From Cellulomonas hominis (GTDB lineage: Bacteria > Actinomycetota > Actinomycetes > Actinomycetales > Cellulomonadaceae): a DNA stretch of 34,251 nucleotides. Within the stretch, counting starts at the first letter, position 1, and each line of letters opens with the position of its first letter. The DNA lies in the NCBI RefSeq assembly GCF_005239125.1, contig NZ_SZYE01000020.1, forward strand, positions 1-34,251. Reading direction: 5' to 3'. Positions 1-34,251 of the stretch are shown here, one piece after another. The position numbers and the translations under genes were made by a program. Under the pieces are notes generated by a model. It was not told where the DNA came from, searched no databases, and was given only the letters and a program-made list of their open reading frames with translations.

Positions 1-92
1 CGCCGCCAGCGGGCCCTCGCGGAGCAGCGCGCGCACGCCCGCGAGGTCGCCGCCGAGCCGCTCGGTGTAGGCCAGCAGGTGCACGCCGTGGT
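1..92. repeat. Inverted copy of 229-320 at the window edge
   Basis: Bases 1-92 are a perfect reverse complement of bases 229-320, which encode the first part of the sucrose phosphorylase. The match breaks exactly between 92 and 93 on one side and at 229 on the other. The copy reaches the very first base, and the 136 bp between the arms are unique. A real gene-internal 92-bp palindrome copy would be odd, so a foldback or chimeric read joined at a contig end is the simplest explanation. The reading frame stays open through it by chance. Confidence 0.9.
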
Positions 93-93
93 G

Positions 94-216
94 CTCGCGC
101 AGGCGTCGATGGCGGGCGCCGCGGCGCGCGCGGACGTCGCGGTCCCGGTGCTGACCTCGCCCGCGGGCGGCGTGGCGGAGCTGGTCGGGGCCCTCGGGAT
201 CGGGGGCACGCGGTGA
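94..216 (+). CDS. Aspartate/glutamate racemase family protein, C-terminal fragment
   Basis: This is the last 40 codons of a gene whose 5' part is outside the window; what precedes base 93 is the inverted artefact copy and is not counted. The fragment reads LAQASMAGAAARADVAVPVL followed by TSPAGGVAEL. This resembles the end of Asp/Glu/hydantoin racemases, where a conserved 'LAQ.SM' stretch and a 'PVLTSP..G...L' tail are usual. Such enzymes are cofactor-independent with two catalytic cysteines; neither lies in this fragment. The stop codon (214-216) overlaps the GTG start of the next gene by 4 bases, so the two genes are probably translationally coupled. The substrate cannot be told from the tail. 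Confidence 0.65.
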   Translation, partial: LAQASMAGAAARADVAVPVLTSPAGGVAELVGALGIGGTR

Positions 217-1754
217 CCGCGCCCGCCGACCACGGCGTGCACCTGCTGGCCTACACCGAGCGGCTCGGCGGCGACCTCGCGGGCGTGCGCGCGCTGCTCC
301 GCGAGGGCCCGCTGGCGGCGTTCCGCGGCGTGCACCTGCTGCCGTTCTTCGTGCCGTTCGACGGGGACGACGCCGGCTTCGACCCGGTCGACCACGGCGC
401 GGTCGACCCGCGCCTCGGCACCTGGGACGACGTGCGGGCGCTCGCCGCCGACGGGGTGCACGTCACCGCCGACCTCATCGTCAACCACGTGTCGGCGGAC
501 TCGGCCGAGTTCCGCGACTGGCTGGCCCGCGGGCCGCAGTCGCCGGCCGACGGCATGTTCCTCACCTACGACGCGGTGTTCCCCGACGGCGCCGGCGAGC
601 GCGAGATCACCGCGTTCTACCGCCCGCGCCTCGGGCTGCCGTTCACCCCCTACCAGCGGGCGGACGGCGCGCGGCGGCTGGTGTGGACGACGTTCATGCC
701 GACGCAGGTCGACCTCGACGTGCGGCACCCCGCCGCCCGGGACTACCTGCGCCGGACCCTGCGCACCCTCGCCGGGGGCGGGGTGTCGACGGTCCGGCTG
801 GACGCGGTCGGCTACGCGGTGAAGACGCCGGGCACGGACTCGTTCATGACCCCGCAGACGCTGGAGTTCGTCGAGGAGATCACCGCGCTGGCGCACGCGG
901 AGGGGCTGCAGGTGCTGGTCGAGGTGCACGCGCACCACAGCCAGCAGGCGGCGATCGCCCCGCTGGTGGACCTGGTCTACGACTTCGCGCTGCCGCCGCT
1001 GCTGCTGCACGGTCTGGCGACGGGGCAGACGGACCGGCTGGCGCACTGGCTGGACATCCGGCCGCGGAACGCGATCACGGTGCTCGACACCCACGACGGC
1101 ATCGGTGTCATCGACGCGGGGCCTGCGGGCGACCGGCCCGGTCTGCTGTCGACCGAGGAGATGGCGGGCGTGTTCGCGGAGGCGGAGCGCCGGACCGCCG
1201 GACGGTCCGCGCTCGCGTCCACCACCCCCGCGTGGGCCGCGATGCCGCACCAGATCAACGCGACGTTCTTCTCGGTGCTCGGCGAGGACCCGGTGGCGTA
1301 CCTGCTCGCCCGGGCGGTGCAGGTGTTCGTGCCCGGGCGGCCGCAGCTCTACTACGTCGGCCTGCTCGCCGGCACCGACGACATGGAGCGGTTCGCGCGC
1401 ACCGGGCAGGGCCGCGAGGTCAACCGGCACGTCTACGACGCGGCCGAGCTCGCGGCGGCGCTCGACGGCGAGGTCACCCGGGCGCAGCTCGGGCTGGTCG
1501 CGCTGCGCACGCACCACCCGGCGTTCGGCGGTGCCTTCGCGTTCCGGGAGGACGGGCCGGGGCGGCTGGTGCTGGGCTGGGACGACGGGGCGGGCTCGAC
1601 GGCCGTGCTGACCGCCGACCTGGCGCCGGGCGCGCCGGCGTTCGCGATCGAGACGACCGGCGGGCCGTGGGGGCCGGCGCGGTACGCGTCGGTTGCGGAC
1701 CTGGCGGCGCTCGCGGGCCGTCAGCCGCCCGGGCAGTCGCCGCTGCCGCTGTAG
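213..1754 (+). CDS. Sucrose phosphorylase (GH13 subfamily 18)
   Basis: A 513-aa cytoplasmic enzyme expected to convert sucrose and phosphate into glucose 1-phosphate and fructose. The length and whole-length pattern fit Bifidobacterium sucrose phosphorylase: VHLLPFFVPFDGDDAGFDPV near residue 40, loop FYRPRLGLPFT near 135, RLDAVGY, and VLDTHDGIGVI. The GH13 catalytic residues are D197 (nucleophile, RLDAVGY), E237 (acid/base, VEVHAHH) and D295 (stabiliser, DTHDG). The GTG start overlaps the racemase stop by 4 bases. The 3' end overlaps the convergent gene at 1721-2191 by 34 bases. By remembered alignment, the acceptor-loop segment AMPHQIN carries Met where characterised enzymes have Asp (BaSP D342) and keeps the Gln. 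A related GH13_18 phosphorylase with another acceptor is therefore possible. Confidence 0.88.
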   Translation: MTAPADHGVHLLAYTERLGGDLAGVRALLREGPLAAFRGVHLLPFFVPFDGDDAGFDPVDHGAVDPRLGTWDDVRALAADGVHVTADLIVNHVSADSAEFRDWLARGPQSPADGMFLTYDAVFPDGAGEREITAFYRPRLGLPFTPYQRADGARRLVWTTFMPTQVDLDVRHPAARDYLRRTLRTLAGGGVSTVRLDAVGYAVKTPGTDSFMTPQTLEFVEEITALAHAEGLQVLVEVHAHHSQQAAIAPLVDLVYDFALPPLLLHGLATGQTDRLAHWLDIRPRNAITVLDTHDGIGVIDAGPAGDRPGLLSTEEMAGVFAEAERRTAGRSALASTTPAWAAMPHQINATFFSVLGEDPVAYLLARAVQVFVPGRPQLYYVGLLAGTDDMERFARTGQGREVNRHVYDAAELAAALDGEVTRAQLGLVALRTHHPAFGGAFAFREDGPGRLVLGWDDGAGSTAVLTADLAPGAPAFAIETTGGPWGPARYASVADLAALAGRQPPGQSPLPL

Positions 1755-2191
1755 CAGGGGACGTAGTCGGGCCCGGGGCGGTTGTCGGGCGGCGCGACGG
1801 TGAACCGGTCGGACGGCACGGCGAACAGGACCGCGGCGAGGAGCCCCGCGATCAGCAGCAGCCCGCCGACGGCCGCGACGCCGCCGCGCCCGCGGACGGC
1901 CGCCGCGGCGGTGCCCGCGACCAGGAGCGCGACGCACGCCGTCGCCGTGACGAGGTACCGGGTGCCGTCCCGGGGCGTGGCGACGTTCTGCTCGCCGAAG
2001 AACGCGAGGTAGACGTCGAGGTACTGCGAGAACAGGACGCCGATCAGGAGCACCCCGCCGAGCAGCCCGAGCACCTGCACGACGTGGGCCACGCCCGAGC
2101 CGCGCCGGCGGGGCGCCCGCGGGTCGGGGAGGGGGTCGGGGAGCCCGGGCGCCGCGTGGGCGCCGTCGTCGTCCAGCCGTGCGTCCGCCAT
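1721..2191 (-). CDS. Small membrane protein of unknown function
   Basis: A 156-aa protein I do not recognise. An acidic and proline-rich N-terminal tail (residues 1-32) precedes three hydrophobic segments, roughly residues 34-65, 80-100 and 103-127. A polar C-terminal tail carries two cysteines (PCYSGSGDC). The third base of codons is strongly GC and a purine-rich Shine-Dalgarno (AGAAGGGGG) precedes the ATG, so it looks like a real gene. It is convergent with the sucrose phosphorylase (34-bp tail overlap) and divergent from the GH2 operon, with 138 bp between starts. Nothing in it suggests a role in sugar use; it may simply be a genomic neighbour. Confidence 0.7.
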   Translation of the reverse strand: MADARLDDDGAHAAPGLPDPLPDPRAPRRRGSGVAHVVQVLGLLGGVLLIGVLFSQYLDVYLAFFGEQNVATPRDGTRYLVTATACVALLVAGTAAAAVRGRGGVAAVGGLLLIAGLLAAVLFAVPSDRFTVAPPDNRPGPDYVPCYSGSGDCPGG

Positions 2192-2293
2192 CGGGCCCCC
2201 TTCTCGGTCGTCGGGCCGAGTCTGGCAGTGCCGGGGCGGCCGCGGGGGTGGTTCGCGACCCGGGTACGACGCGGGTCCGGCGGCGTGGACCCG

Positions 2294-2324
2294 TTGCCCT
2301 GCCTCGCTCCGCTGTGGTTACGTT
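2294..2324 (+). promoter_or_regulatory. Putative promoter of the GH2-GH1 operon
   Basis: TTGCCC (2294-2299) and TACGTT (2319-2324, fitting the actinobacterial TAnnnT pattern) are 19 bp apart. Transcription would begin near 2330-2332, on the ATG itself. No Shine-Dalgarno precedes that ATG, so a leaderless message is likely. Confidence 0.4.
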
Positions 2325-2327
2325 GTC

Positions 2328-2347
2328 ATATGGCATCGATGCCACAT
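2328..2347. promoter_or_regulatory. LacI-type operator covering the GH2 start codon
   Basis: ATATGGCATCGATGCCACAT pairs at 9 of 10 positions about a central CG, the LacI-family operator pattern. It begins 3 bp after the proposed -10 box and includes the ATG at 2330. It matches the site at 17919-17938 at 18 of 20 positions, so one repressor probably controls both operons. The regulator may be the LacI at 10676 or one outside the window. Confidence 0.75.
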
Positions 2348-5206
2348 CCGCGGACCAGCGACGACGCACCCGCCGCCGCGCCCGGCCCGGCCGGCCGCGT
2401 CCTCGACCTCGACGGGCCCGGCTGGCTGGTCCGGGAGGCGCTGGGCGAGACCTGGCGGTGGTTCGTCGACGGGCCGGTCACGGCCCGGAACAACGCCGCC
2501 GACGCCGCGCGGGCGGTCGCCGCGACCCCGGGCTGGTGGCCCGCCACCGTCCCCGGCTCCGTCGTCACCGCCCTGGCCGGTGCCGGCGAGCTGCCCGACC
2601 CGTACCGGGACCGGAACAGCCGCGCCGCCGAGTGGACCGGGACCCGGCACTGGGTCCACCGCCGCGACGTCGACCTGCCGCCGCTGGACCCCGGGGAGCG
2701 GGCCGTGGTGGAGCTCGACGGCGTCGACCCCTCGGGCACGGTGCTCTGGGACGGCCAGGTGATCGGGCGCGTCGAGGGGCTGTACCACCGGCTCCGCGCG
2801 CAGGTGCCGGCCGCCGCGGCCACCGCGGGGCCGCACCGCCTGGCCGTCGTGGTCGACCCCGTCCCGCCGAACGAGCCCCAGGTGGGCCGCACCGAGCGCG
2901 TCCGGGTGCACCGGCCGCGGCTGACCGAGGGCTGGGACTTCTGCCCGCGGCTGCCGCACCAGGGCCTGTGGCGCTCCGCGCGCGTGGTGGTCGACCGCGT
3001 CCACCTGGCGTCGGTCACGGTCCGCCCGTCCCTCACGGCCCCGCCCCGCGGCCCCGCGCCCGCCGAGACCGGTGGTCCCGCCCGAGATCGGCGTCTGCAC
3101 GGTCCGATCTCGGCGCGAAGCACCGATCTCGGCGAGCCCGCAGCGCCCGCCGAGCCCGCAGCGCCCACCGGTCTCGGCGAGCCCGCCGACGGCGTCGTGC
3201 GCGTCGCGGGGGTCGTCGAGGTCGGCGACCGCGGCGCCGCCGCGGTGCAGGTCGAGGTGCGGGACGCCGCGGGCGTCGTGGTCGCCGCCGCCCGCGCCGA
3301 CCTCCCCGGGCCCGGCCGGGACCGCCCGCTCGACCTCGTCGTCCGCGTCCCCGCGCCCGGCCGCTGGTGGCCGCGTCGCCTCGGCGCCCCCACGACGTAC
3401 TCCGTCCGCCTGGCCGTCCCCGGCGGCCGGGTGCTGAGGCGCGGCACGGTCGGCTTCCGCACCGCCCGCCTCGTCGCCAACCCGGGCGCCCCCGCCGGGG
3501 CCCGCGGGTACACCGCCGAGGTCAACGGCGTGCGGCTCCCGCTCGTCGGCTGGAACTGGGCGCCCGCCGACGCCCAGTACGGCGCGATCACCCCCGACCG
3601 CGTCGAGCACCTGGTCGGTCTGGCGGCGGCGTCCGGCGCGGCGCTCCTGCGGGTGTGGGGCGGTGGGCTGGTCGAGACGGAGGAGTTCTACGAGGCCTGC
3701 GACCGGGCGGGGCTGCTCGTCTGGCAGGAGCTGTCCCAGTCGTCGTCGGGGATGCAGAGCGCTCCGGGCGAGAACCCGGCGTTCGTCGACCTGATGCGCC
3801 GTGAGGCCGCGGCCGTCGTCCCCCCGCGCGTCCACCACCCGAGCCTGCTGCTGTGGGGCGGGGGCAACGAGCTCGACCTCGACGGCGTCCCGCTCGACGA
3901 GGCGCGGTCGCCGGTGCTCGCGGCCCTCCGGGACGAGGTCGCCCGCCTGGATCCCGGCCGCGCCTGGCTGCCGACCTCCCCGACCGGCCCCGCGTTCCAC
4001 CACCGCGCCGACGTCATCGCCGCGGCCCCGGACGACCAGCACGACGTGCACGGCCCGTGGGAGCACCAGGGGCTGACCGGCCAGCACGCGCTCGCCGACG
4101 CGGGGACCTGTCTCGCGCACAGCGAGTTCGGCGTCGAGGGCCTGGCGAACCGCCGGCTGCTCGACCACCTCGTGCCCGCCGACCGGGTGTGGCCGCTCGA
4201 CCGGTCGAACCCCGTGCACCGGCACCTCGGCGAGTGGTGGGACAACGCGCCGCTGGTGCAGGAGTGCTTCGGCGGCCGGCTGGCCGGGGTCGAGGACTAC
4301 CGGCGGGCGAGCCAGCACCTGCAGGCGACCGGCCTGGCGTACGCGGTCGAGGCGGACCGGCGCCGGTGGCCGCGCTGCTCGCTGGTGCTGCCCTGGCAGC
4401 TCGCCGAGTCCTACCCGAACAGCTGGTGCACGGCCGTCGTGGACCACCTCGGCGACGCCAAGCCGGCGTTCCACGCGGTCGCGCGGGCGTTCGCCCCGGA
4501 CCGCGCGACGCTGCGCACCGCGACGACCGCGTGGGGCGGCCGGGCGCACGCCGCCGCGGAGGTCTGGCTGTGGTCCGACGCGGGCGTCGCCGCGGGGTCG
4601 GCGGTCGTCGCGCGGCTGCGGACCGCGGACGGCGACGTGCTGGCCGAGCGCCGGTGGGCGGTCCCCGACCCGGTGCGCGAGCCCCGGCCCGTCGGGGACC
4701 TGCGGCACCCCGCGTCGGGGCTGCCGCGGGCGGCCGTCCTGCTCTGGGAGGTCCGGTGGACCGCGGCGGACGGGGCGGTGCTGGACCACGAGGTCGTCGT
4801 CGCCACCTCGGCCCCCGACCTGTCCCCGGTGCTCGACCTCGCGCCCGCGGGTGTCGACGTCACCGTCCGGCCCGACGGGCCGGACGCGGCCGTGCTGGAG
4901 GTCGCCCACCGCGGCGGCCCCGCGGTCGTCGGCCTCGCGCTGCTCGACGCCCGCCCGGTCGGCGCCCCCGGCCGGGCGGTCCTGGACGGCGACCCGCGCC
5001 CGCTGCTCCCGGGCGGGTCCCGCACGCTCCGCGCCCGCTGGACCCCCGGGACCGGCCTCGGGTGGAGCGTCCTGCCGGGACACGCCGGGAGTGTCGGGCA
5101 GGACGCTCCGGTGAACCCCGCGGGACCGCGCCCTCTGACCCTGACGGCCTGGAACCTCCCGGCCATCTCCCTCGACCCTCGCGTCCCCCTGGAGGCCCGC
5201 CCGTGA
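2330..5206 (+). CDS. Beta-mannosidase-like glycoside hydrolase, family GH2
   Basis: A 958-aa protein without a signal peptide, so cytoplasmic. It is expected to remove beta-mannose from the non-reducing end of imported oligosaccharides. An N-terminal sugar-binding sandwich ends in GWDFCPRLPHQGLWR (about residues 201-215), a hallmark of beta-mannosidases in GH2. An Ig-like domain follows, then the TIM barrel with acid/base E514 (GGGNE) and nucleophile E599 (AHSEFGVEG), and C-terminal sandwich domains. Residues 244-284 are a Gly/Pro/Ala-rich insertion encoded by a repeat element (3061-3179) between the first strands of the Ig-like domain. Start 2330 is chosen because promoter and operator place transcription there; ATG 2339 is the alternative. 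The frame stays open far upstream only because of high GC. It leads an operon with the GH1 gene (4-bp overlap). Confidence 0.87.
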   Translation: MASMPHPRTSDDAPAAAPGPAGRVLDLDGPGWLVREALGETWRWFVDGPVTARNNAADAARAVAATPGWWPATVPGSVVTALAGAGELPDPYRDRNSRAAEWTGTRHWVHRRDVDLPPLDPGERAVVELDGVDPSGTVLWDGQVIGRVEGLYHRLRAQVPAAAATAGPHRLAVVVDPVPPNEPQVGRTERVRVHRPRLTEGWDFCPRLPHQGLWRSARVVVDRVHLASVTVRPSLTAPPRGPAPAETGGPARDRRLHGPISARSTDLGEPAAPAEPAAPTGLGEPADGVVRVAGVVEVGDRGAAAVQVEVRDAAGVVVAAARADLPGPGRDRPLDLVVRVPAPGRWWPRRLGAPTTYSVRLAVPGGRVLRRGTVGFRTARLVANPGAPAGARGYTAEVNGVRLPLVGWNWAPADAQYGAITPDRVEHLVGLAAASGAALLRVWGGGLVETEEFYEACDRAGLLVWQELSQSSSGMQSAPGENPAFVDLMRREAAAVVPPRVHHPSLLLWGGGNELDLDGVPLDEARSPVLAALRDEVARLDPGRAWLPTSPTGPAFHHRADVIAAAPDDQHDVHGPWEHQGLTGQHALADAGTCLAHSEFGVEGLANRRLLDHLVPADRVWPLDRSNPVHRHLGEWWDNAPLVQECFGGRLAGVEDYRRASQHLQATGLAYAVEADRRRWPRCSLVLPWQLAESYPNSWCTAVVDHLGDAKPAFHAVARAFAPDRATLRTATTAWGGRAHAAAEVWLWSDAGVAAGSAVVARLRTADGDVLAERRWAVPDPVREPRPVGDLRHPASGLPRAAVLLWEVRWTAADGAVLDHEVVVATSAPDLSPVLDLAPAGVDVTVRPDGPDAAVLEVAHRGGPAVVGLALLDARPVGAPGRAVLDGDPRPLLPGGSRTLRARWTPGTGLGWSVLPGHAGSVGQDAPVNPAGPRPLTLTAWNLPAISLDPRVPLEARP
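3061..3179. repeat. REP-like palindromic element inside the GH2 coding sequence
   Basis: The 119-bp block is bounded by perfect 15-bp inverted repeats (3061-3075 and 3165-3179, containing GCCGAGACCGGTGG). Inside lie CCGAGATCGG (3082-3091) and its complement CCGATCTCGG (3104-3113), able to form a 10-bp hairpin with a 12-base loop. A second direct copy of CCGATCTCGG is at 3123-3132. Two 18-bp direct repeats, GAGCCCGCAGCGCCC followed by GCC or ACC, lie at 3134-3151 and 3152-3169. The reading frame is kept. Confidence 0.75.
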
Positions 5207-6594
5207 CCGTCACCTTCCCGCCCGGGTTCCTCTGGGGTGCCGCCACCTCGGCGTACCAGGTCGAGGGCAGCCTGGACGCCGACGGCCGGGGCCGCTCCGT
5301 CTGGGAGGAGTTCGCGGCCCGGCCCGGTGCCGTCGAGGGCGGCGGCGACGGCTCGCGCGCCTGCGACTCGTACCGGCGCTGGCGGGAGGACGTCGACCTC
5401 GTGACGGAGCTGGGCCTGCGGGCGTACCGGTTCTCCGTCGGCTGGTCCCGCGTCGTGCCGGAGGGCCGGGGCCGCGTCGAGCCGCGCGGCCTGGACCACT
5501 ACGAGCGGTTCGTCGACGCGCTGCTGGAGCGCGGCGTCGAGCCGGTGCTCACCCTCAACCACTGGGACATGCCGCAGGCGCTCATGGCGGACGGCGGCTG
5601 GGCGGGCCGGTCGACGGTCGACGCGTTCGCGGCGTACGCGGACGCCGTCGCCGGGCGGCTGGGGGACCGCGTGACCTGGTGGGTCACCCAGAACGAGCCG
5701 TGGATCGTGCAGCTGCTGGGCTACCAGCTCGGCCTGCACGCCCCGGGGGTGGCGGACCTGGGCGCCTCGGTCGCGGCGGGGCACCACGTGCTGCTCGGCC
5801 ACGGCGCGGCGGCGGACGCCGTCAAGGCCCACGCGCCCGCCGCCCGCACCGGCTGCGCGCTCAGCCTGTTCCCGTGCGACCCCGCGACGGGCTCCGCCGA
5901 GGACGCCGCGGCCGCCCGGGGCTCGGACGGCTACGTGAACCGGTGGTACCTCGACCCGCTGGCCGCGCGCGGCTACCCGGACGACATGCGGGCGCACTAC
6001 GAGCGCGCGCTCGGCCGGTCCCTCGACGACGTGGTCCGCCCCGGCGACGAGGACCGGATCGGCGGCCGGCAGGACTGGATCGGCGTCAACTACTACACGC
6101 GCCGGGTCGTGGCCGCCGCGCCGGCCGGGCCGGACCGCCCGTTCCCCTGGCAGGTCGTCGGGCCGTCCGGGGACGTGCGGCGCACCGACGAGGGCTGGGA
6201 GATCGTGCCGGACGCGCTGCGCGATCTGCTGCTCCGCCTGCACCGCGACCACCCGGGCACGCCGCTGATGATCACCGAGAACGGCGGGGTGTTCGGGGAC
6301 GGCCCCACGCACGACGGCCGGGTGCACGACGTCCGGCGCACGGACCTGCTGCTCGGCCACCTGCGCGCCGTGCACGAGGCGATCGAGGGCGGGGCGCCGG
6401 TCGTCGGCTACCTGCACTGGTCGCTGCTGGACAACTTCGAGTGGTCGCTCGGCTACCGGCCGCGGTTCGGGCTGGTGCACGTCGACTACGCCACGGGGCG
6501 GCGCACCGTGAAGGACTCCGGGCGGGTGTACGCCGGGATCGCTCGCACCGGCACGCTGCCCGCCGCCCCGCCGCCGGTCGACCCGTTCGGCTGA
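5203..6594 (+). CDS. Beta-glucosidase-type glycoside hydrolase, family GH1
   Basis: A 463-aa (beta/alpha)8 retaining enzyme, a normal length for GH1 beta-glucosidases, without a signal peptide. It begins FPPGFLWGAATSAYQVEGS, the classic GH1 opening. The acid/base is E165 (TQNEP) and the nucleophile is E359 (ITENG); the aglycone-end motif LLDNFEWSLGY is present. It would split terminal beta-glucosides, or beta-mannosides in some members. Next to a beta-mannosidase this suggests mixed gluco-mannooligosaccharides as substrate (inference). The GTG start overlaps the GH2 stop by 4 bases, with a GGAGG Shine-Dalgarno 7 bp upstream. It belongs to the operon controlled by the operator at 2328. Confidence 0.92.
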   Translation: MTVTFPPGFLWGAATSAYQVEGSLDADGRGRSVWEEFAARPGAVEGGGDGSRACDSYRRWREDVDLVTELGLRAYRFSVGWSRVVPEGRGRVEPRGLDHYERFVDALLERGVEPVLTLNHWDMPQALMADGGWAGRSTVDAFAAYADAVAGRLGDRVTWWVTQNEPWIVQLLGYQLGLHAPGVADLGASVAAGHHVLLGHGAAADAVKAHAPAARTGCALSLFPCDPATGSAEDAAAARGSDGYVNRWYLDPLAARGYPDDMRAHYERALGRSLDDVVRPGDEDRIGGRQDWIGVNYYTRRVVAAAPAGPDRPFPWQVVGPSGDVRRTDEGWEIVPDALRDLLLRLHRDHPGTPLMITENGGVFGDGPTHDGRVHDVRRTDLLLGHLRAVHEAIEGGAPVVGYLHWSLLDNFEWSLGYRPRFGLVHVDYATGRRTVKDSGRVYAGIARTGTLPAAPPPVDPFG

Positions 6595-6660
6595 CGCCCC
6601 CGCCCGCCCCGGCCACCCCCACCCCCGCCACCCACCCGCCGCCAGCCACCCCGAGGACCC

Positions 6661-8571
6661 ATGCGCATCACCGCCGCCCCCGGCACCCGGACGATCCACG
6701 CCGACGCCTACCTGCTCGAGGTCCGCGCCGACCCGCCGCGCGCCGTGCTCGCCGACCCGGACGGCCGCATCTGGTCGCACCTCAGTCTGCTGGCGTCGGT
6801 CGACGTGGTGGGCGCCGCGGACGAGTCGTCCGACGTCGGCGCGCCCACCGTGCACGACGCGTCCGGCGCCCCGGTCGGCGCCGAGCCGGTGGACACCCCC
6901 GTCGCCGAGGTGCGGCTCGACTGCCGGAGCACCGCGTGGGCCCGCCGTCGCACGACGCTGCGCTGCCTGCCCGACCGGCTGGAGCTGGTCGTCGAGGTCG
7001 AGGGGTCGGGCGTCCTCACGGACGTCCGGCTGCTCGGCGGCCGGGCCGTGCTGCGGAACGGCGCGGGCGGGACGTTCCGGTCGTCGGCCGAGTACCGGTC
7101 GGTGTTCGTGCCGACGCCCACGGAGCCGGTGGACCTGGTCCGGCCGGCCGCGTCCGCCGCCACGCTCGGGATCGTCGGCGACGCGTCCCCCGGGCGGCTG
7201 CACGCGGTGTTCTCGCCGCCGCCGCTGTGCCTGGTCCTCGGCCGGGAGCCGGCGCCGTCGGCCCTCGACGTGCCCGCAGCCGGCGCCGGCGCCCCGGGCT
7301 GGCTGGCCCTCGGCCTCGTCGCCCCGGTCGCCGGGCTGCGGCTGACCGAGCTCCGCTACCTGCCCGTCGACGGCGGCTTCCTGCTGGAGCTCGACCACGA
7401 CGCGCACACCGCGGTGGACGGCACCTGGCGCAGCCCCGCGGTGGTGCTGCGGCCGGCCGCCGACCCCTGGGCGGCGCTCGCGGACCACCGCGCCGACCTG
7501 GTGGCCGCCGGGGCGCCGGCCGGCCCCGTCGCGCCGGTCGCCGGCTGGTGGGCCGAGCCGGTCTTCTGCGGCTGGGGCGCCCAGTGCGCCCGGGCGCCGC
7601 TGCCCGGCGAACCCGCGTCGCACCCGTTCTTCCTCCAGGACCTCGGCCCGGCGGTCGTACCCGCGGGGCTGCCGGTCGCCCCGGACCTGGCCCGCCAGGA
7701 CGTCTACGACGAGCTGCTCGCGCACCTCGCCGCGCACGACGTGCTGCCGGGCACGGTCGTGGTCGACGACAAGTGGCAGCGGGCCTACGGCACCGGGGAG
7801 GTCGACCCGGACCGCTGGCCGGACCTGCGCGGGTGGGTGGCCGCACGGCACGCCGCCGGGCAGCGGGTGCTGCTCTGGTGGAAGGCGTGGGACCCCGAGG
7901 GGCTGCCCGTCGAGGAGTGCCTGGTGGACGCCGGTGGCCGTCCCGTCGCGGTGGACCCGGCGAGCCCCGCGTACCGGGAGCGGGTCCGGCGCACGGTCGC
8001 CCACCTGCTCGGCCCGGACGGGGTCGACGCCGACGGGTTCAAGGTCGACTTCACGCAGCGGGCGCCGGCGGGCCACTCCGTGCGCCGGCACGGGGCGGAC
8101 GGCGGGGCCGCGGCCGACGCGCCGTGGGGCGTCGCCGCCCTGCACGCCCTGCTCGGGGACCTGTACCGCGCCGCCAAGGACGCCAAGCCGGACGCGCTCG
8201 TCGTGACCCACACCCCGCACCCGGCGTTCGCCGACGTCTGCGACATGGTGCGGCTCAACGACGTGCTGGAGCGGGACACCGCGGGCCGGGTGGTCCCGCT
8301 GGCCGACCAGATGCGGGTGCGCCGCTCGATCGCCCGGGCCGCGCTGCCCCGGCACCTCGTGGACACCGACCAGTGGCCGATGCTCGACCGGGCGCAGTGG
8401 CGGGACTACGTCGCGGCGCAGGCCGAGGGCGGGGTGCCGGCGCTCTACTACGCGGAGCGGGTCGACCGGTCGGGCGAACCGCTGACCGCGGACGACCTGG
8501 CGCTGGTCGCCGGGTCCTGGTCGGCGTACCGGGCGGGGCTGCGGGCCGCGTCCGGCACCTCGCGGACGTGA
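6661..8571 (+). CDS. Putative alpha-glycosidase of clan GH-D type, family unassigned
   Basis: A 636-aa protein I cannot place in a numbered family. Residues 1 to about 300 look like a beta-sandwich and the rest like a TIM barrel. Barrel strands resemble GH31/GH36: VVVDDKW (D369, D370), LLWWKAWDPEG, VDADGFKVDFT (D463, likely nucleophile) and VCDMVRLNDVLERD (possible acid/base Asp). A C-terminal stretch, TDQWPMLDRAQWRDYVAAQA, recalls other alpha-galactosidase-like barrels. There is no signal peptide. The start ATG has GAGGA just upstream and lies 66 bp after the GH1 gene, so it is probably the third gene of that operon. The activity could be on alpha-galactosyl side groups of mannans, but this is only inference from position. 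Confidence 0.6.
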   Translation: MRITAAPGTRTIHADAYLLEVRADPPRAVLADPDGRIWSHLSLLASVDVVGAADESSDVGAPTVHDASGAPVGAEPVDTPVAEVRLDCRSTAWARRRTTLRCLPDRLELVVEVEGSGVLTDVRLLGGRAVLRNGAGGTFRSSAEYRSVFVPTPTEPVDLVRPAASAATLGIVGDASPGRLHAVFSPPPLCLVLGREPAPSALDVPAAGAGAPGWLALGLVAPVAGLRLTELRYLPVDGGFLLELDHDAHTAVDGTWRSPAVVLRPAADPWAALADHRADLVAAGAPAGPVAPVAGWWAEPVFCGWGAQCARAPLPGEPASHPFFLQDLGPAVVPAGLPVAPDLARQDVYDELLAHLAAHDVLPGTVVVDDKWQRAYGTGEVDPDRWPDLRGWVAARHAAGQRVLLWWKAWDPEGLPVEECLVDAGGRPVAVDPASPAYRERVRRTVAHLLGPDGVDADGFKVDFTQRAPAGHSVRRHGADGGAAADAPWGVAALHALLGDLYRAAKDAKPDALVVTHTPHPAFADVCDMVRLNDVLERDTAGRVVPLADQMRVRRSIARAALPRHLVDTDQWPMLDRAQWRDYVAAQAEGGVPALYYAERVDRSGEPLTADDLALVAGSWSAYRAGLRAASGTSRT

Positions 8572-8595
8572 CCCGATCGCCGAGTGCGCAGCAGA

Positions 8596-8624
8596 TGCGG
8601 GGTTCGAGGCCTCGGAACCCCGCA
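8596..8624 (+). terminator. Hairpin after the GH-D-like gene
   Basis: TGCGGGGTTC (8596-8605) and GAACCCCGCA (8615-8624) form a perfect 10-bp stem whose loop is itself palindromic (GAGGCCTC). It starts 24 bp after the stop codon. There is no T run, so termination is probable rather than certain. A G-rich stretch (about 8643-8672, with four GGG runs) follows. Confidence 0.5.
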
Positions 8625-8748
8625 CCTGGTGCACGGTCGGCGGTGGGTGGGCGGTGGATGGGCGGTGGGCCGGTGAGCGGCGCGCGGGACAGTCCGGGCA
8701 TAGGGGGCGAAACCACCGCTGAGCAGCGCTTCTCTTCCGTCGCAGCGC

Positions 8749-8778
8749 TTGTCCCGCAAGATCTGGAATCGATACCAT
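8749..8778 (+). promoter_or_regulatory. Putative promoter of the MBL-LacI operon
   Basis: TTGTCC (8749-8754) and TACCAT (8773-8778) are 18 bp apart. Transcription would start at about 8785, directly at the ATG (8786), and no Shine-Dalgarno is present, so a leaderless message is likely. CAGCGCTT is repeated at 8724-8731 and 8743-8750, overlapping the -35 box. Confidence 0.55.
8764..8777. promoter_or_regulatory. LacI-type operator over the MBL promoter
   Basis: TGGAATCGATACCA pairs at 6 of 7 positions about a central CG and overlaps the -10 box. It is nearly identical to the site at 11887-11900 in front of the ROK operon. The LacI gene downstream in this operon is the obvious candidate to bind it, which would make it autoregulatory. 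Confidence 0.7.
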
Positions 8779-8785
8779 AGGCGTC

Positions 8786-10642
8786 ATGCCCGCCGCCGCC
8801 GTCGCCGAGGTCGCTCCCGGGGTGTTCCGCGTCGCCGACACCTGCCACGTCTACGTCGTCCGCGCCGCCGAGCCGGCCGCCGACGGCACCCGCACCGCCG
8901 TCGCGATCGACTTCGGGTCGGGGGTCGCGCTGGACCACCTGGACGAGATGGGCGTCGACCGGATCACCGACGTCCTCATGACCCACCACCACCGCGACCA
9001 GGGCCAGGGCCTGCCCCGCGCCGTCGCCGCCGGCATCGCGATCCACGTGCCCCCGGTCGAGCGGGACCTGTTCGACCAGGTCGACGAGATGTGGCGCACC
9101 CGCCGGGTCGTCAACGACTACAACCTGCGCGAGGACCGGTTCTCGCTGCTCGAGCCGGTGCCGGTCGCCGACGTCGTCCCGGAGTACCGGACCCGCGTCT
9201 ACGGCGGCGTCCCCGTGCAGGTCGTGCCGACCCCGGGACACACCACCGGCTCGGTCAGCTACGTGGTCGAGCGGGACGGCCGGCGCCTCGGGTTCACCGG
9301 CGACCTCGTGTACGCCCCGGGCAAGGTGTGGTCGCTCGCGGCCACCCAGTGGTCCTACACCGAGAACGAGGGACCGGCGATGACGGTCCTGTCCTGCTAC
9401 CTGCTGATGGACGAGCACCTCGACCTGCTGCTGCCGTCGCACGGGCAGCCGATGGACGACCCGCAGCACGCGCTCGGGCTGCTCGCCACCCGGATGCGGG
9501 GCTACGTGGACTCGCGGCGACCCCAGCCGTGGGACCTGCGGCTGCGCCTGACGGAGCCGTTCCAGCAGATCACCGAGCACTTCCTGCTCAACCTGTCGAG
9601 CAACGCCTGCTCCTACGTCCTCGTCTCGCGGGACGGCGCGGCGCTGCTGATGGACTACGGGTACGACATGACCACCGGCCTGCCCTCCGGCGGCGACCGC
9701 GCGTCCCGCCGTCCGTGGCTCGCGTCGCTGCCGGCGCTGCGCCGCGACCACGGCGTCACGACGGTCGAGGCGGTGCTCCCCACGCACTACCACGACGACC
9801 ACGTCGCCGGGATGAACCTGCTGCGCGAGGTCGAGGGCACCGAGGTGTGGGCGCCGTCGAACGTCGCGCCGATCCTCACCGACCCGATGCGGTTCGACCT
9901 GCCCTGCCAGTGGTACGACCCGATCCCCGTCGACCGCGTGCTGCCGGTCGGCGGGACGTTCCGCTGGCACGAGTACGAGATCACCGTGCACGAGCTGCCC
10001 GGACACACGCTGTACGCCGCCGCCTTCGAGGTGGAGGTGGACGGCGTGCGGGTCCTCGTCACGGGCGACCAGCAGGACGGGCTCGGCATCCCCGGCAACC
10101 GGCGCGAGATCCTCAACTACCAGTACCGGAACCTGTTCCGGATCACCGACTACCGGGACAGCGCGGCGCTCTACCGGCGGGTCGCGCCGGGCGTCATGGT
10201 CTCCGGGCACTGGGAGCCCCGGTGGGTCGACGACTCCTACCTCGCGATGCTGGAGGAGGAGGCCGAGGAGCTGGTGCAGATGCACCACGACCTGCTGCCG
10301 CTCGACGAGCTCGACCTGGGCAGCGACACGCACATGGCGCGGATCGCCCCCTACGTCTCCCGCGTGCCCGCCGACCGGCCCGCCCGGTTCACCGTCACGG
10401 TCCGGAACCCCACCCGCGAGGAGCGCAAGGCGACCGTCCGGCCGGTGCTGCCGCTAGGCTGGCGCGCGCACCCCGACGAGGCCGTCGTCGCGCTCCCGCC
10501 CGGCGGGCACGCGGAGATCGACCTGGACGTGGTGCCCACGGGTCCCGCGGCGGTCCGCCGGCGGCTGGCCGTCGACGTCAGCATCGGCGACCTGCGCCTC
10601 GGCCAGCACGCGGAGGCGCTGGTGGACGTCGTCGCGGACTGA
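8786..10642 (+). CDS. Tandem metallo-beta-lactamase-fold hydrolase
   Basis: A 618-aa cytoplasmic protein with two successive MBL-fold domains and a C-terminal Ig-like segment (about residues 530-618). Domain 1 has THHHRDQ (H67, H69, D71, Q72 instead of the usual last His), PTPGHTTGS, FTGDLVY and PSHGQP. Domain 2 has a canonical THYHDDH (H334, H336, D338, H339), ELPGHT, VTGDQQD and VSGHWEP. Both domains could bind metal, although site 2 of domain 1 is altered. MBL-fold enzymes hydrolyse esters, lactones, phosphodiesters and similar bonds; which applies here I cannot say. It shares a LacI-type operator with a ROK kinase/SIS isomerase/glycosidase operon, so a step in breaking down an unusual sugar derivative, such as a lactone, is a reasonable guess. 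Confidence 0.8.
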   Translation: MPAAAVAEVAPGVFRVADTCHVYVVRAAEPAADGTRTAVAIDFGSGVALDHLDEMGVDRITDVLMTHHHRDQGQGLPRAVAAGIAIHVPPVERDLFDQVDEMWRTRRVVNDYNLREDRFSLLEPVPVADVVPEYRTRVYGGVPVQVVPTPGHTTGSVSYVVERDGRRLGFTGDLVYAPGKVWSLAATQWSYTENEGPAMTVLSCYLLMDEHLDLLLPSHGQPMDDPQHALGLLATRMRGYVDSRRPQPWDLRLRLTEPFQQITEHFLLNLSSNACSYVLVSRDGAALLMDYGYDMTTGLPSGGDRASRRPWLASLPALRRDHGVTTVEAVLPTHYHDDHVAGMNLLREVEGTEVWAPSNVAPILTDPMRFDLPCQWYDPIPVDRVLPVGGTFRWHEYEITVHELPGHTLYAAAFEVEVDGVRVLVTGDQQDGLGIPGNRREILNYQYRNLFRITDYRDSAALYRRVAPGVMVSGHWEPRWVDDSYLAMLEEEAEELVQMHHDLLPLDELDLGSDTHMARIAPYVSRVPADRPARFTVTVRNPTREERKATVRPVLPLGWRAHPDEAVVALPPGGHAEIDLDVVPTGPAAVRRRLAVDVSIGDLRLGQHAEALVDVVAD

Positions 10643-10675
10643 GGCCGAAGGGCCCAGGGGATCGAGGAGCACTGC

Positions 10676-11728
10676 ATGGAGGCTGCCGCGCCGGGCACGC
10701 GCGGTGCGGTGACCGCCGCCGGGCGCCGCGCCACGATCAAGGACGTGGCCGAGGCCGCCGACGTCTCCCGGTCCACCGCCTCGCGCGCGCTCACCGGCCG
10801 CGGCTACGTCGCGCCCGCCGTGCGCGACCGGGTGCGCCGGGCCGCTCAGACGCTCGGGTACGTGCCGGACGCGATGGCGCGCAACCTCCGCCAGCAGGTC
10901 AGCCGCTCGATCGGCGTGCTCGTCTCCGACCTGCGCAACTCGTTCTACGCCGACCTCGCGAGCGGGGTGAGCGCCCAGTCCCGCAAGCGCGGCTACGCGA
11001 TGATGCTCGCCGACGACGCGGGCTCGGTCGAGGCCGAGCTCGAGGCCGCCGAGACGTTCGTCGCGTTGCGCGTCGCCGGCGTCATCCTCACCCCGCTGTC
11101 CGCCGAGGTCACGGAGTACCTGGGCCGGCACCGGATCCCGGTGATCGAGGTCGACCGGCAGTTCGCCGAGGGGGCCTGCGACGCGGTGGTCGTCGACAAC
11201 AAGGCCGCCGCGGAGCGGGTGACCACCGGCCTGCTGCAGCAGGGCCACCGCCGGGTCGCGCTGCTGATCGACGAGATGGACTGGACGACCGGCCGGGACC
11301 GCCTGGTCGGCTACCGGTCCGCGTTCCTCGCCGCCGGGCTCCCGCTCGACGACGCCCTCGTGGTGCGCGGCGGCTGGGACGTGGGCGCGGCGACCGCGGT
11401 GGCCCGCGACCTCCTCGGCGGGCCCGGGCGGCCCACCGCCGTGTTCGCGGCCAACAACGTGCTCGCCGAGGGCGTGTGGCGCGCCGCGCAGACGCTCGGC
11501 CTGCGGGTGCCCGAGGACCTCAGCCTGGTGTCGTTCGACGACGCCCCCTGGATGACCATGGTGACGCCCGGCGTGACGGCCGTGGCGCAGGACGCCGTCG
11601 CGCTCGGCGAGGCAGCCGTGGCGCAGATGTTCGAGCGGATCCAGAGCCCGGAGTCGCCCAAGCGGACCGTGATGCTCTCCGCCGCGGTCGCGGAGCGCGG
11701 CTCGACGGCGGCCCCCGCCGAGGCCTGA
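10676..11728 (+). CDS. LacI-family transcriptional regulator
   Basis: A 350-aa DNA-binding repressor. After a 17-residue leader comes the LacI helix-turn-helix ATIKDVAEAADVSRSTASRA (about residues 19-38), the hinge helix with the minor-groove Leu (DAMARNLRQ), and a periplasmic-binding-protein-like sensor domain from about residue 77 (IGVLVSDLRNSFYADL). The end pattern, VPEDLSLVSFDD, is typical. It follows the MBL gene by 33 bp with GAGGAG before the ATG. It is best matched to the operators at 8764, 11809 and 11887. Its ligand is presumably a sugar or sugar phosphate from the pathway of the neighbouring genes; nothing in the sequence identifies it. Confidence 0.93.
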   Translation: MEAAAPGTRGAVTAAGRRATIKDVAEAADVSRSTASRALTGRGYVAPAVRDRVRRAAQTLGYVPDAMARNLRQQVSRSIGVLVSDLRNSFYADLASGVSAQSRKRGYAMMLADDAGSVEAELEAAETFVALRVAGVILTPLSAEVTEYLGRHRIPVIEVDRQFAEGACDAVVVDNKAAAERVTTGLLQQGHRRVALLIDEMDWTTGRDRLVGYRSAFLAAGLPLDDALVVRGGWDVGAATAVARDLLGGPGRPTAVFAANNVLAEGVWRAAQTLGLRVPEDLSLVSFDDAPWMTMVTPGVTAVAQDAVALGEAAVAQMFERIQSPESPKRTVMLSAAVAERGSTAAPAEA

Positions 11729-11808
11729 CCCGCCCTTCGGACCTCCCTGCCCCGGGGATCCCGCTCGCCCACCCGACGCCACTTCCGGGGACCGGGCGCG
11801 CCCTGACC

Positions 11809-11822
11809 TGGACTCGATCCCA
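11809..11822. promoter_or_regulatory. Upstream auxiliary LacI-type operator
   Basis: TGGACTCGATCCCA differs from the promoter-proximal site at 11887-11900 by one base. The centres are 78 bp apart, a distance that would allow looping. A weaker third match, CGGGATCGTTTTCC, lies at 11828-11841. Confidence 0.55.
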
Positions 11823-11851
11823 CGTCCCGGGATCGTTTTCCCGCACCGCGC

Positions 11852-11881
11852 TTGACGCTCTCTCGCGCGCCCTCCTATGCT
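11852..11881 (+). promoter_or_regulatory. Promoter of the ROK-SIS-glycosidase operon
   Basis: TTGACG (11852-11857) and TATGCT (11876-11881) with an 18-bp spacer form the best sigma-70-type promoter in the window. Transcription would start near 11888, leaving a GC-rich leader of about 100 bases before the ATG at 11990. Confidence 0.75.
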
Positions 11882-11886
11882 CATTC

Positions 11887-11900
11887 TGGAATCGATCCCA
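11887..11900. promoter_or_regulatory. LacI-type operator at the ROK operon transcription start
   Basis: TGGAATCGATCCCA pairs at 6 of 7 positions about CG. It lies 5 bp after the -10 box, over the expected +1, the classic position for a repressor. Confidence 0.72.
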
Positions 11901-11989
11901 GAGGGTCGCCCGGCATCGTCGCCGGCGGCGCCCGGGGTCCCGCGCGCCGCCGCACCCGGCCGCGCGCCCGCCAGGGGTCTGGAGGACGC

Positions 11990-13084
11990 ATGACGACGGA
12001 CGGCTCGCTCGCGCCCGCGGGCAGGGGCGCGGCCACCGGCACGCCGGTCCTCGCGCTCGACATCGGCGGTACCAAGCTGGCCGTCGCCGTGGTCACGCCG
12101 GACGGCGCGGTGCACGGCCTCCGCGTCCGCCCCACGCGCCGCGACGAGGGCCCGCAGGCCGTGATCCGCCGGCTGTTCGACATGGGGCACGAGGCGGTCG
12201 CGGAGGCCGGACTCGGCCCGGTCGGCGCGGTCGGCATCGCCTGCGGCGGACCCCTGGACGCGCCCTCCGGGCTGCTGCAGTCCCCGCCGCACCTGCCCGG
12301 CTGGGACGACATCCCGATCGGCCCGCTCGCCACGGCCGAGTTCGGCGTCCCGTTCGCCCTGGAGAACGACGCCACCGCCGCGGCCGTCGCCGAGCACCGG
12401 TACGGCGCCGGGCGCGGCCTGGACAGCCTCGTCTACCTCACCGTGTCGACGGGCGTCGGCGGAGGCGTGGTCCTCGACGGCCGGCTGCACCGCGGCGCCG
12501 CCGGCAACGGCGGCGAGCTGGGGCACATCACGGTGCGCCGCGGCGGCCGGGCGTGCTCGTGCGGGCGGCGCGGCTGCATCGAGGCGTACGCCTCCGGCTC
12601 GTCGATCGCGGCGCGCGCGGCCGAGGCCCTCGCCGACCCGGCGCCGGGCCAGGCGCCGTCGTCGCTGGCCGGGCTGCCCGCCGTCACCGCCGCGGACGTC
12701 AGCGCCGCGGCCGCCGCGGGCGACCCGCTCGCCGCCCGGGTCTGGGACGAGACCGTCGACCTGCTGGGCAGCGCCGTGTCGGACCTCGTGAACGTCCTGG
12801 AGCCCGAGCTCGTCGTGCTCGGCGGCGGTGTCACCCGCTCGGGGGCGATGCTCCTCGACCCGGTGCGGGCCATCGTCGCCCGGGAGGCCATGCCGCCGGC
12901 GGCGCGCGCCGCGACCGTGCGGCTCGCCGCGCTCGGGGACGTGGTCTGCGTCGTCGGCGCCGGCGCGATCGCGCTCGACGTGCTGCCGGACGCCGCCGGG
13001 GTCGCGCCGCGGCCCGGTGACGCCACGCCCGCACCCACCCACCCGCCGCACGACCACGCGCCCACGGAGGCCGCTCGTGTCTGA
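11990..13084 (+). CDS. ROK-family sugar kinase
   Basis: A 364-aa ROK kinase, expected to transfer phosphate from ATP to a hexose or amino sugar. Visible features are the ATP-binding DIGGTK (D24), catalytic D127 in ENDATAAA, zinc ligands H179 (GELGH), and C189, C191 and C196 in CSCGRRGC followed by E198. There is no N-terminal helix-turn-helix, so it is an enzyme rather than a ROK repressor. The start ATG has GGAGGA 4 bp upstream. An in-frame TTG at 11852 is the promoter -35 box, not a start. It leads an operon with an SIS isomerase (8-bp overlap) and a glycosidase. Glucokinase is the default guess, but the context suggests a less common sugar. Confidence 0.88.
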   Translation: MTTDGSLAPAGRGAATGTPVLALDIGGTKLAVAVVTPDGAVHGLRVRPTRRDEGPQAVIRRLFDMGHEAVAEAGLGPVGAVGIACGGPLDAPSGLLQSPPHLPGWDDIPIGPLATAEFGVPFALENDATAAAVAEHRYGAGRGLDSLVYLTVSTGVGGGVVLDGRLHRGAAGNGGELGHITVRRGGRACSCGRRGCIEAYASGSSIAARAAEALADPAPGQAPSSLAGLPAVTAADVSAAAAAGDPLAARVWDETVDLLGSAVSDLVNVLEPELVVLGGGVTRSGAMLLDPVRAIVAREAMPPAARAATVRLAALGDVVCVVGAGAIALDVLPDAAGVAPRPGDATPAPTHPPHDHAPTEAARV

Positions 13085-13751
13085 CCCCACCGCCCCGATG
13101 CTCACGCCGGCCGCGCTCTCCGCGCCGGCTGCGACCGCCGCACCCGCCGCGCCGCCCCCCGCCGCCCCGCCCGGCGACTGGCTGCACGCCCACCTCGCCG
13201 CGCACGCCGACGTCGCCGGTGCGATGGTCGGCCTCGCCGAGCGCATCCGCGCGGCCGGCGAGCTCGTCCGCGACACGTTCGCCGGCGGCGGGACGCTCTA
13301 CACGTTCGGCAACGGCGGCAGCGCCGCGGACGCGCAGCACCTGACCGGCGAGCTCGTCGGCCACTACAAGCGCGACCGCCGCCCCCTGCCCGCCGTCACG
13401 CTCAGCACGGACCCGACGTCGATGACCTGCATCGCGAACGACTACGCCTACGAGGACGTGTTCGCCCGCCAGGTGGAGGCCCTCGCGCGGCGCGGCGACC
13501 TCGTCGTCGCGTTCACCACCAGCGGCCGGTCGCCGAACGTCGTCCGCGCGCTGGCGGCCGCGCGGGCCAACGGCGCCAGCACGCTGCTCCTGGCGGGCGG
13601 CGACGGCGGTCCCGCGCGGGAGCACGCCGACCACCTGCTGCTCGTCCCGTCGTCGGCGACGCCGCGCATCCAGGAGATGCACACCCTGGTGCTGCACGTG
13701 ATCAGCGAGATGGTGGACGCCTGGGCGGCCGGCGAGCCACCCGCCGCCTGA
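13077..13751 (+). CDS. SIS-domain sugar phosphate isomerase, GmhA-like
   Basis: A 224-aa protein with a Pro/Ala-rich leader (about 30 residues) followed by a single SIS domain. GNGGSAADAQH (G78 onward), E92 in GELVGHY and H202 in QEMHTLVLH match the pattern of D-sedoheptulose 7-phosphate isomerase, where a Glu and a His are catalytic. The phosphate-binding TTSGRSPNV is clear. The GTG start has GGAGG 6 bp upstream and overlaps the ROK stop by 8 bases. GmhA normally feeds heptose synthesis. Here it stands between a sugar kinase and a glycosidase under a LacI-type operator, so it may isomerise the phosphorylated sugar in a catabolic route (inference). Confidence 0.8.
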   Translation: MSDPTAPMLTPAALSAPAATAAPAAPPPAAPPGDWLHAHLAAHADVAGAMVGLAERIRAAGELVRDTFAGGGTLYTFGNGGSAADAQHLTGELVGHYKRDRRPLPAVTLSTDPTSMTCIANDYAYEDVFARQVEALARRGDLVVAFTTSGRSPNVVRALAAARANGASTLLLAGGDGGPAREHADHLLLVPSSATPRIQEMHTLVLHVISEMVDAWAAGEPPAA

Positions 13752-13758
13752 CGGCGAC

Positions 13759-13779
13759 GGCGGACGGCGGACGGCGGAC
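13759..13779. repeat. Three copies of a 7-base unit, GGCGGAC
   Basis: Three perfect tandem copies lie between the SIS stop and the next start. They are short and may be chance or slippage in a GC-rich gap. Confidence 0.5.
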
Positions 13780-13809
13780 GGAACGACCGTGACTGCGGAG
13801 GGTGGACCT

Positions 13810-15846
13810 GTGGACGAGGGAGTCCCGCTGCGACCGACGGGCGCGCTGCGGCCCACCGGGCCCACGTGGTCCGCCGACGCGGGGCCGGTGGTGGGCACCG
13901 TCCGGCACGTGGTCGAGGTCGTGCTGCCCGACGGGACCGTCCTGCCGGCGCCGTCGTCGCCCGCCGGCCCGGGTGCGTACGCCGGGGAGGCCGGGCCGTT
14001 CCGGGCCGTGGCGACCTGGGCACCGCCCACCGCCACCGGCCGCGTCGACGTCCGCCTCGACGTCGAGCACCGCGGCGACGCCCCCACCGACGCCGGCATC
14101 CGGTTCCGCGTGCACCTGCCGCCCGCGCCCGAGGCACCGTGGTGGCTCGTGCCGGGCGCCTTCTACGGCGAGAACCGGCCCGCGGACTGCGACCGGCTGT
14201 TCCCGCGGTTCGAGGTCGGGGCCGACGACGCCGCCGGCATGGTCAGCGACCGCTGGGAGTTCCGTGCCGACCGCGCGGCCACCCCGGCGGTGTTCGCGTG
14301 GGCCGGCCCCGGCGGGGTCGCGCTCGTCGGCCCGGAGACGACCGCCCTCGGCATGACCGGCCTCGGGCTGGCGCACGACGCCGGCACCGGGGCGGGGAGC
14401 GTGCACCTGACGTTCCCGTTCCGCGAGGGCCCCGTGTCGTACGTCGGCTCGGCGACACCGCGACCCGCGGAGACGACCACCTACCGCTGGGCGCCCGGTG
14501 AGCGGGTCACCCTGCGGTTCGCCGTCTACGCGACCGGCCCGGACCGGCACGCCTACGCCCCGGTGCTGCGCGAGGAGCACGAGCGGGTCCGGGGCGCCGC
14601 GCCGCTGCGGCCGTGGGTCGGCGTCCGCGAGGCCGCCGACCTGGCCGCCGAGGGCCTGCACCGCTGGCACTACGCCGAGCCGGGCGTCCTGCTGGAGACC
14701 GTCGGCTTCGACCGGGAGGTGTCCGGCCGCGACGGCCTCACCGTGGACCGGCAGGCCATGCACGTCGGCTGGGTCAGCGGCATCCCGTGGGCCTACGCGC
14801 TGCTCGCGCACGCCCGCCGACGGGGCGCCGACGCGGCGGGCGCCGACGCCGCGCGCGTCATCGACTTCATCTGCCGGGAGCTGTCGCCGTCGGGCACGTT
14901 CTGGGGCGTCTGGTACGCCGAGCACGGCTGGTCGCAGAGCTGGTCCCGGACCCGCGGCGCCCTGCACTCCCGCACGCTCGCGGAGGCGTCGCTGTTCCTG
15001 GCCCGGGCGCTCGAGCTCGGGGAGGACGTGCGTGCCGCGCACCCGGGCTGGGCCGCGGCGCTGCGGTCCAACCTGGATGTCGTGGTCGGCCGGCAGCGCC
15101 CGGACGGCAACCTCGGCTCGGCGCACCACGCCGAGACCGGCGAGGTGCTGTCCTGGCGCGGCGCGGCCGGCCTGACCTGGGTCGCCGCCCTCGCCGAGGC
15201 CGGGCGCTGGGACGGCCCCGACGGCGCCGACGGGGCCTACCTCGCGGCCGCCGTGCGGGCGGGGGAGCACTACGCGCAGTTCGTCGACCGCGAGTTCCTG
15301 CACGGCGCACCCGAGGACGTCGACCTGGCGCCCACCTCCGAGGACGGCTACGTCGCCGTGATGTCCTACGTCGCGCTGCACCGGCGCACCGGGGACGCCC
15401 GCTGGCTCGACCTGGCCCGCCGTGCCGCCGACTGGATGCTCACCTTCCGCTACTCCTACAACACGCGGTTCCCCGAGGGCACCCTGCTCGACGTCTACCG
15501 GTTCGCGACCCGCGGCGCGGACAACGCCTCGCCCTCGAACCAGCACCTGCACGCCTACGGCCTCGTCTGCACGCGGGAGCTCGCCGAGCTGTCCGCCGCC
15601 ACCGGCGACCCGCACTACGCCGACCGCGCCGCGGAGACGCTGGCCTGCTTCCGGCAGCTGGTCGCGCGGTTCGACGGGGACGTCAACGCCTACCGGGGCA
15701 TGACCTCGGAGCGGTACTACCAGACCGCGTGCTTCCAGCCGAAGGGCATGCTGCTCACGCTGAGCCACGCCTGGACCGTCGGCGCCCTGCTCCTGGCCTG
15801 CGAGCAGTCCCTGGCCGACCCGTCCCTCCTCCCGGACCCGGTCTGA
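13810..15846 (+). CDS. Putative (alpha/alpha)6-barrel glycoside hydrolase, family unassigned
   Basis: A 678-aa protein without a signal peptide. Residues 1 to about 260 look like a beta-rich domain. The remainder has repeated helix pairs of six-hairpin glycosidase type, such as AMHVGWVSGIPWAYALLAHA, HSRTLAEASLFLARALELG, TSEDGYVAVMSYVALHRRTG and QHLHAYGLVCTRELAELS. Candidate catalytic acids include the Asp/Glu of TSEDGY and the WYAEHGWSQSWSR loop, but I cannot assign them. No known family is recognised. GTG 13810 is preferred because GGAGGG lies 7 bp before it; GTG 13789 lacks one. As the last gene of the ROK-SIS operon, it would release the sugar that these enzymes then phosphorylate and isomerise. 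Confidence 0.68.
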   Translation: MDEGVPLRPTGALRPTGPTWSADAGPVVGTVRHVVEVVLPDGTVLPAPSSPAGPGAYAGEAGPFRAVATWAPPTATGRVDVRLDVEHRGDAPTDAGIRFRVHLPPAPEAPWWLVPGAFYGENRPADCDRLFPRFEVGADDAAGMVSDRWEFRADRAATPAVFAWAGPGGVALVGPETTALGMTGLGLAHDAGTGAGSVHLTFPFREGPVSYVGSATPRPAETTTYRWAPGERVTLRFAVYATGPDRHAYAPVLREEHERVRGAAPLRPWVGVREAADLAAEGLHRWHYAEPGVLLETVGFDREVSGRDGLTVDRQAMHVGWVSGIPWAYALLAHARRRGADAAGADAARVIDFICRELSPSGTFWGVWYAEHGWSQSWSRTRGALHSRTLAEASLFLARALELGEDVRAAHPGWAAALRSNLDVVVGRQRPDGNLGSAHHAETGEVLSWRGAAGLTWVAALAEAGRWDGPDGADGAYLAAAVRAGEHYAQFVDREFLHGAPEDVDLAPTSEDGYVAVMSYVALHRRTGDARWLDLARRAADWMLTFRYSYNTRFPEGTLLDVYRFATRGADNASPSNQHLHAYGLVCTRELAELSAATGDPHYADRAAETLACFRQLVARFDGDVNAYRGMTSERYYQTACFQPKGMLLTLSHAWTVGALLLACEQSLADPSLLPDPV

Positions 15847-15863
15847 ACGGGGGGCACGACGGA

Positions 15864-15895
15864 GGGGCCGGACCGCACGCGCGCGGTCCGGCCCC
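15864..15895. terminator. Bidirectional hairpin terminator
   Basis: A perfect 13-bp stem (GGGGCCGGACCGC, 15864-15876, with 15883-15895) has a 6-base loop. It sits between the convergent glycosidase and ABC permease genes. The flanking CACGAC and GTCGTG can lengthen the stem, and a TTGT tail follows on the plus strand. Confidence 0.8.
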
Positions 15896-15909
15896 GTTGT
15901 CGTGCGGGT

Positions 15910-16884
15910 TCAGCCCTTGCGGCCCTGCGTCGCCACGCCCTCGATGAAGTACCGCTGCCCGAACGCGAACAGCGCGAGCATCGGCAGCGTCACGAGCAGG
16001 GACGCCACCATCACGTACTGGTAGTCGCCCTGCCCGCCGGCCGTCGGCGAGTACTTGGTCATCGCGTACGCGATGCCGAGGGGCGCGGTGAAGTCCTCCG
16101 GGCTGCCGGCGTTCAGGTAGATCAGCGCCGCCTGCAGGTTGTTCCAGGACGCCTGGAACTCGAAGAGGAGCACGATGATGAACGACGGCAGCGACAGCGG
16201 GAAGACGATCCGCCAGTAGGTGCGCCACTGGTTCGCGCCGTCGATGCGGGCGGCCTCGAACAGCTCCCGCGGCAGGCCCAGGTAGAACTGCCGCTGCAGG
16301 AAGATGTAGAACGCCGAGCCGAACAGGTTCGCGCCGAACAGCGGGACCCAGGTGCCGAGGAACCCGAGCTCCTTCCAGATCAGGTAGATCGGGATCATCG
16401 TGACCGCGCCGGGCAGCATCATCGTCGCGAGCACCAGCCCGAAGAGCGGCCCGCGCAGCGGGAACCGGAAGTGCGCGAAGCCCCATGCCACGAGCGACGA
16501 CGACACCGCGACGGAGACCGCCGCGAGCACCGCGATGCCGATGCTGTTCATCATCCAGCTGGCGAGCGGCAGCTCGTCGAACACCTTGACGTAGTTGTCC
16601 CAGTGGAACTCGGTCGGCCACAGGGAGTTGTCGAACACCTGGCCGCGGCCCTTGAGGCTCGCCGCGAGCAGCCAGGCGAACGGGTACAGGAACACGAACG
16701 AGATCACGATCAGCGCCGCGATGACGACGCCGCGGCGGATGCGGCGGCCGGTGCGCCCGCCGGGGCGGCTCTCGTCGAGCGGCGGACGGTTCGGGTCGAT
16801 CGGGCGGTCGCCCTGCCCGGTGGCGTCCTCCGGCAGGCCGGGGACCTGGCGGACGGGCGTGCTCGCGGTGCCGGTGCTGGCCAT
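15910..16884 (-). CDS. Carbohydrate ABC transporter permease, MalG type (CUT1)
   Basis: A 324-aa inner-membrane permease. After a Pro-rich cytoplasmic tail (about 45 residues) come six predicted membrane segments, the first being VVIAALIVISFVFLYPFAWL. The ATPase-docking EAA loop reads EAARIDGANQWRTYWRIVFP. It pairs with the permease encoded just upstream (TGATG, one-base overlap of stop and start). No ATPase gene is nearby. Actinobacterial CUT1 systems commonly share one MsiK-type ATPase, which is presumably encoded elsewhere. The operator in front of this operon matches that of the beta-mannosidase gene, so manno- or gluco-oligosaccharides are the likely cargo. Confidence 0.92.
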   Translation of the reverse strand: MASTGTASTPVRQVPGLPEDATGQGDRPIDPNRPPLDESRPGGRTGRRIRRGVVIAALIVISFVFLYPFAWLLAASLKGRGQVFDNSLWPTEFHWDNYVKVFDELPLASWMMNSIGIAVLAAVSVAVSSSLVAWGFAHFRFPLRGPLFGLVLATMMLPGAVTMIPIYLIWKELGFLGTWVPLFGANLFGSAFYIFLQRQFYLGLPRELFEAARIDGANQWRTYWRIVFPLSLPSFIIVLLFEFQASWNNLQAALIYLNAGSPEDFTAPLGIAYAMTKYSPTAGGQGDYQYVMVASLLVTLPMLALFAFGQRYFIEGVATQGRKG

Positions 16885-17858
16885 CAGTCCTTGCCCCCCT
16901 CGTAGTAGACGAACCGGTTGCCGAACTTCATCTGGATGGCCGTGATGAGCATGATGATGACGAACAGGAGCCACGCCATCGCGGCGGCGAACCCGAAGTT
17001 GAACTGCCGGAACGCCTGCTGGAACAGGTAGATCGCGTAGAACAGCGACGCCTCGGGCGACGCGTTCGACTGGTCGCGCCAGAACAGCAGGTACGCCTGG
17101 TCGAAGACCTGGAACGCCGCGATCGACAGCACGATCACGTTGAAGAAGATGGCGCTGGAGATCATCGGCAGGGTGATGTTGCGGAACCGCTGCCAGACGC
17201 CGGCCCCGTCGAGCTCGGCGACCTCGTACAGCTCGCGCGGCACGTTCTTGAGCGCTGCCAGGAAGATCACCATCGTGCCGGAGACGCCCCAGAGGGTCAT
17301 CAGCACGATCGACGGCTTGATCCACGTCGGGTCGACCAGCCACTGCGGCCCCTCGATCCCGAAGATCCGCAGGAACTGGTTGACCGCGCCGGTGTTGCCG
17401 TTGAGCAGCAGGAAGAACACCGCCGCCGTCGCGACCGCGGGCGTCATCTTGGGCAGGTAGTACACCGTCCGGAAGAACCCGGCCCCGCGGCCCGCCTGGT
17501 TGAGCAGCGACGCGAGCCCGAGGGCGACCAGGATCTCCAGCGGGACCGCCAGCACCGCGTAGAAGAGCGTGTTCCCGAGCGAGGTCGCGACCCGGGGGTC
17601 GGTGAACAGCTGCGCGTAGTTGTCGAAGCCCGCGGGGCGGGCCGTGTTCGTCGCCAGGTTGTAGTGGCTGAACGAGATCACCAGGCTGTAGATCATCGCG
17701 CCGGCCGTGAAGACCAGGAACCCGATGATCCAGGGCGAGATGAACAGGTACCCCGTCAGCGCCTCGCGCTTGTTGTAGGGCACCTTGGCGCGGCGCCTGC
17801 GTGCGGCGCGCGGCGTGCGTGCGACGGCCGGAGCGGCGTCGGCTCTCAGCTGCGTCAT
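16884..17858 (-). CDS. Carbohydrate ABC transporter permease, MalF type (CUT1)
   Basis: A 324-aa membrane permease, first gene of a two-gene minus-strand operon. After a basic tail (ARRRRAKVPYNKREALTGYL), six membrane segments are seen, starting FISPWIIGFLVFTAGAMIYS. The EAA-type loop reads EVAELDGAGVWQRFRNITLP. Start 17858 is chosen because GGAGG lies 5 bp upstream of that ATG; an in-frame ATG nearer 17936 falls in the operator and has no such site. CUT1 operons usually open with a binding-protein gene. None is present here, so this transporter must borrow one encoded elsewhere. Confidence 0.9.
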   Translation of the reverse strand: MTQLRADAAPAVARTPRAARRRRAKVPYNKREALTGYLFISPWIIGFLVFTAGAMIYSLVISFSHYNLATNTARPAGFDNYAQLFTDPRVATSLGNTLFYAVLAVPLEILVALGLASLLNQAGRGAGFFRTVYYLPKMTPAVATAAVFFLLLNGNTGAVNQFLRIFGIEGPQWLVDPTWIKPSIVLMTLWGVSGTMVIFLAALKNVPRELYEVAELDGAGVWQRFRNITLPMISSAIFFNVIVLSIAAFQVFDQAYLLFWRDQSNASPEASLFYAIYLFQQAFRQFNFGFAAAMAWLLFVIIMLITAIQMKFGNRFVYYEGGKD

Positions 17859-17918
17859 CGAGGCCTCCAGTCGACCGTGGACGCCGGTCGGAGGCCTGCC
17901 CAGCTCCGTTGCCCGACG

Positions 17919-17938
17919 ATGTGGCAACGATGCCACAT
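17919..17938. promoter_or_regulatory. LacI-type operator of the two-permease operon
   Basis: ATGTGGCAACGATGCCACAT pairs at 9 of 10 positions and lies 6 bp after the -10 box, over the expected transcription start. It matches the GH2 operator (2328-2347) at 18 of 20 positions. GTTGCC (17908-17913) and GGCAAC (17923-17928) form a second, overlapping inverted repeat. Confidence 0.8.
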
Positions 17939-17944
17939 GCCGCG

Positions 17945-17973
17945 ACTATAGGTGTCGGGTCCGGCCGCCGCAA
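17945..17973 (-). promoter_or_regulatory. Promoter of the two-permease operon
   Basis: On the minus strand, TTGCGG (17968-17973) and TATAGT (17945-17950) are separated by 17 bp, close to the sigma-70 consensus. The rest of the gap up to 18126 shows only a possible hairpin at 18089-18118. Confidence 0.75.
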
Positions 17974-18088
17974 GGCTCCGGCGCAGCCCGCGTCTGTCCC
18001 GCACGGGCGATATGTCCGGAGCGTGGCACGGTCGCGGGTCGCTCGCCTCCCCGGGGCGGGTGGTTCCACCGACACGCCCTCGCGGCGG

Positions 18089-18118
18089 GACGGGGCAGGC
18101 GCCCGCCGTGGCCCCGTC
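18089..18118 (-). terminator. Possible terminator of the sirtuin gene
   Basis: GACGGGGC (18089-18096) and GCCCCGTC (18111-18118) form an 8-bp stem starting 8 bp after the sirtuin stop codon. The loop is 14 bases and there is no clear U tract. Confidence 0.35.
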
Positions 18119-18126
18119 GGCGGCCC

Positions 18127-19032
18127 TCAGAGCCGGTCGGCCAGCTCCGTCAGCGTCTCCGACGCCCCCGCGTCCAGGGTCAGCGTCGCCAGCGGGTCCC
18201 CGCGGGTCGCGCCGCGGTTGAGGATGACGACCGGCTTGCCCGCCTCGGCGGCGTGCCGGACGAACCGCAGCCCGGACTGCACGGTCAGCGACGACCCGGC
18301 GACCAGCAGCGCGTCCGCCTCGTCCACGAGCGCGTACGCCTCGGCGACCCGGGGCCCGGGCACCGTCTCGCCGAAGTAGACGATGTCCGGCTTGAGCATG
18401 CCACCGCACGGGCCGTCGCCGCCGTCCGGGTCGGGCAGCCAGCAGTCGACGACCCGGAAGTGCGAGGTCTGCTCGATGACGGCGTCGGCGTCCGGGGCGA
18501 TCTCCACGTCGCCGACCGCGCCCACCGACTCGGCGAACCCGGGGTTCGCCGCCTCCAGCCGCTCGGCGAGCTCCTCGCGCGACACGGTGCGCCGGCACCG
18601 CAGGCAGACGACGCGGTCGTACCGGCCGTGCAGGTCGATGACCCGGCGCGACCCGGCCTGCTCGTGCAGCAGGTCGACGTTCTGCGTGATGACGCCCAGC
18701 ACCACGCCGTGCGCCTCCATCGACGCGAGCGCGCGGTGCCCGGCGTTGGGGTGCGTGCGGTGCACGTACCGCCAGCCGACGTGGTTGCGCGCCCAGTAGT
18801 GCCGGCGGAACCCCTCGTCGCCGACGAACTGCTGGTAGGTCATGGGGTTGCGCGGCGGGGAGTCGGGGCTGCGGTAGTCCGGGATGCCGGAGTCGGTCGA
18901 CAGGCCCGCCCCCGTGAGCACCGTGAGCCGGCTGCCGCGGAGCAGCCGGACCGCGTCGTCGACGGTCCCCGGGTTCGGCCGGACGGCGTCGTGGAGGGGG
19001 ATCGGCAGGCGCGGGGGTGTCACGTGCACCAC
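18127..19032 (-). CDS. Sir2-family NAD-dependent protein deacylase (sirtuin)
   Basis: A 301-aa sirtuin that removes acyl groups from lysines using NAD+. The NAD-binding TGAGLSTDSGIPDYR spans residues 40-54, TQNVD residues 116-120, and the catalytic H135 lies in DLHGRYD. The zinc site has CLRC and, after a 50-60 residue insertion, C(W)...C in VVDCWLPDPDGGDGPCGG. GSSLTVQ and ILNRG complete the Rossmann fold. The GTG start has GGGAG 7 bp upstream. The gene is divergent from tRNA-Ser, with 55 bp between them, and is not obviously linked to the sugar genes. Sirtuins of this type may act on acetyl-CoA synthetase, but the target is unknown here. Confidence 0.9.
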   Translation of the reverse strand: MVHVTPPRLPIPLHDAVRPNPGTVDDAVRLLRGSRLTVLTGAGLSTDSGIPDYRSPDSPPRNPMTYQQFVGDEGFRRHYWARNHVGWRYVHRTHPNAGHRALASMEAHGVVLGVITQNVDLLHEQAGSRRVIDLHGRYDRVVCLRCRRTVSREELAERLEAANPGFAESVGAVGDVEIAPDADAVIEQTSHFRVVDCWLPDPDGGDGPCGGMLKPDIVYFGETVPGPRVAEAYALVDEADALLVAGSSLTVQSGLRFVRHAAEAGKPVVILNRGATRGDPLATLTLDAGASETLTELADRL

Positions 19033-19087
19033 CGTACGACTCCCGATGCGGAGGTTCTGCCTGGCATCCGGTACTGTTCTGGACCGA

Positions 19088-19177
19088 GGTAGCGTGTCCG
19101 AGCGGCCTAAGGAGCACGCCTCGAAAGCGTGTGTGGGTGAAAGTCCACCGTGGGTTCAAATCCCACCGCTACCGCCA
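19088..19177 (+). tRNA. tRNA-Ser (anticodon CGA)
   Basis: Acceptor arms GGTAGCG (19088-19094) and CGCTACC (19167-19173) pair fully; G19174 is the discriminator and CCA (19175-19177) is encoded. The anticodon stem CACGC/GCGTG encloses the loop CTCGAAA with CGA at 19122-19124. A long variable arm (GTGGGTGAAAGTCCAC) is typical of serine tRNA, and GGTTCAAATCC is the T loop. A TACTGT -10 box lies at 19072-19077. Confidence 0.96.
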
Positions 19178-19429
19178 GTGGGGGGTCGACGAGAGTCCCC
19201 CCGAGTGACGAGACCCCCGCCGGGAACCGGCGGGGGTCTCGTTCGTGCGGGGTGACGTGGGCCCGCAGAGGGCTGGTCTCGAGCCCGGGGTGGTGCACGA
19301 CCTCGCCCCGTTCGCGGGTCTCCTCACGCCGCCGACGCGGGCCCCGGCGCCGACCGTCCTCGGGCGCGACCGGGAAGAGCGCCGGCTCCCGGACCTCCGA
19401 CGGTCGGGTGCACGCCCGGCCCGGGGCAC
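19178..19429. other. Gap between tRNA-Ser and the DFA operon promoter
   Basis: Apart from the terminator at 19208-19242 I see no supported gene. An open plus-strand frame of 62 codons (19245-19433) has no convincing ribosome site and resembles nothing I know. No second copy of the tRNA 3' end, hence no attachment-site pair, is visible. Confidence 0.5.
19208..19242 (+). terminator. Strong hairpin terminator after tRNA-Ser
   Basis: ACGAGACCCCCGCCGG (19208-19223) pairs perfectly over 16 bp with 19227-19242 around a 3-base GAA loop, 30 bp after the tRNA. Confidence 0.85.
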
Positions 19430-19459
19430 TTGACCGGGCCGACCGGCCGGTGGCACAGT
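19430..19459 (+). promoter_or_regulatory. Putative promoter of the DFA/fructan operon
   Basis: TTGACC (19430-19435) and CACAGT (19454-19459) are 18 bp apart. The -10 match is weak, but its position directly before a large palindrome supports the call. The leader to the ATG at 19525 would be about 60 bases. Confidence 0.5.
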
Positions 19460-19494
19460 TGCCAAAACGTTGTGGCAGAACGTTTTGGCAACTG
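19456..19494. promoter_or_regulatory. Composite palindromic operator of the DFA operon
   Basis: CAGTTGCCAAAACGTT (19456-19471) and AACGTTTTGGCAACTG (19479-19494) are perfect 16-bp inverted arms around a 7-bp centre (GTGGCAG). Each arm ends in AACGTT, itself a LacI-type core. The left half, TGCCAAAACGTTGTGGCA (19460-19477), is an 18-bp palindrome with one mismatch; a weaker one is centred at 19481/19482. The site lies over the expected transcription start. The LacI at 24099 is the likely binder. Confidence 0.75.
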
Positions 19495-19524
19495 CTGCTT
19501 GCAGACCCTAAGGAGACGGCAACG

Positions 19525-20835
19525 ATGCCCACGAGCGACAAGCAGAAGAGGACCCTCCGCCGAGTCCTGCCGGCGGCAGGCGCGGTGCTCGCACTCGGCC
19601 TCAGCGGGTGCGGCGCCGGGGGGACCGGTCCGAACTCGGACGACGACGCGCTCACCGTCCTCGTCGAGGGCGGCGGCCGTGCCGAGCTGACCCCCATCGC
19701 CGACGCGTTCACGGCGGAGACCGGGACGTCTGTCACCTTCGTCGAGCTCCCGTACGACTCGCTGTACGAGCGGTTGAACACCGAGCTGTCCGGCGGCGAC
19801 GTGAGCTTCGACGTCGCCGCGGTCGACGCCATCTGGCTGAGCGCGTTCGGGCCCGGGATGGTCCCGCTCGACGACATGTTCACCGACGCGGTCCAGGACG
19901 ACCTGTTCCCCTCCCTCGTCCAGGAGGCGCAGGTCGACGGGCACTACGTGGGCATGCCCGCGTGGACGAACGCCGAGGTCCTGTACTACCGGACCGACCT
20001 GTTCTCGGACCCGGCGCAGCAGGCGGCGTTCCGGGCCGAGTACGGGCGCGAGCTGACGCCGCCGACCACCTGGGACGAGTACCTGGATGTCGCCGAGTTC
20101 TTCACGCAGGACACCGACGGCGACGGCTCGACCGACCTGTACGGGACGGACGTCAAGGGTGCTGTCGAGACCGAGTGGCTCTCACTGGTGCTGCAGGCCG
20201 GCGCGGAGGGCATGGTCCTGGACACCGACGGGAACGTCATCGTGAACGATGCCGAGCACAAGGCGGCGCTGGACGCCTACGTCGCCCCGGTCGAGGCGGG
20301 CATCGCACCCGCCGGCGCCACCCAGATGGACTGGGCGACCGCGCAGAACCTGTTCAACCAGGGGCAGCTGGCGATGACGCGGTTCTGGGCGCACGCCTAC
20401 ACCCAGATCCCCGAGGACTCGCCGGTGCACGGCAACGTCGGGGTGACCACGATGCCTGCCGGCCCCGGCGGCCCTGCTGCCGTCCCCGGCGCCTGGTACC
20501 TGTCCGTGCCGCAGGCGACGACGAACCAGGACAAGGCCGAGGAGTTCATCCAGTTCGTGTTCGACCACAACGAGCTCGGCCTGGACACCGACCTCGGCCT
20601 CGCCGCCACGATCCCGGCGCTCGAGGCCGGGGAAGCGGACGGTCGGGAGAACCTCGGAGCGCTGATCGCCGCGCTCGACGCCCCCGGCACCGCACCGCGA
20701 CCCGCCACGGACAAGTGGCAGGAGATCGTCGACTCGGTGCTCATCCCGATGCTCCAGGAGGCCACGGCCGGCGGTGCCGACACCCAGGCGCTGCTGGACC
20801 GCGCAGCGGAGCAGATCGAGGCCGTCGTCGGCTGA
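19525..20835 (+). CDS. Sugar ABC transporter substrate-binding lipoprotein
   Basis: A 436-aa extracellular binding protein anchored to the membrane by a lipid. The signal peptide (basic KQKRTLRR, hydrophobic VLPAAGAVLALGL) ends in the lipobox LSGC with C29. The mature part is a family 1 solute-binding fold (LTVLVEGGGRAELTPIADAF). A calcium-loop-like DTDGDGSTD near residue 196 is common in this group. The ATG has AAGGAG 9 bp upstream. It opens an operon of two permeases, a GH91 enzyme, LacI, a GH32-like enzyme and a fructokinase. The ligand is therefore probably a difructose dianhydride or short fructan (inference). A stable hairpin follows the stop codon. Confidence 0.9.
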   Translation: MPTSDKQKRTLRRVLPAAGAVLALGLSGCGAGGTGPNSDDDALTVLVEGGGRAELTPIADAFTAETGTSVTFVELPYDSLYERLNTELSGGDVSFDVAAVDAIWLSAFGPGMVPLDDMFTDAVQDDLFPSLVQEAQVDGHYVGMPAWTNAEVLYYRTDLFSDPAQQAAFRAEYGRELTPPTTWDEYLDVAEFFTQDTDGDGSTDLYGTDVKGAVETEWLSLVLQAGAEGMVLDTDGNVIVNDAEHKAALDAYVAPVEAGIAPAGATQMDWATAQNLFNQGQLAMTRFWAHAYTQIPEDSPVHGNVGVTTMPAGPGGPAAVPGAWYLSVPQATTNQDKAEEFIQFVFDHNELGLDTDLGLAATIPALEAGEADGRENLGALIAALDAPGTAPRPATDKWQEIVDSVLIPMLQEATAGGADTQALLDRAAEQIEAVVG

Positions 20836-20842
20836 CGGATCG

Positions 20843-20880
20843 CCGGCCGAGGCGCAGACCCTGCTCCGCGCCTCGGCCGG
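20843..20880 (+). other. Intercistronic hairpin after the binding-protein gene
   Basis: CCGGCCGAGGCGC (20843-20855) pairs perfectly over 13 bp with 20868-20880 around a 12-base loop, between the binding-protein and permease genes. No T run follows. It may cap the upstream message and lower expression downstream, as known for the malE-malF gap. A similar hairpin follows the other binding-protein gene (31784-31811). Confidence 0.7.
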
Positions 20881-20916
20881 TCCCTGCCCTCGACGGCATC
20901 CACGAAAGGTCACTCC

Positions 20917-21804
20917 GTGCGACTCACCGATCGCCGCTACGCGTTGGCGCTGGCCGCGCCCGCTGCGCTGTTCCTGCTCGTCTTCGTCGCCTGGCCGCTC
21001 GTCCGGCTCGTGTACGACAGCTTCTTCGACATCTCGCCGATCGCCGGCGGGGCGCGCGACTTCAACGGCTTCGGCAACTACGCCGAGGTCTTCTCGAGCT
21101 CCGCGTTCCTCGGCGCCGCGGGGCGTACGGCGGCCTACACCGCGATCGTGGTGACGTCCGAGTTCGTCCTCGGCTTCGCCGTCGCGCTGCTGTTCTCGGC
21201 TCTCGGCCAGCGGTCGTCCATCTTCCGCACGATCTTCCTGTACCCGCTGATGATCGCGCCGGTGGTGGCCGGGCTGCTGTGGCGGTTCCTGCTCATCGAC
21301 AACCTCGGCATCGTCAACCACCTGCTGCACAGCGTCGGTGTCCTGGCCTCGCCGGGCGACATCGGGTGGCTGTCCGACCCGGACATCGTGCTGTGGGCCG
21401 TGGCCATCCCCGACATCTGGCTGACCACGTCGTTCATGACGCTGATCATCTTCGCCGGGCTGCAGAACGTCCCCGGAGATCTCCTGGAGGCCGCGCGGCT
21501 CGACGGCGCGCGGTTCCCGACCCTGCTGTGGCGGATCATCCTCCCCCTGCTGAGGCCGGTCGTCGCGGTCGCGCTGATCGTGCGGGGCATCGACGCCGCC
21601 AAGGCGTTCGACATCATCCTCATCCAGACCGGGGGCGGTCCGCAGAACGCCTCCCAGACCCTGTCGCTGCTGATCCACCAGACGATGGTCCGCTACGGCG
21701 ATCCCGGCCTCGCCTCGGCGATGGGCACCGTCTACCTGCTGGCGATGATGATCGTCGCCGGCCTGGCGGTCTGGTTCATCTGGCGACCTGGAGCAGATTC
21801 ATGA
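20917..21804 (+). CDS. Sugar ABC transporter permease, MalF type (CUT1)
   Basis: A 295-aa membrane permease with six predicted segments (first: YALALAAPAALFLLVFVAWP) and the EAA loop EAARLDGARFPTLLWRIILP that docks the ATPase. The GTG start is preceded by AAAGG. Its stop overlaps the next start (ATGA). Together with the partner at 21801 and the binding protein at 19525 it forms a complete importer except for the ATPase, which is presumably a shared MsiK. The cargo inferred from context is a difructose dianhydride or fructooligosaccharide. Confidence 0.92.
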   Translation: MRLTDRRYALALAAPAALFLLVFVAWPLVRLVYDSFFDISPIAGGARDFNGFGNYAEVFSSSAFLGAAGRTAAYTAIVVTSEFVLGFAVALLFSALGQRSSIFRTIFLYPLMIAPVVAGLLWRFLLIDNLGIVNHLLHSVGVLASPGDIGWLSDPDIVLWAVAIPDIWLTTSFMTLIIFAGLQNVPGDLLEAARLDGARFPTLLWRIILPLLRPVVAVALIVRGIDAAKAFDIILIQTGGGPQNASQTLSLLIHQTMVRYGDPGLASAMGTVYLLAMMIVAGLAVWFIWRPGADS

Positions 21805-22640
21805 ACGGCCTCACCGTCCGCCGCCCCGCCACCAAGGCCCTGCTGTGGGCCCTGCTGGTCGTCACGGTCGTGCTGTACGCGTTCCCGTTCCTGTACGTCC
21901 TGCTCACCAGCTTCAAGAACCCGTTCGAGACCCTGGCGGTCCCGCCGCAGATCATCCCGTCGCGGTGGACCCTGGACAACTACGTCGACGCCCTGGCACG
22001 CAACGGGGTCGTGGCGTCCTTCATCAACAGCGTCACGACCGCGATCATCTCCACCGCGCTGTCGCTGGCGCTGGCGATCCCGGCCGCGTACGCGATCACC
22101 CGGTTCCGGACCAGGAGCGGGCGGGTGCTGTCGATGACGGCGCTCGTCACGCGCATGGTCCCGCCGGTCGCCGTGGGCATCCCGCTGACGACGATGATCG
22201 CGGCCATGCGCCTGACCGACACCCCGACGGGACTGGCGATCGCCCACACGACCATCTCGCTGCCGCTGTCGATCCTGCTGATGGCGAGCTTCTTCGAGGC
22301 CGTTCCGGTCGAGATCGAGGAGGCGGCGAAGGTGGACGGGTGCAGCCGCCTGCGGGTGCTGTGGTCGGTCGTCATGCCCGTGGTCTCCGGGGGTGTCGCC
22401 GTCACGGCGATCTTCGCGTTCCTCGCGTCGTGGAACGAGTTCCTGTTCGCGACCCTGCTGACGTCCGTGCGAGCTCAGACCACCCCGATCATGATCGCGA
22501 ACTTCCAGACTCAGTTCGGGCTCGACTGGGGTCCGATGACGGCGCTGGCGACCCTCTACTCGGTCCCCGTGATCGTCCTGACGATCTTCCTGCAGCGGCA
22601 CATCGTCGCCGGGCTGACCCTCGGCGCGGTCAAGGGATGA
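21801..22640 (+). CDS. Sugar ABC transporter permease, MalG type (CUT1)
   Basis: A 279-aa permease with an N-terminal membrane segment (ALLWALLVVTVVLYAFPFLY), further segments, and the EAA loop EAAKVDGCSRLRVLWSVVMP. It ends with the common MalG tail LTLGAVKG. The ATG overlaps the previous stop by 4 bases, which fixes the start even though the same frame stays open upstream. Its own stop overlaps a possible upstream ATG (22637) of the GH91 gene, so all these genes are read as one transcript. Confidence 0.92.
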   Translation: MNGLTVRRPATKALLWALLVVTVVLYAFPFLYVLLTSFKNPFETLAVPPQIIPSRWTLDNYVDALARNGVVASFINSVTTAIISTALSLALAIPAAYAITRFRTRSGRVLSMTALVTRMVPPVAVGIPLTTMIAAMRLTDTPTGLAIAHTTISLPLSILLMASFFEAVPVEIEEAAKVDGCSRLRVLWSVVMPVVSGGVAVTAIFAFLASWNEFLFATLLTSVRAQTTPIMIANFQTQFGLDWGPMTALATLYSVPVIVLTIFLQRHIVAGLTLGAVKG

Positions 22641-22711
22641 GCGCCGCGGGCAACGAGGGATCCGCCCCGGCTGCTGCCGGGCAGCACCTGCGCGACGAAG
22701 GGCATCAGCAC

Positions 22712-24049
22712 ATGGCCAGCACCAACCGGTACGACGTCACCCAGTGGCCCGGCGGCAACCCCTACGAGGACATCGGTGCCGTGATCAACGGGATCATCGC
22801 CGACGTCAAGGCCCGGCAGCAGCACCCCGACGTCCACGACGGAGGCAAGCCGGGCGCGGTCATATCCATCCCGCCGGGTGACTACCGGCTGCGGACGCAG
22901 GTCGTGATCGACATCAGCTACCTGCGGATCGAGGGGTCCGGGCACGGCTTCACCTCGTCGAGCATCCGGTTCAACGTGCCGCAGGAGGAGTGGAGCGACC
23001 TCCACGAGCTGTGGCCAGGAGGAAGTCGGGTCCTCGTCGACCTGCCGATCGAGGACGGCGCCGACCAGCGCGCCGGTGCGGCGTTCTACGTCGACCGTTC
23101 CGGGAGCCCCCGGATCAGCTCGGTCGAGTTCGCGGACTTCTGCATCGACGGGATCCACTTCACCGAGGACGGCTCGGACGTCGACCCCGAGAACACCTAT
23201 GTCAACGGCAAGACGGGCATCCTCGTGGCCGGCGCCAACGACTCGTTCCGTGTCACCGGGATGGGCCTGGTCTACCTGGAGCACGGGCTGACGATCCACC
23301 ACGCCGACGCGCTGTCCGTCCACGACAACTTCATCGCCGAGTGCGGCAGCTGCATCGAGCTCCGCGGCTGGGGCCAGGCGTCGAAGGTCACCGACAACCT
23401 GATCGGGGCCGGCCCGAAGGGCTACTCGATCCTCGCGGAGAACCACGGCGGGCTCCTCGTGACAGCGAACAACGTCTTCCCCCGCGGGTCGAGCAGCATC
23501 GAGCTGCACGGCGTCCGGCGGTCGAGCATCACCAACAACCGGCTGCACGCGTTCTACCCCGGGATGGTGGTGCTCGCCGACGGCAGCTCCGAGAACCTGA
23601 TCGGGTCGAACCACCTCCTGCGCGACCACGAGCCGTGGGCCCCGTTCTTCGGCGTCGACAACGGCCGGGACGACACCTACGGCCTGGTCCGCATCGACGG
23701 TGAGCACAACTCCGTGATCGGGAACCACTTCTCCGAGGTGGTGGACGCGCAGGCGATCCGCCCGCCGGGCGCGACACCGGTGATCGTGCGGCTGGTGTCC
23801 GGCACCGGCAACTACGTCGCCAGCAACCACGTGGTCGGCCGCGACGTGCGAGCCGCGGCGGGCGAGTCGGCGTACGCCGCCCAGGTCGACGCGCTGCTGA
23901 GCACCGGGACGGCGGGACGCCTCGCGGTGACGTCCGTCCTGGTCGACGACGGGTCCCACCACAACACGGTCCTCGACTCGGGGGACGAGACGCAGGTGAA
24001 GATGGACAGGGCGGTCAACGCCTTCAGGCCCACACCCACCGTCGCCTGA
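22712..24049 (+). CDS. GH91 beta-helix enzyme: probable intracellular difructose dianhydride hydrolase
   Basis: A 445-aa right-handed beta-helix protein of the inulin fructotransferase family. NPYEDIGAVINGIIADVKA, KPGAVISIPPGDYRL, VVIDISYLRIEGSGHGFTSS, NGKTGI, NDSFRVTGMGLVYLEHGL and FIAECGSCIEL follow remembered Arthrobacter/Bacillus GH91 sequences closely. Two acid pairs spaced 11 residues apart, D199/E210 and D205/E216, are candidates for the reported catalytic Asp/Glu. Inulin fructotransferases are secreted. This one has no signal peptide from either possible start (22712, with GAAGGG 9 bp upstream; or 22637, overlapping the permease stop). It follows an importer. That favours the homologous DFA III hydrolase, which opens DFA III to inulobiose in the cytoplasm. 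A transferase or a DFA I enzyme cannot be excluded. Confidence 0.85.
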   Translation: MASTNRYDVTQWPGGNPYEDIGAVINGIIADVKARQQHPDVHDGGKPGAVISIPPGDYRLRTQVVIDISYLRIEGSGHGFTSSSIRFNVPQEEWSDLHELWPGGSRVLVDLPIEDGADQRAGAAFYVDRSGSPRISSVEFADFCIDGIHFTEDGSDVDPENTYVNGKTGILVAGANDSFRVTGMGLVYLEHGLTIHHADALSVHDNFIAECGSCIELRGWGQASKVTDNLIGAGPKGYSILAENHGGLLVTANNVFPRGSSSIELHGVRRSSITNNRLHAFYPGMVVLADGSSENLIGSNHLLRDHEPWAPFFGVDNGRDDTYGLVRIDGEHNSVIGNHFSEVVDAQAIRPPGATPVIVRLVSGTGNYVASNHVVGRDVRAAAGESAYAAQVDALLSTGTAGRLAVTSVLVDDGSHHNTVLDSGDETQVKMDRAVNAFRPTPTVA

Positions 24050-24098
24050 CGGCGGCGCGGGCGCAGCTGCAGAGGACCGACCGCGGATAGGCGAGGCG

Positions 24099-25133
24099 AT
24101 GAAGCAACGACGAGTGACGATCAAGCAGGTGGCCGCCGAGGCCGGGGTCTCGATCACGACCGTCTCCCACGTCCTGAACGACGTCCCCGGGGTCCGGGTG
24201 AACCCGGCGACGCGTGAACGTGTCCACGAGGCCGTGGCGAGGCTCGGCTACGTGCCCAACAGCCTCGCCCAGTCGCTGCGCACGCAGCGGTCGAACACCA
24301 TCGGGCTCATCGGGGACGAGATCGCCACCACCCCCTTCGCCGGGAAGCTCGTCCTCGGCGCGCAGGAAGTGGCACTGGCCCGCGACGCCGTCGTCCTCGT
24401 CGTGTCGACCGGCTACCAGCGCGACGTCGAGAACCGGGAGATCGCCGAGCTCCTGCGCCGGCAGGTCGACGGGATCCTCTACGCGTCGATGTTCCACCGG
24501 CGGGTCGAGCTGCCGGCGCAGCTGGCGTCCGTCCCGACGGTGTTCGTGAACGCCGAGTGCGCCACGCCCGGGGTGCCGTGGGTCACCCCTGACGAGGTGG
24601 CCGGCGGCAGGGACGCCGCGGAGGTGCTCCTCGCGGCCGGCCACCGTCGGCTCGGGTTCATCAACAACGTCGACGAGATCCCGGCGTCCGCCGGCAGGCT
24701 CGAGGGGTTCCGTTCCCGCGCTGCGGAGGCCGGCGTCCCCGCGGCGGACGTGGCCGTCGTCACCGCGGAGACCACTCCCGCCGGCGGCTACGCGGCCGCA
24801 CGAGAGCTGCTGACGAGCGAGCGGCGGCCCACCGCGGTCTTCTGCTTCAACGACCGGCTCGCCATGGGCGCGTACCGGGCCGCCGCCGAGCTCGGCCTGC
24901 GCGTACCGGAGGACGTCTCCGTCGTGGGCTTCGACAACCAGGAGTACGTCGCCGACGGGCTGTACCCCGGCCTGACGACGATCGAGCTCCCGCACTTCGA
25001 CATGGGCGTGTGGGCCACGGAGCACCTCTTCGACCAGATCGACGGGGTGCACGAGGGCGCCGCGTCCGCGCGCTTGCGCGGGCCGGTCATCCACCGAGGA
25101 TCCGTCGCGCCGCCCCCCGCGACTCAGCACTGA
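24099..25133 (+). CDS. LacI-family regulator of the DFA/fructan operon
   Basis: A 344-aa repressor. The helix-turn-helix VTIKQVAAEAGVSITTVSHV spans residues 5-24, followed by the hinge SLAQSLRT and a sensor domain from about residue 65 (IGLIGDEIATTPFAGKLVLG). It is clearly paralogous to the LacI at 27139: both have the DE.A..PFAG, GAQE, G.LYA.M.HR, FCFND/FCGND and SVVGFDNQE/SIVGFDNQE stretches, which differ from the LacI at 10676. It lies inside the operon, 49 bp after the GH91 gene, with a weak ribosome site. The composite operator at 19456-19494 is its likely target and a fructose-containing disaccharide its likely inducer (inference). Confidence 0.93.
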   Translation: MKQRRVTIKQVAAEAGVSITTVSHVLNDVPGVRVNPATRERVHEAVARLGYVPNSLAQSLRTQRSNTIGLIGDEIATTPFAGKLVLGAQEVALARDAVVLVVSTGYQRDVENREIAELLRRQVDGILYASMFHRRVELPAQLASVPTVFVNAECATPGVPWVTPDEVAGGRDAAEVLLAAGHRRLGFINNVDEIPASAGRLEGFRSRAAEAGVPAADVAVVTAETTPAGGYAAARELLTSERRPTAVFCFNDRLAMGAYRAAAELGLRVPEDVSVVGFDNQEYVADGLYPGLTTIELPHFDMGVWATEHLFDQIDGVHEGAASARLRGPVIHRGSVAPPPATQH

Positions 25134-25151
25134 CCTGGAAGGTACGACTCC

Positions 25152-26120
25152 ATGCCGAACGCCCTGCCCGACGCCTGGACCTGGGACATGTGGTTCGCCG
25201 ACGACGGGACGCACCACCACGCGTTCTACCTGAAGGCCTCGCGCGCGCTCGGGGACCCGGAGCGACGCCACTTCTCCGTCACCGTCGGCCACGCCGTCTC
25301 CACGGACCTGCGCACGTGGCACGAGGTCGCGGACGCGCTGATCGCGTCCGACCAGCCGGCCTTCGACGACTTCACCACGTGGACCGGGTCGATCGTCCGG
25401 GACGCCGACGGGATCTGGACGATGTTCTACACGGGAACCTCGCGGGCCGAGAACGCCACCGTGCAGCGGGTCGGGGTCGCGCGATCGACCGACCTGTACA
25501 CCTGGTCCAAGGCGAGCTCAGAGGCCGTGTGCGAGGCCGACGCGCGCTGGTACGAGACGTACGACGGGGCCAGCTGGCCCGACGAGGCGTGGCGCGACCC
25601 GTGGGTCTTCCGGGACGGCGACCGGTGGCACATGCTGATCACCGCCCGGGCCAACCAGGGTGACCTCGACGACCGCGGCGTCATCGGCCACGCCACCTCG
25701 ACGGACCTGCGCAGCTGGGCCGTGCAGCCGCCGCTGTCTCAGCCGGGCGCCGGATTCGGCCACCTGGAGGTGCCGCAGGTCGCGACCGTCGACGGCCGGC
25801 ACGTGCTGATCTTCTCCTGCCTGAACACCGAGCTGACCCGGGCGCGGCGCGCCGACGGCGAGCGCGGGGGTGTCTGGTCCGTGCCGATCGACGACACGAC
25901 CGGCCCGTACGACGTCGCCAAGGCGACCCGCCTGACCGACGAGACGCTGTACGCCGGCCGGCTCCTGCAGGGCCGGGACGGAGCCTGGTGGCTGTTCGCG
26001 TTCGACCACGTCGACGCTTCGGGGGCGTTCGTCGGGTCGCTGTCCGACCCGATGCCGGTCGGCTGGGACGCGAGCGGGCGACTGCGGGTGGCCGACGGTC
26101 GTTTCGACGAGCTGGTCTGA
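25152..26120 (+). CDS. Short GH32/GH68-like five-blade beta-propeller fructosidase
   Basis: A 322-aa cytoplasmic protein that is all catalytic propeller and lacks the C-terminal sandwich of typical GH32 enzymes. The GH32 WxNDPNG motif is replaced by TWDMWFADDG; its W-D-x-W (D12) recalls the GH68 nucleophile motif, with D17/D18 as alternatives. The stabilising Asp is D149 in WRDPWVF and the acid/base is E206 in GHLEVPQV. FTTWTGSIV and VGVARSTDL mark other blades. GGAAGG precedes the ATG. Between a GH91 enzyme and a fructokinase, the expected task is cutting inulobiose or another fructobiose into fructose (inference). An arabinan- or mannoside-active GH43/GH130-like enzyme is the less likely alternative. 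Confidence 0.75.
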   Translation: MPNALPDAWTWDMWFADDGTHHHAFYLKASRALGDPERRHFSVTVGHAVSTDLRTWHEVADALIASDQPAFDDFTTWTGSIVRDADGIWTMFYTGTSRAENATVQRVGVARSTDLYTWSKASSEAVCEADARWYETYDGASWPDEAWRDPWVFRDGDRWHMLITARANQGDLDDRGVIGHATSTDLRSWAVQPPLSQPGAGFGHLEVPQVATVDGRHVLIFSCLNTELTRARRADGERGGVWSVPIDDTTGPYDVAKATRLTDETLYAGRLLQGRDGAWWLFAFDHVDASGAFVGSLSDPMPVGWDASGRLRVADGRFDELV

Positions 26121-26132
26121 GCGGAGTCGGGC

Positions 26133-27053
26133 ATGGGACGGTTCCTCATGATCGGCGAGGCTCTCGTCGACGTCGTCCAGGCCGCGGACGGCGCGCGCAC
26201 GTGCCACCCCGGAGGCAGCCCTGCGAACGTCGCGCTCACCACCGCGCGACTCGGCGACGACACGCGGCTCCTCACGTGGATCGCACCGGACGAGCTCGGT
26301 GCCGTGGTGCGCGAGCACCTCACCAGGGCCGGGGTCGTCGTGCTGCCGCAGTCGGTCGGTGCGACGCGGACGTCCACCGCGAAGGCACTCGTCGACGACA
26401 CCGGGGCAGCGCACTACGAGTTCGACCTGGAGTGGACCCTCGCCCCCGCTGCCGTCGACCCTGATACGACCGTCGTGCACACCGGGTCGATCGCGGCGCT
26501 GGCGCCGACCAGCCCGCCGGGCGCGTTGTCCGCCCTGCTCGCCGCAGCCCACGAGCGCGCCACCATCACCTACGACCCGAACCTGCGACCGACCGTCATG
26601 GGGCCCGTGGACCTGGTCCGCGGCGAGGTCGAGCGTCTCGTCGCGCGGGCCGACGTGGTGAAGGTCTCCGACGAGGATCTCGCGTGGCTGTACCCGGGCA
26701 GCGACCCGCACGACGTGCTCGGCCGGTGGGTGGGAGACCACGCGCTCGCGATGGGCGTCCTCACCCGCGGCGCGCAGGGCCCGTCCGCGATCCTCCGGAG
26801 CGGGGAGCGCGTGGACGTCCCGGCGCCCGCCGTCACCGTGGTGGACACGATCGGCGCCGGCGACTCGTTCATGGGCGGGTTGCTGCACGCGCTCGACCAG
26901 GACGGTCTGACGGGAGCCGGAGGCCGGGACAGGCTCGCCGCGCTGACCGCGGGCGAGGCGAGAGCGGTCCTCGCGGTCGCCGCGCGGGTCGCGGCGGTGA
27001 CGGTCAGCCGCGCGGGGGCCAACCCGCCGACGCTCGAGGAGCTCTCGGCGTGA
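26133..27053 (+). CDS. PfkB-family fructokinase
   Basis: A 306-aa ribokinase-fold sugar kinase, expected to turn fructose into fructose 6-phosphate with ATP. The N-terminal motif GGSPANVALTTARLG is the PfkB signature 1 and GEALVDVV the opening strand. DTIGAGDSFMGG is signature 2, with catalytic D244. ITYDPNLRP is typical of fructokinases. It starts 12 bp after the GH32-like gene with GGAG 6 bp before the ATG, and ends the DFA operon. The downstream promoter at 27073 begins a new unit. 2-Keto-3-deoxygluconate or other sugars are possible substrates of the family, but the fructan context favours fructose. Confidence 0.88.
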   Translation: MGRFLMIGEALVDVVQAADGARTCHPGGSPANVALTTARLGDDTRLLTWIAPDELGAVVREHLTRAGVVVLPQSVGATRTSTAKALVDDTGAAHYEFDLEWTLAPAAVDPDTTVVHTGSIAALAPTSPPGALSALLAAAHERATITYDPNLRPTVMGPVDLVRGEVERLVARADVVKVSDEDLAWLYPGSDPHDVLGRWVGDHALAMGVLTRGAQGPSAILRSGERVDVPAPAVTVVDTIGAGDSFMGGLLHALDQDGLTGAGGRDRLAALTAGEARAVLAVAARVAAVTVSRAGANPPTLEELSA

Positions 27054-27072
27054 CGGGGCCGGACCGGGGGTG

Positions 27073-27102
27073 TTGACCGGCACGGCACCAGGGCGCTACT
27101 TT
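27073..27102 (+). promoter_or_regulatory. Promoter of the second fructan operon
   Basis: TTGACC (27073-27078) and TACTTT (27097-27102, TAnnnT type) have an 18-bp spacer. Transcription would begin near 27109, about 30 bases before the LacI ATG. Confidence 0.6.
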
Positions 27103-27105
27103 GCC

Positions 27106-27123
27106 GTCAATCGTATAACCGAC
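27106..27123. promoter_or_regulatory. Putative autoregulatory operator of the second fructan LacI
   Basis: The AT-rich stretch GTCAATCGTATAACCGAC lies over the expected transcription start. Its complement contains GTTATACG, identical to the left half of the palindrome at 28249-28264. The site itself is only partly symmetric. Confidence 0.5.
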
Positions 27124-27138
27124 ACGACGGAGTGGACG

Positions 27139-28170
27139 ATGGAGCAGCGAAGGCGCGCCACCATGCGCGACGTCGCCGACCGCGCCGGCGTGTCCCAGGC
27201 GACCGTCTCCCTCGTCCTCAACGACGTCGCGGGCGGCCGGGCCACAGAGGAGACGCGGGCGCGTGTCCTCGCTGCCGCCCGTGACCTCGAGTACCGCACC
27301 AACGCCTTCGCGAAGACGCTGCGCAGCGGGGACTCGGGGATCATCGGGTTCATCTCCGACGAGGTCGCCAGCGCGCCGTTCGCCGGTGCGATGCTCAAGG
27401 GGGCGCAGGAGCTCGCCTGGCAGACCGGCAACGTCATCCTCAGCGTGGACACGTTCGGTCGGCCCGACCTCGAGGCAGCCGCGGTCGACATGATGCACTC
27501 CTACCAGGTGCGAGGAGTGCTCTACGCGGCGATGTACCACCGGGTGCTGGACCTGCCTGCGGCCCTGCGGGACCTGCCGGCGGTCGTGCTGAACGCCCGC
27601 GAGGCGTCCGGGCGGGTCCCGAGCTTCTTCCCGGACGAGGAGCAGGGCGGCTACACCGCCACCCAGCAGCTGCTCGACGCGGGCCACGACCGCATCGCCT
27701 TCATCAACATCCAGGAACCCGACAGCGACCTGCCGGCCGGTATCGGCCGGCTCGCGGGCTACCGGGCGGCGCTGGAGGAGCGCGACGTGCCGTTCCGCGA
27801 AGAGCTCGTGCGCTACGGGGGCGGTGTGGTCGAGGACGGCCTCGCGCTGGCCCGCGACCTCATGGAGGCCGAGCGCCCGACCGCGATCTTCTGCGGCAAC
27901 GACCGGACCGCCTGGGGCGCCTACCGCGCGCTGGAGCGCATGGGTCTGCGTGTCCCGGACGACTGCTCGATCGTCGGCTTCGACAACCAGGAGACCCTCG
28001 CCCCGTTCCTGGACCCCGGCCTGACGACGCTGCAGCTGCCGTTCGAGGTGATGGCGCGGCGCGCGCTCGACGCGGTCCTCGACGGCCCCCGGACCGGCTC
28101 CCCGTTCAACCCCGTCGAGTGCGCACTGGTCAATCGAGGATCAGTGGCGAGCGCAAAGGTGACCGCATGA
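27139..28170 (+). CDS. LacI-family regulator of the second fructan operon
   Basis: A 343-aa repressor. The helix-turn-helix ATMRDVADRAGVSQATVSLV spans about residues 7-26; the hinge AFAKTLRSG and a sensor domain from IGFISDEVASAPFAGAML follow. It is a close paralogue of the LacI at 24099, with a different recognition helix (QATVSLV against ITTVSHV), consistent with different operators. GGAG lies 6 bp before the ATG. It opens its own operon and its stop overlaps the start of the first permease (ATGA). Likely targets are the site at 27106-27123 and the palindrome inside the permease gene. Confidence 0.93.
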   Translation: MEQRRRATMRDVADRAGVSQATVSLVLNDVAGGRATEETRARVLAAARDLEYRTNAFAKTLRSGDSGIIGFISDEVASAPFAGAMLKGAQELAWQTGNVILSVDTFGRPDLEAAAVDMMHSYQVRGVLYAAMYHRVLDLPAALRDLPAVVLNAREASGRVPSFFPDEEQGGYTATQQLLDAGHDRIAFINIQEPDSDLPAGIGRLAGYRAALEERDVPFREELVRYGGGVVEDGLALARDLMEAERPTAIFCGNDRTAWGAYRALERMGLRVPDDCSIVGFDNQETLAPFLDPGLTTLQLPFEVMARRALDAVLDGPRTGSPFNPVECALVNRGSVASAKVTA

Positions 28171-29117
28171 CGACCCCGACCTCACCGCCCCGCACCTCCC
28201 CGCCGGCTCGGCGCACGAGCCGATGGCGCCGGATCCGCGCATCGTGGCAGTTATACGTATTACTCCTCCCGGCCGTGCTGTACGTGCTGGTGTTCAAGTA
28301 CTGGCCCATGTACGGCGCCCAGATCGCGTTCCGGGACTACAACCCCGTCGACGGCTTCTCCGGCAGCCCGTGGGTCGGGCTGGAGCACTTCCGGCGCTTC
28401 GTCGAGTCGTTCCAGTTCGAGCGGCTGCTCGCCAACACGCTCACGGTGAACGCGCTCGGGTTGCTGATCGCGTTCCCCATCCCGATCGTCCTGGCGCTGA
28501 TCGTGAACCAGCTGCAGAGCCAGCGGTTCAAGAAGTTCACGCAGACGGTCCTGTACTCGCCGTCGTTCATCTCGGTCGTGGTCGTGGTCGGGATGATCTA
28601 CCTGCTGTTCTCGCCGCGCTCCGGGATCGTCAACAGCGCGATCACCGCCGTCGGTGGGGAACCGGTGTTCTTCATGGGCTCGCCCGAGTGGTTCCGGCCG
28701 CTGTACATCGGGTCCGACATCTGGCAGAACGCCGGGTTCTCGATGATCGTCTACCTCGCGGCGCTGACGGCGATCGACCCGGCGCTGCACGAGGCCGCAC
28801 GGGTCGACGGCGCGAGCAAGTGGCAGCGGATCCGGCACATCGACGTCCCCGGAATCATGCCGGTGATCACGATCCTGTTCATCCTGGCGATCGGGAACCT
28901 GTTCAACCTGGGGTTCGAGAAGGTCCTGCTCATGCAGACCGACCTCAACCTCCCGGCGTCCGAGGTGATTCAGACCTACGTCTACAAGACCGGCCTGCAG
29001 AGCGCCCAGTTCAGCTACTCCGCCGCCATCGGGCTGTTCAACTCCCTCATCAACCTCACCCTCCTGCTGACCTTCAACTGGGTCGCCCGGCGGGCCAACA
29101 AGACGAGCCTGTGGTGA
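28167..29117 (+). CDS. ABC transporter permease, LplB type
   Basis: A 316-aa membrane permease of the LplB/YtcP class used for complex oligosaccharides. A basic tail (RRTSRWRRIRASW) precedes LYVLLLPAVLYVLVFKYWPMYGAQIAFRDY, the typical LplB opening. The EAA loop is EAARVDGASKWQRIRHIDVP. The ATG overlaps the LacI stop by 4 bases. Codons 28-32 contain a near-perfect palindrome and two TTA leucine codons, which are very rare in this GC-rich sequence. With the partner at 29125 and the binding protein at 30155 it should import fructan oligosaccharides, inferred from the GH32 gene in the same cluster. Confidence 0.92.
   Translation: MTTPTSPPRTSPPARRTSRWRRIRASWQLYVLLLPAVLYVLVFKYWPMYGAQIAFRDYNPVDGFSGSPWVGLEHFRRFVESFQFERLLANTLTVNALGLLIAFPIPIVLALIVNQLQSQRFKKFTQTVLYSPSFISVVVVVGMIYLLFSPRSGIVNSAITAVGGEPVFFMGSPEWFRPLYIGSDIWQNAGFSMIVYLAALTAIDPALHEAARVDGASKWQRIRHIDVPGIMPVITILFILAIGNLFNLGFEKVLLMQTDLNLPASEVIQTYVYKTGLQSAQFSYSAAIGLFNSLINLTLLLTFNWVARRANKTSLW
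28249..28264. promoter_or_regulatory. LacI-type palindrome inside the LplB-type permease gene
   Basis: AGTTATACGTATTACT pairs at 7 of 8 positions about a central CG. It lies 82 bp into the coding sequence and is spelled by codons CAG-TTA-TAC-GTA-TTA. It shares GTTATACG with the promoter site of the upstream LacI gene. Confidence 0.6.
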
Positions 29118-29124
29118 TGACGCC

Positions 29125-30111
29125 ATGACCCTGACCACACCCACCCCGCACGCCGCCGGCGACGTGCCCCGGACGACGCGCCTGGACCGCGGCACGGGCG
29201 GCGTCCCGGCGCCGCGGCGCCACGCCTGGCGCGACCGGTTCGCCGACCCCGTGTTCACGGTCCTGACGACCGCGGTGCTGCTCATCGCCGTCGTGGCGAT
29301 CGTGTACCCGCTCTACTTCATCGTGATCGCCTCGGTCAGCGAGCCGTCGGCCATCCTCAACGGCGACGTCTGGCTCTGGCCGCAGGGCTTCACGACGGAG
29401 GGGTACGCGCGGATCTTCTCCGACCCGACGATCCTGCGCGGGTTCGGGAACTCGGTGCTCTACACGGCGCTCGCGACGGCCGTCAGCGTGGTGACGATCC
29501 TGTGCGGGGCGTACGCCCTCTCCCGCAGGGACCTGTACGGCCGCACGTTCTTCATGCTCCTGTTCGTCATCACGATGTTCATCGACGGCGGCCTCATCGC
29601 CCGGTACCTCGTGGTGCGCGACCTGGGGATGCTGAACACGATCTGGTCCGTCGTCCTGCCCGGTGCGGTGGGCGTGTGGAACCTGATCATCGCGCGGTCG
29701 TTCTTCGAGAACAACGTCCCCGGCGAGCTGCGGGAGGCGGCCCAGCTCGACGGCGCGAACGACTTCCGGTTCTTCGCGCAGATCGTCCTGCCGCTGTCGA
29801 AACCGTTGATCGTCCTGATGATCATGATCCACCTCGTCGCGAACTGGAACGCGTTCTTCGACGCGCTCATCTTCCTCAACGACGAGAGCAAGTACCCGCT
29901 GCAGCTGGTGCTGCGCAACGTGCTCATCCAGTCGGAGGCGACGGCCGCCGGCGGCGCCGGGGCGCTCGACTCCTACGCCGCCGCGCAGCGCCTGGGTGAG
30001 CTGATCAAGTACGGGATGATCGTCGTCTCGACGGTTCCCCTGCTGCTCGTCCTGCCGTTCATGCAGAAGCACTTCGCCAAGGGCGCCCTCCTGGGTGCCG
30101 TGAAGAGCTGA
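29125..30111 (+). CDS. ABC transporter permease, LplC/YtcP type
   Basis: A 328-aa membrane permease. A cytoplasmic tail of about 45 residues precedes VFTVLTTAVLLIAVVAIVYPLYFIVIASVS. The remaining segments follow, and the EAA loop is EAAQLDGANDFRFFAQIVLP. The tail PFMQKHFAKGALLGAVKS is typical of the class. The ATG lies 7 bp after the stop of the preceding permease gene, with little ribosome site, so translation is probably coupled. It forms the second half of the importer channel; the ATPase is again not encoded here. Confidence 0.92.
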   Translation: MTLTTPTPHAAGDVPRTTRLDRGTGGVPAPRRHAWRDRFADPVFTVLTTAVLLIAVVAIVYPLYFIVIASVSEPSAILNGDVWLWPQGFTTEGYARIFSDPTILRGFGNSVLYTALATAVSVVTILCGAYALSRRDLYGRTFFMLLFVITMFIDGGLIARYLVVRDLGMLNTIWSVVLPGAVGVWNLIIARSFFENNVPGELREAAQLDGANDFRFFAQIVLPLSKPLIVLMIMIHLVANWNAFFDALIFLNDESKYPLQLVLRNVLIQSEATAAGGAGALDSYAAAQRLGELIKYGMIVVSTVPLLLVLPFMQKHFAKGALLGAVKS

Positions 30112-30154
30112 CCAGCGCCACCTCTTTCGATCCGCCGAGACAAGGAAGAACACG

Positions 30155-31771
30155 ATGAGACACCGCCGTTTTGTCATGCCCGCTCTGCTCGTGACCACCG
30201 CCCTGACGATGACCGCCTGCGGTGGTGGCGGCGACGACAGCTCGTCGAGCGTCGAGGACGCCTCCGCCGACTACGGCTTCCAGGAGGAGGGCCTGCCGAT
30301 CGTCGACGAGACGCTGGCCCTCCGGTTCGGCGGCACGAAGTCCGCGCTCGCGCCGGACTACGCCGACATGGAGCTGGTCCAGCAGTGGGAGCAGGACACC
30401 AACATCGCGATCACGTGGGAGAACCTGCCCGACCAGGTCTACCAGGAGAAGAAGAACCTCCTCCTGGCCAGCGACGACATGCCTGACGTCCTGTTCAACA
30501 CGGGCCTCACCGACTCCGACATCGTGCAGTACGGCGACAACGGGACGCTCGTGCCCCTGGAAGGACTCATCGAGGACTACGCACCGACGCTGACCGCGAT
30601 CCTCGACGAGCGCCCCGACATCCGCGCGGCGCTCACCGCGTCCGACGGCCACATCTACACGCTGCCGTCCGTGGAGGAGCTCGGGATCCTGCAGTACCCG
30701 AACTTCCTGTTCATCAACAAGGCGTGGCTGGACGCGCTGGGCCTGCCCATGCCGAAGACGATCGACGACTACCGCGCGGCGCTCGAGGCGTTCGCGACGC
30801 AGGACCCCAACGGCAACGGCGTCGCGGACGAGATCCCGCTCAGCTTCCGCACCGACTCGTTCTGCGCGAACCCGTGGGACCTGATCGCGGCGCTGGGAGG
30901 CCAGCCGGAGAACAACGACCACCGCATCGTCCGCGACGGAGAGGTCGAGTTCACCGCGGACACCGACGGGTACCGCGCTGGTGTGCAGGCGCTCAACGAG
31001 TGGTACGACGAGGGCCTCATCGACCCCGAGTCGTTCTCCCAGGACGACGTGGCCTATCTCGCCAAGGGGAAGTCGACCACCCCCGTGCTCGGTTCGTTCT
31101 TCTGGTGGGAGGCCAAGGAGATGGTCGGTGAGGACCGCCTGGACGACTACGCGCTGCTCGGCGTGCTCGAGGGCGTCGACGGCGAGCGGCTCGCCAGCGT
31201 CACCAACAACCAGGAGATCAGCCGCGGCGCGATGGCCATCACCCGCGCGAACAAGTACCCCGCGGCCACCATGCGCTGGGCCGACCGGCTGTTCGACCCG
31301 GTGATGTCGGCGCAGGCGAGCTGGGGCCCGATCGGGGTGACGCTCGAGGAGGACGCCGACGGCATCCTCACGCAGATCCCCGCGCCGGTGGGCACCTCCG
31401 AGGGCGAGCGGCGCCAGCAGGTCGCGCCGGGCGGGCCCAAGATCACGACGCGTGAGGACTTCGAGACGGTCGTCGCGCCGGAGCCGCGGGCGAAGGAGCG
31501 CCAGGACCTCGTGACCGAGTTCTACGCCCCGTACCAGGCCAACGACATCTACCCGGCGGTGCTGCTCTCCAACGAGGAACTCGACCAGGTCTCCTACGCC
31601 CAGACGGACATCAACACGCTCGTGAAGGAGAAGTTCGCGAGCTGGGTGGTGCAGGGCGGGATCGACAAGGAGTGGGACGGGTACGTCTCCCAGCTCCAGA
31701 CCCTCGGCGTGGAGGACGTCACCGGCGTCTACCAGGACGCGTACGACCGCTACCAGGACGGCCAGAAGTAG
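30155..31771 (+). CDS. Large substrate-binding lipoprotein, LplA/LipO type
   Basis: A 538-aa extracellular binding protein. The signal peptide (RHRRF, then VMPALLVTTALT) ends in the lipobox MTAC with C22, followed by a Gly/Asp/Ser linker. The mature length of over 500 residues is typical of binding proteins that partner LplB/LplC permeases and hold larger oligosaccharides. A calcium-loop-like DPNGNGVADE occurs near residue 218. The ATG has AAGGAAG 6 bp upstream. Placed between two permeases and a GH32 fructosidase, it most likely binds inulin- or levan-type oligosaccharides (inference). A long GC hairpin follows its stop. Confidence 0.9.
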   Translation: MRHRRFVMPALLVTTALTMTACGGGGDDSSSSVEDASADYGFQEEGLPIVDETLALRFGGTKSALAPDYADMELVQQWEQDTNIAITWENLPDQVYQEKKNLLLASDDMPDVLFNTGLTDSDIVQYGDNGTLVPLEGLIEDYAPTLTAILDERPDIRAALTASDGHIYTLPSVEELGILQYPNFLFINKAWLDALGLPMPKTIDDYRAALEAFATQDPNGNGVADEIPLSFRTDSFCANPWDLIAALGGQPENNDHRIVRDGEVEFTADTDGYRAGVQALNEWYDEGLIDPESFSQDDVAYLAKGKSTTPVLGSFFWWEAKEMVGEDRLDDYALLGVLEGVDGERLASVTNNQEISRGAMAITRANKYPAATMRWADRLFDPVMSAQASWGPIGVTLEEDADGILTQIPAPVGTSEGERRQQVAPGGPKITTREDFETVVAPEPRAKERQDLVTEFYAPYQANDIYPAVLLSNEELDQVSYAQTDINTLVKEKFASWVVQGGIDKEWDGYVSQLQTLGVEDVTGVYQDAYDRYQDGQK

Positions 31772-31783
31772 CACATCGCTCCA

Positions 31784-31811
31784 GGCCGGGGCCGCCGCGG
31801 CGGCCCCGGCC
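31784..31811 (+). other. Intercistronic hairpin between binding-protein and GH32 genes
   Basis: GGCCGGGGCCGC (31784-31795) pairs perfectly over 12 bp with 31800-31811 around CGCG, 13 bases after the stop codon. Without a T tract it may stabilise the upstream message or partly terminate before the GH32 gene. Confidence 0.7.
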
Positions 31812-31853
31812 GGAGCCCGCGCACCACCGCACGCACCGACGTCAGGACTCGCT

Positions 31854-33269
31854 TTGACCGCCACCCAGCCCTCGTCCGTCACCGCTCCCGGCGCGCACGC
31901 GCCGCACCTGCGGCCGCAGGCGCACTTCACCGCCCGGGACACCTGGCTCAACGACCCGAACGGCCTGGTGTTCCACGACGGGGTGTGGCACCTGTTCTTC
32001 CAGAACAACCCGAGCGGGAGCACCTGGGGGAACATCTCCTGGGGGCACGCGGTCTCCCGCGACCTGGTGTCGTGGACCGAGCTGCCCGTCGCCATCGCCG
32101 CCACCTCCGAGGAGATGGTCTTCTCAGGCAGCGCGGTCGTCGACGCCCACAACACCTCGGGCCTCGCGGGTGCCGGCGAGACCGCGCTGGTCGCGGTCTA
32201 CACCAGCTCGTACACCGCGCACTCCGAGCGGCCCGGGATCCAGGCGCAGTCCCTGGCGTACAGCGTCGACGACGGCGCGACCTGGCACCGGTACGCGGGC
32301 AACCCGGTCCTCGACATCGGGTCCGGCGAGTTCCGTGACCCGAAGGTCTTCTGGCACGGCGGCGACGACGGTCGCTGGATCATGGTCGCCGTCGAGGCGA
32401 CCGAGCACCGCGTCGCGATCTACTCCTCCCCGAACCTGGTCGACTGGTCCCTGGAGTCCCGCTTCGGTCCCGCGCACGCCACCGGCGGTGTGTGGGAGTG
32501 CCCCGACCTGTTCCCGCTGCGGGTGCGCGGCACGGACGAGGAGAAGTGGGTGCTCGTCGTGAGCCTCAATCCCGGAGGGATCGCCGGGGGATCGGGCACG
32601 CAGTACTTCGTCGGCGACTTCGACGGCACGGCGTTCACCCCGGACCGGGTCGTCGAGGACGGCGGGATCGAGGACTACGACTGGCTCGACCACGGGCCCG
32701 ACTACTACGCCGGTGTGTCGTTCAGCGGGGCCCCGGGCGGGCGGCGCGTGACGATCGCGTGGGCCAGCAACTGGGCGTACGCCAACTCCACCCCGACCGA
32801 GCCGTGGCGGTCCGCGATGTCGCTGGCTCGCAGCCTGGACCTCGTGCGGTGCGCCGACGGCCGGCTCCGGGTCGCCCAGTCCCCGGTGCTCCCGTCGCCC
32901 GACGATCTGCCGGACGGCGTGCTGGTGCACCGGCTCGTCGTCCCGACGCGTCCCGGTGAGCGGAGCGAGATCGCTCTGACCGCGGGCGACCCCGCCTCCG
33001 CCGAACGGGTGCAGATCGTGCTGGACGGAAGCTCCCGCACCCTCACGTGCGACCGCACCGCCGGTGGCGACACCGGGTTCCACGCCGACTTCCCCGGGTC
33101 GTTCCAGGCGCCGCTGCAGGGAGCCCAGCTCACGGACCTGACGATCGTGGTCGACGGGTGCGTCGTCGAGGTCTACGCCGACGGCGGCCTCGCGACCGTC
33201 ACGATGCTGGTGTTCCCCAGCGCCCCGCTGACGGAGGTCTCCCTCGAGGGGGCGCACGCCGATCGGTGA
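31854..33269 (+). CDS. GH32 beta-fructofuranosidase (exo-inulinase/levanase type)
   Basis: A 471-aa retaining fructosidase without a signal peptide, so acting on imported fructans. The GH32 motifs are complete: nucleophile D34 in WLNDPNG, stabiliser D162 in FRDPKV, acid/base E215 in WECPDLF, and MVFSGSAV. A five-blade propeller (to about residue 330) is followed by a C-terminal beta-sandwich (from about 350; DGSSRTLTCDRT, VVDGCVVEVYADGG). The start is a TTG with AGGA 9 bp upstream; no better start lies before the conserved LRPQAHFT. It is the last gene of the second fructan operon, 82 bp after the binding-protein gene. Whether it prefers inulin, levan or sucrose cannot be read from the sequence. 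Confidence 0.92.
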   Translation: MTATQPSSVTAPGAHAPHLRPQAHFTARDTWLNDPNGLVFHDGVWHLFFQNNPSGSTWGNISWGHAVSRDLVSWTELPVAIAATSEEMVFSGSAVVDAHNTSGLAGAGETALVAVYTSSYTAHSERPGIQAQSLAYSVDDGATWHRYAGNPVLDIGSGEFRDPKVFWHGGDDGRWIMVAVEATEHRVAIYSSPNLVDWSLESRFGPAHATGGVWECPDLFPLRVRGTDEEKWVLVVSLNPGGIAGGSGTQYFVGDFDGTAFTPDRVVEDGGIEDYDWLDHGPDYYAGVSFSGAPGGRRVTIAWASNWAYANSTPTEPWRSAMSLARSLDLVRCADGRLRVAQSPVLPSPDDLPDGVLVHRLVVPTRPGERSEIALTAGDPASAERVQIVLDGSSRTLTCDRTAGGDTGFHADFPGSFQAPLQGAQLTDLTIVVDGCVVEVYADGGLATVTMLVFPSAPLTEVSLEGAHADR

Positions 33270-33453
33270 CGACCCGGGGCGAGCGGGCGCGGCTCCCGTC
33301 GGCGGGCCCACGTCCTCGGGCGAACACGCGATGTCGAGGTCGTAGCCGGTGGTCATCCGTCCCGGATGAGTACCGCGCCCGGCCCTGGCCTCCCCGTTGC
33401 TCCGGTCCTACCGTCGAGTGGTGCGTACGCAGCCCCGCCGCCGAGGAGGCACC

Positions 33454-34251
33454 GTGGAGCGCTCCGGTGACACCCCGCCGCCCGCGCGCCCGGGCGGCAG
33501 CCCGATGCTGATCGTGCTGATGATCGTCGTGGTCCTCCCGTCCGTGCTGCTCGCCGACGCGTGGGGTGCCGGGGCCGCGGGGATCATCGGCGGCCTGACC
33601 GGCATGTTCTCGCTGGTCGCGTTCATGGGCGGCCCGCTCCGGGCCGACCTCCGCGTCGCCGCGGTGCTGGGGCCGTTGCTGGTGGTGGCCGCGGCGGTGC
33701 CGCGCCTGGTGGCCGAGGCGTCCCGACCGGCGGCGATCGCGCTCGTCGTGCTGCTGACCGTCGTGGCCGCGCTGCTGCCGCTGGTGGGACCCCGCTTCGC
33801 CAACGCGGGCATGGGCCTCGGGATGACCACCATGTTCGGGTACGGCTACGCCCCGATGGGCGCAGCCGACCACCGGCAGGTGCTGGCGGCGGCTGTGGCG
33901 GGGGTGGTCGTGGCGGTGCTCCTGCGCGTGCTCATGGGGATCTCCGACCCGTCGAGGACGACCCGGCAGCAGGTCGCCGCGGTGCTCGTGGCGGACGACC
34001 CCGGTGCGGCGACCGCGACGGCGTTCGGCACGTGGCTGAGCGACGGGCGGCAGCGCTGGCTCGCGCAGGCCCTCGAGGGGGCGTCGCGCTACCGGCTGGC
34101 CCTGCACGCCGCCACGCGGACGCCCGCGGGCGCAGACGGCGCCGACGGCACCGACGCGCGCCGGGCCCGCGCGCGCGAGCTCGGGGAGGAGCTCACGGCC
34201 AAGCCGCGGCGGCGCGAGGCGGTCGCCGCCGCGTCCGGGCCCGTGCCGCAG
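33454..34251 (+). CDS. FUSC-like membrane protein, N-terminal part (runs off the window)
   Basis: 266 codons are visible and the frame is open at the window end. A short polar start (ERSGDTPPPARPGGSP) is followed by about five to six hydrophobic segments up to residue 170 (LIVLMIVVVLPSVLLADAWG, IALVVLLTVVAALLPLVGP, VLAAAVAGVVVAVLLRVLMG). A soluble, arginine- and alanine-rich region follows. This order resembles the FUSC / aromatic-acid exporter family, though the match is by overall look only. The GTG start is chosen for GAGGAGG 4 bp upstream; an in-frame GTG at 33421 lacks a site. The 184-bp gap before it shows only a small CATCCG/CGGATG hairpin (33354-33368). It does not look like part of the fructan operon. 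Confidence 0.6.
   Translation, partial: MERSGDTPPPARPGGSPMLIVLMIVVVLPSVLLADAWGAGAAGIIGGLTGMFSLVAFMGGPLRADLRVAAVLGPLLVVAAAVPRLVAEASRPAAIALVVLLTVVAALLPLVGPRFANAGMGLGMTTMFGYGYAPMGAADHRQVLAAAVAGVVVAVLLRVLMGISDPSRTTRQQVAAVLVADDPGAATATAFGTWLSDGRQRWLAQALEGASRYRLALHAATRTPAGADGADGTDARRARARELGEELTAKPRRREAVAAASGPVPQ

Follow-up and report, generated by a model that had tools for sequence, protein, structure and literature searches.

Gene organization of the locus

The DNA analyzed here, a stretch of 34,251 nucleotides of contig NZ_SZYE01000020.1 of Cellulomonas hominis, is referred to below as the window. Between positions 19525 and 27053 it carries seven open reading frames, all intact and all on the plus strand, for which the family assignments were confirmed by Pfam (Table 1). 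They encode a sugar-binding lipoprotein (SBP1), two CUT1-type permeases (PermA1 and PermB1), a glycoside hydrolase of family GH91, a LacI-family regulator (LacI1), a short GH32-like protein and a PfkB kinase. The intergenic distances in gene order are 81, −4, 71, 49, 18 and 12 bp, and these short gaps (−4 to 81 bp) make a single transcript plausible. The layout thus suits the one-transcript order that a preliminary description of the locus had proposed.

Table 1. Genes and operator-like sites of the operon, with their positions in the window
Feature	Position	Strand or location	Evidence
Lipoprotein sugar-binding protein SBP1, predicted DFA III receptor	19525..20835	+	PF01547, E 5.5e-29; lipobox LGLSGCG by eye
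CUT1 permease A (PermA1)	20917..21804	+	PF00528
CUT1 permease B (PermB1)	21801..22640	+	PF00528
GH91 DFA III hydrolase, predicted cytoplasmic	22712..24049	+	PF18835; DFA-IIIase similarity, D199/E210, lid, tree
LacI-family regulator LacI1	24099..25133	+	PF00356 and PF13377
Short GH32-like fructosidase, predicted inulobiose hydrolase	25152..26120	+	PF00251, E 6.1e-18
PfkB kinase, predicted fructokinase	26133..27053	+	PF00294, E 4.5e-34
Two LacI-type operator-like sites	19462..19488	upstream of SBP1	motif match

Upstream of the operon lie a tRNA-Ser gene (19088-19177) and, on the opposite strand, a Sir2 gene (18127-19032). Genes for the regulator LacI2, a pair of permeases, another binding protein and a full-length GH32 protein that holds both GH32 domains make up a second sugar cluster directly downstream (27139-33269). 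This cluster perhaps serves fructo-oligosaccharides (FOS).

The preliminary description had called the import system complete. This holds for the binding lipoprotein and the two permeases and fails for the ATPase, since Pfam detected no ATPase gene among the seven genes of the operon. CUT1-type sugar importers usually share one ATPase, and an ATPase gene in the operon is therefore not required. Elsewhere in the genome two matches to OB_MalK, the MalK-type OB domain, were found, of which the one at C44 passed the UgpC cut-off (443 vs 432 bits). Besides the missing ATPase gene, the preliminary description had not covered the operator, the finding of only one GH91 match in the genome, the wide occurrence of the short GH32 outside operons for difructose dianhydride (DFA) or the downstream GH32/ABC cluster.

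The same set of genes was found at other loci. We compared the best 80 of 222 related loci, 50 of them actinobacterial and 30 from Bacillota; the counts are lower bounds because some loci, such as L025, end at a contig edge. Among the 50 actinobacterial loci, at least 49 encode a PermB1 homologue with at least 60% identity, at least 49 a LacI1 homologue (at least 43% identity) and at least 45 an SBP1 homologue (at least 45% identity). Among the 30 Bacillota loci, a permease with at least 36% identity was present in at least 27 and a binding protein with at least 33% identity in at least 26. As homologues recur across the 80 related loci, the seven-gene grouping is evidently not due to chance. 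Judged by these proteins, the link between importer and GH91 is weaker in Bacillota than in actinobacteria.

Properties of the GH91 protein

An in-frame alternative ATG for the GH91 gene occurs at 22637, upstream of 22712. The start at 22712 is the likelier one, since the sequence that precedes it is not conserved among relatives and since many of these show REEP or similar residues immediately ahead of the aligned start, a hint of a ribosome site at the DNA level. Hydropathy analysis, the only method applied here, showed no hydrophobic leader with either start, in line with the earlier proposal that the enzyme has no signal peptide, and the protein is predicted to be cytoplasmic. Four GH91 proteins of the lidless type described below (L015, L024, L064 and L103) have RR-type leaders ahead of the domain.

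The NCBIfam scan of ten window proteins gave no hit of any kind for the GH91 protein and no model that names it, and none of the ten passed any model cut-off. Compared with solved structures, the GH91 protein aligned over its whole length with DFA-IIIase at 749.7 bits (5ZL5) and 748.4 bits (5ZKS), whereas the best score with inulin fructotransferases was 378 bits, with 8HSN scoring 278 bits. According to PMC4640833, D207 and E218 of the A. aurescens enzyme are essential; these residues correspond to D199 and E210 of the window protein. The positions were set via the mutagenesis primers given in PMC4640833, with the Asp in the motif ADAL and the Glu in AECG. Both residues are present in the window protein, and Asp and Glu occupy these positions in all 109 aligned GH91 rows, with or without a lid. 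The pair is common to hydrolases and fructotransferases and thus not diagnostic of a hydrolase. Another aspartate, D205 of the window protein, is conserved in only 88 of the 91 lid-type rows.

The two kinds of sequence are separated by a lid segment, which in the window protein lies within residues 377-407; positions 376 and 408 enclose 31 residues there. In the 109-row alignment the segment is 30-31 residues long in all 91 high-identity rows, as compared to 0-5 residues in the 18 others. A lid over the active site is a feature that PMC11538131 ties to DFA III hydrolysis. In the GH91 tree, a quick tree in which some branches are long, a single branch with a support of 100 divides lid from lidless rows. 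The window protein lies inside the lid clade.

Lid-type and lidless proteins can occur side by side. The locus of P. aurescens TC1 (L054) encodes one of each, and its lid-type protein is 70% identical to the window protein. PMC4640833 mentions a DFA-IIIase gene which is 95.57% identical, at the DNA level, to a TC1 gene; we infer, helped by matching residue numbers, that this TC1 gene is the GH91 gene at 6001 of L054. A second GH91 match with less than 60% identity was present in the flanks of at least 12 of the best 80 of 222 loci, all of them actinobacterial. Of these 12 second matches 11 were long enough to judge, and all 11 were lidless.

Distribution of importer, operator and fructosidase

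From a larger group, 396 genomes of the order were sampled evenly and examined for the co-occurrence of importer and enzyme. The cut-offs were set before the search, at an E-value of 1e-60 or better for SBP1 orthologues and 1e-75 or better for PermA1 orthologues. Any GH91 match was found in 15 of the 396 genomes and a full-length lid-type GH91 in nine (the window genome, G080, G104, G120, G185, G189, G284, G348 and G358). SBP1 orthologues occurred in exactly the same nine genomes, and so did PermA1 orthologues. Both were absent from all six genomes of this sample with other GH91 matches, which comprise four lidless proteins (G109, G368, G198 and G272), one weak match (G399) and one fragment (G386). 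The fragment, 138 residues from the C-terminal part of GH91, spans the lid and occurs without an importer of the SBP1/PermA1 type. Because the same nine genomes carry GH91, SBP1 and PermA1, the importer is, by this measure, tied to the lid-type enzyme. The co-occurrence can alternatively stem from transfer of a single block. Among near relatives GH91 is patchy: it was found in 3 of 58 sampled genomes, the window genome counted, and all three belong to the 36 genomes of the same genus. The protein of G032, a genome of this genus, equals that of Cellulomonas sp. 73-92 (L086 and L004), which makes Cellulomonas the probable genus.

The score with DFA-IIIase, the lid, the residues D199 and E210 and the position in the tree together identify the window GH91, by sequence, as a DFA III hydrolase. 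Similarity to the solved DFA-IIIase, the lid, the catalytic residues and the exact match of importer and full-length lid-type GH91 across the 396 genomes support the earlier proposal, in which a cytoplasmic DFA III hydrolase follows an importer.

A putative control site precedes SBP1. Two operator-like sites, at 19462-19475 and 19475-19488, have one base in common; the inverted repeat that they form lies 36 bp ahead of the SBP1 start. They are the only sites within the window with at most three mismatches to CCAAAACGTTTTGG, and in the whole 4.2 Mb genome at most two mismatches to the motif were found at three places, two of which are these sites. All 32 testable stretches, the window included, have a LacI-type operator CCAARWCGTTTTGG with at most three mismatches in the 200 bases that precede SBP1, as compared to about 0.7 stretches expected from dinucleotide shuffles. 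This count leaves out eight loci in which the upstream stretch lies at the locus edge, and it was not blind, since the motif was first noticed in the window and the consensus was picked after several loci had been viewed. LacI1 is the protein that presumably binds these paired sites.

The short GH32-like protein has 322 residues, among which D12, R148-D149-P150 and E206 are invariant in 32 aligned members; judged by eye, D12, RDP and E206 match the GH32 catalytic motifs. Pfam did not detect the C-terminal β-sandwich domain PF08244 in this protein. Matches to the short GH32 were found in 96 of the 396 genomes at an E-value of 1e-3 or better, a number that includes weak hits to ordinary GH32 proteins. 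At 1e-50 or better there were 48 genomes, vs 15 with any GH91. The short GH32 is present in many GH91-free genomes and also stands beside other importers, and we therefore rejected it as a DFA-specific enzyme. In five non-DFA contexts (L136-L140) the short GH32 gene is accompanied by a LacI gene and an unrelated permease pair; three of the five have a PfkB gene as well. The permeases of these five operons are only 23-31% identical to those of the window importer. The genome G104 provides one of the five contexts and has its DFA operon on a separate contig.

Among the best 80 of 222 DFA loci the short GH32 was found in nine, and 58 matched full-length GH32 over at least 200 residues. One locus is counted in both groups, and the remaining 14 had neither form in their flanks. 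Since the short form is present in some DFA loci and full-length GH32 in others, the fructosidase of these operons seems exchangeable. The PfkB kinase of the window had fructokinase 7FCA as its best PDB match (E 1e-57) and scored 119.4 bits with the NCBIfam fructokinase model, for which the cut-off is 450.

Proposed pathway and relation to known systems

The operon very probably serves the utilization of DFA III by import, ring opening and conversion via fructose to fructose 6-phosphate. In this pathway SBP1 would capture DFA III outside the cell, and the two permeases would bring it in, powered by a UgpC/MsiK-type ATPase that is encoded at another locus and shared between importers. In the cytoplasm the GH91 DFA-IIIase would then open the ring in a reversible reaction to give inulobiose. 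Hydrolysis of inulobiose to two fructose molecules by the short GH32-like enzyme would pull the equilibrium, after which the PfkB kinase would form fructose 6-phosphate. LacI1 would act as a repressor at the paired operator ahead of SBP1. The substrates of the importer, the GH91 and GH32 enzymes and the kinase, the partner of the operator and its ligand, and growth on DFA III are thus predictions, made from the arrangement, families and conserved features of the genes.

The importer might instead take up short inulin-type fructo-oligosaccharides or inulobiose, with the intracellular GH91 trimming them and DFA III as a by-product or side substrate. The enzyme BpDFA-IIIase is described in PMC11538131 as cleaving GF3, GF4 and inulin, and a GH32 protein and a kinase would suit FOS use equally well. 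We nevertheless regard this explanation as unlikely. The lid that PMC11538131 links to DFA III hydrolysis is kept in all 91 high-identity rows, and the adjoining GH32/ABC cluster is perhaps the one for FOS. Moreover, the importer tracks the full-length lid-type GH91 and has only the distant permease relatives mentioned above in non-DFA short-GH32 operons.

It is very improbable that the GH91 protein is an inulin fructotransferase which makes DFA III from inulin. Fructotransferases share the family and fold, PF18835 is named for them, and the catalytic pair is identical in both kinds of enzyme. We rejected this identity because fructotransferases gave about half the score, because the window protein has a lid and no leader, and because the lidless relatives fall outside its clade. 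That the operon handles a different difructose dianhydride (DFA I or one of the caramel isomers) by means of a GH91 of shifted specificity has a similarly slight chance of being correct: caramelized sugars contain several DFAs (PMC11538131) and the substrate range of the window GH91 subclade is a prediction, but BpDFA-IIIase is reported as inactive on DFA I (PMC11538131), and intracellular DFA I use has been assigned in print to an unrelated enzyme of family GH172.

The pathway and this type of cluster are already known, and the window is a further case; in this respect the novelty implied by the preliminary description was overstated. A three-stage DFA III pathway was suggested earlier for Arthrobacter, as cited in PMC8605356, and the DFA-IIIases of Arthrobacter and Paenarthrobacter covered in PMC4640833 include the SK8.001 and H65-7 enzymes. 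For Blautia, work from 2024 described a reversible DFA-IIIase that cooperates with GH32, as well as growth on DFA III (PMC11538131). Its model has DFA III imported and then hydrolyzed, with import itself put forward as a hypothesis. The same paper describes Blautia clusters which, like the window, place a GH91 DFA-IIIase beside a GH32 β-fructofuranosidase and ABC transporter genes under the same pathway model, and those of B. hansenii and B. hydrogenotrophica also include a sugar kinase. Compared with these loci as described there, the window differs in its short GH32-like protein without the C-terminal domain, in its actinobacterial importer, and in that the operon includes a LacI gene and has a conserved operator. 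The GH39 gene reported for B. parvula (PMC11538131) is absent from the window operon.

Locus L054 of P. aurescens TC1 has genes for a binding protein, two permeases, GH91, LacI and PfkB in the same order as the window. Its GH32 is full-length rather than short, and a lidless GH91 adjoins the lid-type one, whereas the window genome has a single GH91 match. The DFA I operon of Bifidobacterium dentium (PMC8605356) likewise combines LacI, GH32 and an ABC transporter with an enzyme that opens a DFA inside the cell; that enzyme, αFFase1, is however a GH172 protein of an unrelated family and acts on DFA I, not DFA III.

The present analysis adds the co-occurrence of importer and enzyme, the conserved operator and a genome of the scavenger type. 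None of the three was found in a literature search whose coverage excluded most subscription journals. With respect to the last, a single GH91 match was present in the whole genome (draft assembly in 407 contigs, completeness 99.99%). There were two GH32N matches, both within the window and neither with a leader by hydropathy. No secreted GH91 or GH32 enzyme was found in the genome. As no second GH91 was found, the cell probably scavenges DFA III from neighbors or heated sugars rather than producing it.

A broader reading is that a dedicated family of DFA III importers, linked to the lid-type GH91 and to one type of operator across Actinomycetota, is found here in the genome of a scavenger which does not itself form DFA, and that the importer joined a pre-existing module of LacI, short GH32 and kinase that serves other sugars elsewhere. 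We consider the case for this evenly balanced.

The lid segment and the SBP1/PermA1 importer together offer a simple sequence rule that would separate DFA III hydrolases from inulin fructotransferases. A candidate importer and operator can now be named for DFA III, a prebiotic sugar, and the operon points to cells that consume DFA III without producing it.

Sugar-use regions around the operon and related sites in the genome

The LacI2 regulator of the second sugar-use cluster in the window shares 46% identity with LacI1 of the predicted DFA III operon, and the predicted substrates of this cluster are perhaps fructo-oligosaccharides or sucrose. Together with an upstream GH1 gene, located within window 3853-6594, the LacI/ROK-family/SIS-domain row constitutes a further sugar-use region.

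A genome scan with the operator motif of the operon gave C15:4697-4710 as the sole additional site in the C. hominis genome at ≤2 mismatches. The same contig carries a LacI-like gene (C15:1923-2927). The likeness of the kinase-like gene on contig C44 to the operon PfkB was judged by eye.

Features in the window and at related loci
Feature	Position	Strand	Context
Second cluster: LacI2, ABC importer, full-length GH32	window 27139-33269		adjoins DFA III operon downstream
Consecutive LacI, ROK-family and SIS-domain genes	window 10676-13751		
Sugar-kinase-like gene	L141:667-1602 (C44)		adjoins UgpC-type ATPase
Second GH91, lidless	L054:1060-2274 (P. aurescens TC1)	-	near DFA-IIIase gene

GH91 fragment and lidless GH91 proteins

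Locus L099 (genome G386) encodes a lid-type GH91 C-terminal fragment of 138 residues within a 154-residue open frame. The importer of the DFA III operon is absent from this genome, and the fragment looks like a remnant.

Several actinobacteria possess a lidless second GH91 (44-51% identity) close to a DFA-IIIase gene; genes comparable to that of L054 occur at L005, L017, L021, L041, L061, L014, L080, L101 and L102. Since a stop codon directly precedes the GH91 domain at L054, L005, L017, L021, L041 and L102, these proteins have no leader. The catalytic pair is retained in the lidless second GH91. A GH91 protein devoid of both leader and lid fits neither the usual secreted transferase nor the lid-type hydrolase.
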